Source: Oceanicola sp. 22II-s10i (GTDB lineage: Bacteria; Pseudomonadota; Alphaproteobacteria; Rhodobacterales; Rhodobacteraceae). From it: a stretch of 64,000 bases of DNA. Each line of letters begins with the position of its first letter. The first letter of the stretch is position 1. Of the stretch, positions 1-64,000 are shown piece after piece. The position numbers were made by a program, and so were the translations under genes. The notes beneath the pieces are model-generated. The model made no database searches. It saw nothing but the letters and a program-made list of their open reading frames with translations, and was not told the origin of the DNA. Location: the NCBI RefSeq assembly GCF_002210105.1, contig NZ_AQQU01000008.1, forward strand, positions 124,001 through 188,000, read 5' to 3'.

Positions 1-450
1 CGCGGCAACCTCGTCGGGCGCCTGATCCTGCCGGTCGGGGTGGCCTACGGCACCGACACCCGCAAGGTCGAGGCGATCCTGCGCGAGATCGCCGAGGCGC
101 AGCCGGTCGTCCTGCTGAACCCGCCGCCCTTCGTGCTGTTCAAGGGCTTCGGCGCGTCCTCGCTGGATTTCGAGGTGCGGATGATCTTGCGCGACATCCT
201 GCAGATCGTGGCGCTGCAGAACGAGATGAACCACCAGATCGCCGAACGCTTCGCCGCCGAGGGGATCGAGATCCCGTTCCCGCAGCAGGACATCTGGCTG
301 CGCAATCCCGAAACGCTCACCGGCGGCGGGCGGCAGGGCGTGCCCGGCCCGCGGCTGGAACCGGTGCCCGCGCCCCGCGAAACGACCGGAGCGGCGCATC
401 TGACCGGCGACGACCTCGATCCGTCGTCCGGAGGAGGAGAAGACCGATGA
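1..450 (+). CDS. Mechanosensitive channel (MscS family), C-terminal fragment
   Basis: The gene enters from the left edge; the frame is open from base 1 and ends in TGA at 450. The visible 149 residues match the cytoplasmic C-terminal part of MscS-type channels: a beta segment ([14 protein letters not shown]), the [11 protein letters not shown] helix, the [20 protein letters not shown] strand region, and the typical ending [18 protein letters not shown] disordered Gly/Pro/Arg tail of about 45 residues follows. The family opens under membrane tension to release solutes during hypo-osmotic shock. The transmembrane part lies outside the window, so subfamily cannot be judged. The stop overlaps the next start (ATGA), so the two genes are translationally coupled. 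Confidence 0.85.
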
Positions 451-1166
451 CCGACGCGCTGTTCCGCGAGGACGCCTATCTGCAGGAAGCCCCGGCCACG
501 GTTCTGGCGCATACGGATCGCGGCGGCGTGGTGCTGGACCGCAGCCTGTTCTACCCGACCGGCGGCGGCCAGCCGGGCGATGCGGGGCGCCTGACCTGGG
601 CGGGCGGCAGCATGATCGTCGCGACCACGGTCAAGGGCGAGGGCGACGAGATCGTGCTGGTCCCCGGCGAGGGGGCCGATCTGCCGCCTGTCGGCACCGA
701 GCTCTTCCAGCACCTCGACTGGGACCGGCGCCTGTCGCACATGCGCGTCCACACCGCGCTGCATCTGCTGTCCGTGGTGATCCCGCTGCCGGTCACCGGC
801 GGACAGATCGCCGAGGGGCAGGGGCGGCTCGATTTCGACATGCCCGAAGCGCCCGAGGACAAGGACGCGCTGGAGGCGGAACTGAACGCCCTGATCGCCC
901 GCGATCTTGAGGTCGGCGAGACATGGATCACGGACGCGGAACTCGACGCCAATCCGGGGCTGGTCAAGACCATGTCCGTGCAGCCGCCGCGTGGATCCGG
1001 CCGGATTCGGCTGGTGCGGATCGGCGAGGGCAGCGAACAGGTCGACCTGCAGCCCTGCGGCGGCACGCATGTGAAGCGGACCGGCGAGATCGGCAGGGTG
1101 CGGATCGACAAGGTCAAGAACAAGGGCAGCCGGAACCGCCGGGTTTCGATCCTGCTGGAGGACTGA
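447..1166 (+). CDS. Alanyl-tRNA editing protein (AlaX-like)
   Basis: A 239-residue stand-alone relative of the AlaRS editing domain. Family members hydrolyse Ser-tRNA(Ala) or Gly-tRNA(Ala) in trans to protect translation fidelity. Visible signatures: [10 protein letters not shown] (about 36-45), the zinc motif HTALH (His102, His106), and CGGTH (Cys204, His208), together the four-ligand zinc site of the editing domain. There is no aminoacylation domain, as expected for AlaX. The GGAGGAGAAGACCG stretch before the ATG is a strong ribosome binding site, and the ATG overlaps the upstream stop. The medium length fits AlaX-M. Assignment is firm; the exact mischarged substrate is not. Confidence 0.9.
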
Positions 1167-1182
1167 GGGCGGGTCCCTCCGC

Positions 1183-2493
1183 TCAGCCCGTGCCGAACGC
1201 GTCCGGGTCCATCACCCGGCGCGGCAGCATCAGCACCATCGCGATCGCCAGCACCTTCAGCGCACAGGGGAGGATCGCATAGGCGAGGTTCAGCGCGGCG
1301 AGCGCCTCGGGCGGATTGGGTGCGCCGGGGGTGAAGCCCCTGAGCTGCAGCAGCGGCAGGACCACCCCCGCCGCGATCGCAAGCGTCGCCTTGGTGCAGA
1401 AGTTCCAGAACCCGAAAGCCTGCCCCGCCTGCAAGCCCGCCCGCGACAGGGTGGAGGCAAAGAGCGCCGACAGGATCACCATGTCGGCCCCGAGCGCCAC
1501 GCCCGACGCCACGCAGATCACCGCGAAGGGCAGGGCGGCGCCCGCAGGCAGGGCATAGGCCCCGATGAAACTGACGATCGCCAGCGCCATCGACACCGGC
1601 AGGACGCGCCTAGCGCCGAAACGGGCGGCAAGGCGGCTCCAGCCCGGTGCGGAGACCCCGGCGGCAACGAAGAACAGGATCAGGAACGGCCCGGCGAGGT
1701 CCGGCAGCGCCAGACGGTCCTCGACGAAGAACACGAACAGGGTCGACGTCACGGCCACCGGCAGGCTGTTGACGAGGGCCAGCGCCAGCAGCCACCCCGC
1801 GCCGGACCGCCTGAGGCCCGACAGGTCCAGCCGCATCGAGGCGATCTGCGGCCTGCGCCACAGCGGCCGCGCCACCAGCGCGGCCACCAGCGCCAGCCCC
1901 GCCAGCGCCCAGCCGAAGAGCGCATAGCCGCTGCCCGAGGGCGACAGCGCGCCGAACAGGGCGGGCGCCATCGCGCCCAGCGTGACTCCGGCGAGGATCC
2001 CGAATTCGCGGACCCCGGCCAGCCCGAACTGCGCGTCGGCATCGCCGGAACCGGCCATCGCGGCGCTCTGACCATAGAGCAGGATCGCCCCGAGGCTGTA
2101 GCCGGTGAAGGTCACCAGAAGCCCGAGCGTCAGCCACACCGAGGGCGCGATCGGGGGCGTAACCGAGAACACGGCGACGAACCCGATCGCGAGCGTGGCC
2201 AGCGCGAGGAATGCGAAGCGCGACAGTTGTCCGGGCCAGCGGTCGGTCATCCATCCCAGCAGTGGGTCCTGCACGAAGTCGACGATCCGGATCAGCAGCA
2301 GGATGGTGCCGACCTGCGCCAGCGACAGCCCGAGTTCGCTGACCGCGAAACCGGGTAGGTGGATGTAGATCGGGATGCTGGCCGTCGCCAGCGCCATCCC
2401 CAAGACGGCGACACGCCAGCCGTCACGCGAGGCCGACCGGGAAGGGGCATCGGGCACCGGGGCGGTCATCGAGCTGTTGTTCTGCGTTCTCAT
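1183..2493 (-). CDS. MFS transporter, GPH/MelB-like
   Basis: A multi-pass membrane protein of 436 residues with about 12 hydrophobic segments. The first loop carries the pattern typical of the glycoside-pentoside-hexuronide symporters (RIVDFVQDPLLGWMTDR), which bind a cation and a sugar or other organic solute. The start at 2493 is preferred because GGACGG lies just upstream; an in-frame codon at 2526 and an ATG at 2469 are alternatives. It lies downstream of the TetR gene on the same strand with a gap of about 50 bases, so the two are probably cotranscribed. By position it may import or export the substrate of the divergent acyl-CoA operon, which is inference. Confidence 0.8.
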   Translation of the reverse strand: MRTQNNSSMTAPVPDAPSRSASRDGWRVAVLGMALATASIPIYIHLPGFAVSELGLSLAQVGTILLLIRIVDFVQDPLLGWMTDRWPGQLSRFAFLALATLAIGFVAVFSVTPPIAPSVWLTLGLLVTFTGYSLGAILLYGQSAAMAGSGDADAQFGLAGVREFGILAGVTLGAMAPALFGALSPSGSGYALFGWALAGLALVAALVARPLWRRPQIASMRLDLSGLRRSGAGWLLALALVNSLPVAVTSTLFVFFVEDRLALPDLAGPFLILFFVAAGVSAPGWSRLAARFGARRVLPVSMALAIVSFIGAYALPAGAALPFAVICVASGVALGADMVILSALFASTLSRAGLQAGQAFGFWNFCTKATLAIAAGVVLPLLQLRGFTPGAPNPPEALAALNLAYAILPCALKVLAIAMVLMLPRRVMDPDAFGTG

Positions 2494-2547
2494 GGTCCGT
2501 CCGGCACTGTTTGCCTGACTACGCACGGCGGCGGCGGATGGATCTTG

Positions 2548-3243
2548 TCAGGCGTCCTTCGGCCCGGCGGCCAGCGCCCGCGTTTCGTCGGATACCGGGG
2601 CCAGCAGCATCCCTGCCATCGTGTCGGCGAGGTTCGACCGGGCCGAGCGTTGCCCCCATAGGTTCTGCCAGACCTCGGGCGCTTCGGCTGCCGCCTCCAT
2701 CGAGGCGCCCGCCGAGATGCTGTAGAGCAGCATCAGCATCAGCCGCTGCTGCAGGATCTCGGGCGGCATCTCGGGCGCGAGCTTCCGCAGCCAGGCAAAA
2801 CACCGGCGTGTGCCCCGGTCCTGACCGTCCGTCGCCTCGAACAGCAGGTCGCGGCGGGTGATCGTCACGGCGGCGAAGAAACGCAGCATGAAGGTCTGCT
2901 CCCTGTCGCGCCCCTCGTCCGGTGGGGGCAGGGCGGGCAGCAGGATATCGGTGATGTCGCGCACCGCGCGCGGGCCGCCCGCCGCCTCAAGCCGGTCCAG
3001 CCGGTCGTTGTTGGCCGCGTCCAGTGCCTTGCCGACGTCGCTGACCAGTTCGCGGATCAGCGCATCGCGCGAGGCGAAGTAGTAGCTGATCGAGCCGTTG
3101 TTCTTCTGTCCGGCCGCCAGCTGGATGTCGCGGACCGACACGTTGTCCAGCCCGCGCTCCGCGAACAGCCTGAGCGCCACGCTCTTGAGCGTGCGGCGGG
3201 TGCGTTCGCCCTTGCCGAGTTTCTCCTCTGCCAAGACGGCCAT
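2548..3243 (-). CDS. TetR family transcriptional regulator
   Basis: 231 residues. The N-terminal helix-turn-helix is clear: TRRTLKSVALRLFAERG followed by VSVRDIQLAAG and SISYYFASRDALIREL (about 14-66), the standard TetR DNA-binding layout. The C-terminal ligand-binding part is helical and not diagnostic. It is transcribed away from the acyl-CoA ligase operon across a 306-base gap and with the MFS gene. By analogy with TetR regulators beside beta-oxidation genes it probably represses the divergent operon and responds to an acyl-CoA or related acid. The ligand is unknown. Confidence 0.88.
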   Translation of the reverse strand: MAVLAEEKLGKGERTRRTLKSVALRLFAERGLDNVSVRDIQLAAGQKNNGSISYYFASRDALIRELVSDVGKALDAANNDRLDRLEAAGGPRAVRDITDILLPALPPPDEGRDREQTFMLRFFAAVTITRRDLLFEATDGQDRGTRRCFAWLRKLAPEMPPEILQQRLMLMLLYSISAGASMEAAAEAPEVWQNLWGQRSARSNLADTMAGMLLAPVSDETRALAAGPKDA

Positions 3244-3549
3244 CCTTTCCGGGGCGGGGTCCGGGAAATGAACCTCTCGGATATGGTTTTAAGACGCTGC
3301 TTGAAAAGAGTCACGCCGCAGCCTAATCCTTCATGACCATGTTCGGACGCAGGGAGGATGCTTCGACGTGACCGACCGGGACCCGAGGGGCGCAGCGCGG
3401 TTTCGCGCGTGCCGGAGGCGGCGTTCCGGACCAGTCCTCGCAGCATCGCCCGCACCCTGTCGACGATCACGCAGATGATCGCGGCACGCCTGTCCCCGAC
3501 CGTCAGGGGCCGGTCCGCAGCATGGCACGGCGCACAGGGAGGAGCCGCC
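3244..3549. promoter_or_regulatory. Divergent intergenic region between TetR and acyl-CoA ligase genes
   Basis: 306 bases without a convincing gene. The reading frame of the acyl-CoA ligase stays open upstream to 3358, but the extension lacks family similarity and the good ribosome binding site is at the 3550 start. The only dyad I noticed is an imperfect one, TTTTAAG at 3287-3293 against CTTGAAAA at 3300-3307, a weak candidate for a TetR operator. No clear promoter hexamers are visible. Confidence 0.4.
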
Positions 3550-5082
3550 ATGAAACATCCGTCCGCCTTCGCGGCGACACAGCCCGACAAGGTCGCCTAC
3601 CGCATGGCCGAAAGCGGTGCGACGCTGACCTTCGCCGAGCTTGACCGCCTGTCGAACCGCGGCGCGCAGGCGCTGCGGCATGTCGGGGTCGGGCAGGGCG
3701 AAAACATCGCGCTGCTGTTCGAGAACAATCTCGACTTCCTCGCGCTCTGCTGGGCCGGGCAGCGGGCCGGCGTGTTCTATACCGCCATCAGCCGCCACCT
3801 GACGGTGGACGAGATCGCCTATATCGTCCGCGACTGCTCGGCCAAAGTCATGATCGTCTCGGCCAAATATGCCGGGCTGCTGCCGGAGCTGCGCGCGCAA
3901 TGCGGCGATGTTCGCTTCTTCGTCTGCGGCGAGACCAGCCAGCCTGACCTCGACTGGAAGGCGCTGGAGGCCGCGATGCCCGACACCCCGATCGCGGACG
4001 AGGCGGCGGGGACGGACCTGCTCTATTCATCCGGCACGACCGGGCGGCCCAAGGGCATCGCCCGGACCTTCACCCTGCAGCCCATCGACACCGTGATCCC
4101 GCCGCTGATGACCGTGCTGTGCGAGACGATGGGCGGAATGGGGCCGGACTCGGTCTACCTGTCGCCCGCGCCGCTCTACCACGCCGCGCCGCTGCGCTTT
4201 TCGCTTATGGCGGTGATGCTGGGCGGGACCGTGGTGGTGATGGAGCGCTTCGACGCCGAGGCGATGCTGGCGCTGCTGGAACGCCACGCGGTGACGCACA
4301 CGCAGGTGGTGCCGACGATGTTCGTGCGGATGCTCAAGCTGCCGGACGATGTGCGCACCCGCTATGACCTGTCGGCCCTGCGCGTCGCCTATCACGCCGC
4401 CGCCCCCTGTCCGAAGGAAATCAAGGCGCGGATGATCGACTGGTGGGGGCCGATCATCATCGAATATTACGCCGGGTCCGAGGCGAACGGCGTCACGCTC
4501 TGCACCTCGCAGGAATGGCTGGAGAACCCCGGCAGCGTGGGGAAATCCCTGCTGGGCAGTATCGTGATCGCGGATGAGGACGGGACCGAACTGCCGCCGG
4601 GACAGGTCGGCGGGGTCTACTTCGACAGCGGCATCGACTTTCAATACCGCAACGATCCCGGCAAGACCGCCGGTGCCTACATGCGGCCGGGCTGTTCGAC
4701 GCTGGGCGATGTGGGCTATGTCAACGAAGCCGGGTTCCTGTTCCTTACCGACCGCAAGGCCTATACGATCATCTCGGGCGGGGTGAACATCTACCCGCAG
4801 GAGACGGAGGATACGCTGATCATCCATCCCGACGTCGCGGATGTCGCCGTCTTCGGCGTCCCGAACGAGGAGATGGGCGAAGAGGTCAAGGCGGTGGTGC
4901 AGCTGGAACCGGGGGTCGCGGCGACGCCCGAGAAGGCGGAGGAACTGATCGGGTTCTGCAAGGCCCGGCTGTCGCATGTGAAGGCTCCGCGCAGCGTCGA
5001 TTTCCGTGAGGACCTGCCGCGCACACCGACGGGCAAGCTGATCAAGCGCAAGCTCAAGGACGAATACTGGCCCGCCAGCTGA
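3550..5082 (+). CDS. Acyl-CoA synthetase (AMP-dependent ligase)
   Basis: 510 residues. The enzyme activates a carboxylic acid with ATP and joins it to CoA. The P-loop motif LLYSSGTTGRPKGIARTF is intact, followed by EYYAGSEANG, the TGD-equivalent STLGDVGYVNEAGFLFLTDR, the hinge FLTDRKAYTIISGGVNIYPQE, and the C-terminal catalytic Lys in PRTPTGKLIKRKL. The ATG at 3550 is chosen because AGGGAGGA lies just upstream and the family N-terminus (HPSAFAATQPDKVAYR) begins there. It is the first gene of an operon with an SDR, an acyl-CoA dehydrogenase and an APH-type kinase, so it should prime the substrate for beta-oxidation. The acid activated cannot be read from the sequence. Confidence 0.88.
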   Translation: MKHPSAFAATQPDKVAYRMAESGATLTFAELDRLSNRGAQALRHVGVGQGENIALLFENNLDFLALCWAGQRAGVFYTAISRHLTVDEIAYIVRDCSAKVMIVSAKYAGLLPELRAQCGDVRFFVCGETSQPDLDWKALEAAMPDTPIADEAAGTDLLYSSGTTGRPKGIARTFTLQPIDTVIPPLMTVLCETMGGMGPDSVYLSPAPLYHAAPLRFSLMAVMLGGTVVVMERFDAEAMLALLERHAVTHTQVVPTMFVRMLKLPDDVRTRYDLSALRVAYHAAAPCPKEIKARMIDWWGPIIIEYYAGSEANGVTLCTSQEWLENPGSVGKSLLGSIVIADEDGTELPPGQVGGVYFDSGIDFQYRNDPGKTAGAYMRPGCSTLGDVGYVNEAGFLFLTDRKAYTIISGGVNIYPQETEDTLIIHPDVADVAVFGVPNEEMGEEVKAVVQLEPGVAATPEKAEELIGFCKARLSHVKAPRSVDFREDLPRTPTGKLIKRKLKDEYWPAS

Positions 5083-5114
5083 ACGGCGGCCACGAAGGAG
5101 GAAAGGTAAGAGAC

Positions 5115-5876
5115 ATGAACATCGAGGGAATGGCCGCCATCGTCACCGGCGGGGCCTCAGGTCTGGGCGGGGCAACCGCCGAGATGCTGGCCAAGGCCGG
5201 CGCAAAGGTCGCGATCTTCGACCTGAACGACGAGCTGGGCCGCGCCAAGGCGGACGAGATCGGCGGGACCTTCTGCAAGGTCAACGTCACCGACGAAAGC
5301 CAGGTCGAGGCGGCCATCGCCGAGGCCGAGGGCCTGCACGGCAAGGCGCGCATCCTCGTGAACTGCGCCGGTATCGGGCCGCCCGCCAAGGTCATCGACC
5401 GCGAGGGCAACGCGCTGCCGCTGGCGAAATTCACCTCGATCGTCAACGTGAACCTGTTCGGCACGTTCAACGTGATGTCCAAGTTCGCCGCCTCGCTCAG
5501 CCGGATGGAGCCGGACGGCGAAGAGCGTGGCGTCATCGTCAACACCGCCTCGGTCGCGGCGTTCGACGGGCAGATCGGGCAGGCGGCCTATGCGGCCTCC
5601 AAGGGCGGTATCGTGGGCATGACCCTGCCGGTCGCGCGCGAATTCGCCCGCCACGGCATCCGCGTGATGACCATCGCGCCGGGCCTGTTCCTGACGCCGC
5701 TGATGGGATCGCTGCCGCAGGAAGCGCAGGACAGCCTTGCCGCGCAGGTGCCGTTCCCCTCGCGCCTCGGCGATCCGAAGGAATACGCGCACATGGTCGC
5801 CTCGATCATCGGCAACCCGATGCTGAACGGCGAGACGATCCGGCTGGACGGCGCGATCAGGATGGCCCCGAAATGA
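5115..5876 (+). CDS. SDR family oxidoreductase, HSD10/3-hydroxyacyl-CoA dehydrogenase-like
   Basis: 253 residues, a single short-chain dehydrogenase domain. The cofactor motif TGGASGLG (about 11-18), the Asp ending beta-2 (IFDLND, favouring NAD over NADP), NCAGIG, the catalytic Ser in NTASVAAFDG and YAASKGG are all present. The overall pattern (insert after NCAGIG with REGNALPLAKF, and the ending ETIRLDGAIRMAPK) is that of type-II 3-hydroxyacyl-CoA dehydrogenase/17beta-HSD10 proteins, which oxidise 3-hydroxyacyl-CoA in beta-oxidation. AAGGAGGAAAGG precedes the ATG. The gene ends in ATGA shared with the next gene. The role fits the operon: it would act between the dehydrogenase and the thiolase. 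Confidence 0.85.
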   Translation: MNIEGMAAIVTGGASGLGGATAEMLAKAGAKVAIFDLNDELGRAKADEIGGTFCKVNVTDESQVEAAIAEAEGLHGKARILVNCAGIGPPAKVIDREGNALPLAKFTSIVNVNLFGTFNVMSKFAASLSRMEPDGEERGVIVNTASVAAFDGQIGQAAYAASKGGIVGMTLPVAREFARHGIRVMTIAPGLFLTPLMGSLPQEAQDSLAAQVPFPSRLGDPKEYAHMVASIIGNPMLNGETIRLDGAIRMAPK

Positions 5877-7066
5877 GCAGTTTCCACCTGACCGACACCG
5901 GCATGTCCGACCGCGCGCTCGAAATCGCCGGTCGGGTCGAGGACTTTGTCCGCGGCAGGATCGCGCCGATGGAAAAGGACCCGCGCTGCGGGTCGCACGG
6001 CCCCAGCGACGAGATGGCGCTGGAAATGAAGGGCATGGCCCGCGAGGCGGGCGTGCTGACGCCGCATATCCTCGGCGGCGGGGCGCACCTGACCCACCGG
6101 GAAACGGCCTGCGTGCTGATCCGCTCGGGCCTGTCGCCGCTCGGACCCGTGGCCGTCAACACGATGGCCCCGGACGAGGGCAACATGTACCTGCTGGGCA
6201 AGGTCGGTTCGCCCGAGCTGAAGGAACGCTTCCTGCAGCCGATGGTACAGGGCAAGATGCGCTCGGCCTTCTTCATGACCGAACCGGCCGCCGATGGCGG
6301 TGCGGGCTCGGATCCGTCGATGATGCTGACCACCTGCCGTCCTGACGGCAATCACTGGGTCATCAACGGGCGCAAGACCTACATCACCGGCGCCGACGGG
6401 GCCGGGATGGGGATCATCATGGCCAAGTCCGACGACGGCGCCTGCATGTTCCTCGTCGACCTGCCGGATCCGGCGATCAAGATCGTGCGCGTGCTGGAGA
6501 CCATCGACAGTTCCATGCCCGGCGGACATTCCGAGATCGTCATCGACAACCTGCGCGTCCCCGCCACCCAGATGCTGGGCGAGTCTGGCGAGGGCTTCCG
6601 CTATGCGCAGGTCCGCCTGTCGCCCGCGCGCCTGACCCACTGCATGCGGTGGCTCGGCTGCTGTATCCGCGCGAACGAGATCGCGTCGGACTACGCCAAC
6701 CGCCGTCATGCCTTCGGCAAGCCGCTGGTGGATCACGAGGGCGTCGGCTTCATGCTGGCCGAGAACCTGATCGACCTGAAGCAGGCCGAGCTGATGATCT
6801 ACTGGTGCGCCGACGTGCTGGACACCGGGGTTCTGGGCACGGTCGAAAGCTCCATGGCCAAGGTCGCCGTGTCCGAGGCGCTGATGCGTGTCGCGGACCG
6901 CTGCGTGCAGGTCATGGGCGGGCAGGGGGTCACGGCGGACACGATCGTCGAGCAGATCTTCCGCGAAATCCGCGCCTTCCGCATCTACGACGGCCCGACC
7001 GAGGTGCACAAATGGTCGCTGGCCAAGAAGATCAAGCGCGACTGGAAGAAGGCGCAGGAGGCGTGA
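5873..7066 (+). CDS. Acyl-CoA dehydrogenase, ACAD10/11-like
   Basis: 397 residues, FAD-dependent. Conserved ACAD blocks are visible: FFMTEPAADGGAGSDPSMM (flavin and substrate binding), WVINGRKTYITGA, YANRRHAFGKPL, QVMGGQG and the C-terminal YDGPTEVHKWSLAK. The ending with GPTEVH and the immediate downstream partner, an APH-fold kinase, are the arrangement known from ACAD10/ACAD11, where dehydrogenase and kinase domains are fused and act on 4-hydroxyacids. Here the two are separate genes overlapping by four bases (GTGA). It would introduce or rearrange the alpha-beta double bond in the acyl-CoA made by the upstream ligase. Confidence 0.87.
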   Translation: MSSFHLTDTGMSDRALEIAGRVEDFVRGRIAPMEKDPRCGSHGPSDEMALEMKGMAREAGVLTPHILGGGAHLTHRETACVLIRSGLSPLGPVAVNTMAPDEGNMYLLGKVGSPELKERFLQPMVQGKMRSAFFMTEPAADGGAGSDPSMMLTTCRPDGNHWVINGRKTYITGADGAGMGIIMAKSDDGACMFLVDLPDPAIKIVRVLETIDSSMPGGHSEIVIDNLRVPATQMLGESGEGFRYAQVRLSPARLTHCMRWLGCCIRANEIASDYANRRHAFGKPLVDHEGVGFMLAENLIDLKQAELMIYWCADVLDTGVLGTVESSMAKVAVSEALMRVADRCVQVMGGQGVTADTIVEQIFREIRAFRIYDGPTEVHKWSLAKKIKRDWKKAQEA

Positions 7067-8136
7067 GCGGCACAGACGCCGAAAGCAACGCGGGCGTGAT
7101 GCCCGTGCGCGAGGGCTACGGATTCGACACCGCGGCCCTCGAAGGCTGGATGGCCGCCCATGTCGACGGCTTCACCGGCCCGATGGAGGTGTTCCAGTTC
7201 CGGGGCGGCCAGTCCAACCCGACCTTCAAGCTGGTCACCCCCGGCGGCGACTACGTGCTGCGGCGCAAGCCCTCGGGCCAGCTGGCCAAGGGCGCCCATG
7301 CCATCGACCGCGAGGCGCGGGTGATGACGGCGCTCGGCGCGCAGGGCTTTCCGGTGGCCAAGGTCCACGGGCTCTGCACCGACGAGGCGGTGATCGGAAG
7401 CTGGTTCTACGTCATGGACATGGTCGAGGGCCGGATCTTCTGGGATGCCGCCTTTCGCGAGGTTCCGCAGGACCAGCGCGCGGCCTACCTGTCCGAGATG
7501 AACCGCGTGATGGCCGCGCTGCACGGCTACGACCCCGAGGCCATCGGGCTGGGCGATTTCGGCCGCTCCGGCAACTACTTCGAACGCCAGATCGCGCGGT
7601 GGAGCAAGAGCTACCTCGCCGACGAGGACGCGGGCCGCCACCCCGACATGGACCGTCTGATCGACTGGCTGCCCGGCGCGGTCCCGCCCGGCGACGAAAG
7701 CGCGATCGTCCACGGCGACTATCGCTGCGACAACCTGATCTTCCACCCGACCGAGCCGCGCGTCGTTGCGGTGCTGGACTGGGAACTGTCGACCATCGGC
7801 CACCCGCTGGCCGATTTCACCTATCACGCGCTGATGTACCGGATGCCGCCCGACATCGTCGCGGGCCTCGGCGACGTTGACCCCGCCGCGCTCGGCCTGC
7901 CGACCGAGGCGGAGTATGTCGCGGAATACTGCCGCCACACCGGGCGCGACGGGATCCCGAACTACGACTTCTACATCGCCTTCAACTTCTTCCGGCTGGC
8001 CGCGATCTTTCACGGCATCAAGGGCCGGGCGGCGCGGGGGCAGGCGGCCTCGGCCCATGTCGAGGCGCGGGTCGCGGCCTATCCGCGGCTGGTCGCTCTG
8101 GCGGTCGAGGCGATGGAGGCCTGCCGCAGCGCATAG
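7063..8136 (+). CDS. APH-fold phosphotransferase, ACAD10/11 or LvaA-like kinase
   Basis: 357 residues from GTG at 7063, whose last bases overlap the previous stop; an ATG at 7099 is the alternative. The aminoglycoside-phosphotransferase fold is clear: nucleotide-binding QFRGGQSNPTFKL and YVLRRKPSG, the catalytic loop VHGDYRCDNLIF (Brenner motif HGDxxxxN) and the metal-binding Asp in VLDWELSTIGHPLADF. This wording is characteristic of the kinase domain that partners acyl-CoA dehydrogenases in 4-hydroxyacid breakdown (human ACAD10/11, bacterial LvaA), where 4-hydroxyacyl-CoA is phosphorylated before isomerisation to 3-hydroxyacyl-CoA. Antibiotic resistance is unlikely given the context. Confidence 0.82.
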   Translation: MSGTDAESNAGVMPVREGYGFDTAALEGWMAAHVDGFTGPMEVFQFRGGQSNPTFKLVTPGGDYVLRRKPSGQLAKGAHAIDREARVMTALGAQGFPVAKVHGLCTDEAVIGSWFYVMDMVEGRIFWDAAFREVPQDQRAAYLSEMNRVMAALHGYDPEAIGLGDFGRSGNYFERQIARWSKSYLADEDAGRHPDMDRLIDWLPGAVPPGDESAIVHGDYRCDNLIFHPTEPRVVAVLDWELSTIGHPLADFTYHALMYRMPPDIVAGLGDVDPAALGLPTEAEYVAEYCRHTGRDGIPNYDFYIAFNFFRLAAIFHGIKGRAARGQAASAHVEARVAAYPRLVALAVEAMEACRSA

Positions 8137-8263
8137 GGCCGTCCGGTATTTGCAGTCCGCGTGCCAAACAGGGCTGGCCGGGGCGGATAGCCGGGATTGC
8201 GCCAGAGTAGAGTGACGCCCCGTCCGGACCAAACTAGGAAGGTCCGGCCGGGTCGGCCCAACA

Positions 8264-8283
8264 TGATCGACCCTGATCGATCA
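8264..8283. repeat. Palindromic dyad upstream of thiolase
   Basis: TGATCGA at 8264-8270, a CCC spacer, then the perfect ten-base palindrome TGATCGATCA at 8274-8283. It sits about 55 bases before the thiolase start, in the 201-base gap after the kinase gene. It could be an operator or simply sequence bias; no protein is assigned. Confidence 0.3.
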
Positions 8284-8337
8284 CAGTCGCCGCGGGACCG
8301 GAGCTCCGGCCGGCGGCAGTCAAGAGGAGAGACCCAA

Positions 8338-9549
8338 ATGCTGGACAACGTCGTCATCTGTGAACCGGTGCGCACCCCGGTCGGCCGCTACGGCGGGCAG
8401 TTCAAGGACCTGCATGCACAGGACCTCGGCCGGACCGTCATCAAGGGCCTGATCGACCGCACCGGCCTGCCGGGCGAGCGTGTCGACGACGTGATCTTTG
8501 CCCAGTGCTATCCCACCATGGACGCCCCCGCGATCGGCCGTGTCGTCGGTCTGGACGCCGGTCTGCCGATTTCGATCGGCGGCTACCAGATCGACCGCCG
8601 CTGCGGCTCGGGCCTGCAGGCGGTGATCAGCGCGGTGCTTCAGGTCGCTTCGGGCGGCGCATCGCTGGTGATCGCGGGCGGCGCCGAGTCCATGTCGAAC
8701 GCGCCGTTCTACAGCACCGGCTACCGCTGGGGCGTCAAGGGCTCGGCCATGGTGTTCGACGACGCGCTGGCCAAGGGCCGTGTGACGGCGGGCGGCATGA
8801 ATTTCCCCGTTCCGGGCGGCATGCTGGAAACCGCCGAGAACCTGCGCCGCGAATATTCCGTCCCGCGCGAGGAGCAGGACGAGTTCGCCGTGGAATCGCA
8901 CCGCCGCGCCGTGGCCGCACAGCAGAACGGCCTGTTCGATGACGAGATCATCCCGGTCACTGTCAAGTCCCGCAAAGGCGACACGACCTATGACAAGGAC
9001 GAACACCCGCGCCCCGAGGCCTCGCTGGAGAGCATGGCCAAGCTGCGTCCGATCCGCGCGCGCGAGGATGCCGAGTCGACCGTCACCGCGGGCAATGCCA
9101 GCGGCCAGAACGACGGCGCGTCGGCCTGCATCGTCACCACCCGCGCGGTGGCCGATGAACTGGGCCTCAAGGTCTATGGCCGGATGAAGAGCTGGGCCGT
9201 CGCCGGTGTCGGCCCCGAGGTGATGGGCATCGGCCCGGTGCCGTCGGTCGCCAAGGCGCTGAAGCAGGCGGGGCTGGAGATGAAGGACATCGACCTGCTG
9301 GAACTGAACGAGGCCTTCGCGGCGCAGGTCTTGGCCTGCACCCGCGAATGGAAGCTGGGCAAGGACGACTTCGCCCGGATGAACGTCAACGGCTCGGGCA
9401 TTTCGCTGGGCCATCCGGTCGGCGCGACCGGGGGCCGTATCCTTGCCGGTCTCCTGCGCGAGATGGGGCGCCGCGAAGTGCGGTATGGCGTCGAGACCAT
9501 GTGCATCGGCGGCGGTCAGGGTCTGGCCGCGGTGTTCGAGCGGGTCTGA
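8338..9549 (+). CDS. Acetyl-CoA C-acyltransferase (thiolase)
   Basis: 403 residues. The nucleophilic Cys89 lies in RRCGSGLQA, the His of GISLGHPVGATGG and the second Cys389 in MCIGGGQGLA complete the thiolase active site, and NEAFAAQ is intact. It cleaves 3-ketoacyl-CoA to acetyl-CoA and a shortened acyl-CoA, or works in reverse. The ATG at 8338 is chosen because AAGAGGAGAG is just upstream and homologous N-termini start with the NVVICEPVRTPVGRYGG block; the frame is open further upstream to 8197. The 201-base gap suggests either readthrough from the upstream operon or its own promoter. A strong terminator follows. Confidence 0.92.
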   Translation: MLDNVVICEPVRTPVGRYGGQFKDLHAQDLGRTVIKGLIDRTGLPGERVDDVIFAQCYPTMDAPAIGRVVGLDAGLPISIGGYQIDRRCGSGLQAVISAVLQVASGGASLVIAGGAESMSNAPFYSTGYRWGVKGSAMVFDDALAKGRVTAGGMNFPVPGGMLETAENLRREYSVPREEQDEFAVESHRRAVAAQQNGLFDDEIIPVTVKSRKGDTTYDKDEHPRPEASLESMAKLRPIRAREDAESTVTAGNASGQNDGASACIVTTRAVADELGLKVYGRMKSWAVAGVGPEVMGIGPVPSVAKALKQAGLEMKDIDLLELNEAFAAQVLACTREWKLGKDDFARMNVNGSGISLGHPVGATGGRILAGLLREMGRREVRYGVETMCIGGGQGLAAVFERV

Positions 9550-9572
9550 GCCTCTGTCCTATAAAATGCGAA

Positions 9573-9604
9573 GGGCCGCCCGATCGGGCGGCCCGTTTTC
9601 GTTT
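9573..9604 (+). terminator. Rho-independent terminator after thiolase
   Basis: A perfect GC-rich stem, GGGCCGCCCG paired with CGGGCGGCCC around a central AT, at 9573-9594, is followed by GTTTTCGTTT. This is a textbook intrinsic terminator for the acyl-CoA operon and may also work in reverse for the convergent gene ending at 9621. Confidence 0.9.
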
Positions 9605-9620
9605 GAACCGGCGCGGTCCG

Positions 9621-10061
9621 TCACTCGGCCAGTTCGATCCGCACGCGCACCTCGCCCGAGCCGAGCAGCGCGTCCATCGGACCCTCGAACTGACCCAGAC
9701 GCAGCAGCCCGGCAGAGGACTGGAACGGCTTGTAGAACAGCGCGAGGTTGCCCCAGGGCCGGTACTGGGTGATGTCCCCGGCCTTGGGTGTATAGGCGCG
9801 GGGCGCGCCGGTGTCGTCCAGCTTGCGACCCAGATCGGCGACCTTCTCGGTGCCGTGGTAATCGCTCAGCGTCAGATCGAGCGGCAGCATGGCGGCAAAG
9901 TCCCGCGCGGGGGCATTGTCGTCGAGTGTGGCCGTCAGGACCTCCTGTCCGACAATGAACCTGATCCGTGTCATGCCAGCCTCCGCTGCCGTTTCGTTTG
10001 CGGTGACGGGCCCGGTCAACAGGATCGCCGTCAAAGCCGCTTTCGTTGGGAACCGCACCAT
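9621..10061 (-). CDS. Cyclophilin-like fold protein with N-terminal export signal
   Basis: 146 residues. After a short signal-like segment (KAALTAILLTGPVTANETAA) comes a domain of about 115 residues: RIRFIVGQEVLTATLDDN, RDFAAMLPLDLTLSDYHGTEKVADL, then GDITQYRPWGNLALFYKPF and a C-terminal beta strand. This matches the bacterial cyclophilin-like family (formerly DUF), a fold of unsettled function often next to oxidoreductases and cupins. The ATG at 10061 is preceded by AGGAGG; the frame is open to 10139 but that extension is not signal-like. It is divergent from the cupin gene across a 260-base region with CTCATGA dyads. Confidence 0.7.
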   Translation of the reverse strand: MVRFPTKAALTAILLTGPVTANETAAEAGMTRIRFIVGQEVLTATLDDNAPARDFAAMLPLDLTLSDYHGTEKVADLGRKLDDTGAPRAYTPKAGDITQYRPWGNLALFYKPFQSSAGLLRLGQFEGPMDALLGSGEVRVRIELAE

Positions 10062-10134
10062 TGCGTCCTCCTGGGATTTCCCGGTCAGTCTAGCTTGTCC
10101 GGTTCCGGCGGTCAGTGGCGGAAATCGACTGACA

Positions 10135-10155
10135 CTCATGATCCCGGTTCATGAG
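10135..10155. promoter_or_regulatory. CTCATGA inverted repeat, candidate LysR operator
   Basis: CTCATGA (10135-10141) and TCATGAG (10149-10155) form a perfect seven-base inverted repeat with a seven-base spacer, in the divergent region between the cyclophilin-like gene and the exported cupin gene. Length and symmetry suit a LysR-type site, and a LysR gene lies 1.8 kb downstream with related elements beside it. Confidence 0.5.
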
Positions 10156-10192
10156 CGACAGGATCGTCCTCCCCGATCGGTGCGCGCGTTTG

Positions 10193-10207
10193 ATGAGCGC
10201 GCCTCAT
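10193..10207. promoter_or_regulatory. ATGAG-N5-CTCAT dyad, candidate LysR box
   Basis: ATGAG (10193-10197) and CTCAT (10203-10207) flank CGCGC. The inner TGAG-N5-CTCA satisfies the T-N11-A rule for LysR boxes. It is 38 bases downstream of the 10135-10155 dyad, giving a two-site layout upstream of the cupin gene. Confidence 0.45.
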
Positions 10208-10321
10208 GGATGCAATCGCCCTCGGGCGCATTATCCCGGACGCCGGTCGGCATACCTCATGGCCACAGGCACCGCCTGACCATGGCCCCAAGGCCGCCAC
10301 CGACAACGGAGACGACCAGAC

Positions 10322-10792
10322 ATGAAACGCTTTATTGCCCCCGCCATCGCCACCACGCTTGCCCTCGCGTTCGCCGCGCCGGCAGCGGTCGCGCAGTCCA
10401 TGACCGTGACCAAGGCCGAGGACCGCGCCGGACAGGTCGGCAGCGCCGAGACCTTCACCGGCACCGCCTATGTCGCGCCGGTCTTCCCGCCGGAAATGGC
10501 GGGCGTCAGCGCGGGCGAAGTCACCTTCCTGCCGGGCGCGCGGTCCGCATGGCACACCCACCCCGCCGGCCAGATGCTGGTCGTGACGCATGGCACCGGC
10601 TGGGTGCAGGAACGCGGGCAGGAGAAGCAGGTCATGCAGGCCGGCGACGTGGTCTGGTGTCCGCCTGAGGTCGAGCACTGGCACGGCGCGACCGACGCCA
10701 CCTCGGTCACCCACTACGCGATCCAGGCTTCGGTCGATGGATCCGCCGTGACATGGGGCGAGCATGTCACCGACGAAGAATACGCCGACTGA
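10322..10792 (+). CDS. Exported cupin-domain protein
   Basis: 156 residues with a clear Sec signal peptide (MKRFIAPAIATTLALAFAA, likely cleavage after AVA). The remainder is one cupin barrel with metal-ligand motifs: G[13 protein letters not shown] (two His), the following Gln, and GDVVWCPPEVEHWHGA (His in motif 2). The pattern resembles small manganese cupins including hydroxynitrile-lyase-like proteins, but the reaction cannot be deduced. It is a close paralogue of the cytosolic cupin at 14438 (shared blocks [22 protein letters not shown]). It probably starts an operon with the PQQ dehydrogenase. Confidence 0.82.
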   Translation: MKRFIAPAIATTLALAFAAPAAVAQSMTVTKAEDRAGQVGSAETFTGTAYVAPVFPPEMAGVSAGEVTFLPGARSAWHTHPAGQMLVVTHGTGWVQERGQEKQVMQAGDVVWCPPEVEHWHGATDATSVTHYAIQASVDGSAVTWGEHVTDEEYAD

Positions 10793-10853
10793 CAGGCGGT
10801 GCGGCGCGCGATCCAAGTCGCGCGCCGCGAACCCGGATACCGGAGGGATTTCG

Positions 10854-11867
10854 ATGAACCGCCTCAAGACCGCCATCGCCGCAACCCTGCTCGCGCTTCC
10901 CGTCGCCGCGCCCCTGTCGGCGCAGACGCCCGAGACCGTGCTGACCGGCCTCGACTACCCGTGGGACATCGAGGCGCATGACGGCGCGATCTACATCACC
11001 GAAAAGGCGGGCACGCTCGGCATCTGGCGCGACGGGGCGTTCCGCCGTCTGCCGGTCCACACCAGCGAACCGGTGCTGAACGACCGGGGCGGCGGGTTGC
11101 TCGGACTGGCGCTGAGCCCCGATTTCGCCGGGACGGGCCGCGTGGTGCTGTATCAGCACTACGGCACCCCCGACGACCGTCGCAACAGGGTGATCGAGGC
11201 GGTGCTGGATGGCGAGGCATGGCGCGAGACGCGGGTGCTGCTGGACGGCATTCCGGGCCATTCGCTCTACAACGGCGGGCGCGTCGCCTTCGGGCCGGAC
11301 GGGATGCTCTACGTCAGCACCGGCTGGACCGAGAACCGGCAGCGTCCGCAGGACATGGAGAGCCTCGCCGGCAAGATCCTGCGACTGACGCCCGACGGCA
11401 CGGTGCCACAGGACAACCCGGTCGCCGGTTCGCCGGTCTGGTCGTTGGGACACCGCAATCCGCAGGGGCTGGCGTGGGACGGCGACGGACAGCTTTTCGC
11501 GGCCGAGCACGGGCAGTCCGGTCACGACGAAGTGAACCGGATCGAGGCGGGCGCGAATTTCGGCTGGCCGCTGATCCAGGGCGACGAGACCGGCGAGGGC
11601 CTGCAACCGCCCTTGGCACATTCGGGCGGAACGACCTGGGCACCCTCCGGCCTGGCCTGGGACGGCGACCGCCTGCTGGTCGCGGCCCTGCGGGACGGAG
11701 GTCTGCTGTCGGTGACGCCGGACGGCGCGGTTTCGGCCGCGGTCGACATCGGCGCGCGGACGCGGGACGTGCTGGTCACTGACGAGGGGATATGGGCGAT
11801 CACCACCACGCGGTCGCCGCGCCGTGACGGGCCGTCCGACGACCGGCTGGTGCTGATCCGCCGGTGA
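10854..11867 (+). CDS. PQQ-dependent aldose sugar dehydrogenase, exported (YliI-like)
   Basis: 337 residues. A signal peptide (KTAIAATLLALPVAAPLSA) leads into a six-bladed propeller. Family hallmarks are present: LDYPWDIEAHDG, ITEKAGTLGIW, DRGGGLLGLALSPDF, the blade motif GPDGMLYVSTGW, SLAGKILRLTPDG, SLGHRNPQGLAWD, and EHGQSGHDEVNRIEAGANFGWP. These match soluble PQQ-dependent aldose dehydrogenases that oxidise sugars in the periplasm. No PQQ biosynthesis gene is in the window. The ATG at 10854 follows GGAGGG. Spacing of about 60 bases from the exported cupin suggests cotranscription. Confidence 0.88.
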   Translation: MNRLKTAIAATLLALPVAAPLSAQTPETVLTGLDYPWDIEAHDGAIYITEKAGTLGIWRDGAFRRLPVHTSEPVLNDRGGGLLGLALSPDFAGTGRVVLYQHYGTPDDRRNRVIEAVLDGEAWRETRVLLDGIPGHSLYNGGRVAFGPDGMLYVSTGWTENRQRPQDMESLAGKILRLTPDGTVPQDNPVAGSPVWSLGHRNPQGLAWDGDGQLFAAEHGQSGHDEVNRIEAGANFGWPLIQGDETGEGLQPPLAHSGGTTWAPSGLAWDGDRLLVAALRDGGLLSVTPDGAVSAAVDIGARTRDVLVTDEGIWAITTTRSPRRDGPSDDRLVLIRR

Positions 11868-11886
11868 GGGCCGAGGACAATCCATA

Positions 11887-11899
11887 GACTCCATGAGTC
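11887..11899. promoter_or_regulatory. GACTC-CAT-GAGTC dyad before LysR gene
   Basis: A perfect five-base dyad with a three-base spacer, containing CATGAG, 27 bases before the LysR start. It is related to the CATGAG elements at 10135-10207 and 12863-12880 and could mediate autoregulation. Confidence 0.4.
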
Positions 11900-11926
11900 G
11901 CGTGCATATATCTGAGGGGACCACCA

Positions 11927-12856
11927 ATGATCCTGGACAGTCAGCTCAAGGCGACCCTCATGCTGCGCGAGAATATCAACGACCTCATCGCCTTGGCCGC
12001 CGTGGCCGAGGAGCGGAGCTTCACGAAGGCGGCGGCACGGCTGAACGTGTCGCAATCGGCGCTGAGCCACACGATCAAGGGGCTGGAACAGCGCCTCGGC
12101 CTGCGGCTGCTGACGCGGACCACCCGCTCGGTCGCCCCGACGATCGAGGGCGAGGACCTGCTGGCCACGCTGAACCCCTGTTTCGAGAAGATTGAGGCGC
12201 GGCTTCAGGCGCTCAATGACTCCCGCGACCAGCCCACCGGGACGGTCCGGATCGTCGCGGTGGAATACGCCATCGAGTCGATCCTCTGGCCCAAGCTGTC
12301 GCCCGTGCTTAAGGAATACCCGGCGGTGAAGGTCGAGTTCGTGATGGACTATGGCTATACCGATCTGGCGGAATCCCAGTGCGATGCGGGCGTGCGCTAT
12401 GGCGAGCAGGTCAGCGATGGCATGATCGCCATGCGGATCGGCCCGGACGAGCGGATGATCTGCGTCGGCGCGCCCGACTATTTCGATGCGGCGGGCGTGC
12501 CCGAAACGCCGCAGGACCTGACCGATCACCGCTGCATCAACCTGCGCCTGTCGACCCATGGCGCGCTTTACGCGTGGGAGTTCGAGGATCGCGAAGGGAC
12601 CGAGATCCGGGTCAAGGTTCAGGGGCAGGCCTGTTTCAACACGATCAACCCCGTGATGCGCGCGGCGCGGGACGGGCACGGGCTGGCGCTGATCCCCGAA
12701 CGGCTGGCGCAGCCCCTGCTGGACGCGGGCGAGCTGCGGACCTGCCTCGATGACTACTGCCCGTCCTTTCCGGGCTTCCACCTCTACTATCCCAGTCGAC
12801 AGCGCCCGTCCTCGGCCTTCGAGGTCGTTCTGGAGGCGCTGCGCGAGAAGGCCTGA
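11927..12856 (+). CDS. LysR family transcriptional regulator
   Basis: 309 residues. The winged helix-turn-helix at the N-terminus is typical (DLIALAAVAEERSFTKAAARLNVSQSALSHTIKGLEQRLGLRLLTRTTRS), followed by a periplasmic-binding-protein-like effector domain (GTVRIVAVEYAIESILWPKLSPVLKEYP). The second half resembles the CrgA/DmlR subgroup. GAGGGGACC lies before the ATG. It sits between the cupin/PQQ dehydrogenase genes and the carboxymuconolactone-decarboxylase group, all on the same strand, and is the natural regulator of both. The effector is unknown. Confidence 0.92.
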   Translation: MILDSQLKATLMLRENINDLIALAAVAEERSFTKAAARLNVSQSALSHTIKGLEQRLGLRLLTRTTRSVAPTIEGEDLLATLNPCFEKIEARLQALNDSRDQPTGTVRIVAVEYAIESILWPKLSPVLKEYPAVKVEFVMDYGYTDLAESQCDAGVRYGEQVSDGMIAMRIGPDERMICVGAPDYFDAAGVPETPQDLTDHRCINLRLSTHGALYAWEFEDREGTEIRVKVQGQACFNTINPVMRAARDGHGLALIPERLAQPLLDAGELRTCLDDYCPSFPGFHLYYPSRQRPSSAFEVVLEALREKA

Positions 12857-12862
12857 GGACTG

Positions 12863-12880
12863 ATGAGCGGCGGTCATGAG
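12863..12880. repeat. ATGAG direct repeat before CMD gene
   Basis: ATGAG at 12863-12867 and again at 12876-12880, the second inside TCATGAG, in the 106-base gap between the LysR gene and the carboxymuconolactone-decarboxylase gene. It repeats the half-site of the 10135-10155 dyad. Confidence 0.4.
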
Positions 12881-12962
12881 TGGCTTGAGCCGCCGCCCCA
12901 TTAAGTCCGCATGGACCCGCCCCAGATCCTTGTGACAGACACCGCACCACAAGGAGACGCGC

Positions 12963-13724
12963 ATGAGAACCCTGATCGCAACTTCGGCCTTTGCCCTGAT
13001 GGCCAACACCGCCACCGCACAGGACGTGTCCACCACGCTGCGCGAGGCCGTCGGCCGGGTCGCGCCCGCGCTGGAGGCCTATTCGGGCGAGGGGCTGTTC
13101 GGCACCGTCTGGACCGCCGATGCCCTTTCGGTCCGCGACCGGGCGCTCGTGACCTTCGCCGCCCTGACGACCCGGCACGAGACTGAGAACCTCGGCGCCT
13201 TCGTCGAATTGGCGCTGGATGCCGGCGTGACCCCGGCGGAGCTGTCGGAAACGATCACCCATCTGGCCTTCTACACCGGCTGGGGCAACGCGACCGCCGC
13301 GGCAGAGGCGATGGCCCCGGTCTACGAGGCGCGCGGCATCGCGGTCGAGGATCTGCCCGCGGCCGACCCCGAACTGCTGCCCCTGAACGAAGAGGCCGAG
13401 GCCGCCCGCCAGGAGAACGTGCAGGGCAACTTCGGCAACGTCAGCCAGAGCATGGTCGACTACACCGAGCAGATGCTGTTCCTCGACCTCTGGCTGCGTC
13501 CGGCGCTGGAACCGCGCGACCGCAGCCTCGTGACCGTGGCGGCCCTGATCGCCGCCGGTCAGCCAGAGCAGATGACCTTTCACCTGAACCGGGCGATGGA
13601 CAACGGCCTGACGCAGGAAGAGGCGGGCGCGATGCTGTCGCACCTCGCGTTCTACGCGGGCTGGCCCAAGGTCTTTTCGGCCATGCCGGTCGCCAAGCAG
13701 GTGTTCGAGTCGCGCAGCGAATGA
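12963..13724 (+). CDS. Exported tandem carboxymuconolactone decarboxylase-family protein
   Basis: 253 residues. A short signal peptide (IATSAFALMANTATA) precedes two CMD/AhpD-like helical repeats: first LSVRDRALVTFAALTTRHETENLGAFVELALDAGVTPAELSETITHLAFYTGW, second LEPRDRSLVTVAALIAAGQPEQMTFHLNRAMDNGLTQEEAGAMLSHLAFYAGW. Neither repeat has the CxxC pair of AhpD, so a peroxidase-reductase role is unlikely. Fused CMD pairs beside cupins are common, yet no reaction is established for most. The signal peptide is notable because enzymatic CMD proteins are usually cytosolic. It overlaps the frame of the next gene but that gene starts later. Confidence 0.85.
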   Translation: MRTLIATSAFALMANTATAQDVSTTLREAVGRVAPALEAYSGEGLFGTVWTADALSVRDRALVTFAALTTRHETENLGAFVELALDAGVTPAELSETITHLAFYTGWGNATAAAEAMAPVYEARGIAVEDLPAADPELLPLNEEAEAARQENVQGNFGNVSQSMVDYTEQMLFLDLWLRPALEPRDRSLVTVAALIAAGQPEQMTFHLNRAMDNGLTQEEAGAMLSHLAFYAGWPKVFSAMPVAKQVFESRSE

Positions 13725-13774
13725 CACAGTCGGTCCGGCGAGGCAGCCCCGCCGGACCACCCACGGAGACGGAA

Positions 13775-14416
13775 ATGAAGATCGGAATCCTTGGCAGCGG
13801 GCTCATGGGCGGCAAGCTTGGCCGCATCTGGGCGGCCTGCGGGCACGAGGTCACCTTTGCCTACGCCCGCAGCCAGTCCAGGCTGGACCGCTTCGCGCGG
13901 GACGCCGGTGCGGCCAGCGGGACAGTGGCCGAGGCGGTCGCCGGGGCCGATGCCGTGCTGCTGGCCGTGCACTGGTCACGGACCGGCGAGGTGCTGGCGC
14001 AGGCGGGCGATCTGGCGGGCACGGTCGTGCTGAACTGCTGCGTGCCGCTGGACGACGCCAATGAAAATATCGTGGTCGGCATGACCACCTCGGGGGCCGA
14101 GGAGCTTGCCCGGCTGCGCCCCGAGGCCCGCTGGGTGTCGTGCTTCAACACCAACCCCTCGGAAAGTTTCGAACCCGTGTTCCGCAGCAAGGGCGTCGGG
14201 GACGGCCCTGCGCCTCAGGTCCTGACCTGCAGCGATGATGCCGGGGCGCGGGCGGTGGCGGGCGACCTGATCCGTGACATCGGGTTCGACCCGCTGGACT
14301 GCGGGCCGCTGCGGAACGCACGGTTCATCGAACCCTTCGCGCTGGCGACCGTCGAGCTGGCCTATGTCCAGCCCGGCGGGCCGGCGCTGACCTATCGTTT
14401 TGACAAGCTGCGCTGA
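13775..14416 (+). CDS. NAD(P)-binding protein, F420-dependent NADP oxidoreductase-like
   Basis: 213 residues. The Rossmann motif is at the very N-terminus (MKIGILGSGLMGGKLG), followed by TFAYARSQSRLDRFARDAG, in which the basic residues after beta-2 suggest NADP. GADAVLLAVHWSRTGEVL and the later SCFNTNPSE block match the F420-dependent NADP reductase/6PGDH-like family, many members of which no longer use F420. The ATG at 13775 has CGGAGACGG before it; the open frame starts at 13721 and overlaps the CMD gene, but the extension lacks the fold. It lies in a run CMD - reductase - cupin, suggesting one pathway. Confidence 0.75.
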   Translation: MKIGILGSGLMGGKLGRIWAACGHEVTFAYARSQSRLDRFARDAGAASGTVAEAVAGADAVLLAVHWSRTGEVLAQAGDLAGTVVLNCCVPLDDANENIVVGMTTSGAEELARLRPEARWVSCFNTNPSESFEPVFRSKGVGDGPAPQVLTCSDDAGARAVAGDLIRDIGFDPLDCGPLRNARFIEPFALATVELAYVQPGGPALTYRFDKLR

Positions 14417-14437
14417 GCGCGCAGGGAAAGGACCACC

Positions 14438-14833
14438 ATGAAGATCGTTCGTTCGGGCACCATGCCCTCCAACCCCGGCCCCGGTGACTATTTCACCGGA
14501 ACCGTCCGCATCGACCCGCTGTTCCAGGCCGAGGCGCCGGGCCGCACCAGCGGCGCGCAGGTCACGTTCGAGCCGGGCGCGCGCACCGCGTGGCACACGC
14601 ACCCTGCCGGTCAGACCCTGATCGTCACCTTCGGCCGTGGCCGCGTCCAGCGCGAGGGCGGCCCCATCGAGGAAATCAGCCAGGGCGATGTCGTCTGGTT
14701 CCCGGCCGGCGAAAAGCACTGGCACGGTGCATCGCCCGAAACGGCGATGAGCCACATCGCCATCCAGGAAAGCATCGACGGCACGGCTGTGACGTGGATG
14801 GAAAAGGTCTCGGACACCGATTACGGCGGCTGA
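14438..14833 (+). CDS. Cytosolic cupin-domain protein
   Basis: 131 residues, no signal peptide. It contains one cupin fold with [17 protein letters not shown] (metal His pair and Gln) and [16 protein letters not shown]. It is a paralogue of the exported cupin at 10322, sharing most of the barrel core but lacking the leader, so one reaction may run on both sides of the membrane or the two may act on related compounds. AGGGAAAGGACC precedes the ATG. It is the last gene of the LysR-side group; the convergent glycosidase gene follows after 24 bases. Confidence 0.82.
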
Positions 14834-14857
14834 CCGTAGCGCTCGCGCGCGCCCCGC

Positions 14858-16537
14858 TCAGCCGGGGCGCCGCAGGGTGATCCGGTAGGCGGTCAGGTCG
14901 CCGTCGGCGCTGCCGCCTGCCGATACGGCGATTTCCAGCGTGTCGCCCGTGTTGAGCGCCAGATCCGCACGCTCGAAGGCATAGCGGTCCCGACCCGTCC
15001 AGCGCCCGATCGCGGTGCCATTGCGGCGGACCGTCACGGTAATCCCGTCCCCGCCGTCACCCAGAACCTCGAAATTGGCCTTAACGTCCAGCCGCATCGG
15101 CTCGGGCGCGGTGAAGGCGTGCACGATCTCGACCGGCTGTCCTGACGATGAGACGGGCAGAATCACGTTCGCCAGCAGCCGGGCGCTCTCGTCCTCGGGC
15201 AGGCCCAGCCACGGGGTCCACGGGCGGCCGGGCTTGTCCTGTCCGGGCATGGTCTGCAGGTCAAACTCTTTGGTGCCATACCGCAGGAAGCGGCGGAACG
15301 GGTCGGACGAGGTGCCGGGGCGGTCGGGGTCTGGAAAAGTGAACTGGTGAAAGCTGTCGGCGATCACGCCCTGAGGGCCCAGCCGATAGTCGCGCCCCGC
15401 CTTGATCGGGCGATCGGAGAGCAGGATCACCGGCGCGTCGGTCTGCAGGGTGAACTGGTCGCCGTCCAGCGGCGCTCCGGTGGCATCCACGGCCCGGACA
15501 TCCGGTGCCAGCACTGTCAGTTCGCGCGGTTCGCCCCAGATCACCAGTACACGCTCGTCAAACAGGCAGCCGTAGGTGACCGGATCGGGCGACGCATCAA
15601 TGACCGCGCGCCCCTCCATCCGGTCGCGGACCAGCGTCCATGAGTCGAAGGCGGGCGTGGTCTGAAGGTCGGCGCCGATTAGCGGGACGAAGCCGTCGCC
15701 ACGTTCGTTCAGGGCATACCACGCCAGCCGGGATACGCCGGACAGTGCCATCTGGCAGTAGCCGCGCAGGAAGGTGTTGGCGGCCTCGGCCGTCGACTCC
15801 GACCCGAACTCCGTGATCTCGACAGGCATCTCGGCCAGCCCCGGCAGCCGCCGCATCACGTCGATTTCGCGGCGCAGCTGGTCGACCGGCGTGTCGTAGG
15901 GATGCAGCGCGATGCTGTCCATGTAGTCGGCCGCGCCAAGCTCCAGCATCCGGCGCAGGTAGCCGGTCGGCACCGAATGCACCCCGCCGCCGATGATCCG
16001 CACCTCGGGCCGCACGGCGCGGACCTGTTCGTGCACGGATTGCAGCAGGGCGGTGTAGGCGGCGGCGCGGGCGTCGAGGTCGCGGTCGCGCAGGGGCCCC
16101 GAGACGAAGCCGTCGCTGTTGAACTCGTTGCCCACCTCGACCGAGGTCACTTCGGGGAAACGCTGGACGACGGCGGCGGCGTGGCGTCCGAACCCGCGCA
16201 CCGCGCGTGTGCCGAGCGGCGTCGCACCGTCCTCGTAGTTCTGGTGGCCGTTGTTCACCAGCAGGCTGACCGTGCCGCCCGCCGCGCCGATCCGGTCGGG
16301 GTAGTTCGAAAGCGGTGTGTCGAAGCGGAACCGGCCGTCGTCGCCTTCGGTCCGGAACCAGAACAGCTCGTCCCGGAAATCGCGGACCCCGAGCGAGAGT
16401 GCGCGGTCGAGCAGATCGGGCGGCATCGACTGGCCGAAACTGGAGGCGACAGCCAAGGCAGGGCCCCTGAGGTCGAGCGCCTGAGCCCCCCCGGACAGGC
16501 CGGTGCAGAGTGCCAGCAAGAGACCGAAACCGCGCAT
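14858..16537 (-). CDS. Secreted clan-A glycoside hydrolase (GH39/GH5-like)
   Basis: 559 residues. A signal peptide (GFGLLLALCTGLSGGAQA) precedes a TIM barrel with the two clan-A glutamates in place: Glu138 in VEVGNEFNSDG (acid/base) and Glu243 in EITEFGSES (nucleophile). YMDSIALHPYDTP is the strand between them. A beta-rich C-terminal part of about 230 residues follows (ending TVRRNGTAIGRWTGRD, TLEIAVSAGG), probably a carbohydrate-binding or accessory domain. It is divergent from the polysaccharide polymerase gene, so it likely trims or releases the exopolysaccharide outside the cytoplasm. The family number and sugar specificity are uncertain. Confidence 0.75.
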   Translation of the reverse strand: MRGFGLLLALCTGLSGGAQALDLRGPALAVASSFGQSMPPDLLDRALSLGVRDFRDELFWFRTEGDDGRFRFDTPLSNYPDRIGAAGGTVSLLVNNGHQNYEDGATPLGTRAVRGFGRHAAAVVQRFPEVTSVEVGNEFNSDGFVSGPLRDRDLDARAAAYTALLQSVHEQVRAVRPEVRIIGGGVHSVPTGYLRRMLELGAADYMDSIALHPYDTPVDQLRREIDVMRRLPGLAEMPVEITEFGSESTAEAANTFLRGYCQMALSGVSRLAWYALNERGDGFVPLIGADLQTTPAFDSWTLVRDRMEGRAVIDASPDPVTYGCLFDERVLVIWGEPRELTVLAPDVRAVDATGAPLDGDQFTLQTDAPVILLSDRPIKAGRDYRLGPQGVIADSFHQFTFPDPDRPGTSSDPFRRFLRYGTKEFDLQTMPGQDKPGRPWTPWLGLPEDESARLLANVILPVSSSGQPVEIVHAFTAPEPMRLDVKANFEVLGDGGDGITVTVRRNGTAIGRWTGRDRYAFERADLALNTGDTLEIAVSAGGSADGDLTAYRITLRRPG

Positions 16538-16730
16538 TCAACCGCTCCTCCACCTGTTCCTCCGACACTGGGGGCTTCGCGCCCGGCGCGCAAGCGGAGC
16601 AGGAAATTGTCCCCGTTTCGTGAACACTTGCGGGTCGCTCCGTGCTCTTGTCCGGCAGCCGGGACAATGCACGCGGCGGTGAGGTCCGGCGATCTTGACG
16701 CAGCGGGGTCCGAGGCCCCCATAACACCCC

Positions 16731-18209
16731 ATGGAGATTGTCCCGAGTTCCGTCCTCGCACTGCTTGCCGTCGCGATGATGACCGTGAAGGGCCCTTACC
16801 GGGGGCTCTGGATCTTTATAGCCACGACTCCGTTCGGGGCGGCCGCGGCCTTCAACATGCCCGCGCTCGGCGGGGCGTCGATCCTTGCCGCCGATCTGGC
16901 GGCGGTGTCGATCTTTGCGCTCGTCGCGCTGCTGCCGGGCGGGTTGCGGCAGATCGCCGGGTCGATGCGGGTCGGACAGCCGGGCTTCTGGCTGCTGCTG
17001 CTGTCGGTCTTCTGCGTCGTCGCGACGCTGTTTTTCCCGCGCCTGTTCCAGGGCCAGACCGAAGTGTTCAGCCTGACCCGCGACATCGGGCGCCACGGCA
17101 TCATCGAAGTGCCCCTGCGCCCGAGCACGGGAAACCTGACGCAGCTGTTCCGGCTGATGCTTGGTGTCGCGACCTTCTATGCGCTGGCCACCGTGTTCCG
17201 TATGCGGCCCGATGCGCGCATGGTCGTGCATGCGGTCGCCGTCGCCACGGTCATCAACATCGCGCTCGGCTGGATCGACGTGCTGAGCCATGCGGTCGGT
17301 CTGCCAGACCTGTTGACGATCCTGCGCAGCGCGAATTACTCGATGCTGGACGGGGCCTATATGGCGGGCCTCAAGCGCATGGTCGGCGGTTTTCCTGAGG
17401 CCAGCAGCTATGGCTACTACGGTCTGGGACTGTTCGCGTTCTGGCTGCAATACTGGCTGTCCGGGCCGCGGTCCCGCTGGGTCACGGCGCTGATGGTCCT
17501 GTCGGCGGTGGCGGTGGTGCGGTCGACCTCGTCGGCCTCCTACGTCGCATTGATCGCCTATCTGGTCACCGTCGCGATGTTCGGGATCTGGCGAAACCTG
17601 AACGGGCGGATCGAACGCCGGGCCCTTGCGATCGGGATGACGGCGGCGCTGGCCGCATGGGGCGTCCTGCTGCTGTTCCTTGCGACCTATGCGACCGTGC
17701 AACCGGTGCGCCAGTTCTTTGACGACGTGCTGTTCAACAAGATGTCCAGCAGCTCCGGGATCGAGCGGATGAGCTGGAACGCGCAGGCATTCAAGAACTT
17801 TGTGGACACCTACGCCATGGGGGCGGGGCTGGGCGCCGTGCGGGCGTCGAGCTGGCTGATGGCGACACTGGCCAGCATCGGGGTGATCGGCACATTCCTG
17901 TTCGGCATGTTCATCCTGTCGGTGATGACCGGACCGGCCGGGCGTGGCGCACGGCGCGAGCCGCCTTCGGCCGCGGTCAGGGCTTCGCGTTCTGCCTGTC
18001 TGGCCTTCCTGATCTCGGCTCTCCTGACCGGGGCGACGCCGGATATGGGCGTGATCTTTTTCGCCTTCTGCGGATTGGCTGCGGGGCTCAACCGTGGGGC
18101 GATTCTCAGCCGGCGGAACGGGGCGGAACTGCCTTATTCCGGCCATGCCGCATTGCGCAACAATCGACTGTCAAACGCGGCATTGTCACCCGCATTGGAC
18201 CTGAAATAA
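16731..18209 (+). CDS. O-antigen ligase/Wzy-like polysaccharide polymerase
   Basis: 492 residues, about ten to twelve transmembrane segments and one larger loop (LFFPRLFQGQTEVFSLTRDIGRHGIIEVPLRPS) before the middle helices. The region VRSTSSASYVALIAYLVT followed by the FLATYATVQPVRQFFDDVLFNKMSSSSGIERMSWNAQAFKNFVDTYAMGAGLG segment is the signature part of Wzy_C/O-antigen ligase-like proteins, which join lipid-linked repeat units in the periplasm. It is upstream of a Wzc-like co-polymerase and a GT4, consistent with Wzx/Wzy-type exopolysaccharide assembly. Polymerase versus ligase cannot be decided from sequence alone. Confidence 0.78.
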   Translation: MEIVPSSVLALLAVAMMTVKGPYRGLWIFIATTPFGAAAAFNMPALGGASILAADLAAVSIFALVALLPGGLRQIAGSMRVGQPGFWLLLLSVFCVVATLFFPRLFQGQTEVFSLTRDIGRHGIIEVPLRPSTGNLTQLFRLMLGVATFYALATVFRMRPDARMVVHAVAVATVINIALGWIDVLSHAVGLPDLLTILRSANYSMLDGAYMAGLKRMVGGFPEASSYGYYGLGLFAFWLQYWLSGPRSRWVTALMVLSAVAVVRSTSSASYVALIAYLVTVAMFGIWRNLNGRIERRALAIGMTAALAAWGVLLLFLATYATVQPVRQFFDDVLFNKMSSSSGIERMSWNAQAFKNFVDTYAMGAGLGAVRASSWLMATLASIGVIGTFLFGMFILSVMTGPAGRGARREPPSAAVRASRSACLAFLISALLTGATPDMGVIFFAFCGLAAGLNRGAILSRRNGAELPYSGHAALRNNRLSNAALSPALDLK

Positions 18210-18238
18210 GCCTTTTGTGTCAATAATCTGGCCGAAAC

Positions 18239-18256
18239 TTGACAGGTCTTTCCTGT
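18239..18256 (+). promoter_or_regulatory. TTGACA box with overlapping ACAGG/CCTGT dyad
   Basis: TTGACA at 18239-18244 is a perfect -35 hexamer, overlapped by the dyad ACAGG-TCTTT-CCTGT (18242-18256). A matching -10 at 17-base spacing is not convincing. It lies about 180 bases before the Wzc-like gene and could drive or repress it. Weak evidence. Confidence 0.3.
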
Positions 18257-18436
18257 GCCCGACATGGTGCTGCCAAGGACTATGAAACGCGGCTGGCCCG
18301 CGGCCCGGTCCGGCTGATGTCGCGGTAGGCTTTCGTGCCCCGTCAGGGGACATGCCGGACCGCCGCGGACCCGGTCGACCCGCCCGACTTAACGGGCAGC
18401 AGGCCGCAGGGCACAACCGCAGGAACGGACCAAACG

Positions 18437-20641
18437 ATGGTAGTCAGCATGACCGATATCTTCGATCGCGGCCCCATTGCCCCCCGCCGCATGGCGTCGG
18501 CGGCCGCCGACGATTCCGTCGATGTGCGCGCCGTTGCGCGGGGCGTCTGGTTCGAACGCAAGCTTATCCTCAGCTCGACCCTCGTGTTCGGCCTGCTGGC
18601 CGCGGGCATCGCATTGCAGATGACGCCGACCTTTACCTCGGTGTCGCAGGTGCTGCTGGATCCGCGCGAACGGCGGGTCATGACCGATGAACAGGTGGTG
18701 TCGGACCTGAAGCTGAACGATCAGGTCGTCGCCAGCGAGCTGTCGATCATGCGGTCCAACCTGCTCTTGGAAAACGTCATCGACAGCATCGACGCGCAGC
18801 AGCCCGGCGCGCTGGACCTGATCGACCCGGCCGCCGAGGAGCCGGGGATCGTGGCGCGGATGAAATCCGGCATCAAGTCGCTGTTCGTCAGCCAGACAGA
18901 AGAAACGCCCGAGGCCGAGGAGCTGGCGCGGCTGGAACGCGCCGAGCGGCTGACATGGGCGATCCGCAAGCACCTGACCACCTGGCGCGACGGCGAGGCG
19001 TTCGTCATCTCGATCAAGGCCGAAACGATCGACGCCCAGCTTTCTGCCCTGATCGCCGCGACCGTGGCCGACCAGTATGTCTCGCAGCAGCTCGACGGAC
19101 GGCGCCGGTCCGCGACACAGGCCGCCGACTGGATCGAACAGCGCGTCGCCGAACTGCACGGTCAGGTGCAGGACGCCGAGGACGCGGTCGAGGAATACCG
19201 CGCCCGGAGCCTCGCGTCGAACGGCACCAGCGCCGACATCCTGTCACAGCGCATTCTCAGCCTGAACGAGGAACTGATAAAGGCCCGCGTCGAACGGGTC
19301 GCCACCCGCACCCGCTACGACGAGATGGCGCGCCTGATCCGCGAGGGCGGATACGAGGCGCTCGGCAGCATGTTCACCTCGGTCACGATCGAGGAACTGG
19401 CCAACCGCCGGGTCGAGATCATGGCCTCGGACGCGGAATGGGCCCGTCGCTTTGACGAGCGTCACCCGGAACGGCGCAAGCTGGCCGACAAGCTGGAAGA
19501 GGTGAACCGCGCGCTCAGTGCCGAGTATCAGCGGGCGCTGGATGCGCTTCAGAACGAGGTGAAGATCGCCGAGATCCGCGAACAGACCATCCGCGAGTCG
19601 CTGGAAGAGGCGGAAACTCAGGCCATCGATATGTCCCGCGACTCCATCGGTCTGCGCCAGCTCGAACGGCAAGCAGATGCGGCGCGGCGGATGTATACCG
19701 AACTGCTCGACCGCTACACCGAAACGCGGACGCAGGAACAGCTTCAGCAGGCAGATGCCCGGATCATCGAACGCGCGACCGTGGCCGGCGCGCCGTCGGC
19801 GCCGCGGCCCAAGCTGATCACCTTGCTGGGGCTGGTCTTTGGTGCGCTGGTCGGCCTGGGCGTCGCCGGGTTCCGTCAGCTGAGCACCCGCAGCTACCGC
19901 AGCTCCGAGGAACTGGTCCACGACACCGGCCTGCCGGTTCTGGCCAGCGTGCCGGAACGCCAGTGGAGGTCGCTGCGTCAGGCGATGCGCGAGGTCGACG
20001 AGGTTCCGATGGGTCCGGTCGTCGAAGCCATGCGCAAACTGCGGACCGAGCTGGGGCTGAGCGACGACGCGGGCGAACCGCAGAGCGTGGCGCTGCTCTC
20101 GCCGCTGCAGGAAGAGGGCAAGACCACCACGACCCTGCTGCTGGCCCGCGTGGCCGAGCTGTCGAACAAGCTGGTCTGCGTCATCGACTGCGATTTCCGC
20201 AAGAACACCATCCAGTCGGAACTCAAGCTGCCGATGCAGAATGACCTGATCGACCTGATGCGCGGCGACTGCGACCTGCTGGAAGCGGTCCAGACGGATG
20301 CGGGCCGCGGTTTCGACCTGCTGGCCAGCCGGACGACCGCGCCGGGCGCCGCGGACATGATCTCGACCGAATGGCTCTCCGGCGTTCTGGATGAGCTCAA
20401 GCAGTATTACGACGTGATCCTCGTGAACTGTCCCGCGATCCTGCCGGTGGCCGAAACGCTGGTTCTGGCCCGCGCGGTGGATCAGCGCGTCATGCTGGTG
20501 CGCCACGACTCCACCTCGCGCGCCGCGCTGCGCCGGGCGCTTGCAATGCTCGACCACAACGGTCTGGACCTGTCGGGTCAGGTGATGACGCGGGTCGAGC
20601 CGAAGATGGCCGAAGACGACATCTATTCCTACGAGTACTGA
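18437..20641 (+). CDS. Exopolysaccharide co-polymerase with BY-kinase-like domain (Wzc/ExoP-like)
   Basis: 734 residues from ATG 18437 (ATG 18449 is the alternative). Order: transmembrane helix 1 (about 39-58), periplasmic Wzz-type region with long coiled coil (about 180-440), transmembrane helix 2 (about 459-478), cytoplasmic ATPase. The Walker A motif SPLQEEGKTTTT and A' motif VCVIDCDFRKN are good, but Walker B reads VILVNCPA, with Asn in place of the usual Asp. The C-terminus has a short tyrosine cluster (DDIYSYEY). The family sets chain length and couples polymerisation to export through Tyr phosphorylation. The altered Walker B raises doubt about full kinase activity. The adjacent Wzy-like and GT4 genes support the role. 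Confidence 0.87.
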   Translation: MVVSMTDIFDRGPIAPRRMASAAADDSVDVRAVARGVWFERKLILSSTLVFGLLAAGIALQMTPTFTSVSQVLLDPRERRVMTDEQVVSDLKLNDQVVASELSIMRSNLLLENVIDSIDAQQPGALDLIDPAAEEPGIVARMKSGIKSLFVSQTEETPEAEELARLERAERLTWAIRKHLTTWRDGEAFVISIKAETIDAQLSALIAATVADQYVSQQLDGRRRSATQAADWIEQRVAELHGQVQDAEDAVEEYRARSLASNGTSADILSQRILSLNEELIKARVERVATRTRYDEMARLIREGGYEALGSMFTSVTIEELANRRVEIMASDAEWARRFDERHPERRKLADKLEEVNRALSAEYQRALDALQNEVKIAEIREQTIRESLEEAETQAIDMSRDSIGLRQLERQADAARRMYTELLDRYTETRTQEQLQQADARIIERATVAGAPSAPRPKLITLLGLVFGALVGLGVAGFRQLSTRSYRSSEELVHDTGLPVLASVPERQWRSLRQAMREVDEVPMGPVVEAMRKLRTELGLSDDAGEPQSVALLSPLQEEGKTTTTLLLARVAELSNKLVCVIDCDFRKNTIQSELKLPMQNDLIDLMRGDCDLLEAVQTDAGRGFDLLASRTTAPGAADMISTEWLSGVLDELKQYYDVILVNCPAILPVAETLVLARAVDQRVMLVRHDSTSRAALRRALAMLDHNGLDLSGQVMTRVEPKMAEDDIYSYEY

Positions 20642-20656
20642 GCCGGGAACCTCGCC

Positions 20657-21814
20657 ATGACCTTCGCCCGTCCGACCGGCCCGCGTGTCGCCCTGATCCA
20701 CTACTGGCTGGTCGGGATGCGCGGCGGCGAAAAGGTGCTCGAGGCGCTGTGCCGGATGTATCCGCAGGCCGACATCTTCACCCATGTCTACGTGCCCGAG
20801 AAAATCTCGGACACCATCCGGGCGCACCGTGTGATCGAGACCCGTGTCGGGCGGCTGCCCTTCGCGCGGCGGATGTACCAGTCCTACCTGCCGTTCATGC
20901 CCCGCGCGCTGGAGGAGATCGACCTGACCGGCTACGACCTCGTGATCTCCAGCGAGGCGGGACCGGCCAAGGGCGTGATCGTGCCGCCGGACGCCTATCA
21001 CCTGTGCTACTGCCACTCGCCGATGCGCTACCTGTGGGACCAGTATCACGTCTATCTGAAGTCCGCCGGGCGGCTTCAGCGGATGGTGCTGCCCCATGTC
21101 GCGCATCGCCTGCGGGGCTGGGACGTGACCAGCGCGGCGCGGGTCGATGCCTTTGCGGCGAACTCCAACCACGTGGCCGATCGGATCGGCAAATACTGGC
21201 GCCGCGACGCCGAGGTGGTGCATCCGCCGGTCGACGTCGACGCCTTCGCGCCGGTGCCTGCATCCGAGGTCGGCGATTTCTACCTCTGGGCCGGAGAGCT
21301 TGCGCCCTACAAGCGGCCCGACATGGTGGTCAATGCCTTCAACCGGATGGGCCGCAAGCTGGTGGTCATCGGCGGGCCGGACAAGACCCGCGATGCGCTG
21401 GCGGAACGGGCAGGGCCCAACATCACCTTCCTCGGCCGTACCGATTTCGACACCCTGCGTGACCACATGGCCCGCTGCCGGGCGCTGGTGTTTCCGGGAG
21501 AAGAGGATTTCGGCATCGTTCCGGTCGAGGCCATGGCCGCGGGCCGCCCGGTGATCGCCTACGACCGTGGCGGCGCGCGGGACACCGTGGTGCCCGGCAA
21601 GACCGGTGTTCTGTTCAAGGATCAGACGGTGGACGGGCTGGTGGACGCCATCGAGAGCTTCGAGGCACAGCGGCTCTACGAGGTCGACGCATCGGTGCTC
21701 GTCACCCATGCCCGCCGGTTCAGCGAGGGCGCGTTCCGTGCCGGGATCACCCGGATACTGCCCGTCGATCTGGCGCCCGAGACACCCGCGCGGCTCAGCC
21801 GTCCGGCAGAGTGA
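20657..21814 (+). CDS. Glycosyltransferase family 4 (WbaZ-like)
   Basis: 385 residues, GT-B fold. The N-terminus RVALIHYWLVGMRGGEKVLE is typical of mannosyltransferase-like GT4 enzymes, with CYCHSPMRYLWDQYH in the acceptor domain and the donor-domain E-x7-E motif in EEDFGIVPVEAMAAGRPVIA. It adds one sugar to the lipid-linked repeat unit on the cytoplasmic face. It starts 15 bases after the Wzc-like gene and overlaps the convergent CocE-type gene by 20 bases at its end. The donor sugar is not predictable; GDP-mannose is common in the subgroup. Confidence 0.87.
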   Translation: MTFARPTGPRVALIHYWLVGMRGGEKVLEALCRMYPQADIFTHVYVPEKISDTIRAHRVIETRVGRLPFARRMYQSYLPFMPRALEEIDLTGYDLVISSEAGPAKGVIVPPDAYHLCYCHSPMRYLWDQYHVYLKSAGRLQRMVLPHVAHRLRGWDVTSAARVDAFAANSNHVADRIGKYWRRDAEVVHPPVDVDAFAPVPASEVGDFYLWAGELAPYKRPDMVVNAFNRMGRKLVVIGGPDKTRDALAERAGPNITFLGRTDFDTLRDHMARCRALVFPGEEDFGIVPVEAMAAGRPVIAYDRGGARDTVVPGKTGVLFKDQTVDGLVDAIESFEAQRLYEVDASVLVTHARRFSEGAFRAGITRILPVDLAPETPARLSRPAE

Positions 21815-23588
21815 CGATCCGCAGCTTCGACCCCGTTTCCCCGCCCACGTGTATCGTGATCCGCGCCTTGTGCGGTTCCGTTTCCGCATAGGGATCGCCG
21901 CCGCCGTTCAGGTTGCGGGCGAGGCGGGGAAAGCTGGTGCTGGCGACGTGCAGCCTGAGGCGATGACCCGCAGGCACCTTGTAGGCGATGTCGCGCAGGA
22001 TGACCTCGGCCCGGACCGGTTCGCCGGGGGTCATCAGGACGCTGCGGTCCATCCCCTCGCGATACCTCAGCCGCAGGACGCCTTCGGTGATCAGCAGGGA
22101 ATTGCCCTGCGGGTCGACATCCGTCAGGCGCAGGATCAGGTCAGTGTCGGGCACGTCCGCGGTCAGGCTCATGTCGGCAAAGGCCGGACCCGCGATGCTC
22201 AGCGGCGTATCGAGGGGCTGGCTGGAGAGCACAAGCAGGTCGTCGCGCCCCTCGATCTCGTTCTGAAAGACCGGTCCCATGCGCAGGTCCGGCTGGCCGG
22301 TGCAGCAGATGTTGCCGCCGACCGACGGCACCGGATTGGCGGGGTCTGATGTGTAGCTCAGATCGCCCGGCTGGGTCGGCGCGTCCGACAACCCTTCCGC
22401 GCCCAGAAAGACGACCTGTTCCGCCGTGCCTTCCGGCGGCCAGCTCTCCGCGTCGCGCCATTCGTTCGCGCCCAGCATGTAGTAACGGACCGGCGGCAGG
22501 TCCGGGGCAGGGCCGCTGCGCAGGTGGTGGTCCATGACCTCCAGGAACAGCGCCTCCATGTCGATCCATTGCGCGGGGTCGAGGGTCAGGTCGCCGATCC
22601 GCCCTTCCTGCAGCTGCCAGCCCAGACCGCAGTGCAGCGCGGGCAGGATCATCACCGTCCCGTCGGCCCCTGTCTCGCGCATCTGCTGGGCCAGCATCAG
22701 ACTTTCGCGGGCGCGGTCATACCAGCCGTCGACCATCAGGAAGGGCGTAGCGAACCGTTCGTCCCCTGCGATGAAATTGCTCCGCTCCCAGTAGGCCGCG
22801 TCGTCGTAATGGTCGAGCATGATGCGGAACTCGGTCGGGTCCGCGCGGAACCGGGCCACCGCGTCGCGGACGGGCAGGGAGGCGAGGCCGGCGGCGTAGT
22901 CGATCTGTGGCAGGCCCATCCGGTCTGGCGTCTTGCCGCCCGCCTCGGAAAACCAGCCGAAGGCCGAGGCGAGGTCGAGGATCCCGCCCTCGAACGCGCC
23001 GAAGTAGGAATAGGTCCCGCCCAGCCGTCCGATCGCACCGCCCGCGCCGAGCGGGATCATCGCCCGGTGCGCGGGGTGGCGCTGCGTGGCCAGCATCACC
23101 TGCGTTTCACCAAGCGCCGAGCAGCCGATCGTGCCGACCTTGCCGTCCGACCAGCCCTGTGCCGAGATCCAGTCGAGCGTCGCCGCCGCGTCCGTCGGGT
23201 CGTCGGCATAGGGCGTGAAGACCCCTTCGCTGGCGTAGCGGCCGCGCATGTCCTGAACGACGACCGCGTAACCTTCGGCGGTGAACCGGCGGATCCAGTG
23301 CAGCGCCTCGCCGAAGCGTCGCTTGCCGTAGGGCAGGCGCATCATGATGGCGGGGAGCTTGGTGCCCTCCGCGCCATCAGGCAGATAGATGTCGGTCGCC
23401 AGATGCACGCCGTCCGCCATCGCGATCCGCACCTCGGGCAGGCGGGTGCCGCCGACATCGGCGGCGAAGCGGCGGAACTCCACCTCGGCCTTGGCGCCGC
23501 GCAGGAGGGTAACGATCCGGTTCCGCTGCCAGACCGCCCCGGCTGCCAGAGCGCCGATGACACAGGCGAGGACAATCCACTTCATCAC
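21795..23588 (-). CDS. CocE/NonD family hydrolase (X-Pro dipeptidyl-peptidase-like), membrane-anchored
   Basis: 597 residues. An N-terminal hydrophobic anchor or uncleaved signal (MKWIVLACVIGALAAGAVW) is followed by the alpha/beta-hydrolase core: MADGVHLATDIYLPDG, the oxyanion region MMRLPYGKRR, VVQDMRGRYASEG, the nucleophile Ser in GTIGCSALGETQ, Asp in MVDGWYDRA and His in LPALHCGLGW. A C-terminal jelly-roll (FADMSLTADVPDTDLILRLTDVDPQGNSLLITEG) completes the CocE/NonD architecture. The family cleaves esters or amides such as acylated amino acids. Its position next to the phosphopantetheinyl transferase and NRPS genes suggests processing of the product, or self-resistance, on the periplasmic side; this is inference. 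Confidence 0.85.
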   Translation of the reverse strand: MMKWIVLACVIGALAAGAVWQRNRIVTLLRGAKAEVEFRRFAADVGGTRLPEVRIAMADGVHLATDIYLPDGAEGTKLPAIMMRLPYGKRRFGEALHWIRRFTAEGYAVVVQDMRGRYASEGVFTPYADDPTDAAATLDWISAQGWSDGKVGTIGCSALGETQVMLATQRHPAHRAMIPLGAGGAIGRLGGTYSYFGAFEGGILDLASAFGWFSEAGGKTPDRMGLPQIDYAAGLASLPVRDAVARFRADPTEFRIMLDHYDDAAYWERSNFIAGDERFATPFLMVDGWYDRARESLMLAQQMRETGADGTVMILPALHCGLGWQLQEGRIGDLTLDPAQWIDMEALFLEVMDHHLRSGPAPDLPPVRYYMLGANEWRDAESWPPEGTAEQVVFLGAEGLSDAPTQPGDLSYTSDPANPVPSVGGNICCTGQPDLRMGPVFQNEIEGRDDLLVLSSQPLDTPLSIAGPAFADMSLTADVPDTDLILRLTDVDPQGNSLLITEGVLRLRYREGMDRSVLMTPGEPVRAEVILRDIAYKVPAGHRLRLHVASTSFPRLARNLNGGGDPYAETEPHKARITIHVGGETGSKLRIVTLPDG

Positions 23589-23656
23589 AGTCCCTTCCGT
23601 CTCGACCCGCGCGCGCGGCCCCGCATAGGCTGGACCCCGGCAAACCGGATGCGCAT

Positions 23657-24361
23657 GTGACCCACGAATTCCCGATCCATCTCTGGCGGCTGACCGGGCC
23701 GGACGACGCGGTCGCCCGGATGGCCGCGCACCTGTCGGAGGACGAGGCGGCGCGCGCGGCGCGGTTCGTCTTTGACCGGGACCGGCGGGCCTATATCCTC
23801 GGGCGCGGGCGTCTGCGTGAAATCCTCGGGGCCGAGATGGGGCGCGCGCCCGCTGCGGTGCGGTTCGGCTATGGCGCCCATGGCAAGCCGTTCGTCACGG
23901 GTGGCCCATGGTTCAACCTGAGCCATTCCGACGGCATCGCCTGCCTCTCGCTTCATCCCTCGATGGATTTCGGCCTGGATATCGAGGCCTTTCGCCAGAT
24001 CGAGGACGGTGTGGCCGAGCGCTTCTTCTCGGCCACCGAATATGCGAGTCTCTCCGCGCTGCCTTCCGATCAATGGACGGCGGGCTTCTTCCGCTGCTGG
24101 ACGCGGAAAGAGGCGGTGGTCAAGGCCATGGGCGACGGGCTGTCGATCCCGCTCGACGCTTTCGACGTGACGCTGCGCCCCGGCGACGCGCCGCTGATGA
24201 CGCGCCTCGACCCGGCGCTCGGACAGGCGGCGGACTGGCAGCTCGCGCATTTCGAACTGGGCCCCGACATGGTCGGTGCGCTGGCGGTCAGGGCGCCGGG
24301 CGAGGTCACGCTGAGATGCGTCGACTGTCCGCCCGGCCTGCATTTTCACGCGCCCGCCTGA
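23657..24361 (+). CDS. 4'-phosphopantetheinyl transferase, Sfp-type
   Basis: 234 residues from GTG at 23657; no in-frame ATG precedes it. Sfp-type motifs are all visible: RAYILGRGRLREIL, PWFNLSHSDG, LDIEAFRQI (Asp and Glu bind magnesium), and FFRCWTRKEAVVKAMGDGL. It transfers the phosphopantetheine arm of CoA to the conserved Ser of carrier domains, which the four carrier domains encoded just downstream on the other strand require. The 3' end overlaps the NRPS gene by 16 bases tail to tail. This dedicated transferase is strong support that the assembly line is functional. Confidence 0.92.
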   Translation: MTHEFPIHLWRLTGPDDAVARMAAHLSEDEAARAARFVFDRDRRAYILGRGRLREILGAEMGRAPAAVRFGYGAHGKPFVTGGPWFNLSHSDGIACLSLHPSMDFGLDIEAFRQIEDGVAERFFSATEYASLSALPSDQWTAGFFRCWTRKEAVVKAMGDGLSIPLDAFDVTLRPGDAPLMTRLDPALGQAADWQLAHFELGPDMVGALAVRAPGEVTLRCVDCPPGLHFHAPA

Positions 24362-27126
24362 GTTTCCCCGAGAAACGCTTCGATCTCGGCGGCCATGCCC
24401 TCCACCCCGATCCGGCGATCGCGCAGGACCTGCACGCGGTCCAGATGCACCGTCTTCAGCTTGTCCCCGGCCACGACCCGTTCCCAGCCGATCGACGGGC
24501 TGAACCAGTCGCCGCGCGGCGAGGCGTTGGTGACGATGTGCAGCACCGGGAAATCGACCGGCGCGGCGCGGTAGCTGTCGCGCATCCGGGTGACGAAGGC
24601 GATGTAGCGCTCCTGGTCGGCCTCCAGATCCGTCTGGCGGACACGGTCCACCAGCCCTAGGGCGCTGGCCAACCGCAGCACGCCGGTCGCGCGGACGATG
24701 CGGTAGGAACCGAGGAAGGCCGCGAGCGACAGCTCGCCGTTCCGGACGGCCCGGAGACGGTTGCGCAACGCGTGGATCTTCTCGCGCCACTTCGCCGAGG
24801 GCGAGCGTTCGAGGTCCTCGACATAGCTCATTTCCCAGACGTCCTTCATCACGACGCCCGCGATCTCGGCCCCGTCGGCCTGCAGATGCCGCGCGGCCTC
24901 CAGCGCAAGGTTGCCGTGCACGCAGTTGCCGTAGAGCAGGTAAGGCCCCTCGGGCTGCGCACGCCGGACGATCTTGGCATAGTCGGCGGCGATCTCGGTG
25001 AAGGGCCGCTCGGTCAGGTCCAGCTTGCGCCCGCTTTCGTATTCGCGGACGCAGGTGACCTTGCGCTTGTGCGAGCCGATGGTCGACAGCACCAGCCCAG
25101 TCGCGGCGTTGTTCACCACCACCAGCGGCTGACCCTCGCCGGTCTTGCCGAGGCGCATGATCTGCCAGTCGTCCGTGGGCGCGTCCTCGGTCGCCGTCCC
25201 GCCGCGCGCGTCGAGCTTGGCGCTGATCAGCCGGGCGAGATCGCCCAGCGTCGGGTTCTCGTAGACCTGCGTCACGTCCAGCGCCACGTCCCAGCGGTCG
25301 CGGATGCGCGACAGCTGCCTGAGCACCAGAACGGAGTGGCCGCCGAGGTCGAAGAAATGCGCGTCGGCGGTGACGTCGGTCAGGCCGAGGATGTCTTTCC
25401 AGTCCGCCTGCAGCGCGGTCAGCACCTCCGGCCGTGCCGTGGCGGTCCGCACGACTTCCGTGGCGCGAGAGGGCACACGCAGCAGCGTCCGGTTCACCGC
25501 GCCCGTGGATGTCCGGGGGAAGCCGCCGAGCAGGCTGATGCCGGTCAGGCCCTGCGCGTCAGGGTTGGTGGCCAACGTGTCCATGATCCTGCCCGGCAGA
25601 TCCTCCAGCGGCACCGTGCCGGTGTCGCCCGGCACGACGAAGCCAAAGAAGGCGTCGGCGGTCCGCACCACGGCGGCCTCGCGCACCATCGGGATCGCGG
25701 TCAGGGCCTGTTCCAGCGCGGCAATCGCGCGGCGGTCGCCCTGACGGCGTTCGGCCAGATGCTTGGGCAGGGGCAGTTCGGACAGCTTGGCCTGCGGCGA
25801 GGCGAAGGCGGTTTCGAACGCCCCCTGCGCCAGTTCCAGGATCGCCTGCGCGGTTTCGGTGTCGAACAGCTCGTTCGAATATTCCAGCACCATCTGCCAG
25901 CCGGTCGGACGGCCCATGACGGCAAGGCTCAGGTCATAGATCGCCCCCGGCGCATGCGAGGGCGAGGAGACGAGGGCGAAGCCGCCGTAGTCCTTGCTCT
26001 CCATGAACACGTTCTGGAGGTTGAAGTTGATCGAGATGAGCGGCGTGCGCGACGGATCGCGGGCCGGGTTCATCCGTTCGACCAGCGCGTTGAAGGGCAT
26101 CGACTGATGCGACAACGCGCCCTGCACGACCTTGCCCGCGCGGGCGGTGTGATCGGCGATGGTGCTGTCGGGTTTCGCCTCGAACCGCAGGACGAGGTTG
26201 TTGATGAACACGCCGATCAGCGTGTCGAGGTCGGAATCCAGCCGCCCGGCGATCTGGGTGCCGAAGAGGATGTCCTGCGCCTCGCTCATCCGGTGCAGAC
26301 AGGCGCTGAAGATGCCGGTGCCGTAGGCGAAGGTCGACACGCCCGCCGCCTGCGCCGCCGCATGCAGCCGGTCGCCGAAGCCGTCGTCCATCGAGGCGGC
26401 CAGCTTGGACACACCGGTGCCGCGCACGGCGGGACGCGGGCGATCTGGCTCGATCTCGAAATAGGTCATGCCGTCGAGCGTTTTCAGCCAGTAGGCGCTT
26501 TCCTCCTCCAGCACGCCGGAGGCGAGGTATTCCTTCTGCCACAGCGCGAAGTCGCCGTATTGCAGCGGCAGGTCGGGCAGGTCGGGCTGGCGGCCTTCCT
26601 CGTAGGCCTGCGCCGCCGTGCCGATCTCGTGCCCCAGCACGCGGATCGAGAAGCCGTCGAAGACGCTCTGGTGGAAAACGTAGGTCAGCAGCGCGCGGTC
26701 GGCGCTGAGGCGGATCAGCGTGGCGCGCAGCAGGCCGGGCTGGCCGAGGTCGAAGGGCCGCGCCGCGAACTCGTGGGCGATCTCCTCGATCTTGGCGGCC
26801 TGCTGGTCCGCCGGCACCGCTCGGATGTCGACGAGGCCGAGGCGGAAGGGAACGTGCTCCACCACCTGCTGCATCGGCGTCCCGTCGACCTCGACAAAGC
26901 GGGTGCGCAGGATTTCGTGCCGGTCGACGACGTTCTGGAACGCGCGTTCAAGGTTCGCGGCCTGCAGATCGCCCCGGACTTCCCACCGGACGGCGACGTT
27001 GAGCGAGGGGTTGCCCGGCTTCATCTCGTTCAGGAACCAGCACCGCGTCTGCGTGGTGCTCAGCGGGAATTCCGCGATGATGTCCTGCTCGGTGACCGGC
27101 GTGCGGTCGAAATCCTTGGCCATCAT
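24346..27126 (-). CDS. NRPS termination module: C* - A remnant - T - TE
   Basis: 926 residues. Domain order: condensation (about 15-445), a fragment equivalent to the C-terminal subdomain of an adenylation domain (about 465-550, VREAAVVRTADAFF then A10-like FPRTSTGAVNRTLL with the catalytic Lys replaced by Val), carrier domain (Ser598 in FFDLGGHSVLVL), thioesterase (about 655-920). Peculiarities: the C motif is HQSVFDG (152-158), so the catalytic second His is Gln; the TE nucleophile motif is GNCVHG (Cys735) rather than GxSxG; His894 may be the TE base. The start codon lies in ATGATG overlapping the stop of the upstream gene, so it is coupled to the 3261-residue protein and should receive its chain and release it. 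Confidence 0.9.
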   Translation of the reverse strand: MMAKDFDRTPVTEQDIIAEFPLSTTQTRCWFLNEMKPGNPSLNVAVRWEVRGDLQAANLERAFQNVVDRHEILRTRFVEVDGTPMQQVVEHVPFRLGLVDIRAVPADQQAAKIEEIAHEFAARPFDLGQPGLLRATLIRLSADRALLTYVFHQSVFDGFSIRVLGHEIGTAAQAYEEGRQPDLPDLPLQYGDFALWQKEYLASGVLEEESAYWLKTLDGMTYFEIEPDRPRPAVRGTGVSKLAASMDDGFGDRLHAAAQAAGVSTFAYGTGIFSACLHRMSEAQDILFGTQIAGRLDSDLDTLIGVFINNLVLRFEAKPDSTIADHTARAGKVVQGALSHQSMPFNALVERMNPARDPSRTPLISINFNLQNVFMESKDYGGFALVSSPSHAPGAIYDLSLAVMGRPTGWQMVLEYSNELFDTETAQAILELAQGAFETAFASPQAKLSELPLPKHLAERRQGDRRAIAALEQALTAIPMVREAAVVRTADAFFGFVVPGDTGTVPLEDLPGRIMDTLATNPDAQGLTGISLLGGFPRTSTGAVNRTLLRVPSRATEVVRTATARPEVLTALQADWKDILGLTDVTADAHFFDLGGHSVLVLRQLSRIRDRWDVALDVTQVYENPTLGDLARLISAKLDARGGTATEDAPTDDWQIMRLGKTGEGQPLVVVNNAATGLVLSTIGSHKRKVTCVREYESGRKLDLTERPFTEIAADYAKIVRRAQPEGPYLLYGNCVHGNLALEAARHLQADGAEIAGVVMKDVWEMSYVEDLERSPSAKWREKIHALRNRLRAVRNGELSLAAFLGSYRIVRATGVLRLASALGLVDRVRQTDLEADQERYIAFVTRMRDSYRAAPVDFPVLHIVTNASPRGDWFSPSIGWERVVAGDKLKTVHLDRVQVLRDRRIGVEGMAAEIEAFLGETQAGA

Positions 27127-30100
27127 TTGGCTCCTCCACGTCCCGCGCGGCGGGCGCCGGCACGGAAATCCTTGAGCGAGGGTTTCGCCGGTCCGTCGGT
27201 CGAGCCGCCGCGCCCGTCATGGAACGCCGCCAGTTCGCGGATCGAGGGATGGGCGAACATGTGCCGTGCCTCAAGGTTCAGACCCGCGTTCAGCATCCGC
27301 GCGGCGATCCGGAAGACGGCCAGCGAGTCGACGCCGAGGGCGAAGAGCGTGTCGGTCACGCCGACCCGGTCGCGGCCCAGCACCTCGCCCCAGATCGCGG
27401 CGATCCTGCGCTCGGTCTCGGTCTCGGGCTCCGCCGCCTCGCGCAGTGGGGTGACGCTGGCGGTGTCCTGCGGATCGGGCAGCGCCTTGCGGTCCAGCTT
27501 GCCGTTGCCGGTCTGGGGCAGCGCGCTGAGCATCACCCAGGCCCGCGGGATCATGTAGTCCGGCAGCACCTCGGCCAGCTTCGCGGTCAGCTCCGCGCCC
27601 TCGGGCGCAGCACCGTCTTCGGCCACGACATAGCCCACGAGCTGCTTGTCGCCCGATCCGCGCGCCCGCAGGTCGACGGCCGCCTTGTCGACGCCGGGGA
27701 TGGCGCGCAGGGCGGTTTCGATCTCGCCCAGTTCGATCCGGAAACCCCGCAGCTTGACCTGCGTGTCGATCCGGCCCAGCACCTCGACCTCGCCATCCGG
27801 GCGGCGGCGGGCCAGGTCGCCGGTGGCGTAGAGCCGCCGGGTCTGCCCTGCGACCGTGATGTCGCGGAAGGCCTTGTCGGTCAGGTCGGGGCGGCCGTGA
27901 TAGCCGATGGCCAGACCGTCGCCGCCGATGTTCAGCTCGCCCGTCGCGCCCTCGGGCACCGGCTGGCCCGCGCTGTCGAGGATGACGAGCTGCGTGTTGG
28001 CGATCGGGTGGCCGATGGTGATCGGCTCGCCCGGCAGGATGCGGCGGACGGCGGACCAGATGGTCGTCTCGGTCGGGCCGTACATGTTCCACAGCTCGGC
28101 GCCCTGTTGCGTCAGGCGTGCGGCGAGGTCGGCAGGCAGGGGTTCACCACCGCAGAGCATGCGGAACCCTGCATTGGGTGTGAAGCCCGCCGTCAGGACC
28201 ATGTCCCAGAGGGTCGGGGTCGCCTGCATGACGGTCACGTCGCCCTGGTTCAGACGCTCGACCAGCTTGAAGCCGTCGATGACGTCCTCGGTCCGGGCGA
28301 TGACCACGCCCGCGCCGACCGACAGCGGCAGGAACAGTTCCAGCGCGGCGATGTCGAACATGACGGTGGTCACGGCCAGCATCCGGTCGGCGGCGGTCAG
28401 GCCCGGCTCGGCGGCCATCGAGGTGAGAAAGTTCACCGCCGCACGGTGCGGGACCGCGACGCCCTTGGGCGTGCCGGTGGAGCCGGAGGTGAAGATGACA
28501 TAGGCCGCATCCTCCGCCGACACCGTGACCGGCGCCGGGCGCGTGCCCGCCTGTGCCTCGGAGGCGAGGATCACCGGTTTGCCTGCGTCGGCGGCAAAGT
28601 CCGCGTTCTCGGGCGTGTCGGTGAGGACGGCTGCGACCTCGGCGGTCTCGGCGATCTGTTTCAGACGGGCGGAGGGCTGGCGCGGGTCGAGCGGCACGTA
28701 GGTGTGCCCGGCCCTGAGGATCGCAAGCAGCCCGGCCAGCATGTCGCGGCCACGGGTCATCGACAGCGCGACGCGCGCGTTCCGGCCCGGCACCTGCGCC
28801 TGAACCAGCGCGGCGAGGGCGTCGGCGCGGGTGTTCAACTCGGCATAGGTCATCCGGCCCGCCGCGTCCTCGACGGCCATCGCATCGGCGAACTGCGCCA
28901 TGCGGGTGCCGAGGAAGGTGGTCAGCGTCGCCTCGCGGTCGAACGCCATCTGCACGCCGTCGATCACGGCATCCGCCTCGTCCCCGCCGGTCAGCGACAG
29001 GGTCGCGACCTGCTGGTCGGTCGAGGCGGCAATCTGGGTCAGGATGCTCTCGTAGGCGCGGGTCCAGCCCGCCACGGTTGCGGCATCCAGAACGTCGGCG
29101 TTGTAATGCGCCTCGATCCGCAGCCCCTGGGGCGTTTCGACCACGTTGAAGAACAGGTCGAAGTTCAGGCCCGTCTTGGCATTGGCATGGAAGCTGGCGT
29201 CGAGGCCCGACATGCCGGACGCATCGCTCTGCTTTTCGAGGTTGAACTCGATCTCGGTCAGCGGCAGGCGGTTGATCTGGCGCGGGATGGCCAGGTCGCG
29301 GACGATGGCGCCCAGCGTGGTGTCGCCATGCTCGAAGGCTTCGTTCAGTCGGGCGCTGACCAGTTTCAGGTGCTCGGCCACGCTGACGTTTTCCGCGATA
29401 GTCGCGCGGACCGGCAGGAAGTTCACGCAATGCCCGACCAGCGCCGGGTTCGGCAGGTTCTGCTGCTGCGCGGTCGGCACGCCGAGCACGACGTCGCGGG
29501 TGCCGCTGAGGCGGTGGACCAGCATCTGCATCGCCCCGAAGGCGGTCGCGAACAGCGTGCAGCCCTGCTTGGCCCCGGCCTTGCGGGCGGCTTTCACGGT
29601 GTCGAGGCCGATCTCGTGGAACACGGTCCCGGCGGTATGGCTGCGCCGTTCGGGGCGCGGCTGGACCAGCGGCAGGTCGGGCAGGGCGACCGGCGTGTCG
29701 TAGACCGATTTCCAGTAGGCCATGGTCGAGGGGTTCGCCATCCGCGCGGCCTCGGCCTGCGCATGCGCGGCGAAGGAGGGCGCGGGGGCGAGGCCCGCCT
29801 GACGGCCCTCATGTGCGGCGGAATAGAGCCGGGCGAGATCGTCCAGCATCACGCCGAAGGACCAGCCGTCGGCGACGATGTGGTGCGCGCAGATCACCAT
29901 GACATGCCGGTCGGTGCCCAGCTTGGCAAGGAAGGCGCGGATCGGCGCTTCGGCGGTGATGTCGAAGCCGATGGCCGAGTCAGCGGCGATGGCATCGGCA
30001 AGTGCTGCCTGCGGATCGGCCTCGGCGCTCAGGTCGATCTCTCCGATCGGGTTGGTCTCGGGCGCCATCACATCGACGGTGGACCCGTCGCGCGCGAAGC

Positions 30101-33100
30101 GCAGCCGCAGCGCGTCGTGGCGCGCGATCACGGCGTCGAAGGCGGTCTGGAGCGCGGCCTTGTCCAGCGTCCCGTTCATGACGAGCGATGTGCTTTCGTT
30201 GAACGCGGCGGCGGCGGCACCGCCCATCTGGTGGCTCATCCAGATCTCGCGCTGGCCCTCGGTCAGCGGCACGCCCTTGAGCGGCTCGAACGGTTTCGCG
30301 GCGGGCAGCGGGGCGGCGGGATCCTTGCGCAGATCGGCGAGGATGCCGACCGACAGCAGCGAATCCAGCGCCGTCTCGAAGGCCGCGACGACGCGGTCGC
30401 AATCGGCGTCGGTGTGCGCGGTGGTGATGAAGCCGCAGAAGCCGTCCATCACATGCACCCCCTCCATCCGCATCAGCGGATAGAGCAGCGATGCGCGGGG
30501 ATCGGCCTCGGTCACCTGGATGACGAACCAGCTGGAATAGGTCTCGACCAGTTGCGGCAGGCCGCGCGCGGCCATAGCGGCGTTCATCCGGCCGGCCACA
30601 TCGGCGCAGCGGTCGGCGGCGCCTTTCCACAGGCGGTCGCCCTCGGCGATCATGAAGTCGAGCGAGGCGTCGACGGCGGCCAGCACCAGCGGATGCCGCA
30701 CGAAGGTGCCCGCGAAGAAGGTCGGGATCGCCTCGGGCTTGCTGTCGTCGCCGTAATTCCAGTTGCCGCCGTCGAGCGAGTCCATGAACCGCGCGTCACC
30801 GGCCAGCACGCCGACGGGCATGCCGCCGCCGACGACCTTGCCGTAGGTGGCCATGTCGCCCTTGATGTCCCAGACCCCCTGCATGCCGCGCGCATGGGTG
30901 CGGAAGCCGGTGACGATCTCGTCCATCACCAGCGCGGCACCGCCGTCGCGGGTCAGCCTGCGGATCTCGCGGACGAAATCGGCGGGACGGTGGGCCGGAT
31001 GGCGGCTTTGCACCGGTTCGACGATCACGGCGGCGATGTCGCGCATGTTGTCGCGGATCCAGTCCAGCGCCTCGGGTGCGCCGTAGGTCAGCACCTTCAT
31101 GTTGGCGAGGCTCGACCGCGGGATGCCGGGGGCCGAGGGCAGGGCGCTCGGGTCCGTGCCCCTGGCGCGGCCCTTGACCAGAACCTCGTCGAACTGGCCG
31201 TGGTAATCCTTGTCGAAGACCACGATCAGGTCGCGGCCCGTCACCGTGCGGGCGACACGCATCGCGGCCATGACGGCCTCGGACCCGGTGTTACAGAAGG
31301 TGACGCGCTCGTGGCCCACGAAACGGGCGAACTTCTCGGCCAGCGGCCCGGCGAGCTCGGCCTGCGGTCCGATGGGAAAGCCCTTTTCCATCTGACGCGC
31401 CACGGCCTCGGTCACGAAGTCCGGCGAATGGCCGAATGCGGTCTGGCCGAAGCCGTTGACCACGTCGACGAAGGTGTTGCCGTCCACGTCATGCAGGTAG
31501 GCGCCCTTGGCGCGCTCGGCGACGATGGGGAACACCAGTTCCTTCCAGTCGGCGCGGAAGCCGGCCGCGGTACGCGGGTCGGCATGGACCTTGCGGTGCT
31601 TCGCGGCATAGGCCTTGGAGCCGGGATGCTTGGCCGAATAGCGGGCGGCGAGGTCACGGGCAAAGGCCACCTGCGCCTCGGTCATCGTGCCGCCGGTCAC
31701 GTTGGGGCCGCGCCCGAACTTGAGGCCGGCGGGCTTGTCCTCGGCCTCGGCGGGCTTCGCCGGGGCATTCGCCGCCACGGGGGCGGGTGCGGGCGCTGCG
31801 ACGGGTTGCGGCGCGGGCTGCGCGGCGGGTGCCGCCACCGGCTGCGGTGCCGCGGCCTGTGCGGGGACGCCCGATCCGAGCGCCTGAAGCTGCTGCGCGA
31901 ACACCGCCTGGATGGCGTCGATCTGCGCCTTCATGATGCCTTCCAGCCCCGCGACGGGCGCAGAGGCTGTGGCGGCAGGTACGGCAGCCGGCATCGGCTG
32001 GGCCACGGGCGCGGGCGCGACAGGCGCGGGCTGCGCCGCGACAGGCTGCGGCGCGGGTTCCGGTGCCGCGTTGGCGGGCATCTCGGCATCGAGATGCTGG
32101 GCCAGCAGCGTGATGGTCGAAACATCCGCAAGCAAGCGGCGGAAGCCGATCTCAACGCCATACTGCCGCCCGATGGCCTGGCTGACCTGACCCATGAAGA
32201 GCGAGTCGAATCCAAGTTCGAGGAAGGTCTCTCCGGCGACATCCGTCCCGATATCCTCGCCCGACATATCCGCCAGCAGGGCGGCGATCTCGGCCACCAG
32301 ACGCGGCATGCGGTCGGCGGGCGCGGCGGCGGGGACGGAATTCGGAGACAAGTCGGTCATGACGGAACCTTCCGAGGGTTGAACAACCGGAGCGACGGGC
32401 GCGGGCACTGCCGCGGGTGCGTCCTCCTTGGGGGCGATCCAGTAGCTTTGGCGCTGGAACGGATAGGGGGGCAGCGGAACCTTGCGCGATCCGACCGGGC
32501 CCTGACGGGTCCAGTCGACGGGCAGGCCCGCGCTCCACAGTGAAGAGACCGCAGCGGCCATCGAGAAGTCATCAGAGACCGGTTGGGTATGATCCGGCAA
32601 CGTTTGAACCAAGCCTCGATGGCTGCTGCGGTCCAAGGTCTGGGCGGCGAAAGCCGAAAGGGTGCGGCCTGGGCCGACCTCGACAAACACCGGAGACCTT
32701 GTCTGGGTGACCGCTTCGAGAGCGGCCTGAAAGTTGACGCAGGCGCGTGCCTGATCCGCCCAGTAGGCCGGATCGCAGGCTTCGGCTGCGGTCAGTTCGC
32801 GCCCGGTGACCGCCGAGACGATCGGACGGTCGGGGGCGTTCAACGTGATGGCGGCGGCGGCTTCGCGCAGGGGCGCGCCGACCGGGTCCATCATCTGGGA
32901 ATGGAAAGCATGCGAGGTGTGCAGCCGCTGGCAGGCGATATCCGCCGCGCTGAGCCGCGCCTCGAGCGCGTCGATGGCCGCGAAGGGACCGGCCACGACC
33001 TGCAGCTTGGGCGCGTTGCGCGCGGCAAGGTCGGTGCTGTCGTCGAGGAAGGGCTTAAGCGCCTCCATCGGGGCACGCACGGACAGCATCGCGCCGCCGG

Positions 33101-36100
33101 GCTGGTCCTGCATCAGGTGGCCACGTTTCGCGATCAGCGTCAGCGCGTCCTCGAAGGACATCACGCCGGTCAGCGCGGCGGCGACGAATTCGCCGACCGA
33201 ATGGCCGATGCAGGCGGTCGGTTCGATCCCGCGCGACTGCCAGAGCTTGGCCAGCGCGAATTCGGTCAGGAACAGCGCGGGCTGGGTGATCCACGTCTCG
33301 CGCAGCGCGGCAGCCGCCTCGTCCTGCGACAGGTCGCGGCCGAGGATCAGGTTGCGCATGTCGCGGCCCATGATCGGTTCGAGGATCTCGGCCCCCCGGT
33401 CGATCCAGCGGGCGTATTCGGGTTCGCTGTCGTAAAGGTCCGCACCCATGCCGGGGTATTGCGAGCCCTGGCCGGGGAAGAGGAACACGACGTCCGAAAC
33501 CTCGTCCTTCACGGCGGCCTTCGGCGCTTTCACCTCGCGCAAAGCGGTGACCAGCGCGGGACGGTCCGCGCCGGCGGTCACGGCACGCCAGTCGTGCACG
33601 CGGCGGCCCTGCTGGAGCGTATGTGCCACGTCGGGCAGGTAGAGCGCGGCATCCGCCTCGATCCGGTCGGCGAGGCTCCGCGCCATCTCGACGACCGCCT
33701 CGGGCGATTTGGCCGAAAGCGGCAGGAAGGTCATCCCGCAGCGCGGCGCGTCACGGTCGGCCAGCGCGGGGGCTTCCTCGATGATCGCATGGGCGTTGGT
33801 CCCGCCCACGCCGAACGAGCTGACACCGGCGATCCGGGCGCCGTCGCTGACCCATTCGGTCGGCGCCTCGGGCACGAAGAACGGCGTGTCGCCAAGGTCG
33901 ATGCGCGGGTTCAGCCCACGGAAATGCGCAATCGGCGGCAGTTCGCGTTTCTGCATCATGAGCGCCAGCTTGATGACGCTGACCACGCCCGCCGCCGCGT
34001 CCAGATGGCCGACGTTACCCTTGACCGAGCCGAGCGCGGTCCGCGCGCCGGTCGTGCCGAAAGCCTGCTTCAGCCCGGACACCTCGATGGGATCGCCGAG
34101 CGGCGTCGCGGTGCCGTGGCATTCGACATAGCCGACCTGGTCCGGCGTGACCCCGGCATCGGCCTGCGCCATGCGCACCGCCGCCGTCTGGCCCTGCACG
34201 GACGGGGCCGTGAACGACATCTTGGCCGCGCCGTCGTTGTTCAGCCCGACGCCCCGGATCACCGCGTGGATGTGGTCGCCGTCACGCAGCGCATCGCCGA
34301 GGCGCTTGAGCACGACCGCACCCGCGCCATGGCCGAAGACCGTGCCGCCCGCATTCGCGTCGAAAGGACGGCACAGGCCGTCGGGCGAGGCCATGCCGCC
34401 TTCGAGGAAAAGGTAGCCGCGTTTCTGCGGGAAGGTGATCGACACTCCGCCCGCCATCATCACGTCGGCATCGCCCGCGCGCAGCGCCTCGACGGCCATG
34501 TTGATCGCGACCAGCGATGTCGAACAGGCGGTGTTGACCGAGATCGCCGGACCGGTGAGCCCGAGGCGATAGGCCACGCGGGTGGCCGTCAGGCTCTGAT
34601 CATTGCCGGACAGCACGCTGTAGTCGAGCTGGAAGCCGGTGGTGAATTTGCGCGCCTCGGCGCGGTTCGCCAGCAGGTTCTCCAGCATGTAGGTGGACAT
34701 CGAGGAACCGGCGAAGATGCCGATCTTGACCTGCGTGCGGTCGGGGTCGATCCCGGCGTTGTCCAGCGCCTCCTGGCAGACTTCGAGGAAGACGCGGCCC
34801 TGCGGGTCGGTCAGCTCGGCCTCGCGCGGGCGCATGTTGAAGAACTTGGCGTCGAACTTGTCCGGGTCGCGCATGATCGACCGCGCGGGGACGTAATTCG
34901 ATCCGGCGCGGGTGGCGGCGTCATAGCTGTCCTCGGCCTCGGACGGATCGAAGCGCTCGATGACGCTGCGGCCCTCGCGGATGACGGACCAGAAGTCGTC
35001 CAGCTTGATGCCGCCCGGCAGGCGCGCGGCCATGCCGACGATGGCGACGGCGCGGTCGTCTGTGTCGAGGGCCCTGGGCGCGGCGGTGTCGGCTGCGGGC
35101 GCGGTGCCCGCCATCTCGGACAGGCGCGCGGACAGGTCGCCGAGGCGCGGCGTGTCGAACATAAGCGCGATGTCGAAACGGACACCGAGCGCGGTTTCGA
35201 TCATGGCATGCGCCTCGATCAGCTGGATCGAGGTGCCGCCGAGGTCGAAGAACGTGTCGCCCTGACCGGGCGTGCCGCAGTCGAGGACCTTCTGCCAGAT
35301 CGCCGCGATCTCGGACTGGACGCCCTTGCGGGAGACGGCGGAAACCTCCGGCTTTTCAGGCGCTTCCTCGACGCTCCTGCGCAGGGCCTTGCGGTCCAGC
35401 TTGCCTGCCTCGTTCAGCGGAAACGCCTCCAGCAGCACCACTTCGCGCGGAAATACGTCGCGGGCGATGGTGCGGGCCGAGGCGTCCTTCAGCGCAGCGA
35501 TGAAGGCGGGCTTGTCCGTGACCGGGGCCTCGGGAATGACGAAGGCGGCCAGCGATAGCGGGCGGTCGGCACGGCGGATCAGTTCGACGGCGGCGTCGCG
35601 GACGCCGGGCAGGTCGCGGAAGATATGTTCGACGCCGTCCACCTCGACCCGGTGGCCGGCCATCTTGATCTGCCGGTCGACGCGGCCCATGAACTCGTAG
35701 CGGGCATCGGGACGGCGGCGGCCAAGGTCGCCGGTCAGGTAAAGCGTGCCGTCGCGACCCGGACGCGGATCGGCGATGAACGCCTTGGCTGTCAGGTCGG
35801 GCCGGTTGTAATAGCCCTGCGCCAGCCCGACGCCGCCGATGGCGATCTGGCCGGGTTCGCCGTCGGTGACCACGCACAGGTCTTCGTCCAGCAGCACGAT
35901 TTCTTCGCCCGGCATGGTGCTGCCGATCGGGATCGCACCCGCGCGGGTGTCGTCCAGCGTGACCGGGCAAGAGGTGCTCCAGACGCAGCTCTCGGTCGGG
36001 CCGTAGGTGTTGACCAGCGTGATGTCGGGCCAGGCCGTCAGCAGCTTTTCCGCCATCGGCGCGGACATGACATCGCCGCCCGAGATGCTCAGCCGCACGG

Positions 36101-36908
36101 TTTCGAACGCCTCGATCCGGTGCGCGATGGCCAGATGGTGCAGGCCCGCATACCACAACGTGACGGTGACGCGGTCGCGGGTCATCGCCTCGGCCACGTC
36201 CGGGATCGCGGGGGTCGGGGTTTCAACGACCGACACGGCCGCGCCGGACATGAGCGGAACCAGCAGCTGGTAGAGCACCCCGTCGCAGGCCAGCGTGGCC
36301 GAACACAGCGAAACATCCGCCGGGGTCATCCGCACCTCGGGGTTGCCGTGGGCCATCGCCACGATGGCGCGCTGCGTGACGATCACGCCCTTGGGGGTGC
36401 CCGTAGTGCCGGAGGTGTAGAGCACGCAGGCCGCGTCGCTGCCCGCCGCATCCGGCCAGTCGCGCGGGGCGACGTCGTCGTCGCAGTCCTCGACGGTCAG
36501 GACGGGCACGTCCCGCGGATCGAAGACGGCGTGCGTGGCGGCGTCGTGTTCGCGCGGACAGACCGCCGCGCGGAAGGGGATGTCACCGGCGATGAAGCCG
36601 ATGCGTTCCGGCGCGAAGGCCGGGTCCATCGGCACATAGACCGCGCCGAGCCGCAGAATGCCGAGCAGCCCCGCCACCGCCTCGAGCGAGCGGGTGGCAT
36701 AGAGCGCGACGTGATCGCCCGGACCGACACCGAGCGCCTGCAGACGCGCCGCGACCTGCAGGGCCGCGCCATGCAGTTCGGCATAGCTCCACGACCGTCC
36801 CCGACCGAACAGGGCGGGCGCCTCGGGGGCCGTTTCGACGTGCCTGCGCACGCTCTCGAAGACCGAGAGGGCGGGGTCGAAATCTGCCGTCTGTTCTGCC
36901 TTGGTCAT
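27123..36908 (-). CDS. Hybrid NRPS-PKS: A-T-KS-AT-ACP-AMT-C-A-T
   Basis: 3261 residues. A1 (15-510; LYTSGTTGTPKG 163-174, Asp209, A10 Lys503); T1 (Ser560); KS (620-1045; Cys795, His931, His968); AT (1140-1430; Ser1237 in GHSVGE, HAFH at 1333-1336 indicating malonyl-CoA); ACP (Ser1569); a Pro/Ala-rich linker (1611-1728); class-III PLP aminotransferase (1755-2180; Lys2024 in TYGKVVGGGM); C (2205-2640; HHIVADG 2342-2348); A2 (2665-3140); T2 (Ser3195). There is no KR, DH or ER, so the keto group is left for amination, as in mycosubtilin-type synthases. A1 has no C domain and loads the starter. By eye the A2 pocket reads D-I-L-T-L-G-M-I-W, close to the glycine code. All catalytic residues listed are intact. 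Confidence 0.93.
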   Translation of the reverse strand: MTKAEQTADFDPALSVFESVRRHVETAPEAPALFGRGRSWSYAELHGAALQVAARLQALGVGPGDHVALYATRSLEAVAGLLGILRLGAVYVPMDPAFAPERIGFIAGDIPFRAAVCPREHDAATHAVFDPRDVPVLTVEDCDDDVAPRDWPDAAGSDAACVLYTSGTTGTPKGVIVTQRAIVAMAHGNPEVRMTPADVSLCSATLACDGVLYQLLVPLMSGAAVSVVETPTPAIPDVAEAMTRDRVTVTLWYAGLHHLAIAHRIEAFETVRLSISGGDVMSAPMAEKLLTAWPDITLVNTYGPTESCVWSTSCPVTLDDTRAGAIPIGSTMPGEEIVLLDEDLCVVTDGEPGQIAIGGVGLAQGYYNRPDLTAKAFIADPRPGRDGTLYLTGDLGRRRPDARYEFMGRVDRQIKMAGHRVEVDGVEHIFRDLPGVRDAAVELIRRADRPLSLAAFVIPEAPVTDKPAFIAALKDASARTIARDVFPREVVLLEAFPLNEAGKLDRKALRRSVEEAPEKPEVSAVSRKGVQSEIAAIWQKVLDCGTPGQGDTFFDLGGTSIQLIEAHAMIETALGVRFDIALMFDTPRLGDLSARLSEMAGTAPAADTAAPRALDTDDRAVAIVGMAARLPGGIKLDDFWSVIREGRSVIERFDPSEAEDSYDAATRAGSNYVPARSIMRDPDKFDAKFFNMRPREAELTDPQGRVFLEVCQEALDNAGIDPDRTQVKIGIFAGSSMSTYMLENLLANRAEARKFTTGFQLDYSVLSGNDQSLTATRVAYRLGLTGPAISVNTACSTSLVAINMAVEALRAGDADVMMAGGVSITFPQKRGYLFLEGGMASPDGLCRPFDANAGGTVFGHGAGAVVLKRLGDALRDGDHIHAVIRGVGLNNDGAAKMSFTAPSVQGQTAAVRMAQADAGVTPDQVGYVECHGTATPLGDPIEVSGLKQAFGTTGARTALGSVKGNVGHLDAAAGVVSVIKLALMMQKRELPPIAHFRGLNPRIDLGDTPFFVPEAPTEWVSDGARIAGVSSFGVGGTNAHAIIEEAPALADRDAPRCGMTFLPLSAKSPEAVVEMARSLADRIEADAALYLPDVAHTLQQGRRVHDWRAVTAGADRPALVTALREVKAPKAAVKDEVSDVVFLFPGQGSQYPGMGADLYDSEPEYARWIDRGAEILEPIMGRDMRNLILGRDLSQDEAAAALRETWITQPALFLTEFALAKLWQSRGIEPTACIGHSVGEFVAAALTGVMSFEDALTLIAKRGHLMQDQPGGAMLSVRAPMEALKPFLDDSTDLAARNAPKLQVVAGPFAAIDALEARLSAADIACQRLHTSHAFHSQMMDPVGAPLREAAAAITLNAPDRPIVSAVTGRELTAAEACDPAYWADQARACVNFQAALEAVTQTRSPVFVEVGPGRTLSAFAAQTLDRSSHRGLVQTLPDHTQPVSDDFSMAAAVSSLWSAGLPVDWTRQGPVGSRKVPLPPYPFQRQSYWIAPKEDAPAAVPAPVAPVVQPSEGSVMTDLSPNSVPAAAPADRMPRLVAEIAALLADMSGEDIGTDVAGETFLELGFDSLFMGQVSQAIGRQYGVEIGFRRLLADVSTITLLAQHLDAEMPANAAPEPAPQPVAAQPAPVAPAPVAQPMPAAVPAATASAPVAGLEGIMKAQIDAIQAVFAQQLQALGSGVPAQAAAPQPVAAPAAQPAPQPVAAPAPAPVAANAPAKPAEAEDKPAGLKFGRGPNVTGGTMTEAQVAFARDLAARYSAKHPGSKAYAAKHRKVHADPRTAAGFRADWKELVFPIVAERAKGAYLHDVDGNTFVDVVNGFGQTAFGHSPDFVTEAVARQMEKGFPIGPQAELAGPLAEKFARFVGHERVTFCNTGSEAVMAAMRVARTVTGRDLIVVFDKDYHGQFDEVLVKGRARGTDPSALPSAPGIPRSSLANMKVLTYGAPEALDWIRDNMRDIAAVIVEPVQSRHPAHRPADFVREIRRLTRDGGAALVMDEIVTGFRTHARGMQGVWDIKGDMATYGKVVGGGMPVGVLAGDARFMDSLDGGNWNYGDDSKPEAIPTFFAGTFVRHPLVLAAVDASLDFMIAEGDRLWKGAADRCADVAGRMNAAMAARGLPQLVETYSSWFVIQVTEADPRASLLYPLMRMEGVHVMDGFCGFITTAHTDADCDRVVAAFETALDSLLSVGILADLRKDPAAPLPAAKPFEPLKGVPLTEGQREIWMSHQMGGAAAAAFNESTSLVMNGTLDKAALQTAFDAVIARHDALRLRFARDGSTVDVMAPETNPIGEIDLSAEADPQAALADAIAADSAIGFDITAEAPIRAFLAKLGTDRHVMVICAHHIVADGWSFGVMLDDLARLYSAAHEGRQAGLAPAPSFAAHAQAEAARMANPSTMAYWKSVYDTPVALPDLPLVQPRPERRSHTAGTVFHEIGLDTVKAARKAGAKQGCTLFATAFGAMQMLVHRLSGTRDVVLGVPTAQQQNLPNPALVGHCVNFLPVRATIAENVSVAEHLKLVSARLNEAFEHGDTTLGAIVRDLAIPRQINRLPLTEIEFNLEKQSDASGMSGLDASFHANAKTGLNFDLFFNVVETPQGLRIEAHYNADVLDAATVAGWTRAYESILTQIAASTDQQVATLSLTGGDEADAVIDGVQMAFDREATLTTFLGTRMAQFADAMAVEDAAGRMTYAELNTRADALAALVQAQVPGRNARVALSMTRGRDMLAGLLAILRAGHTYVPLDPRQPSARLKQIAETAEVAAVLTDTPENADFAADAGKPVILASEAQAGTRPAPVTVSAEDAAYVIFTSGSTGTPKGVAVPHRAAVNFLTSMAAEPGLTAADRMLAVTTVMFDIAALELFLPLSVGAGVVIARTEDVIDGFKLVERLNQGDVTVMQATPTLWDMVLTAGFTPNAGFRMLCGGEPLPADLAARLTQQGAELWNMYGPTETTIWSAVRRILPGEPITIGHPIANTQLVILDSAGQPVPEGATGELNIGGDGLAIGYHGRPDLTDKAFRDITVAGQTRRLYATGDLARRRPDGEVEVLGRIDTQVKLRGFRIELGEIETALRAIPGVDKAAVDLRARGSGDKQLVGYVVAEDGAAPEGAELTAKLAEVLPDYMIPRAWVMLSALPQTGNGKLDRKALPDPQDTASVTPLREAAEPETETERRIAAIWGEVLGRDRVGVTDTLFALGVDSLAVFRIAARMLNAGLNLEARHMFAHPSIRELAAFHDGRGGSTDGPAKPSLKDFRAGARRAGRGGAK
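31725..32078 (-). other. Pro/Ala-rich linker encoded between ACP and aminotransferase
   Basis: Codons 1611-1728 of the NRPS-PKS encode repeated PQPVAA and PAPVAP blocks, interrupted by one predicted amphipathic helix (GLEGIMKAQIDAIQAVFAQQ). The DNA is a low-complexity repeat, prone to length change between strains. The helix between flexible arms may dock the ACP against the aminotransferase. Confidence 0.7.
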
Positions 36909-37452
36909 TGTCGACAGGCTCCGCGGTCTGAGGCCCGGCTTTTTTGGGCGATGGACTGAATTGCGTCCGAGGTAATTGGCGTCCGGAGATTTGGGTCCGG
37001 TATGAAAATTTCCCGCTGGTTTTGCGGGGTTAAGGCAACGTCTGCCCTATCTCTCTTGGTGTCAATTTGGGATGGGGTTCAAGTTTATGTTATGCATTAA
37101 ATCTGCCTCGTAAGTTATTGAAAAATCGCGTATTGTGCGTGACAATTTATTTTTGGTTAACTCAATCTAAGGGCGAGTAATGTGGCCTCTTTTGATACAA
37201 CGGCCTAACGCCTCGGGGATTGTTTTTTGGGTGCGGTGCGGGCTGTTTTTTAACGTTGTTTGGCGCTGGATTCCTGCTCTCTGATTCGCAATTTTTAGGG
37301 TCTGTCCGGGGCAAAATTGCGACGTCGGATTGACCGTTTTGGCACCGTCCGGTTCGGGGGCATGTGGGTGCGATCCTGGTGCGCCTCGACCGGCAGCATC
37401 TTGGTCAAGAGTCCGAGGTTGGGGGCGGCGCGAATCCTGTTGGGCTCAGAAC
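36909..37452. promoter_or_regulatory. AT-rich intergenic region upstream of the NRPS-PKS operon
   Basis: About 540 bases without a credible gene. The part from roughly 37000 to 37310 is visibly richer in A/T than anything nearby (runs such as TTTATTTTTGG and GGGATTGTTTTTTGG). It must hold the promoter for the leftward NRPS-PKS operon. On the minus strand TTGTCA followed 17 bases later by TTCAAT (near 37120-37150) is one loose candidate. No operator, riboswitch or RNA was recognised. The AT-richness could mark a silencer-bound regulatory region or an old insertion junction. Confidence 0.45.
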
Positions 37453-37482
37453 GCAAAAAGGCCGCGCGAAATCGGCGCGACC
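37453..37482 (-). terminator. Rho-independent terminator after flippase gene
   Basis: Read on the minus strand: GGTCGCGC, a loop, GCGCGGCC (one G-T wobble), then TTTTT at 37459-37455. It lies about 32 bases after the stop of the flippase gene and separates it from the NRPS-PKS promoter region. Confidence 0.8.
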
Positions 37483-37514
37483 CTGTCCCGGTGTCGATCG
37501 GGAGGTCCGGCCGT

Positions 37515-39035
37515 CTATCGGCCGGTGCGGAGGAAGGACCGAAGTTCGCCCCAGAACGGGCGGTCGAAGATCGCCGTGGCCAGAACATATACCGGCACCG
37601 CGAAAAAGGCCGAAAGCAACGCGGATGCCAGAGGCGGAAGGCCCGATGCCGGCAGGATCCTTGCGCACAGCAACAGGGTGCCGAGCCCGAAGGCCAGGGG
37701 AGCCACCGTCGACCGGAGCGCGCGCAGCAATCCCTTTCGGCGAACACCTGCGAAACGTTCGAACATCCACAGCGTCGCGGTCGTTATCGCGATGGCCGAG
37801 ATCACCTGTGCGATAGCGATCGGGTACAGGCCGAAATGCGCGGCAACAAACGTCGGCACCAGTGCTCCGGCAAAGATCCCGGCGGTGAAGGCGGGCAGGC
37901 GGCGCGTCTCGCCGACAATCGACATCAGCGGTTCGATCACGATTCCGGGCAGTGAGATCAGCGGCACAAGGGCAAGGATCGTCACCAGTGGGGCGGCGGG
38001 AAGCCAGTCCTCGCTCAGCAATCCGTGGATGATGTTGTTGCTTTCGACCATCAGCCACAGCAGCACCGGTGCGCCGGCGACCATCATCACCTTGACGTGG
38101 CGGCGGACCTGACGGCCGATGCGTGCCGCGCTTTCACTGGCCGGTCCGCCATCGCGCGCGGTGCGGAAATGGGCCCAAGCCAGGATCTGACCGGGGACCG
38201 AGATGATTTCGTAGGCGGCCGCGACCAGCCGGTCCGCCGCGCGGTAGTAGCCGACAGCGACCGGCCCGAGATAGCCGCCGATGATGAAGGTTCCGATGTG
38301 CATGCGCAGTGTCAGGAGCATCCGGCTGACGAAGATCTGACCGGAGAACCGCAGCAGGTCGCCGATCAGCGCCCGGTCCAGCCCGACGGCGGGACGCATC
38401 CCGATCGCCGCGAAGCTGATGCCGAGATGCGTGAGGCTCATGGCGAGGCGTCCCCAGACCAGCGAAAGCACGCCGTGGCCGTCCAATAGCAGCGCGAGCG
38501 TCACGGCGAGTCCGACCAGTTCGCCCGCGATTTCGCACAGGGCCGAGGTCTTGATCCGATGGCGCCACACCATCAGCCCGTTCCGGGCGGACGACAGGTT
38601 GGCCAGCACGATCCAGCCCGAGAACAGCGCCATCAGGCTGACCGTCTGGTCCGATCCGCCCAGCAGTGAGACGCCGCCCGTCGCGGCCAGTCCGATGGCG
38701 CCGAAGGCGAGGCCGCTGAGGATCGCGATGAACTGGACCTGCCGGGGGACGAGGTCGTCGCCGCCCCATGCCATGATGAAGGGCGCCCAGCCGACCTCTG
38801 CCGCGCGCAGCATGACCATGGCAAAGGCCGAGACCAGTGCGAAGGCTCCGAAATCCGCGGGCCCGAGCACGCGTGCGGCCACGATGAAGATGGCGAACTG
38901 CGCGCCCTGGGACACCACGCGGTCCATGACGGCAAATGCGCCGTCACCGAGCGCCTTGCGGCCGCCCTGTGGCGTGTTGGTGTCGATGGCAGCGTGCGTG
39001 GTCATGGATTCGCCGAAAAGTAACGTCCTTCTCAT
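37515..39035 (-). CDS. Oligosaccharide flippase family protein (Wzx-like)
   Basis: 506 residues with about 12-14 transmembrane helices, beginning with the family block GDGAFAVMDRVVSQGAQFAIFIVAARVLGPADFGAFALVSAF and continuing with DLLRFSGQIFVSRMLLTLRMHIGTFIIGGYLGPVAVGYYRAADRL. This is the polysaccharide-exporter fold of the MOP superfamily, which flips undecaprenyl-linked repeat units to the periplasm. Starts at 39035 and 39005 are both possible; neither has a good ribosome binding site. It is divergent from the priming transferase gene. A drug-exporter role for the neighbouring NRPS product is conceivable but less likely than Wzx. Confidence 0.82.
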   Translation of the reverse strand: MRRTLLFGESMTTHAAIDTNTPQGGRKALGDGAFAVMDRVVSQGAQFAIFIVAARVLGPADFGAFALVSAFAMVMLRAAEVGWAPFIMAWGGDDLVPRQVQFIAILSGLAFGAIGLAATGGVSLLGGSDQTVSLMALFSGWIVLANLSSARNGLMVWRHRIKTSALCEIAGELVGLAVTLALLLDGHGVLSLVWGRLAMSLTHLGISFAAIGMRPAVGLDRALIGDLLRFSGQIFVSRMLLTLRMHIGTFIIGGYLGPVAVGYYRAADRLVAAAYEIISVPGQILAWAHFRTARDGGPASESAARIGRQVRRHVKVMMVAGAPVLLWLMVESNNIIHGLLSEDWLPAAPLVTILALVPLISLPGIVIEPLMSIVGETRRLPAFTAGIFAGALVPTFVAAHFGLYPIAIAQVISAIAITTATLWMFERFAGVRRKGLLRALRSTVAPLAFGLGTLLLCARILPASGLPPLASALLSAFFAVPVYVLATAIFDRPFWGELRSFLRTGR

Positions 39036-39159
39036 GGCGGTTTATGGGCCAGTTCGGTCGTCACGATGGCGCGATCATGGCGGAAATGTGTCACTGTTCT
39101 GGATTCTGGAAACAGAGTGTTGACGCGATATCGCAGAACCCGCGGTCAGAGGGGGTGTC

Positions 39160-39176
39160 GTTTCCAAAATGGGAAC
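39160..39176. promoter_or_regulatory. GTTTCC-N5-GGGAAC dyad in divergent exopolysaccharide promoter region
   Basis: An inverted repeat with one mismatch in the 253-base gap between the flippase and the priming transferase genes. The same gap holds TTGACA at 39279-39284 without a good -10. The dyad is a candidate operator for exopolysaccharide control; no regulator is assigned. Confidence 0.3.
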
Positions 39177-39288
39177 GGACTGCTTCCAAGAACGAAAATA
39201 ACACTTTTGCCACAATGCGTTAAGTTTGTGGTGGGTATGATTCGGCACAGAAGGGTGGGGCAGGGCGCGGACAGCGCCTTGACAGTGC

Positions 39289-39963
39289 TTGGCATACGAC
39301 ATCTTTTCAAATGACGCTGACGTCATTGCGCGACACGGCGTCCGCCCGGTGCGGACCTCGGTCTCGAAGCTCGTGTTCGACAAGGCGTTCGCCCTCATGG
39401 CGCTGACGCTCCTGTTCCCGCTGCTGATCGTGATCGCGGTTGTGATCCTTATCGCCGACGGCCGGCCGATCTTCTATTCGCAGGCGCGGATAGGTCAGAA
39501 CGGCCGACGGTTCAGGTGCTGGAAGTTCCGCACCATGATCAAGAAGGCCGACGCCGCGTTGGAAGCCGCGCTCAGCAAGGACCCGGAGCTGAAGGCCGAA
39601 TGGCTGGCCACGCGCAAGCTGCGCAACGATCCGAGGATCAACGCGATCGGGCGAATCCTGCGCAACACCAGCCTCGACGAACTGCCGCAGTTCTGGAACG
39701 TGCTGCGCGGCGACATGTCGATCGTCGGACCGCGCCCGGTGGTGCCCGATGAACTGAGCTATTACGGCCAGTTCGCCGGGGTCTACCTGTCCGTCCGGCC
39801 CGGTCTGACCGGGGCGTGGCAGGTCAGCGGCCGCAGCAACACGACCTACGACCAGCGGGTTGCGATGGACGTCGAGTATGTCGGAAACGCAGGGTTCTGG
39901 CGGGACATGTCGATCGTGGTCAAGACCGTGCGCGTGGTGCTCACGCGCGATGGCGCGATCTAG
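39289..39963 (+). CDS. Undecaprenyl-phosphate sugar phosphotransferase (ExoY-like priming transferase)
   Basis: 224 residues in the longest reading. One transmembrane helix (ALMALTLLFPLLIVIAVVIL) precedes the conserved catalytic domain: IFYSQARIGQNGRRFRCWKFRTM, SLDELPQFWNVLRGDMSIVGPRPV and YLSVRPGLTGAWQVSGRSNTTYDQR. It transfers a sugar-1-phosphate from UDP-sugar to undecaprenyl phosphate, the first step of repeat-unit synthesis. The start is uncertain: TTG at 39289 or GTG at 39349; an ATG at 39311 is out of frame. If the TTGACA at 39279 is a promoter, the GTG is the better start. It heads an operon with two glycosyltransferases. Confidence 0.88.
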   Translation: MAYDIFSNDADVIARHGVRPVRTSVSKLVFDKAFALMALTLLFPLLIVIAVVILIADGRPIFYSQARIGQNGRRFRCWKFRTMIKKADAALEAALSKDPELKAEWLATRKLRNDPRINAIGRILRNTSLDELPQFWNVLRGDMSIVGPRPVVPDELSYYGQFAGVYLSVRPGLTGAWQVSGRSNTTYDQRVAMDVEYVGNAGFWRDMSIVVKTVRVVLTRDGAI

Positions 39964-39975
39964 GGGGGCGGAGTG

Positions 39976-40893
39976 ATGCGGCACCAGGACCCCATGCAGT
40001 TCGACAAGGTGGCCACCCCGGTGGTGATCGGCATCGCCACGACCGGTCGCCCGGCCATCGTGCGGCAGACGCTGATCCACCTTGCCGGTCTGCGCGACCG
40101 GCCCGACCGGGTCTGTGTCGCGATCGGCAGTTCGGGGGACCTGGACCTTGCGGACCTGCCGGACCTGCCGTTCCCGTTCGAAGTGCTGCGATCGGAGCTT
40201 GGGGCCTGTGTTCAGCGCAATGCCCTGTTCCGCGACGCGGATCGCGATGTGGTCCTGCTGTTCATCGACGACGATTACCTGCTGGCTGACGGCTTTGTCT
40301 CCGCCTGCCGCAGCCTGTTCGATACCGCCCCCGACGTGGTGGTCGCGACCGGCCACGTGATCGCGGACGGCATCGGCGGACCGGGGTTCGACCACGCGCA
40401 GGGCCTTCGCCTGCTTGAGGCCGATGCGGGTGCGCCGGACGTGCCGCAGGTCTCTGCGGTCTACAACGGCTATGGCTGCAACATGGCCGTGCGCGCCGCC
40501 ACCGCGCTGGACCATGGCCTGCGCTTCGACACCGCCCTGCCGCGCTATGGCTGGCTGGAGGATATCGACCTGTCCCGGCGTCTGGCACGTTATGGTCGCG
40601 TGGTGCGTTCGGACGCGATGCGCGGCGTGCATCTGGGGACCAAGACCGGCCGCAGCCGCGGTGTCAGGCTGGGATATTCGCAGATCGCCAACCCGCTCTA
40701 CCTCGTCGGCAAAGGCAGCATGAGCAGGTCGCGTGCGTTCAACATCATGGGCCGGAACATGCTGGCCAATCTCGCCAAGTCGGTCCGCCCCGAACCATGG
40801 GTCGACCGGCGCGGGCGCCTTCGGGGCAATCTGCGTGCCCTCCGCGACCTCGTGACCGGGCGGATCCGCCCGGACAGGATACTGGACCTATGA
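39976..40893 (+). CDS. Glycosyltransferase family 2
   Basis: 305 residues. GT-A features: TPVVIGIATTGRPAIVRQTLIHL at the N-terminus, LGACVQRNALF, the metal-binding FIDDDYLLADGF and YGWLEDIDLSRRLARYG, the motif near the catalytic base. It should add a sugar to the lipid-linked intermediate. ATG at 39976 is preferred over the adjacent GTG at 39973 because the purine-rich GGGGGGCGGAG is then better spaced. The stop overlaps the next start (ATGA). The donor is unknown. Confidence 0.85.
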   Translation: MRHQDPMQFDKVATPVVIGIATTGRPAIVRQTLIHLAGLRDRPDRVCVAIGSSGDLDLADLPDLPFPFEVLRSELGACVQRNALFRDADRDVVLLFIDDDYLLADGFVSACRSLFDTAPDVVVATGHVIADGIGGPGFDHAQGLRLLEADAGAPDVPQVSAVYNGYGCNMAVRAATALDHGLRFDTALPRYGWLEDIDLSRRLARYGRVVRSDAMRGVHLGTKTGRSRGVRLGYSQIANPLYLVGKGSMSRSRAFNIMGRNMLANLAKSVRPEPWVDRRGRLRGNLRALRDLVTGRIRPDRILDL

Positions 40894-42194
40894 CCCAAGT
40901 TCGTGCCACCCGGACCCCGAAACGGGCCGAAGACCGACTGCGCATCGTGATCCTGAACGACTCGTCCCAAGCCGACGGCGGCACGGCGGCGCTTGCCCTC
41001 CTGTCGGCGCGGCTGCTGCGCGAGCAGGGGCATCAGGTCACCTATATCTGCGGGGACGAAGGCGACGATGGCGCGCTCGAGGCGCAGGGCATCACGCTGG
41101 TCAGCTGTGGCGGCAGGCGGTTGCTGGACCAGAGCCGCGCCTCGGCCATGCGCGACGGCATCTACAACAAAGCGATCAGGGACAGGCTGGCGCGGGACAT
41201 CACGGCCCATGATACGCCGGACACGATCTATCACCTGCATGGCTGGGCGGGCATCCTGTCACCCTCGGTCTTCGACGCGCTGAAGCCGGTGGCGGAGCGG
41301 ACCTACGTCCACGCCCATGACGTCTTCCTCGCCTGTCCGAACGGCGTCTATTACGACTTTCCGCGCGAAGAGATCTGTCACCGTGTCCCGATGTCCGCGG
41401 CCTGCCTGGTGACCAATTGCGACAAGCGCGCCTACCATCACAAGCTCTGGCGCGGGATGCGGCAGCGGGCGCTGCACCAGGCCTTTGACACCTCGTTGCC
41501 CTGGGCCGGGGTCATCACATTGCATCCCGACATGGCGGAGCCCCTGTCGCGCGGCGGCGTTCCCGAACGGCTAATGAACGTGGTGCGCAATCCGGCCGAG
41601 CCGTTTTCCGACACCCGGATCGAGGCCGAGAACAACCGGACGTTCGGCTTCATCGGCCGGGTGGATGCGGGCAAGGGCGTCCGGACCCTGTGCCAGGCGG
41701 CGCGGCTGGCCAATGTGCCGCTGAAGGTGATCGGCGACGGCGCAGAACGTGCTGATCTGGCACGCGAATTCCCCGAGGTGAAATTCACCGGCTGGCTGGC
41801 GCCCGAGGCGATCGGCGAGCGGTTGAAGGACGTCCGCGCGCTGGTGATGCCGTCGCGTTTTCCCGAGCCTTTCGGGCTCGTTGCCGCCGAAGGATCGCGC
41901 AGCGGTCTGCCGGTGCTGATCTCGGACGCGGCACTGCTCGCGCGAGAGATAGAGGAGCTGGGGCTGGGCTTCAAGGCCGATGTCCGCACGCCCGAGGCGC
42001 TGTCCGTCGTCCTGCGCGCGATGGCCGCTATGCCGGATGACGATGTGCGCGAGATCAGCCTTCGGGGCTTTACCGGCGCGGCGGCGATTTCCCAGACCCA
42101 TGCGGGCTGGACGGACAGCCTCGTCGGGCTGTATCGCGCCGCCCGCCCGGCCATCGTCAGGGCGGATGCGCCCGTGGCGGAGTTCTCCATCTGA
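40890..42194 (+). CDS. Glycosyltransferase family 4
   Basis: 434 residues. RIVILNDSSQADGGTAALALLSARLLREQGHQVTYI opens the acceptor domain; the donor domain has FIGRVDAGKGVRTLCQAARL and the nucleotide-sugar motif SRFPEPFGLVAAEGSRSGLPVLIS (E-x7-E). An unusual Cys-rich stretch lies between, from HAHDVFLACPNGVYYDFP to SAACLVTNCDKRAYHHKLWRG, seen in some rhizobial and roseobacter GT4 proteins. It overlaps the GT2 gene by four bases and completes the right half of the exopolysaccharide locus. Confidence 0.86.
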   Translation: MTQVRATRTPKRAEDRLRIVILNDSSQADGGTAALALLSARLLREQGHQVTYICGDEGDDGALEAQGITLVSCGGRRLLDQSRASAMRDGIYNKAIRDRLARDITAHDTPDTIYHLHGWAGILSPSVFDALKPVAERTYVHAHDVFLACPNGVYYDFPREEICHRVPMSAACLVTNCDKRAYHHKLWRGMRQRALHQAFDTSLPWAGVITLHPDMAEPLSRGGVPERLMNVVRNPAEPFSDTRIEAENNRTFGFIGRVDAGKGVRTLCQAARLANVPLKVIGDGAERADLAREFPEVKFTGWLAPEAIGERLKDVRALVMPSRFPEPFGLVAAEGSRSGLPVLISDAALLAREIEELGLGFKADVRTPEALSVVLRAMAAMPDDDVREISLRGFTGAAAISQTHAGWTDSLVGLYRAARPAIVRADAPVAEFSI

Positions 42195-42217
42195 CCGCTT
42201 CGGGGCGCTTTGCGCGT

Positions 42218-42265
42218 GCCGATGCCGCAGTCCGGTTGGCCTGCGCCGATTATTGATGCATCGGC
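42218..42265. repeat. GCCGATGC/GCATCGGC inverted repeat
   Basis: A perfect eight-base inverted repeat (42218-42225 and 42258-42265) with a 32-base loop, between the GT4 gene and the diaminopropionate ammonia-lyase gene. There is no T-run, so it is not a clear terminator; it could be a transcript-stabilising or operator structure. Confidence 0.3.
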
Positions 42266-42385
42266 ATCGCGGACCTGATGCGGAGGCCCGCATCGGGTTG
42301 CATTTCCCGGTCTCCCCGTCGCCTGATCGCCCCGGCGTGCCGGACCCGGTGCGCCGCCCAGACGGGGCGCAGACCGAGGACTTGA

Positions 42386-43642
42386 ATGACGACCGAATTC
42401 ACCCGGCACCGGGGCATGCCCGAGGCGTTCACGTTGTGCCTCAACCCCGCCGCGCGACCGGATGCGGCGTGGACGCCGGCGCAGGACGCCGTCCTGAACG
42501 ACACCGCTCATGCTGCCGCACTGGCCACGGTGTCGGCCTGGCCCGGCTACGAGCAGACCCCTTTAGTGAACCTGCCCGCGCTGGCATCCAAACTCGGGAT
42601 CGCCGCGCTGGACTACAAGGACGAAGGCGGGCGGTTCGGGCTGGGCAGTTTCAAGGCGCTCGGCGGGGCCTATGCGGTCGCGCGGCTGTTGTGCGCAGAG
42701 CTGTCGCGCCGTCTGGGGCGGGAGGTTCCGATGGCGGAGGTCACGGCGCGCACCCATGCGGAACTGGTCGCGGGGATCACCGTCTGCTGTGCGACGGACG
42801 GCAACCACGGTCGCTCGGTGGCATGGGGCGCCCGGACCTTCGGCTGTCGCTGCGTGATCTTCATCCACGCGACCGTGTCGGACGCCCGGCGCGATGCCAT
42901 CGCGGCCTATGGCGCCGAAGTGCGCCGGTGCGCGGGCAATTACGACGACAGCGTCCGCGCGGCGCAGGACACGGCGACGCGTGAGGGATGGTTCGTCGTC
43001 TCGGACACCTCCTATCCCGGCTACATGGAGGTGCCGCGCGACGTCATGCAGGGCTACGAGATCATGGCGGGCGAAGCCTTTGATGTGCTGGAGACCCCGC
43101 CGACGCATATCTTTCTGCAGACCGGGGTCGGCGGCATGGCGGCGGCGGTCACCGCGCTGGCCAAGCGTCGGTGGGGGGCGGAACGGCCTGTCATCGTGCT
43201 GTGCGATCCGGACCGGTCGGCCTGCGTGATGGTCTCGGTCCGGGCGGGTACGCCCACGCCCGTAACGGGTGATCTAGACACGCTGATGGCCGGGCTGGCC
43301 TGCGGCGAGGTCTCGGCGCTGGCATGGGAGATCCTGAAGGACCACGCCGACGCGGTGGTCGCCGTGACGGACGAGGCCGCGGTGGATGTGATGCGGCGGC
43401 TGGCGTCGCCGGCGGGCGGCGATCCGGCCATCGTCGCGGGCGAGTCCGCCGTTGCGGGGCTCGCCGCGCTACAGGCCGTGATGCGTGACCCCGAGGCGCG
43501 GGACCTGCTGGGCCTCGATGCCGCCTCGCGCGTGCTGCTGTTCGGCACGGAGGGCGACACGGATCCCGAACTTTACGCCCGTCTTGTCGGGCGCACCGCC
43601 GCCGACGTGCGGGGCGGCCAGAATGTCAGCAGTCAGGAGTAA
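42386..43642 (+). CDS. dpaL: Diaminopropionate ammonia-lyase
   Basis: 418 residues, fold-type II PLP enzyme. The Schiff-base Lys90 lies in DEGGRFGLGSFKALGGAYA, the signature of 2,3-diaminopropionate ammonia-lyase (E. coli YgeX); CCATDGNHGRSVAWGA is the phosphate and substrate loop, and TGVGGMAAAVTAL the glycine loop. It converts 2,3-diaminopropionate to pyruvate and two ammonia. It is followed after four bases by an N-carbamoyl-D-amino acid hydrolase, so the pair could deureidate a carbamoylated diamino acid and then deaminate it. In E. coli the gene sits with hydantoinase-type genes of purine-derived nitrogen metabolism, a parallel context. Confidence 0.9.
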   Translation: MTTEFTRHRGMPEAFTLCLNPAARPDAAWTPAQDAVLNDTAHAAALATVSAWPGYEQTPLVNLPALASKLGIAALDYKDEGGRFGLGSFKALGGAYAVARLLCAELSRRLGREVPMAEVTARTHAELVAGITVCCATDGNHGRSVAWGARTFGCRCVIFIHATVSDARRDAIAAYGAEVRRCAGNYDDSVRAAQDTATREGWFVVSDTSYPGYMEVPRDVMQGYEIMAGEAFDVLETPPTHIFLQTGVGGMAAAVTALAKRRWGAERPVIVLCDPDRSACVMVSVRAGTPTPVTGDLDTLMAGLACGEVSALAWEILKDHADAVVAVTDEAAVDVMRRLASPAGGDPAIVAGESAVAGLAALQAVMRDPEARDLLGLDAASRVLLFGTEGDTDPELYARLVGRTAADVRGGQNVSSQE

Positions 43643-43646
43643 CCCG

Positions 43647-44555
43647 ATGTCCCGGAAATTCGTCGTTGCAGGGGCGCAGCTTGGACCGATCGCGCGGGAC
43701 GAACCCCGCAGCTCGGCGGTGTCGCGCATGTGCGCGCTGATGCGTGAGGCGCACCGTCGCGGCGCGGCGCTGGTGGTGTTCCCCGAACTGGCGCTGACCA
43801 CCTTCTTCCCGCGCTGGTACACGGAAGACGCCGCCGAGATCGACCGCTGGTTCGAAACCGCGATGCCCAACCCTGACGTCCAGCCCCTGTTCGATCTGGC
43901 GCGCGACCTCGGGATCGGCTTTCACCTCGGTTTTGCCGAACTGACCCCCGAGGGGCGGCACTTCAACACTGCCATCGTGGTGACGGAGACGGGCGAAATC
44001 GCGGGCAAGTACCGCAAGATCCACCTGCCGGGGCACCGCGAGAACGAGACGTGGCGGGCCTTCCAGCATCTGGAGAAGCGCTATTTCGAAAAGGGCGATC
44101 TGGGCTTTCCCGTGTTCGACGCCTTCGGCGGCAAGATGGGCATGTGCATCTGCAACGACCGGCGCTGGCCCGAGACATGGCGGATGCTGGGCCTCGGCGG
44201 CGCGGAACTGGTCGTACTGGGCTACAACACGCCGTTCCACTATCCGCCCGCGCCGGAACACGATCACCTGCAGTATTTCCACAACGAGCTGTCGATCACC
44301 GCGGGGTGTTACCAGAACGGCCTCTGGGCCGTCGCGGTCGCCAAGGCGGGTCACGAGGAGGGCTGCGACCTGATTGGCGGCAGCATCATCGTCGCCCCCA
44401 CGGGCGAGGTGCTGGCCCGCGCCGCCACGGTGGGGGACGAGGTCATCACCGCCGAGGTCGATCTGGACCGCTGCGCCGAGATCCGGGCGAACGTGTTCAA
44501 CTTTGCCCTGCACCGCGAACCGCAGGACTATCACCTGATCACAAAACCCAAGTAG
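43647..44555 (+). CDS. N-carbamoyl-D-amino acid hydrolase (nitrilase superfamily)
   Basis: 302 residues. The catalytic triad is complete: Glu47 in VVFPELALTTFFPRW, Lys124 in KYRKIHLPGH and Cys169 in MCICNDRRWPE. Long blocks (FPELALTTFFPRW, HLEKRYFEKGDLGFPV, NDRRWPETWR) are essentially those of Agrobacterium D-carbamoylase, and length agrees. It releases carbon dioxide and ammonia from N-carbamoyl D-amino acids, the last step of hydantoin use. The ATG at 43647 is chosen from similarity; TCAGGAG is just before it. No hydantoinase gene is in the window, so the carbamoyl compound may come from elsewhere. The stop is three bases from the convergent LysR stop. Confidence 0.92.
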   Translation: MSRKFVVAGAQLGPIARDEPRSSAVSRMCALMREAHRRGAALVVFPELALTTFFPRWYTEDAAEIDRWFETAMPNPDVQPLFDLARDLGIGFHLGFAELTPEGRHFNTAIVVTETGEIAGKYRKIHLPGHRENETWRAFQHLEKRYFEKGDLGFPVFDAFGGKMGMCICNDRRWPETWRMLGLGGAELVVLGYNTPFHYPPAPEHDHLQYFHNELSITAGCYQNGLWAVAVAKAGHEEGCDLIGGSIIVAPTGEVLARAATVGDEVITAEVDLDRCAEIRANVFNFALHREPQDYHLITKPK

Positions 44556-44558
44556 GGC

Positions 44559-45491
44559 TCAGATCAGGACCTCGGCCCCCAGACAGGGCTGTGTCTGGGG
44601 CACCAGCCGTCGCGCGACCTCCCACAGCAGATCGGGGGTCGGGCGGCGGTTGCAGCCGCGCACCAGCTTGACGTCGACGGTGAACTCCCACTCCTCGTCG
44701 CCGCCCAGCACCAGCCGCCCGTCGGCCAGATCCTGACGGATCAGGCTTTCCGGCAGCCACGCCAGCCCGGTGCCGACCAGCACCTGAGACCTGAGGCCGA
44801 CGCTCATCGCGTTCGACGCCATGACGTTCAGCGCCAGGGGCCGTTCGGCCAGCAGGGCGGCGACCGCCGAAGCGAAGAAGGACGAACTGCCGTAGGAGAT
44901 GTAGTTCAGCACGGAATCCGGCCGGATCGCATGCAGCGGGCGCCCGTTGGCATCCGGGGCCGAGGCGGGAATGATCCGTTCCTGCGCCAGCGTGATGCTC
45001 TCGAACTTGTCCTCGGGCAGGTTCATCGCGACGGCATGGTGCGAATAGGTCAGCAGGAAGTCGACATCGCCGTTCCTGAGCATCCTGAGCGTGCTGGCAT
45101 ATTCGGTGTTCTGGTACATCGGCCCGAGGTTGATCTTACCCATCTGGGCCTCGATCGACTTGCGCCAAGCGGGCATGAAGGTGACCAGCAGCGTGTGCAG
45201 GGCGGCGAAGGACACCGCATTGGCGGGCTGCTTGGGGAACTTGCTGATCCCTTCGCGCAGGCCGTGCATCATCTGAACGATCTCGCGCGATGGCGCGATT
45301 GCGGCCGCCCCTTCGGGGGTCAGCGTCACCGGGTGGCTGGAGCGGTCGACGAGGTCGGCACCGAACCAGTGTTCCAGCGAACGGATGCGTTTGGAGAAGG
45401 TGGATTGCGTCACGTGACGCATTTCGGCGGCCCGCGAAAAGCTGAGCTGATCCGCGAGACACAGGAAATCTTCGAGTAGCTTGAGTTCCAT
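44559..45491 (-). CDS. LysR family transcriptional regulator
   Basis: 310 residues. The N-terminal helix-turn-helix reads ELKLLEDFLCLADQLSFSRAAEMRHVTQSTFSKRIRSLEHWFGADLVDRSSHPVTLTPEG; the rest is an effector-binding domain. ATG at 45491 is used; the frame is open to 45695 but the extra stretch has no family match. It diverges from the first amidase operon across 467 bases, the classical layout for regulation of that operon and itself. The CGTCACGTGACGC sequence near 45410-45420 lies inside its coding region and is not claimed as an operator. Confidence 0.9.
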   Translation of the reverse strand: MELKLLEDFLCLADQLSFSRAAEMRHVTQSTFSKRIRSLEHWFGADLVDRSSHPVTLTPEGAAAIAPSREIVQMMHGLREGISKFPKQPANAVSFAALHTLLVTFMPAWRKSIEAQMGKINLGPMYQNTEYASTLRMLRNGDVDFLLTYSHHAVAMNLPEDKFESITLAQERIIPASAPDANGRPLHAIRPDSVLNYISYGSSSFFASAVAALLAERPLALNVMASNAMSVGLRSQVLVGTGLAWLPESLIRQDLADGRLVLGGDEEWEFTVDVKLVRGCNRRPTPDLLWEVARRLVPQTQPCLGAEVLI

Positions 45492-45958
45492 GTTTGCGAC
45501 TGGTCGTTGGCCCGGTCCGCCGCGGAGGTGCGGCGAGACATCCCTGTCCGGGCGTTCGGGGCCAGAGTGTGGACTGCGCCCGGCGACGCAAGGTCGGGTG
45601 GCCTTCACATACCGGCGATATGCTGTTTTGCTCAATAAATGTGCGTAATGCAGCGCTGCACTGTATCCGGGGCAGTTTTCCCGCTTTGGATCCAAGCGGG
45701 AACACGAGTTGCGTTTCGCGACTAAAGTAAGTCGAACATTTACTGCTGATTTGGTTGATTTTCTCTTAACCGAAGGCGGTCGTCGATTATAGTCGGGACA
45801 CTGCTCCAGTATACAATGCGGCGATCCTGCGGATTCTGCCTCCTCCCTGTCTGCCTAAGAACAGGGCGGCCGGATCGTCACGTCCCAAAGTGACCGGCAT
45901 CCTCCCTGCCGTCGTTTGTGCCCGCCGCGATGTCAACTCACAGACAGGGACCACGCAT
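45492..45958. promoter_or_regulatory. Divergent regulatory region between LysR and first amidase operon
   Basis: 467 bases, more AT-rich than the genes around it. Short open frames here lack ribosome binding sites and family similarity. The main element is the palindrome TTGGATCCAA at 45686-45695, repeated upstream of the GntR gene. Other visible elements: TGTATCC at 45662-45668 and the AT-rich stretch TCAATAAATGTGCG near 45632-45645. No RNA gene is recognised. Confidence 0.5.
45686..45695. promoter_or_regulatory. TTGGATCCAA palindrome, candidate shared operator (site 1)
   Basis: A perfect ten-base palindrome followed by GCGGGAA, 264 bases before the first amidase-operon start and 195 bases from the LysR start. 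The identical core recurs at 61993-62002 followed by GAACGGGA, and a one-mismatch version at 50576-50585. The form resembles sites of GntR/FCD regulators (TTGG-TA-CCAA type), and such a regulator is encoded at 62194. Confidence 0.5.
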
Positions 45959-46165
45959 ATGAGCGAAACGATATCCAAACTCGTGCAACAGACGGCGGCC
46001 GACTGGTCGTCGGTCATGCCGCCCAACCGTCCGGCCGTGCTGCTGGCCGGCCAGATGGAAGGCACCATCGCGGGCTTTACCGCCGAACGCGGCAAGATGA
46101 AGTTCGAGGAAGAACCCTCCAGTTTCGAGGCCGCGCTGCAGGCCACCAAGGAGGTGGCGGCATGA
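45959..46165 (+). CDS. GatC/AtzG-like small amidase partner (A)
   Basis: 68 residues, helical N-terminal half and a C-terminal tail KFEEEPSSFEAAL. Its stop overlaps the amidase start (ATGA), so the two products are made in step. Two other 68-residue proteins in the window (50123 and 57337) are likewise fused by overlap or one-base spacing to amidase genes and share an acidic-E-P-x-x-aromatic tail motif. By analogy with AtzG, which forms a stable complex with the amidase AtzE much as GatC does with GatA, this is predicted to be a structural subunit. Direct similarity to AtzG is weak by eye, so the assignment rests on size, position and tail motif. Confidence 0.65.
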   Translation: MSETISKLVQQTAADWSSVMPPNRPAVLLAGQMEGTIAGFTAERGKMKFEEEPSSFEAALQATKEVAA

Positions 46166-47607
46166 ACGTCCAGGCATCCAAATTCGCGACCCTTTGCGAT
46201 CTGTCCATGACCGAGGCCGCCGACGAGGTCGCCAAGGGCAACGTGACCTCCGTCGAACTGACCGAAGCCGCGCTGGCGGCCTTCGAGCTGCGCGAGGACA
46301 AGATCAATTCGGTGATCTGGCTGGAACGCGAGGCCGCGCTGGAAAAGGCGGCGGAGCTTGATGCGCTGCAGAAGTCCGGCGCCGAGCTCGGTCCGCTGCA
46401 TGGCGTGCCGCTGGCCCACAAGGACATGTACTACCAGGCCGGCAAGCTGACGACCTGCGGGTCGAAGATCCGCAAGGACTTCCGTCCGGACTATTCGGCG
46501 ACGGTGATGGACCGCCTGCACGGCGCCGGGTCGCTGACGCTGGGCGGTCTGAACATGGCCGAGTTCGCGCAGAACCCGACCGGGCACAACGTCCATTACG
46601 GCGACTGCCACAACCCCTGGGGCTATGAATACTGCACCGGCGGTTCGTCCTCCGGCTCGGGCGCGGCTGTCGGTGCGCATTGCGTGACGGCGGCGCTCGG
46701 CTCCGACACCGGCGGGTCGATCCGTCTGCCCGCCGCGATCTGCGGCGTGACCGGGATCAAGCCGACGCAGACCCGCGTGTCGCGGTATGGCGTGATGCCG
46801 CTGTCCTTCTCCTGCGACAACGTCGGCCCGCTGGCCCGCACCGCCCGCGACTGTGCGCGGATCATGACGGTGATCGCGGGCAAGGACCCGATGGACCCGA
46901 CCTCGTCCGCCGAGCCGGTGCCGGATTACGAAGCCGCGCTGACCGGGGACATCCGGGGGCTGAAGATCGGCGTGCCCGAGAACTACTTCCTCGAGGATGC
47001 CTCGCCCGAGATCGCGGATGCCTTCGCCGCTGCGCTCGAGGTGCTCAAGGCGCGCGGGGCTGAGATCGTCTCGGTCACGCTGCCAGAGATGGCGGCGATC
47101 ACCACCTACGGCGGGATCGTCAGCCGCTGCGAAGGCTCCACCATCCACGCCCAGTGGATGCGCGAGCGGCCCGAGGACTACGCCGTCCACCTGAGCGGAC
47201 GTATGTATGCGGGCTATGCCATCCCGGCGGTCCAGTACCTCGAAGCGCTGGCGCGGCGTGGCGGCATCCTCAAGACCTTCGCGGCCGAGGTGTTCGGCAA
47301 GTGCGACGTGCTGGCCTCGCCGACCCTGCGCTGGCGGACCCCGACGCTGGCGGCGGCGAGCATGGAGACGGGCGGCGACGACGCGATCGAGACCTTCATG
47401 AACGTGTCGATCAACACCCGGCCGATGAACTACCTCGGCCTGCCGGCGGTGTCGGTGAACAGCGGCTTCGACGACAACGGAATGCCGATCGGCTTCCAGA
47501 TCGCCGGGCGTCCGTTTGCCGAAGCCAAGGTGCTCAAGGTGGCGGATGCGTTCCAGCTGGACACCGACTGGCACATGCAGAAGTCGCCGGTCGCGCAGAT
47601 GATCTGA
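46162..47607 (+). CDS. Amidase-signature hydrolase, GatA/AtzE-like (A)
   Basis: 481 residues. The amidase-signature triad is complete: Lys87 in LAHKDMYY, cis-Ser162 in GGSSSGSG and nucleophile Ser186 in SDTGGSIRLPA (24-residue spacing as in GatA). It hydrolyses a carboxamide or carbamoyl bond; the substrate is unknown. It is closely related to amidase C at 57540 (shared TCGS, PTGHN-H-G-C-NPW and DNVGPLARTARDCARI blocks) and less so to amidase B. It is coupled to a small AtzG-like partner. A real GatA role in tRNA amidation is unlikely because no gatB is present. A strong terminator follows. Confidence 0.88.
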   Translation: MNVQASKFATLCDLSMTEAADEVAKGNVTSVELTEAALAAFELREDKINSVIWLEREAALEKAAELDALQKSGAELGPLHGVPLAHKDMYYQAGKLTTCGSKIRKDFRPDYSATVMDRLHGAGSLTLGGLNMAEFAQNPTGHNVHYGDCHNPWGYEYCTGGSSSGSGAAVGAHCVTAALGSDTGGSIRLPAAICGVTGIKPTQTRVSRYGVMPLSFSCDNVGPLARTARDCARIMTVIAGKDPMDPTSSAEPVPDYEAALTGDIRGLKIGVPENYFLEDASPEIADAFAAALEVLKARGAEIVSVTLPEMAAITTYGGIVSRCEGSTIHAQWMRERPEDYAVHLSGRMYAGYAIPAVQYLEALARRGGILKTFAAEVFGKCDVLASPTLRWRTPTLAAASMETGGDDAIETFMNVSINTRPMNYLGLPAVSVNSGFDDNGMPIGFQIAGRPFAEAKVLKVADAFQLDTDWHMQKSPVAQMI

Positions 47608-47632
47608 GATCAGTGACGAGAGGGCCGGGGTC

Positions 47633-48613
47633 TCAGGACCCCGGCGGCTGGGGCGGAGGAACCTTCCGCCCCTTTTTTCCGTTCCGGCGCACGGTGTAGA
47701 TCGTCGATCCCACCACCAGCACGGCCCCGGCCAGCGTCGCCTCGTCCGGCAGTTCGGAAAAGATGATGATCCCGAGGATCGTGTTGATGATCAGCCGGAC
47801 GAAATCGAGCGGGGCCAGCGCCGTCGCCTCGCCGACCTGGTAGCCACGGGTCATGAAGAACTGGCCCGCCGTGCCCGACACGCCGACCACAAGCAGCAAA
47901 AGCCATTCCTGCGGGGTCGGCCATACCCAGTGCAGGACCGTCGGCACGATCAGCGCGGCGAACAGCACGATGGCCTGATAGAGCAGGATCGTCGCCGTCC
48001 GCTCCTTCTGCGAGAGGATCCGAACGGTGATCGCGATGCCGCTGGAAAAGACTGCGCCAATGACGGCGTAGATGGCGTAGGGGTCGAAGCCCTCCTGGCC
48101 CGGCCGCACCATGATCAGGATTCCCATGAACCCGACGGCGGTCGCGGCCCAGCGATGCAGGCCGACCTTTTCCTTGAGGATAAACACCGCCAGCACGGTG
48201 ACGAACAGGATCTGGCCAAAACCGATGGCGGTCGCGTCGGCCAGCGGGATGTGCTGGATCGCGGTGAAGCCGAACAGCATCGACCCCAGCGAACACAGGC
48301 CCCGCAGCATCTGCAGCGACAGGTGGTTGGTCCTAAGCGCGCCGCCGATGTCGGGCAGGAACAGCGGCAGCAGCAGGCAGGTCATGATGACCTGCCGTAT
48401 CACCAGCAACTGGGGCAGGGGGATCGACGAGCCGAGCGCCTTGATCGCGGTGACCATGATCCCGAAGGCGCAGAAGGCCGAGATCAGCAGCAGCGAGCCG
48501 CGCAGGTTCGGGGGGCACAGGTCCCACCAGTCGTTCAGGCGGCGGCGGGTCTTGTCCAGCTTGTCCCTGAGGCTCAGGGGCGGCGACGGCGGAATGTCGG
48601 GAAGGTCGTTCAT
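47633..48613 (-). CDS. EamA/DMT superfamily transporter
   Basis: 326 residues, ten transmembrane helices in two EamA repeats (first repeat GSLLLISAFCAFGIMVTAIKALGSSIPLPQLLVIRQVI, second GAVFSSGIAITVRILSQKERTATILLYQAIV). The repeat ends with the typical ADATAIGFGQILFVTVLAVFILKEKVGLHRW. The family exports or imports amino acids and other small metabolites. It is transcribed leftward between two amidase operons, and two further EamA genes lie at 60007 and 60924. Its last codons carry the terminator of the convergent amidase operon. Confidence 0.87.
   Translation of the reverse strand: MNDLPDIPPSPPLSLRDKLDKTRRRLNDWWDLCPPNLRGSLLLISAFCAFGIMVTAIKALGSSIPLPQLLVIRQVIMTCLLLPLFLPDIGGALRTNHLSLQMLRGLCSLGSMLFGFTAIQHIPLADATAIGFGQILFVTVLAVFILKEKVGLHRWAATAVGFMGILIMVRPGQEGFDPYAIYAVIGAVFSSGIAITVRILSQKERTATILLYQAIVLFAALIVPTVLHWVWPTPQEWLLLLVVGVSGTAGQFFMTRGYQVGEATALAPLDFVRLIINTILGIIIFSELPDEATLAGAVLVVGSTIYTVRRNGKKGRKVPPPQPPGS
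47650..47678 (+). terminator. Rho-independent terminator of amidase A operon, inside EamA 3' end
   Basis: GGGGCGGA (47650-47657) pairs with TCCGCCCC (47665-47672), followed by TTTTTT (47673-47678). Another GC-rich hairpin, CCGGGGTC/GACCCCGG at 47625-47644, precedes it and spans the stop codon of the convergent EamA gene. The terminator is embedded in that gene's coding region. Confidence 0.8.
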
Positions 48614-48693
48614 TTCAATTCAGTCAGGGGAGAATGACGGCGGCCCGGCCGGGCCGCCGCAGGTGTCTTTCGATCCGGTCCGGGGGTGCCGGA

Positions 48694-50121
48694 TCAGGCC
48701 GCCAGCGGCGGGCGGGTCGCGATCAGGCCGGTGGCCTTTTCCAGGGCCTCGCCGATCTGCAGCACCTTCGCATCCTCGAACGGACGCCCGACGATCTGCA
48801 GCGACAGCGGCAGGCCGTCCGAGGACAGGCCGGTCGGCATCGCCAGCGCCGGGTTGCCGGTCACGTTGAACGGCATCGACTGCAGGGTGTAGCTGGGCGG
48901 TTCGTCCCGGCTCATCTCGTCAAAGCGCGGGGCGGTGGTGAAGGCGAGTGCGGTGATGATCGCGTCGTAGCTGCCCAGAACGGACTTGTTCACCGCCTTG
49001 GACAGCACGCGCCGCGCGCGCAGCGCCTGCACGAGGTCCATCGCGGTCAGGCCGGCGCCGGCATACATCCGCATCATCGCGTACTGGCCGAAATCCAGCG
49101 GACGCTCGATCAGGTCCTTCTCGTGGATGCCGAAGGCTTCTGCCGTCAGGATGATCCGGCCCGTCGCGTTGAACAGTTCGAAATCCGGCAGCTTGACGAC
49201 ATCGACCGTCGCGCCGAGGGCCTTGAGCTTTTCGATGGACGCATCGAAGGCGGCCAGCATTTCCGGGTCCATGCCGGGCTTGCCGTCGAAGAAGTCGCGC
49301 GGGACGGCGAACTTCATCCCTTCGACACCGTCACCGAGGCCGCTGAGGAAGTCGATCTCGGGCACATTGGCCGAGGCCGGGTCGAGCGGATCGAAGCCCT
49401 GGATCACCTGCATCGTCGCCGCGCAGTCGCCCACGGTCCAGGCGAGGGGGCCGGCATGGTCGAGCGTGAAGGATAGCGGGAACACACCGCGCCGCGACAC
49501 GAGGCCATAGGTCGGCTTGTGACCGGCGGTGCCGCAGTAGGACGCCGGGCCGCGGATCGAGCCGCCGGTGTCCGACCCCATGGCCATGCGGCACAGACCC
49601 GCCGCGACGGCCGCGCCTGAGCCGGAGGAGGAGCCGCCGGGCATGCAGTCGCGGTTCCACGGGTTGCGGGCCGGGGGGAAGGGCAGGTCGAAGGAGGGGC
49701 CGCCATAGGCGAACTCATGGGTGGCGGTCTTGCCCAGCAGGACGCCGCCCGCCTCGGCCAGCTTGGTGCCGACGACGCTGTCGTGATCCGGCACGTTGTC
49801 GACCAGCAGCTTGGAGTGGCAGGTCGAGAGGATGCCCGAGGTCATGTAGATGTCCTTGAGCGCGTAGGGGATGCCCTGCATCGGGCCCTTGTCGATCCCG
49901 GCGGCGAAATCGGCATCCGCCTTTTCGGCGTCGGCGCGGGCGCGGTCACCGGTGACGGTGATGAAGCTGTCCAGCTGTCCATCGAGCGATTCGATCCGCG
50001 ACAGCGCGTCCTCGGTCAGGTCCTTCGAAGTGACCTCGCCCGAGCGAATCATCTGTCCGGCCTCGGCGATCGACAGTTCGAACAGCGGCTTCGAAATGGG
50101 TTTGGGACTCAGTTCCGTCAT
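48694..50121 (-). CDS. Amidase-signature hydrolase, AtzE-like (B)
   Basis: 475 residues. Triad Lys89 (ALKDIYM), cis-Ser164 (GGSSSGSG), nucleophile Ser188 (SDTGGSIRGPA). EFAYGGPSFDLPFPPARNPWNRD sets it apart from amidases A and C and is closer to AtzE-type and other GatA-like hydrolases. It is preceded by a one-base spacing (TGAGATG) by its own 68-residue partner gene. Transcription is leftward, divergent from the ABC transporter operon, across a region with an operator-like site. The compound hydrolysed is not predictable; candidates are ureido or amide compounds imported by the neighbouring transporter. Confidence 0.88.
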   Translation of the reverse strand: MTELSPKPISKPLFELSIAEAGQMIRSGEVTSKDLTEDALSRIESLDGQLDSFITVTGDRARADAEKADADFAAGIDKGPMQGIPYALKDIYMTSGILSTCHSKLLVDNVPDHDSVVGTKLAEAGGVLLGKTATHEFAYGGPSFDLPFPPARNPWNRDCMPGGSSSGSGAAVAAGLCRMAMGSDTGGSIRGPASYCGTAGHKPTYGLVSRRGVFPLSFTLDHAGPLAWTVGDCAATMQVIQGFDPLDPASANVPEIDFLSGLGDGVEGMKFAVPRDFFDGKPGMDPEMLAAFDASIEKLKALGATVDVVKLPDFELFNATGRIILTAEAFGIHEKDLIERPLDFGQYAMMRMYAGAGLTAMDLVQALRARRVLSKAVNKSVLGSYDAIITALAFTTAPRFDEMSRDEPPSYTLQSMPFNVTGNPALAMPTGLSSDGLPLSLQIVGRPFEDAKVLQIGEALEKATGLIATRPPLAA

Positions 50122-50122
50122 C

Positions 50123-50329
50123 TCACTCGCTCCTCAGAATCGGGTCGAAAGTATAAATATTGGCCGGTTCGTCGGCGGCGGTCAGATTCATGCTGCGCAG
50201 CAGCGAAGACATCGAGCGCAACTCGCTGTAAAGGCGTACGATCCCGTCGAGGCGGTCTTCGGGAACCGTCAGGCCGGCGCGGGCTGCGGCGGCAATGTAT
50301 TCGTCTGTCAGATTGGTCGTGGAAGTCAT
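50123..50329 (-). CDS. GatC/AtzG-like small amidase partner (B)
   Basis: 68 residues (start ATG at 50329). Of the three small proteins it most resembles the AtzG/DUF4089 pattern: TDEYIAAAARAGLTVPEDRLDGIVRLYSELRSMSSLLRSMNL, two helices, then the tail ADEPANIYTFDP. AtzG ends in a comparable LAxIYxP. Its stop is one base before the ATG of amidase B. It is predicted to form a heterodimer or higher complex with amidase B. ACAGGGAGAG lies just before the start. Confidence 0.78.
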   Translation of the reverse strand: MTSTTNLTDEYIAAAARAGLTVPEDRLDGIVRLYSELRSMSSLLRSMNLTAADEPANIYTFDPILRSE

Positions 50330-50713
50330 TCTGTATGGCTCTCCCTGTGTCGAGCGGAGCGGTAGGGGCGCCCGCCCGTTCAGCCTTAGCATGTGGACGA
50401 AAGAATACAATCTGAGAGAAGTCGCGGTATTCCCTAACTCGCACACGTTAGTCAAAATTGACAACTTGGCTCAGTAATCTCGGATTAAATAGCTGAAAAT
50501 AAATAATAAAAAAGATGATTGGCGTCATCGGGGTGAGGTGGGGTGCTGTGCCTATAAATTCTGCACTGCAACATTTTGTATCCAAGGTGGTGGTGTCGGT
50601 AGGCATTGTTCCTTGACAGTTTTCGGTCCCGATACGCAGCGTTGAGGTGTGACGTCTCCTCCGGGCGTACAGCCAAAAACCATTCAAGTGGACAACAAGG
50701 GAAGCCTGTAACC
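50330..50713. promoter_or_regulatory. Divergent regulatory region between amidase B and ABC transporter operons
   Basis: 384 bases with a marked AT-rich core (50480-50515). TTGACA hexamers lie at 50459-50464 and 50613-50618, neither with a strong -10 at proper spacing; TATAAA is at 50553-50558, followed 17 bases later by the operator-like TTGTATCCAA. No gene or structured RNA is recognised. Confidence 0.5.
50576..50585. promoter_or_regulatory. TTGTATCCAA, candidate shared operator (site 2)
   Basis: Differs by one base from the TTGGATCCAA palindrome at 45686 and 61993. It lies 17 bases after a TATAAA box and 128 bases before the solute-binding protein start, a location suited to repression. 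Confidence 0.45.
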
Positions 50714-52303
50714 ATGTTCCAAACAGCAACCAAACGCGGTCGCCTGGCCGGTGCGATCTTCGCAACGGTTGGCCTCTTCGCGAATGCTGCACATGCAGAA
50801 AGTGTGCTCCGAGTCGCGATGACGGCGGGTGATATTCCGATCACCATCGGCATGCCGGACCAGGGTTTCGAAGGGTATCGTTTCGTCGGTTACAACCTCT
50901 ACGACACGCTCATCCTCTGGGACCTGTCGCAGGGCGAAACCGAAGCGGACGTGAAGCCGGGTCTGGCGACCGAATGGTCCGTCGATCCCGAGAATCACAA
51001 CGTCTGGACCTACAAGCTGCGCGAAGGCGTGAAGTTCCATGACGGCTGCGACTTCAACGCGGACAACGTGGTCTGGAACTACAACCGCTACATGGATGAG
51101 AAGCATCCGAACTTTAACCCGCAGCAGTTCGGCGCCATCCGCACCCGCACGACCAACATCGCGTCGGTGGACAAGGTCGACGACTACACCGTGACCTTCA
51201 CGACCAAGGAACCGGACAGCCTGTTCCCGCTGCAGACCAGCTTCATCTTCCTGATCTCGCAATGCGCGCTGGAAGCGGTCGGTGGCGACTACGGCGCCTA
51301 TGCCATGGCCCCCTCGGGCACCGGCCCCTACAAGTTCGACAAGCTGACCCCGCGCGAGCGGCTCGAGCTTGTGCCGAACACCGACTACTGGGACGAAACC
51401 CGCATCCCCAAGCATGACCGTCTGGTCCTGCTGCCGATGCCCGAAGCGACCACCCGCGCCGCGGCCCTGATGTCCGGACAGGTCGATTTCGTCGAGGCGC
51501 CGTCGCCGGACACGATCCCGATGCTGGAAGGCTCCGGCATGCAGATCGTCACCGCGCCCTATCCGCACAACTGGGGCTACCAGCTGAACTTCGTCGACGG
51601 TCCGTTCAAGGACAAGGCCGTGCGTCAGGCCGCCAACTACGCGATCAACCGCGAGGAAATGGTCGCCATGCTGAACGGCTATGCGATCGAGGGCTACGGG
51701 GTCTATCCGCCGACCGCCAAATACTACGGCAACCCGTTCCGCTACGAGTACGATCCCGAGAAGGCCAAGGCGATGCTGGCCGAAGCCGGCTGCGAGCCCT
51801 GTGAAATCACACTCGCGATCTCGACCTCGGGTTCGGGCCAGATGCAGCCGCTGCCGATGAACGAACTGGTCAAGTCGCAGCTCGAAGCGGCCGGGTTCAC
51901 CGTGACGCTCGACGTGATGGACTGGAACAAGCTGATCGACGTCGCCCTGAAAGGCCGTCCGACCTATCCCGAATACGACGGGATCAACGTCAGCCGCGCG
52001 GTGCAGGACCCGTTCTCCGGCATGTTCCGCTTCATGATGTCCTCGCAGTTCGCGCCGAACGGCTCCAACTTCGGGCACTACAAGAACGACGAGTCCGATG
52101 CGCTGGTCAAGGCGATCTACGAAGAGTTCGACCCGGTGAAACGTGACGAACTGCTGGTCAAGGCGCACGAGATGTTCGTGGAAGAGGCGCTGATGCTCTT
52201 CATCACCCACGACGTGAACCCGCGCGCCATCGCGCCCAACGTCAAGGGCTTTGTCCAGGCACAGAGCTGGTTCCAGGACCTGACCCCCGTCAGCGTCGAG
52301 TGA
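50714..52303 (+). CDS. ABC transporter solute-binding protein, family 5 (peptide/opine type)
   Basis: 529 residues. A signal peptide (GRLAGAIFATVGLFANAAHA) precedes the family 5 fold: GYRFVGYNLYDTLILWDLS, VKPGLATEWSVDPENHNVWTYKLREGVKFHDGCDFNADNVVWNYNR, PSGTGPYKFDKLTPRERLELVPNTDYW and VRQAANYAINREEM. It binds a peptide, opine or other amide in the periplasm and presents it to the permease encoded next. ATG at 50714 has AAGGGAAG upstream. It heads an operon running to about 59993. The ligand is probably the precursor of the amidase substrates. Confidence 0.92.
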   Translation: MFQTATKRGRLAGAIFATVGLFANAAHAESVLRVAMTAGDIPITIGMPDQGFEGYRFVGYNLYDTLILWDLSQGETEADVKPGLATEWSVDPENHNVWTYKLREGVKFHDGCDFNADNVVWNYNRYMDEKHPNFNPQQFGAIRTRTTNIASVDKVDDYTVTFTTKEPDSLFPLQTSFIFLISQCALEAVGGDYGAYAMAPSGTGPYKFDKLTPRERLELVPNTDYWDETRIPKHDRLVLLPMPEATTRAAALMSGQVDFVEAPSPDTIPMLEGSGMQIVTAPYPHNWGYQLNFVDGPFKDKAVRQAANYAINREEMVAMLNGYAIEGYGVYPPTAKYYGNPFRYEYDPEKAKAMLAEAGCEPCEITLAISTSGSGQMQPLPMNELVKSQLEAAGFTVTLDVMDWNKLIDVALKGRPTYPEYDGINVSRAVQDPFSGMFRFMMSSQFAPNGSNFGHYKNDESDALVKAIYEEFDPVKRDELLVKAHEMFVEEALMLFITHDVNPRAIAPNVKGFVQAQSWFQDLTPVSVE

Positions 52304-52472
52304 TCCGAGACCAACGCCGCGCGCCCTGCACGGGGCGCGCGGCACGAGGCCACCAAGGAAGCGTCCCGCCGGTTCGGGGCCTTCCGCCAAGACACCCCGC
52401 CGCCGCGACCCTGCCTGACCTGCCCGGCACCGGTCCGCTGCCCGGCGTTCCCCAAGCGGAGAACCGAACCCA

Positions 52473-53429
52473 ATGCTGAACTACATCCTGCGCCGTGTCG
52501 CCTATGCGATCCCGATCTCGCTCGGCGTAACGATCTTCTGCTTCGCGCTGGTCTACCTTGCGCCCGGCGACCCGCTGACGCGGCTTCTGCCCGACGACGC
52601 GACCGCCGAAACCATCGCCCTGATCAAGGCCGCCTACGGCTTCGACAAGCCGATCCCGATCCAGTACCTGAACTGGCTGGGCCGCGCGCTGACCGGGGAC
52701 CTTGGCCAGTCGATCCAGACCAACCGCGCCGTCGCGGATGAGGTCCTGATCGCGCTTGGCAACACAATCATCATCTCGACCGCCGCCGTGATCCTCGCCT
52801 TCACGCTCGCCTTCGTCATGGGCACAGTCGCCGCCTACTACAACGGTGGCGTGGCTGACCGGGTCGCGACCAGCGTGTCGGTTCTGGGTGTGTCGATCCC
52901 GAACTACTGGTTCGGTATCGTCCTGATCATCATCTTCGCCGTGAACCTGCGCTGGCTGCCCGCGACGGGCATGGGGCCGGGCGGGTCCGAGGGCTTTTCC
53001 ATCTGGGAATGGAGCTCGGTCAAGTTCGCGATCCTCCCGGTGCTCACCATGGCGATGGTCCCGATCGGCATCATCATGCGCTCCACCCGGTCCGCCGTGT
53101 CCGAGGTGCTGAGCCAGGACTTCGTGCAGACCCTGCGCGCGAAGGGGATGGGCGAGGCGGCCGTGCTGCGACACGCGGTCCGCAACGCCCTTCCCGGCGT
53201 GCTCGCCGTCATGGGCCTGCAGTTCGGCTACCTGATGGGCGGCTCGATCCTGATCGAGACGATCTTCACCTGGCCGGGCACGGGTTCGCTGCTGAACCAG
53301 GCGATCCTGAACCGCGACATCCCGGTGCTGCAGGGCACCATCCTCGTCCTCGCGCTGATCTTCGTGATGACGAACCTCGCCGTCGACATCCTTCAAACCG
53401 CGGTCGATCCGCGCATCAAGCGCGGCTGA
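52473..53429 (+). CDS. ABC transporter permease, DppB/OppB-like
   Basis: 318 residues, six transmembrane helices. MLNYILRRVAYAIPISLGVTIFCFALVYLAPGDP is the classic DppB N-terminus, and the EAA loop VSEVLSQDFVQTLRAKGMGEAAVLRHAVRNALPG contacts the ATPase. It forms the channel with the permease encoded 13 bases downstream. The 170-base gap after the binding protein gene is long for this family but carries no clear hairpin. Confidence 0.92.
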   Translation: MLNYILRRVAYAIPISLGVTIFCFALVYLAPGDPLTRLLPDDATAETIALIKAAYGFDKPIPIQYLNWLGRALTGDLGQSIQTNRAVADEVLIALGNTIIISTAAVILAFTLAFVMGTVAAYYNGGVADRVATSVSVLGVSIPNYWFGIVLIIIFAVNLRWLPATGMGPGGSEGFSIWEWSSVKFAILPVLTMAMVPIGIIMRSTRSAVSEVLSQDFVQTLRAKGMGEAAVLRHAVRNALPGVLAVMGLQFGYLMGGSILIETIFTWPGTGSLLNQAILNRDIPVLQGTILVLALIFVMTNLAVDILQTAVDPRIKRG

Positions 53430-53442
53430 GGAGGCGCGAGAT

Positions 53443-54351
53443 ATGAGCAACGCAACCACATCCGTCCCCTCGGGCCTCGACGCGGGAGGGCTGGACCAGC
53501 TCTCCCCGGATGTCCGCAGCTACTGGCAGATGGTCGGCTTCCGGCTGCGCCACGATCCCGTGACGCTGTTCTTCGGTGCCGTCATCCTCTTCGTGATCCT
53601 CGCCGCGATCTTCGCGCCGCTGATCGCGCCCAAGGATCCGACGCTGACCAGCATGATCGACCGGCTCAAGCCGATCGGCTACAAGGACTACCTTCTCGGC
53701 ACCGACGAACTGGGCCGCGACATGACCTCGCGCCTGATCTGGGGCGCCCGCAGCTCGCTGCTGATGGGGCTGATGCCGGTGGTCTTCGCCCTGCTGATCG
53801 GCGGTGCGCTCGGGGTCATCGCGGGCTACGTCGGCGGCAAGACGAACATGGTCATCATGCGGATCATGGACGTTTTCTATGCCTTCCCCTCCATCCTGCT
53901 GGCGGTCGCCATCTCGGGTGCCATGGGCGGCGGGATGCTGAACGGCCTGATCTCGCTGACCATCGTCTTCATCCCGCCGATGTGCCGGATCGCGGAAACC
54001 GCGACCACGCAGGTGCGGGGCCTCGATTTCGTCGAGGCGGCGCGGGCCACGGGCGGCGGCACCGGGTCGATCATCGTCACCCACATCCTCGGCAACGTTC
54101 TGGCCCCGGTCTTCGTCTACGCCTCGGGCATGGTGTCGGTGTCGATCCTGCTGGCCTCGGGCCTGTCGTTCCTCGGCCTCGGCGTCGCCCCGCCGACCCC
54201 GGACTGGGGGCTCATGCTCTCCACGCTCCGTCAGGCCATCTACATGAACCCGATCGTCTGTGCGCTGCCCGGCGTGGCGATCCTCATCACTTCGCTGTCG
54301 TTCAACATGGTCAGCGATGGCCTGCGGCAGGCCATGGACGTGAAACTCTGA
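53443..54351 (+). CDS. ABC transporter permease, DppC/OppC-like
   Basis: 302 residues. The N-terminal cytoplasmic tail leads to helix 1 (PVTLFFGAVILFVILAAIFAPLIA), then LLGTDELGRDMTSRLIWGARSSLLMGLMPVV, the DppC hallmark, and the EAA loop VRGLDFVEAARATGGGTGSIIVTHILGNVLAPV. It is the second half of the transmembrane channel and lies between DppB-like and ATPase genes. Confidence 0.92.
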   Translation: MSNATTSVPSGLDAGGLDQLSPDVRSYWQMVGFRLRHDPVTLFFGAVILFVILAAIFAPLIAPKDPTLTSMIDRLKPIGYKDYLLGTDELGRDMTSRLIWGARSSLLMGLMPVVFALLIGGALGVIAGYVGGKTNMVIMRIMDVFYAFPSILLAVAISGAMGGGMLNGLISLTIVFIPPMCRIAETATTQVRGLDFVEAARATGGGTGSIIVTHILGNVLAPVFVYASGMVSVSILLASGLSFLGLGVAPPTPDWGLMLSTLRQAIYMNPIVCALPGVAILITSLSFNMVSDGLRQAMDVKL

Positions 54352-54364
54352 ACCCCAAGGGACA

Positions 54365-55534
54365 ATGCAGACAATGGTAACCAAAGAAAAATCCGCCGAT
54401 ACCAAGGCCCGCGCTCCCTCGGTCGAGGTCGTGCCCCCCGGCGATCCCCGCGATCGCGGCGGACCAGCGCAGCCGATGTTCATGGTGCGCGACCTGAAAA
54501 AGCACTTTCCCGTCCGGGGCGGTGCGCTGAACCGGACGGTGGCCAAGGTGCTGGCCGTGGACGGCGTCAGCTTCGAGGTCGTCAAGGGCGAGACGCTCGG
54601 CATCGTGGGCGAGTCCGGCTGCGGCAAGTCCACGCTGGCCCGCCTGCTGATGCACCTGATCGACATCACCGACGGCGAGCTGATCTTCGACGGTGAAGAG
54701 GTCGGCGTCCGCAACGGGATCGCCATGCGCGACTTCCGCAAGGCGGCGCAGATGGTGTTCCAGGACAGCTATTCCTCGCTCAACCCGCGCCTGCCGGTCG
54801 AGGACTCCATCGCCTACGGCCCGCGTGTCCACGGCATGTCCAAGAAGGAGGCCAAGAACCTCGCCCGCGAACTGCTGGGCAAGGTGGGCCTGCGCCCCGA
54901 GGTCTTCGGGCCCCGCTATCCGCACGAACTGTCGGGCGGGCAGAAGCAGCGGGTCAACATCGCCCGCGCGCTGGCCATGTCGCCGCGCCTTGTGATCCTC
55001 GACGAGGCGGTGTCGGCCCTCGACAAGTCGGTCGAGGCGCAGGTGCTGAACCTGCTGCGTCACCTCAAGCGGCACTTCAACCTGACCTACGTGTTCATCT
55101 CGCACGACCTGAACGTGGTGCAGTACATCTCGGACCGGGTGCTGGTGATGTATCTGGGCGAGGTGGTCGAGATCGGGCCGGTCGACGAGATCTACGCCAA
55201 GCCCAAGCATCCCTACACCCGCGCGCTGCTGAAATCGCGCCTGTCGATGGACCCGGACGAACGGATGGACGAGGCACCGATCACCGGCGATCCGCCGAAC
55301 CCGATCAACCCGCCGTCGGGCTGCCGTTTCCACACCCGCTGCCAGTTCGCGGAAACCCTGTGCAAGACGGTCGCGCCGAAACTGCCCGAGGGCGCGCGGC
55401 CGAGCGACCATGTCACGGCCTGCCACATGTACAACCAGACCGCCGGTCACAGCCTGTTCGGCAAGGTGCCGCCCGCGTTCGAAACGCCGGTCGCCGAACC
55501 GGCATCTTCCGCGCGTGTCGCGGCCAAGGCGTGA
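54365..55534 (+). CDS. ABC transporter ATP-binding protein, DppF/OppF-like
   Basis: 389 residues. After a tail of about 40 residues come RDLKKHFPVRGG, Walker A GESGCGKSTLARLL, Q-loop FQDSYSSLNPRL, signature LSGGQKQRVNIARAL, Walker B LVILDEAVSALDKS and the H-loop ISHDLNVVQYI. The oligopeptide-family C-terminal extension has the Cys cluster GCRFHTRCQFAETLC, which in relatives can bind an iron-sulphur cluster. Note DEAVSALD instead of DEPTSALD, a conservative variant. ATG at 54365 follows AAGGG. Confidence 0.9.
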   Translation: MQTMVTKEKSADTKARAPSVEVVPPGDPRDRGGPAQPMFMVRDLKKHFPVRGGALNRTVAKVLAVDGVSFEVVKGETLGIVGESGCGKSTLARLLMHLIDITDGELIFDGEEVGVRNGIAMRDFRKAAQMVFQDSYSSLNPRLPVEDSIAYGPRVHGMSKKEAKNLARELLGKVGLRPEVFGPRYPHELSGGQKQRVNIARALAMSPRLVILDEAVSALDKSVEAQVLNLLRHLKRHFNLTYVFISHDLNVVQYISDRVLVMYLGEVVEIGPVDEIYAKPKHPYTRALLKSRLSMDPDERMDEAPITGDPPNPINPPSGCRFHTRCQFAETLCKTVAPKLPEGARPSDHVTACHMYNQTAGHSLFGKVPPAFETPVAEPASSARVAAKA

Positions 55535-55544
55535 GGAGGGGATC

Positions 55545-56552
55545 ATGACCGATAACGCATATGTCGCCCGTGTCGAGAACCTCGAGGTCAAGTTCGTCTC
55601 GCGCGAATCCACGACCAAGGCGGTGAACGGCGTCAGCTTCACGCTCAAGGAAGGCGAGGTCCTGTCGATCATCGGCGAGTCCGGTTCGGGCAAGTCGGTG
55701 TCGATGCGGGCGCTGATGCGCCTGCTGCCCTCCAAGGCCAAGATCGGCGGCGAGGTCGAGGTGAACGGCAAGGACGTGCTCAAGATGTCCGGGCGCGAAC
55801 TGACCCGGATGCGCGGCAAGGAAGTCTCGATGATCTTCCAGGAGCCGATGACGGCCCTCGATCCCGTCTACACCGTGGGCGACCAGATCGCGGAAACCGT
55901 GATGCGGCACGAAGGCGTGTCCAAGGAAGAGGGCTTGAAGCGTGCGCTCGAACTCCTTGAATTCGTGCGCGTTCCTTCGGCCGAACGGCGGCTCAAGGCC
56001 TATCCGTTCGAACTGTCCGGCGGCCTGCGCCAGCGCGCGATGATCGCCATGGCGCTGTCGTGCCGTCCCAGCCTGCTGCTGGCCGACGAACCCACGACCG
56101 CGTTGGACGCCACCGTCCAGATCCAGGTGCTGATCCTGCTGCGCAAGCTGCAGAAGGAGATGGGCATGGGCGTGATCTTCGTGACCCACGACCTCGGCGT
56201 CGCGGCACAGATCGCCGACAAGGTCGCGGTGATGTACGCGGGCCGGATCGTCGAGATGGGGCCGGTGCGCGATCTGCTGCGCAATCCGCTGCATCCCTAC
56301 ACGCAGGGCATGCTCGCCTCGACCGTCCACGGGCAGGACCGCAACACCGATATCGAGGCGATTCCCGGCAGCCCGCCGGACATGCGCAACGAGATCAGGG
56401 GCTGCGCCTTTGCGCCCCGGTGCAAGCACGCGACCGAACTGTGCCGCACCACCGAGCCGCCCGAGACTTCGCCGGGCGAAGGCCGTGCCGTCCGCTGCCA
56501 CCTCGTTTCCGGGATGACCGGGGCCGAGCAGGACGCACCGGCCTACGCCTGA
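55545..56552 (+). CDS. ABC transporter ATP-binding protein, DppD/OppD-like
   Basis: 335 residues. Walker A GESGSGKSVSMRAL, Q-loop FQEPMTALDPVYTVGDQI, signature LSGGLRQRAMIAMAL, Walker B LLLADEPTTALDAT and H-loop VTHDLGVAAQI are complete. The C-terminal Cys pattern GCAFAPRCKHATELC is present. It is the partner of the DppF-like ATPase, in reversed order from the common D-F arrangement. GAGGAGGGGATC precedes the ATG at 55545. Confidence 0.9.
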   Translation: MTDNAYVARVENLEVKFVSRESTTKAVNGVSFTLKEGEVLSIIGESGSGKSVSMRALMRLLPSKAKIGGEVEVNGKDVLKMSGRELTRMRGKEVSMIFQEPMTALDPVYTVGDQIAETVMRHEGVSKEEGLKRALELLEFVRVPSAERRLKAYPFELSGGLRQRAMIAMALSCRPSLLLADEPTTALDATVQIQVLILLRKLQKEMGMGVIFVTHDLGVAAQIADKVAVMYAGRIVEMGPVRDLLRNPLHPYTQGMLASTVHGQDRNTDIEAIPGSPPDMRNEIRGCAFAPRCKHATELCRTTEPPETSPGEGRAVRCHLVSGMTGAEQDAPAYA

Positions 56553-56611
56553 ACCCGCCCGCCGCGGTCCTATCCCTGCCGCGGCGGGCACCCCGCAACA
56601 GGAGACGCGCA

Positions 56612-57322
56612 ATGCATAACGTGGAATTTCCCGCGTCGGTCACCGAGCGCAAGATCAAGCGCCACGGCACCGACCATCCCTTCGCCGATCTGGACCCCGC
56701 GCGCACCGCGCTGGTCGTCATCGACCTGCAGAACGGCTTCATGATGCATGGCGTCGGCCACGCGGTCTGCGACATGGCGCCCAAGGTGGTGCCGAACGTC
56801 AACCGCCTGGCCGCCGCGCTGCGCGAGACCGGCGGCAAGGTGTTCTGGATCCAGAACACCCATGACGAAGCCTGCCTGACCGAATGGTCCGTCCTGAACA
56901 GCTACACCTCGCCCGAACAGACCGCCAAGCGGATCGAGTCGATGTCCGAGGGCACCAAGGGCCACGCGCTCTGGGACGGGCTGGACGTCCGCCCCGAGGA
57001 CGAGGCGGTCAAGAAATACCGCTTCTCCGCCTTCCTGCAGGGCTCGTCCGACCTGCCCGCGATCCTGCGGGAACAGGGCTATGACACGGTGCTGATCGTC
57101 GGCACGGTGACGAATGTCTGCTGCGACAGCTCGGCCCGCGACGCGATGATGCTGAATTTCAAGACCATCATGGTCAGCGACGGCTGCGCCGCGACCAATG
57201 ACGAGGAGCACAACGCGGCCCTCATCGCCTTCTACCTCACCTTCGGCGACGTGATGACGACGGACGAGCTGATCGCCTGCATGCACGCCAACGCCGACAC
57301 CCAGACCCGCAAGGCGTCGTAA
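56612..57322 (+). CDS. Isochorismatase-fold cysteine hydrolase (biuret/ureidoacrylate/N-carbamoyl hydrolase type)
   Basis: 236 residues. The triad of the cysteine hydrolase superfamily is visible: Asp38 in LVVIDLQNGF, Lys134 or Lys135 in VKKYRFSAF, Cys170 in VGTVTNVCCDSSARDA, with the preceding cis-peptide TVTN. The double Cys and the ending MMLNFKTIMVSD-CAATNDEEHNAALIAFYLTFGDVM is typical of members acting on ureido compounds (biuret, ureidoacrylate, N-carbamoylsarcosine) and not of true isochorismatases, which have a different lid and context. It sits between the ABC transporter and amidase C genes, in keeping with stepwise removal of carbamoyl or amide groups from an imported molecule. Confidence 0.83.
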   Translation: MHNVEFPASVTERKIKRHGTDHPFADLDPARTALVVIDLQNGFMMHGVGHAVCDMAPKVVPNVNRLAAALRETGGKVFWIQNTHDEACLTEWSVLNSYTSPEQTAKRIESMSEGTKGHALWDGLDVRPEDEAVKKYRFSAFLQGSSDLPAILREQGYDTVLIVGTVTNVCCDSSARDAMMLNFKTIMVSDGCAATNDEEHNAALIAFYLTFGDVMTTDELIACMHANADTQTRKAS

Positions 57323-57336
57323 CGGGACCAGGGAAC

Positions 57337-57543
57337 ATGACACAGCCAAGTATCACCCGCGCCGCTCTGGCCGCGGACCAGAAAGTTGCGGTCTCGGATG
57401 CCGATGCCGACCGGATCGAACGCGCGATGACCGGCGCGCGCGTGGCGCTGGAAAAGGTGCTGACGGACACGCTCTTTGACACCGAGCCCGCGCATTTCGA
57501 CCGCTACCAGATCGTCACCGGCACCACGGGAGCAGCGAAATGA
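57337..57543 (+). CDS. GatC/AtzG-like small amidase partner (C)
   Basis: 68 residues, start ATG 57337, stop overlapping the amidase C start (ATGA). DADADRIERAMTGARVALEKVLTDTLFDTEPAHFDRY shows a helix followed by an acidic-E-P-x-x-F tail, as in partners A and B. All three are exactly 68 residues long. It is predicted to be the small subunit of amidase C. Sequence likeness to AtzG itself is slight by eye. Confidence 0.65.
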   Translation: MTQPSITRAALAADQKVAVSDADADRIERAMTGARVALEKVLTDTLFDTEPAHFDRYQIVTGTTGAAK

Positions 57544-58970
57544 ACCTGACACGGATGTCCGCGAACCCCGCGGACTGGAGCCTGACAGACCAGGTCGGCG
57601 CGATGAAGACCGGCACGCTGACCGCCGTCGATCTGGCCGAGGCGACGCTGAAACGGATCGAGGCGCGGCAGCCGGTGCTGAACTGCTTCATCCGGGTGGA
57701 CGAGGAGGGCACGCGGGCCGCCGCCAAGGCAGCCGATGCGCGTCGTGAAACGGGCGAACCCTTGGGCCCGCTCCACGGCGCGCCGCTTGCCCACAAGGAC
57801 ATGTATTACCGCAAGGGCGTGCCCGTGACCTGCGGGTCCGAGATCCGGCGCGCCTTTGTCCCCGACGTGACCGCGACGGTGCTGGAAAAGCTCGACGCCG
57901 CGGGTGCGCTGCATGTCGGCGCGCTGAACATGTCGGAATTCGCCTCCGGCCCCACGGGCCACAACGAACACTGGGGCACCTGCCGCAACCCGTGGAACCC
58001 GGCGCATATCACCGGCGGGTCGTCGACCGGATCGGGCTCCTCGGTCGGCGGTCGGCTGGTGGCCGGCTCGCTTGGTTCCGACACCGGCGGGTCGATCCGG
58101 CTGCCGGCGGGCATCTGCGGCGTCTACGGCATCAAGCCGACACAGGGCAGGGTGTCCCGGCACGGGGTGATGGGCCTGTCCTTCTCGCTCGACAACGTCG
58201 GCCCGCTGGCCCGGACTGCGCGCGACTGTGCGCGGATCCTGACCGCCATCGCGGGGCCTGATCCCAAGGACACCACCGCGCTGCCGGTCCCGGCCGAGGA
58301 TTACGAGGCCGACATCGACGCGGGGGTGAAGGGGATGACGATCGCCATCCCGGAAACCTTCTACTTCGACGATATCGACCCCGAGGTGGCCAAGGCCATC
58401 GACGCCGTGATCGCCGCCTATGAAAGCCAGGGCGCCAACATCGTCCGCGTGACGCTGCCGCATCATGACGTCATCGACGGTCTGGGCAGCATCGTCAGTG
58501 CCGCCGAACAGTGCACGATCCACGACCACTGGCAGCGCACCTGTCCCGAGAAATACGCCCCCCTGATCCGAGCGCGCATGATGGCGGGCTATGGCGTCAC
58601 GGCGGTCGAATACCTCAAGGCCATGCACCTGCGGTCGCGTATCGCCTCGGACGTCGCGGCCGCCGCCTTCGGCGGGGCGCAGGTCATGCTGGCGCCGACG
58701 GTCCGGTTCCCCGTGCCGACGCTGGAGGAGATGGACGTCAAGGACAGCCCGAACATGCCCGAGGCGCTCGGTCGCGTGAACCACAGCACCCGGCCGATCA
58801 ACTACCTCGGCTTTCCGGGGCTCTCGGTGCCCTGCGGCTTCACCGCCTCCGGCCTGCCGATCGGGTTCCAGCTGATCGGCCCGGCCTTCTCCGAACGCAT
58901 GCTGTTCCGTTTTGCCGGGGCCTACGAGGCCGCCGTTGGATTGCCGGACGCATTGCCTGATCTTCCGTAA
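57540..58970 (+). CDS. Amidase-signature hydrolase, GatA/AtzE-like (C)
   Basis: 476 residues. Triad Lys86 (LAHKDMYY), cis-Ser161 (GGSSTGSG), nucleophile Ser185 (SDTGGSIRLPA). It is a paralogue of amidase A: both have KDMYY, TCGSEIR or TCGSKIR, N-M-x-EFA-x-x-PTGHN and VGPLARTARDCARI. Divergence is concentrated in the C-terminal half that shapes the substrate pocket, so the two probably act on related but different amides. It is coupled upstream to partner C and followed by the asparaginase-fold gene 21 bases later. Confidence 0.88.
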   Translation: MNLTRMSANPADWSLTDQVGAMKTGTLTAVDLAEATLKRIEARQPVLNCFIRVDEEGTRAAAKAADARRETGEPLGPLHGAPLAHKDMYYRKGVPVTCGSEIRRAFVPDVTATVLEKLDAAGALHVGALNMSEFASGPTGHNEHWGTCRNPWNPAHITGGSSTGSGSSVGGRLVAGSLGSDTGGSIRLPAGICGVYGIKPTQGRVSRHGVMGLSFSLDNVGPLARTARDCARILTAIAGPDPKDTTALPVPAEDYEADIDAGVKGMTIAIPETFYFDDIDPEVAKAIDAVIAAYESQGANIVRVTLPHHDVIDGLGSIVSAAEQCTIHDHWQRTCPEKYAPLIRARMMAGYGVTAVEYLKAMHLRSRIASDVAAAAFGGAQVMLAPTVRFPVPTLEEMDVKDSPNMPEALGRVNHSTRPINYLGFPGLSVPCGFTASGLPIGFQLIGPAFSERMLFRFAGAYEAAVGLPDALPDLP

Positions 58971-58991
58971 CTTCAAGAGAATAAAGACAAA

Positions 58992-59993
58992 ATGACCAAA
59001 CCCAAAGTGGCGATCATCGGAACCGGCGGCACCATCCATTCGCTGGGACTGGGGCCGTTCGACATCCTCGACTACGGCGCACAGAAGAACATGATGGCCG
59101 TGACCGACCTCGTGGAGATGTTCCCCGAGGTCAAGGAATGCGCCGACCTGATCCTCGTGCCCTACAAGGCGGTGCCGAGCCCGGACATCTTCTTTGACGA
59201 CTGGAAGGCCATCGTCGCGAAGATGGACGAGCTGACCGCGTCCGAGCCGGACCTCGCGGGCTTCGTGGTGACGCATGGCACCGCGTCGATGGAGGAGACG
59301 GCCTATTTCCTGTCGCTGACCGCGCGCACCCCGCTGCCGATCGTCTGCGTCGGCTCGCAGCGTCCGGCCTCGGGCCTGTCCACCGATGCCGCGATGAACC
59401 TCGCCAACGCCATCCGGACCGCCGCCGCGCCCGAGGCGCGGGGGATGGGCGGCATGCTGCTGCTGAACGACGAGATTCATTCGGCGCGCGAAGTCACCAA
59501 GACCTCGACCTTCCGGCTTCAGACCTTCCGCAGCCCGGATTTCGGGGTGCTGGGCCATGCGGACGGCGACAAGGTGGTGTTCTACCGCAAGCCGATCCGC
59601 ACCCATTACCCGGATACCGAGTTCGACATCTCCAAGATCGACAGCCTGCCGCGCGTGGACGTGATCTATGCCTACACCGGCTGCGATGCGACGGCCGCCA
59701 AGGCTTTCGTCGCGGCCGGCGCAAAGGGCATCGTCTGCGCAGGCTTCGCGCCGGGGTCGGCCGGAACGCCGTCAGAGGAGTATCTGGCCGAAGCGGTCAA
59801 GGCGGGTGGCCTGACGGTCATGATCTCGACTCGCGCGGGCAGCGGGCGGGTGTTCAAGGGCAAGCGCCATGCCGAGCGCGGCTTCCTGACCGCCGACAAC
59901 CTCAACCCGCAGAAGGCCCGCCTGCTGCTGTCTCTCGCCCTCGCGGTGACCGACGATCCGGCGGAAATCGAACGCATATTCCTGACCTACTGA
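58992..59993 (+). CDS. Asparaginase-fold amidohydrolase, substrate-binding Asp lost
   Basis: 333 residues, type I/II L-asparaginase fold. The N-terminal nucleophile Thr14 (IGTGGTIHS), second Thr97 and Lys170 (EVTKTST) are present. The second motif reads THGTASMEET where asparaginases have THGTDTMEET or TTGTDTMEET, so the Asp that grips the alpha-amino group of Asn is Ala98. The Ser-Gln/Glu pair that binds the alpha-carboxylate also seems altered (PSPDIF). The catalytic machinery therefore remains but recognition of an amino acid head group is weakened. A different amide, for example one lacking a free amino group, is a better guess than asparagine. It is in the same operon as amidase C. Confidence 0.82.
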   Translation: MTKPKVAIIGTGGTIHSLGLGPFDILDYGAQKNMMAVTDLVEMFPEVKECADLILVPYKAVPSPDIFFDDWKAIVAKMDELTASEPDLAGFVVTHGTASMEETAYFLSLTARTPLPIVCVGSQRPASGLSTDAAMNLANAIRTAAAPEARGMGGMLLLNDEIHSAREVTKTSTFRLQTFRSPDFGVLGHADGDKVVFYRKPIRTHYPDTEFDISKIDSLPRVDVIYAYTGCDATAAKAFVAAGAKGIVCAGFAPGSAGTPSEEYLAEAVKAGGLTVMISTRAGSGRVFKGKRHAERGFLTADNLNPQKARLLLSLALAVTDDPAEIERIFLTY

Positions 59994-60006
59994 AGGGAAA
60001 GGTGAC

Positions 60007-60909
60007 ATGGTCGCCACTGACATGACGGCCCCCCTGCGATCCCCGCGCAGGGGGCTGGTGCTGATGATCACCGGGGTCGCGCTGTTTTCGATCCTGAACG
60101 GGGTCGTCAAGGCGCAGATGGAGATCTTCCCGGTCAACCAGGTGGTCTTCTTCCGCAACTTCTTTTCGCTGTTTCCGCTGGTGCTGCTGCTGTGGCTGCA
60201 GCCCGGCGGCATGCGGTTCCGGACCTCGAACATCTGGCTGCACGTGCTGCTGGCGGTGATGTTCACGGTGACACTGCTGGCAATCTTCCGGTCCTACACC
60301 CTGCTGTCGCTGGCCGATGCCACGGCGATCAACTTCACCCAGCCCCTGATGGTCATCCTGCTCTCGCTGGTTCTGGGGGTCGACAAGGTGCGTCGCTACG
60401 AGGTGATCGCGGTCGGCATGGGGCTCTGCGGCGTGTTGCTGATGGTGCGTCCGGGTGGCGACGCGGGCGAGGGGGCGATGCTCGGCGCCGCCTTCGGCCT
60501 GTGCGGGGCGGCATTGTCCGCGGGCTCGATGATCGCGCAGCGCAAGCTCAGCATGAACGACAGCGCGCAGTTGATCGCCTTCTACACGCTCGGCTTCTCG
60601 GCCCTGATGGTCGCGCCGACGCTGCCGATGTCATGGGTCACGCCGACCGGGCCGCAACTGGCCGGGCTGATCGTGATGGGGCTGGCGTCGGGGCTGTGTC
60701 AGTACGTGACCGTCCGGGCCTTCTACCACGCCTCGGCCTCGACCCTGTCCCCGATCACCTACACCAAGATGTTCTGGGCCATCGTCATCGGCTATTTCTG
60801 GTTCGCCGAGGTGCCGTCGTTCGAGGTCCTGCTGGGCGCCAGCATCGTCGTCGGTTCGACCGTCATCGTCCTGCGCAGCAGCGCACGGCCCCCGGCCGGG
60901 CCTGCGTGA
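60007..60909 (+). CDS. EamA/DMT superfamily transporter
   Basis: 300 residues, ten transmembrane helices, two EamA repeats (SLADATAINFTQPLMVILLSLVLGVDKVRRYEVIAVGMGLCGVLLMVRPGG and ASTLSPITYTKMFWAIVIGYFWFAEVPSFEVLLGASIVVGSTVIVL). It starts 13 bases after the asparaginase-fold gene and is likely the last gene of that operon. It may export a surplus amine, amino acid or catabolic product. Confidence 0.88.
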   Translation: MVATDMTAPLRSPRRGLVLMITGVALFSILNGVVKAQMEIFPVNQVVFFRNFFSLFPLVLLLWLQPGGMRFRTSNIWLHVLLAVMFTVTLLAIFRSYTLLSLADATAINFTQPLMVILLSLVLGVDKVRRYEVIAVGMGLCGVLLMVRPGGDAGEGAMLGAAFGLCGAALSAGSMIAQRKLSMNDSAQLIAFYTLGFSALMVAPTLPMSWVTPTGPQLAGLIVMGLASGLCQYVTVRAFYHASASTLSPITYTKMFWAIVIGYFWFAEVPSFEVLLGASIVVGSTVIVLRSSARPPAGPA

Positions 60910-60923
60910 CGGGCGCGCCCGCC

Positions 60924-61913
60924 TCAGTCCGCCGCTTCGGCGGCCTGTGCGCGGGCGTGCAACCGTTCCCGGTGCAGCGCATAGAGCGACGCGCCCACGA
61001 TGATCGCCGCCCCGACCAGCGTGTTCACCGATGGCCATTCGGCAAAGAAGATCGCCCCGAGGATCACCGCGTAGAGCAGACGAAGGTAGTCGATCGACGC
61101 CAGCGCCGTCGCCTCGCCCACGCGGAAGCCCGCGAAGTTCAGGGTCTGGCCGCCCACGGACAGGACCCCGATCAGGATAAGCCCGACCCACTCGGCCGAG
61201 GTGGGCGGCACCCAGTAGACATAGGCCGGCACGACCAGCGCCAGCCCGATCCCGACCGCCTGGTAGGTGATGACCGTGGCCAGCTTTTCCTTCTGCGCCA
61301 GCTTGCGGATGATGACGACGACCATCGCGACGGAACAGGCCGAGCCGAGGGCGATCAGCGAATAGATGTTCACGCCTTCGCCCGAGGGCTGGACGCAGAT
61401 CAGCACGCCGATGAACCCCAGCACCAGCGCCAGCCAGCGATGGATGCCCACGGTTTCCTTGAGGATGATGATGGCCAGCAACGCGACGAACAGCGCGCGA
61501 GAAAAGCTGATCGTCACGGCGTCGGTCAGCGGCAGGTAGACCATCGCGGTGAACCCGCCGAGCATCGAGATGATGGCGAGGAAGACGCGCAGGACGTGCA
61601 GGTTCAGGTTCTCGGTGCGGAAGGACTCGATCGGGTGGCGGACGATCCGGGGCGACATCATCAGCATCATGACGACCTGCCGGATGAACAGGATCTGCAC
61701 CACCGGGATGCGCTGACCGGTGCCCTTGATGAGGGCGGTCATGACCGAGAAGATTACCCCGCCAAGCGCGGCCCAGATCATGCCGCGCACGTTGCCGGGC
61801 AGCAGCAGCCAGCGGGCCTTGAGGCTGTCGACGCGGGCTCTGAGGCGTGGCACGGACGTCTGGTCGTGGTCCGGGGGCGGCGGGGTCTGTGGCACGCGCG
61901 TTGGTCCTTGCAT
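60924..61913 (-). CDS. EamA/DMT superfamily transporter
   Basis: 329 residues from ATG 61913; the frame is open to 62015 but the extension covers the operator-like palindrome and has no family match. A soluble N-terminal segment of about 35 residues precedes ten helices. It is very like the EamA protein at 47633 in layout (basic N-tail, then PPNLRGSL or PGNVRGMIWAALGG; LTDAVTISFSRALFVALLAIIILKETVGIHRWLALVLGFIGVLICVQPSGEG), so these are probably paralogues. It is convergent with the previous EamA gene and divergent from GntR. Confidence 0.87.
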   Translation of the reverse strand: MQGPTRVPQTPPPPDHDQTSVPRLRARVDSLKARWLLLPGNVRGMIWAALGGVIFSVMTALIKGTGQRIPVVQILFIRQVVMMLMMSPRIVRHPIESFRTENLNLHVLRVFLAIISMLGGFTAMVYLPLTDAVTISFSRALFVALLAIIILKETVGIHRWLALVLGFIGVLICVQPSGEGVNIYSLIALGSACSVAMVVVIIRKLAQKEKLATVITYQAVGIGLALVVPAYVYWVPPTSAEWVGLILIGVLSVGGQTLNFAGFRVGEATALASIDYLRLLYAVILGAIFFAEWPSVNTLVGAAIIVGASLYALHRERLHARAQAAEAAD

Positions 61914-61992
61914 ACGGGGCAGAAGGGCGGCGGCCAAAAGGCTGTTCGACTCGCCCCGCTGTGCCTCGGGCCATGCGTAAGGGCATGTGCGT

Positions 61993-62002
61993 TTGGATCC
62001 AA
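61993..62002. promoter_or_regulatory. TTGGATCCAA palindrome, candidate shared operator (site 3)
   Basis: Identical to site 1 at 45686, again followed by a purine-rich GAACGGGA. It lies in the gap between divergent EamA (start 61913) and GntR (start 62194) genes. Confidence 0.5.
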
Positions 62003-62098
62003 GAACGGGACGCATGGTTTTTCACTTGTGGAAGTGACACCCTGTGTATGCGGAAATGTGGGGGTGAGTTGCACTCCACGTCATGCCGCGACGGAATA

Positions 62099-62108
62099 TT
62101 GTGTACAA
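62099..62108. promoter_or_regulatory. TTGTGTACAA, GntR/FCD-type operator candidate
   Basis: Close to the TTGTATACAA consensus of several FCD-type GntR regulators, 85 bases before the GntR start, suggesting autoregulation. The half-sites TTGT and ACAA are perfect; only the central pair is asymmetric. Confidence 0.5.
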
Positions 62109-62193
62109 CCTGGGATTTCTCTCGCTTTTCGTATGGCGTCACGCTATGCGCCGGGATCAGAGGAGATCGGCTTGCGTTCAGGAGGAGCGGACC

Positions 62194-62955
62194 ATGCGTG
62201 ATGACAAGGATGTCGTGACGAAAATCGTCGTCGGCCAGGCGGGCCGCACACGTGGCGAAGAGGTGGCCGAGGCCATACGCAACGGTATCGCCGAGGGTCG
62301 ATTGGCAGGGGGCGGCCGTCTGAACGAAAACGAGCTGGCCACGATGCTGGGCGTGTCGCGCACACCGGTGCGCAGCGCGCTGGCGACGCTGGCGGCCGAC
62401 GGTCTGCTGGATTACACGCCGAACAGCGGCTACACCGTCCGCCGCTTCACCTCGGGCGATATCGAGGACATCTTCAAGGTGCGCGTCAAGCTCGAGGGGC
62501 TGGCGGCCGGGCTGGCCGCGCAGAACGGGCTGAGCGATGCGGCGCTTGGGGGCATGCACCGTCTGATGGGCGAGACGGAAAGGCTGATCGACACCCATTC
62601 CTGGAATGCCGAGATCCACAACACCTGGGTCGACCTGAACAACCAGTTCCACGACCACATCTACGAGGCGGCGGACAACCCCTACCTGATCCAGACGATC
62701 CGGCGGGCCAACCTGTCGCTGTTCAGCCTCGTCCGGTTCCACTGGTTCGACAATGTCCTGCTGCGGCAGTCGCACGAAGAGCATATCGAACTGGTCGACG
62801 CGCTGGAGAACCGGGACGTCCAGCGGGCCGAGTTCCTGCAGGGCGAACACGTCTACCGTTCGGGGCGCCGCATCGTGGCGCGCTGGCGCCGGATGGAGGC
62901 GATGGACGGCGAGAAGCGCATCTCCGAAGCTGGTGGCGGACGGGCCGGAAAGTAG
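62194..62955 (+). CDS. GntR family transcriptional regulator, FCD subfamily
   Basis: 253 residues. The winged HTH reads GEEVAEAIRNGIAEGRLAGGGRLNENELATMLGVSRTPVRSALATLAADGLLDYTPNSGYTVR. The FCD all-helical effector domain follows with its metal/ligand residues (DLNNQFHDHIYEAADNPYLIQ, then SHEEHIELVDALENRD). ATG at 62194 has CAGGAGGAGCGG upstream. It is the best candidate to bind the palindromes at 61993, 62099, 50576 and 45686. FCD ligands are usually organic or amino acids. Right of it lies a polyamine-type ABC transporter gene, which it could also control. Confidence 0.9.
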   Translation: MRDDKDVVTKIVVGQAGRTRGEEVAEAIRNGIAEGRLAGGGRLNENELATMLGVSRTPVRSALATLAADGLLDYTPNSGYTVRRFTSGDIEDIFKVRVKLEGLAAGLAAQNGLSDAALGGMHRLMGETERLIDTHSWNAEIHNTWVDLNNQFHDHIYEAADNPYLIQTIRRANLSLFSLVRFHWFDNVLLRQSHEEHIELVDALENRDVQRAEFLQGEHVYRSGRRIVARWRRMEAMDGEKRISEAGGGRAGK

Positions 62956-63273
62956 GGCACGCGCGCGGCGTGAGGCAGGCCTGTTCGGGGTGCCGCGAAA
63001 GGTGGAAAACGGTCGGATGACAGGCGTCATGCCCCGCCTGACGTGGGGTCACGATTACGCCTTCATGCCGGAAAACTGCGCGCCTTTGCCAGCAAACTTC
63101 CCGATTTTCCACGTTTTTTCAGTGAAAATGCGTCAAATCGCTCGCAATGGGTCGTTTTCGTCCTAGAAATCGGGTTGCGTCCATGTGGTTGGATGCTTTT
63201 ACAATGACGCAAGGTCGCGGCCCGGGGGGCGAGACGACTGCGATAACAACAGAAGAAACTTCAGGGATATGTT
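62956..63273. promoter_or_regulatory. Intergenic region before PotA-type gene
   Basis: 318 bases with no gene recognised. It contains the small palindrome TTTTCA-G-TGAAAA at 63116-63128 and AT-rich stretches from 63100. No clear terminator for GntR and no strong promoter hexamers were seen. Confidence 0.4.
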
Positions 63274-64000
63274 TTGTCGGATACAACCGAAGGCGCGTTC
63301 GTAGAGTTTTCACGGGTTCAGAAAAGTTATGATGGCGAGACGCTTGTCGTCAAAGACCTGAACCTGACCATGCCGAAAGGCGAGTTCCTGACGATGCTGG
63401 GGCCGTCGGGATCGGGCAAGACGACCTGCCTGATGATGCTTGCGGGGTTCGAAACCGCGACGCATGGCGAAATCCTCCTGGACGGCAAACCCATCAACAA
63501 CATTCCGCCGCACAAGCGCGGTATCGGGATGGTCTTTCAGAACTACGCACTGTTCCCGCACATGACCGTGGCCGAGAACCTTTCGTTCCCGCTGGAGGTC
63601 CGCAAGATCGGCAAGTCCGACCGCGAGGCCAAGGTCAAGCGGGCACTGGACATGGTGCAGATGGGGGCCTTCGGCGGCCGCCGTCCGGCGCAGTTGTCCG
63701 GCGGTCAGCAGCAGCGGATCGCACTGGCCCGCGCGCTGGTGTTCGAACCGGAACTGGTTCTGATGGACGAACCGCTCGGCGCGCTCGACAAACAACTGCG
63801 TGAACACATGCAGTTCGAGATCACGAACCTCGCGCACAGCCTTGGAATCACGACGGTTTACGTGACCCACGACCAGACCGAGGCGCTGACCATGTCGGAC
63901 CGGGTCGCGGTCTTCGACGATGGCCGCATCCAGCAGCTCGCGCCGCCCGACCAGCTTTACGAGGCGCCGCAGAACAGCTTCGTCGCCCAGTTCATCGGTG
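63274..64000 (+). CDS. ABC transporter ATP-binding protein, PotA-type (partial)
   Basis: At least 242 residues, continuing beyond the window. Walker A GPSGSGKTTCLMML, Q-loop FQNYALFPHMTVAENL, signature LSGGQQQRIALARAL, Walker B LVLMDEPLGALDKQ and H-loop VTHDQTEALTMSDR are intact, and the order and wording are those of spermidine/putrescine importer ATPases. The start is TTG at 63274 with AGGGA six bases upstream; no in-frame ATG or GTG precedes the conserved FVEFSRVQKSYDG, while the ATG at 63269 is out of frame. It probably heads a polyamine or opine transporter operon. Confidence 0.88.
   Translation, partial: MSDTTEGAFVEFSRVQKSYDGETLVVKDLNLTMPKGEFLTMLGPSGSGKTTCLMMLAGFETATHGEILLDGKPINNIPPHKRGIGMVFQNYALFPHMTVAENLSFPLEVRKIGKSDREAKVKRALDMVQMGAFGGRRPAQLSGGQQQRIALARALVFEPELVLMDEPLGALDKQLREHMQFEITNLAHSLGITTVYVTHDQTEALTMSDRVAVFDDGRIQQLAPPDQLYEAPQNSFVAQFIG

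What the first reader, a model, noticed from the sequence alone, without database searches (positions are those of the whole stretch)
24346..36908. Two-gene hybrid NRPS-PKS line with an internal aminotransferase, likely making a beta-aminated lipid-free peptide
Seen: A-T-KS-AT-ACP-AMT-C-A-T followed by C*-T-TE, translationally coupled, with an Sfp-type transferase convergent at its end. Known: AMT-containing lines (mycosubtilin, iturin type) convert a beta-keto thioester to a beta-amine. Inference: here the starter is loaded by A1, whose core Asp is kept, so it is an amino acid rather than a fatty acid; after malonyl extension and amination the intermediate would be a vicinal 3,4-diamino acid, then a Gly-like residue is added. 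I know of no described product with this exact order.
Basis: partly seen in the sequence, partly recalled or inferred. Interest (0 to 1): 0.85.

Follow-up and report, generated by a model that had tools for sequence, protein, structure and literature searches.

The report
Peptide-polyketide assembly line in polysaccharide locus
A bacterial assembly line predicted to build a small diamino-acid-plus-glycine unit sits inside, and is inherited with, genes for making a surface sugar polymer, so it probably makes a chemical decoration for that polymer rather than a free drug-like peptide.

Summary
In detail: gene 1 is A-T-KS-AT-ACP-AMT-C-A-T, gene 2 is C*-T-TE, overlapping by 4 nt, with a convergent Sfp gene. 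The reading is partly supported: the AMT is MycA-like, A1 keeps the amino-acid Asp, A2 has a glycine code, so a 3,4-diaminoacyl-glycine is expected.
(1) Gene 2 is a C-A-T-TE module without its A core; its TE has Cys for Ser in 71 of 71 sequences and C* has lost its second His in 56 of 71. (2) The line lies in an exopolysaccharide locus: three or more of seven such gene classes flank it in 53 of 67 long related loci, against 0 of 16 control loci. Its flippase type occurs in 6 of 198 family genomes, all among the 7 with the line. (3) The starter pocket is hypervariable (41 codes in 65 sequences); the Gly pocket is nearly fixed (76 of 78).
Best explanation (0.5): the line makes a variable diaminoacyl-Gly unit that decorates the polysaccharide repeat before export. 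Chemistry and attachment are inferred. Ten paper searches found no such system described.

The parts
27123..36908 (-). Gene 1, hybrid NRPS-PKS, 3261 aa: A1-T1-KS-AT-ACP-AMT-C1-A2-T2
35379..36863 (-). A1, starter adenylation domain; pocket read as DGYLSSTVW (first Asp kept, specificity unknown)
   Evidence: pocket positions set by recalled GrsA numbering
35109..35327 (-). T1 carrier domain (GGTSI)
33759..35054 (-). KS (TACSTS)
32622..33488 (-). AT, malonyl type by motif (GHSVG, HAFH; recalled rule)
32064..32306 (-). ACP (LGFDSL)
30339..31601 (-). AMT, PLP aminotransferase domain of the MycA AMT kind
28974..30272 (-). C1, intact HHxxxDG (HHIVADG)
27498..28904 (-). A2, glycine code DILQLGMIW
27222..27407 (-). 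T2 carrier domain (LGVDSL)
24346..27126 (-). Gene 2, 926 aa: C*-(A remnant)-T3-TE, overlapping gene 1 by ATGA
25762..27072 (-). C*, condensation fold; motif HQSVFDG, second His replaced
25477..25761 (-). Remnant of an A-domain C-terminal subdomain, A core absent
   Evidence: seen by eye; no Pfam hit in the window's copy, but the Sinorhizobium/Ensifer-group orthologue L089 still scores for AMP-binding_C, E 4.4e-6
25225..25413 (-). T3 carrier domain, Ser kept (GGHSVL)
24349..25149 (-). TE with Cys nucleophile (GNCVHG), Asp762, no catalytic His in this clade
23657..24361 (+). Sfp-type phosphopantetheinyl transferase
37515..39035 (-). Wzx-type flippase; this type is found in 6 of 198 family genomes, all of which carry the line
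39289..39963 (+). WbaP-type initiating sugar transferase, one of two Bac_transf matches in the genome
39973..40893 (+). Glycosyltransferase, GT2 type (Pfam score just under cut-off)
40797..42194 (+). Glycosyltransferase, GT4 type (start uncertain, overlaps GT2)
21795..23588 (-). CocE/NonD-family hydrolase with an N-terminal membrane-anchor-like stretch
20657..21814 (+). Glycosyltransferase GT4a
18335..20641 (+). Wzz/Wzc-like chain-length regulator and tyrosine autokinase
16731..18209 (+). Multi-TM protein, possible polymerase/ligase (Wzy-like); a distant relative in Novosphingobium hits Wzy_C under the cut-off
14858..16537 (-). Possible secreted glycosidase (weak Glyco_hydro_cc, under the cut-off); conserved in two related loci

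Best explanation
The two genes are a dedicated assembly line of an exopolysaccharide (EPS) locus. A1 loads a variable alpha-amino acid on T1. KS and AT extend it with one malonyl unit. AMT turns the beta-ketone into a beta-amine, giving a 3,4-diamino acyl chain. C1 joins this to glycine held by A2-T2. The end piece C*-T3-TE is a termination module whose adenylation core was deleted, so it most likely adds no further residue. It hands the diaminoacyl-glycine on through T3 and the Cys-type TE (or through C* itself), as an acyl transferase, to a sugar of the lipid-linked repeat unit in the cytoplasm. The cognate Wzx then flips the decorated unit for polymerisation. Shown: domain order, MycA-type AMT, Gly code, absence of the A core, Cys at the TE nucleophile, EPS context, restriction of this Wzx type to carriers of the line. 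Inferred: the chemistry of each step, the acceptor, the role of C*, and covalent attachment.
For: EPS context: flippase, WbaP-type transferase, Wzc/Wzz and GTs around the line in the window. Of 67 loci of at least 19 kb, 53 have 3 or more of 7 EPS classes, against 0 of 16 control loci of the same family. Annotated plasmid loci of Jannaschia, Rhodobacter, Loktanella and two Rhizobium show EPS gene sets around it. Wzx of this kind is in 6 of 198 family genomes, all among the 7 with the orthologous AMT. GT4a is in all 7 but also in 11 genomes without the line (no AMT at E <= 1e-120); 8 of those 11 loci were read and none holds a KS or AMT match in 15-20 kb, although one (L144) shares GT4a, Wzc, the Wzy-like gene, GT4b and WbaP. 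So the line looks like a module fitted into a wider EPS system together with its own flippase. TE Cys in 71 of 71 and C* second His replaced in 56 of 71 fit transfer rather than hydrolysis or elongation (SyrC and CmaE, Cys-type acyl shuttles of this fold, are recalled). Starter pocket 24% identical in a core that is 46% identical; Gly pocket 89% in a core of 61%, as for a surface structure that varies at one end.
Against: No glycan structure or metabolite is known. I saw no dedicated acyltransferase shared by the loci I read; CocE was found in 12 of 80. In the window's clade the TE also lacks its His (26 of 69 readable rows), so it may be dead. 15 of 71 C* keep HHxxxDG. 21 of 80 loci show fewer than three EPS classes and 8 show none, among them four full-length ones (L047, L056, L064, L102). 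G142 carries the line but gave no Wzx of this type. The line is not general: a same-genus genome (G192) lacks it, 7 of 198 family genomes have the close AMT orthologue, and 4 of 385 class genomes reach E <= 1e-120. The EPS queries came from the window and sister loci, which favours them, and the controls also had GTs in 11, Wzx-like hits in 5 and WbaP in 1 of 16. The window's locus has no Wza; the two Poly_export matches lie elsewhere in the genome.
Confidence: 0.5

Rival explanations
1. The line makes a free small molecule (linear or TE-cyclised diaminoacyl-glycine, for example a metal binder, signal or antibiotic) that only shares regulation and location with the EPS genes, for instance as a surface-life island.
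For: It is a complete line with its own PPTase and a TE. Neighbouring Rhizobium genes include a response regulator and a Crp/Fnr regulator, so shared control is possible. 21 of 80 related loci show fewer than three EPS classes and 8 none, partly because contigs are short.
Against: All 6 family genomes with this flippase type carry the line; gene order changes but EPS partners are kept across bacterial orders. Among the ten neighbours scanned between 13721 and 42194 no siderophore receptor, resistance gene or small-molecule exporter was recognised; two EamA-family transporters lie about 9 and 24 kb from the line, so a distant exporter is not excluded.
Confidence: 0.25
2. The product primes, anchors or otherwise terminates the polysaccharide (one copy per chain) instead of decorating each repeat.
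For: Same locus evidence as above. A precedent for a PKS tied to capsule production, rkpA of Sinorhizobium, is recalled, not tested.
Against: A WbaP-type initiating transferase is present beside the line, so a sugar primer is already provided; the predicted product is small and not a lipid.
Confidence: 0.1
3. C* condenses a third residue: T3 is loaded in trans by A1, A2 or another A domain, and the TE releases a tripeptide-like product by hydrolysis or ring closure.
For: C* keeps the first His, Asp and Gly of its motif in all 75 aligned rows, and the T3 Ser is present in 71 of those 75 (2 Ala, 2 gaps). 15 of 71 keep the second His.
Against: No A core is found in gene 2, and the second His is Gln, Asn or Tyr in 56 of 71.
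Confidence: 0.1
4. Gene 2 is decaying and inactive in the window's strain, so that the line is silent.
For: Absence of the A core, of the C* His and of the TE His in the window's clade.
Against: Reading frame intact, GC3 0.91; Cys735, Asp762, T3 Ser and many C* positions conserved over wide distances.
Confidence: 0.05

Closest known systems
Mycosubtilin/iturin synthetase subunit A (MycA type), AMT-containing PKS-NRPS
   Same: AMT domain homologous over nearly its whole length; order KS-AT-ACP-AMT-C-A-T (MycA order recalled)
   Different: Starter is loaded by an A-T pair with the amino-acid Asp, not by a fatty-acyl ligase; the end is C*-T-TE without an A core; the locus is an EPS locus
Microcystin/nodularin synthetase McyE/NdaF (recalled)
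   Same: ACP-AMT-C-A-T order and beta-amination
   Different: Long PKS chain and C-methylation there, amino-acid starter here; not compared by sequence
AB3403-type C-A-T-TE termination module (PDB 4zxh)
   Same: First structural match of gene 2 and of its TE, the latter with TM-score 0.53; Cys in the aligned TE motif
   Different: Gene 2 is about 390 residues shorter, lacking the A core; C* second His replaced; TE His lost in the window's clade
Wzx/Wzy-type exopolysaccharide loci of Alphaproteobacteria
   Same: WbaP-type transferase, flippase, Wzc/Wzz, GTs, Wzy-like protein
   Different: An embedded NRPS-PKS line and a flippase type that comes with it
Cys-type acyl shuttles SyrC and CmaE, and Cys-type TEs of SulM and ObiF (recalled)
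   Same: TE-like fold with Cys nucleophile
   Different: Here the last domain of a line; acceptor unknown; not compared by sequence

Membership tests
AMT-containing hybrid PKS-NRPS lines (MycA type) | PKS-embedded class-III aminotransferase homologous to the MycA AMT | tested here: met
   6kfm/6kfr 445 bits, next family (GSAM) 203 bits
AMT-containing hybrid PKS-NRPS lines (MycA type) | Order KS-AT-ACP-AMT-C-A-T | tested here: met
AMT-containing hybrid PKS-NRPS lines (MycA type) | Fatty-acyl starter through an acyl ligase (iturin subgroup) | tested here: not met
   Loader is A-T with Asp at the first pocket position, 65 of 65 readable; so not an iturin-type lipopeptide synthetase
AMT-containing hybrid PKS-NRPS lines (MycA type) | Beta-amination of the ACP-bound beta-ketoacyl chain | not testable with these tools
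   needs biochemistry
Wzx/Wzy-dependent polysaccharide locus | Initiating phosphoglycosyl transferase, Wzx, Wzc/Wzz, GTs | tested here: met
Wzx/Wzy-dependent polysaccharide locus | Wzy polymerase | tested here: inconclusive
   16731-18209 has 8 TM-like stretches and no Pfam hit; a 28% identical Novosphingobium relative hits Wzy_C at E 9.4e-7, under the curated cut-off
Wzx/Wzy-dependent polysaccharide locus | Wza exporter in the locus | tested here: not met
   Two Poly_export matches in the genome, both outside the window; present in sister loci
NRPS termination module C-A-T-TE | Adenylation core for its own residue | tested here: not met
   No AMP-binding match in gene 2; only the C-terminal subdomain remains in L089; model about 390 residues shorter than 4zxh
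Serine thioesterase of NRPS/PKS | GxSxG Ser with Asp and His | tested here: not met
   Cys in 71 of 71; Asp762 in 69 of 71; His column filled by His in 43, other residue in 26, gap in 2

The most novel reading that the evidence does not exclude
A scattered but wide-ranging class of alphaproteobacterial surface polysaccharides is decorated by a dedicated NRPS-PKS line. The unit is a 3,4-diaminoacyl-glycine with a strain-variable side chain and a fixed glycine, transferred by a Cys-type TE or a modified C domain onto the lipid-linked sugar before a co-inherited flippase exports it. Assembly-line chemistry would thus generate serotype-like diversity of a glycan.
Probability: 0.4. Interest if true: 0.9.

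Novelty: new variant of a known kind. Interest (0 to 1): 0.72.

Why it matters
NRPS-PKS lines are usually mined for free natural products. A line that belongs to a polysaccharide pathway could explain why such orphan clusters in Rhodobacterales and rhizobia have no assigned compound, would tell chemists to look in the polymer, and would add linked vicinal diamino acids (positively charged) to the repertoire of surface glycans. The hypervariable starter pocket beside a fixed Gly pocket gives a testable case of variation confined to one building block.

Tried and rejected
Iturin-like lipopeptide: rejected, the loader keeps the amino-acid Asp and no fatty-acyl ligase domain precedes the PKS module. 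Stand-alone antibiotic cluster: lowered by EPS context and by the flippase distribution. Ordinary Ser-TE: rejected (Cys in 71 of 71). The starter amino acid of A1 could not be named: the code DGYLSSTVW matches nothing I recall. phmmer of the window's TE alone against the PDB found nothing; the profile of 30 sequences did. Literature: ten searches listed no paper that I recognised as describing this line. I saw listings with starts of abstracts only, plus found passages of PMC10584327, PMC8273931 and PMC13101523; these mention hybrid NRPS/PKS clusters or novel clusters of relatives, and I saw no mention of an EPS-linked line in the passages. The NRPS-like/T1PKS hybrid of PMC10584327 looks by gene length like the other conserved pair used among my controls; not tested.

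Rows dropped: of 80 loci plus the window, 10 were left out of the gene 2 counts (5 where the C* query hit only gene 1, 1 cut short, 4 where the row proved to be gene 1), leaving 71. A1 codes were read in 65 of 75 sequences (74 loci plus the window; 10 rows with gaps left out), A2 in 78 of 79. The one genome-contig scan kept the best 80 of 217 relatives. The three other genomes with class-level hits were not followed up. One of the 16 controls (L141) is a condensation-domain hit in a frame of only 491 codons.
Full report
WHAT IS THERE. The window lies in a 5.1-Mb genome whose closest named relatives at this locus are Pseudooceanicola (L040-L042, AMT 77-81% identical). Gene 1 (27123-36908, minus strand, 3261 aa) reads A1-T1-KS-AT-ACP-AMT-C1-A2-T2, gene 2 (24346-27126, minus strand, 926 aa) reads C*-T3-TE. 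They overlap by ATGA. The Sfp-type gene converges on gene 2; the genome has one other PPTase match, in a frame of 157 codons. The line holds the best-scoring ketoacyl-synthase match of the genome and the only one in a frame of multidomain size; the other 10 matches lie in frames of 406-481 codons.

CHEMISTRY READ FROM THE DOMAINS. The AMT is a MycA-type PKS aminotransferase (445 bits against 203 for glutamate-semialdehyde aminomutases). AT has the malonyl motifs GHSVG and HAFH, C1 is HHIVADG, and the three carriers of gene 1 keep their Ser. A2 has the glycine code DILQLGMIW. A1 reads DGYLSSTVW: an alpha-amino acid by its Asp, otherwise unknown. By colinearity the chain is a 3,4-diaminoacyl-glycine. 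Pfam recognised no KR, DH, ER, MT or separate E domain.

THE UNUSUAL END. Between C* and T3 lie about 90 residues that look like the C-terminal subdomain of an A domain; Pfam does not recognise it in the window's copy but does in the Sinorhizobium/Ensifer-group orthologue L089. The model of gene 2 (mean pLDDT 84.6, pTM 0.56) matches the C-A-T-TE module AB3403 first. So gene 2 is best read as a termination module that lost its A core. In 71 gene-2 sequences the second, catalytic His of the C* motif is Gln in 42, Asn in 11, Tyr in 3 and His in 15; the first His and the DG are invariant (75 rows). The TE has Cys at the nucleophile in 71 of 71 and Asp762 in 69 of 71. Its His is kept in 43, replaced in 26 including the window, and unreadable in 2. 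The TE model (pLDDT 92.3) finds NRPS/PKS thioesterases first, at moderate TM-scores of about 0.5-0.6.

THE SURROUNDINGS. The line stands between a Wzx-type flippase, a WbaP-type transferase and GTs on one side, and a CocE/NonD hydrolase, a GT4, a Wzc/Wzz protein, a multi-TM Wzy-like protein and a possible glycosidase on the other. Only two Bac_transf matches exist in the 5.1-Mb genome, one of them here. Wza is not in the window.

RELATIVES. The scan kept 80 of 217 relatives: Rhodobacterales, Hyphomicrobiales (Ensifer, Rhizobium, Chelativorans and others), Sphingomonadales (Novosphingobium) and one MAG titled Gammaproteobacteria. Plasmid records with annotation show the line inside EPS loci in Jannaschia, Rhodobacter, Loktanella and two Rhizobium, on replicons from 72 to 750 kb. 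In the rhizobia the nearest partners differ (pyruvyl transferase, GH16, DegT-type aminotransferase), yet the setting is again a polysaccharide locus, in CCGE532 with flippase, sugar transferase, Wzz and export genes. The line is patchy: 7 of 198 family genomes have the close AMT orthologue, the one same-genus genome in the sample does not, and 4 of 385 class genomes, the window's included, have an AMT at E <= 1e-120.

TESTS OF THE EPS LINK. Three or more of seven EPS classes occur in 53 of 67 loci of at least 19 kb (59 of 80 in all), against 0 of 16 control loci from the same family; 8 of 80 show none. The controls were chosen by me from the hits and the queries came from the window and from sister loci, so the contrast is somewhat flattered; GTs were found in 11, Wzx-like genes in 5 and WbaP in 1 of the 16. 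Four controls come from genomes with other, more distant AMT lines: L136 and L137 span that AMT, L138 starts about 1 kb and L135 about 7 kb beyond it; none of the four shows any EPS class. In 198 genomes of the family, Wzx of this kind (E at most 1e-60) occurs in 6, all among the 7 with the orthologous AMT (E at most 1e-235); G142, 84% complete, has the AMT but gave no such Wzx. GT4a occurs in 18, including all 7. Eight of the 11 GT4a loci without the line were read: none has a KS or AMT match in 15-20 kb, and L144 has GT4a, Wzc, the Wzy-like gene, the glycosidase-like gene, GT4b and WbaP without it. The line with its flippase thus looks like a module added to an existing EPS system.

VARIATION. 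In 65 readable A1 sequences there are 41 different pocket codes; pocket identity is 24% in a core of 46%. In 78 A2 sequences the pocket is 89% identical in a core of 61%, 76 with the glycine type and 2 (Novosphingobium) with DALWLGGTF. One end of the product varies, the other is fixed. That is what one would expect of a surface-exposed group under varying selection, though substrate drift without selection is not excluded.

MECHANISM. I favour transfer of a variable diaminoacyl-glycine to a sugar of the lipid-linked repeat unit, before flipping. The distribution of the flippase is the main ground for 'before flipping'; the Cys-type TE and the changed C* are the main grounds for transfer. Every chemical step is inferred. 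The main rival is a free small molecule that shares regulation with EPS. In the window's clade the loss of the TE His weakens the TE part of the model, and C* may then be the transferring domain.

KNOWN OR NEW. The domains and the AMT chemistry are known. I found no description of an NRPS-PKS line belonging to an EPS locus in the ten paper searches, which cover open-licence papers only and of which I saw listings; MIBiG could not be searched. I therefore rate it a new variant of a known kind.

Noticed in passing
L126-L134 (for example G153:C11:76000-95999): A second pair of large NRPS/PKS-type frames (about 2150 and 1550 codons) recurs in many genomes of the window's family, often with glycosyltransferase or flippase-like hits nearby; it may be the NRPS-like/T1PKS hybrid reported for Roseibaca (passages of PMC10584327).
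   Followed up: partly
window 1824-1912 (-): ARAGORN's tRNA-Thr lies inside a coding-like ORF (1183-2526, GC3 0.90) and is probably a false call.
   Followed up: no
window 42386-60909: Right of the EPS locus stands what looks like a catabolic island: a PALP-type enzyme, a carbon-nitrogen hydrolase, three amidases, and solute-binding, permease and ATPase parts of an oligopeptide-type ABC transporter.
   Followed up: no
   Followed up: no
L100, L114 (Novosphingobium): A2 has DALWLGGTF (Val-like, recalled) instead of the Gly code, and the TE has the motif GNHD or GAHD, closer to ordinary thioesterases.
   Followed up: partly
L120 (Jannaschia sp. M317 plasmid, 71,674 bp): The EPS and NRPS-PKS locus takes up about 27 kb (over a third) of a small plasmid, which suggests horizontal spread.
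   Followed up: no
window 21795-23588 (-): A CocE/NonD hydrolase with an anchor-like N-terminus stands beside the line, with a relative in 12 of 80 loci; it could deacylate or transacylate the exported polymer.
   Followed up: partly
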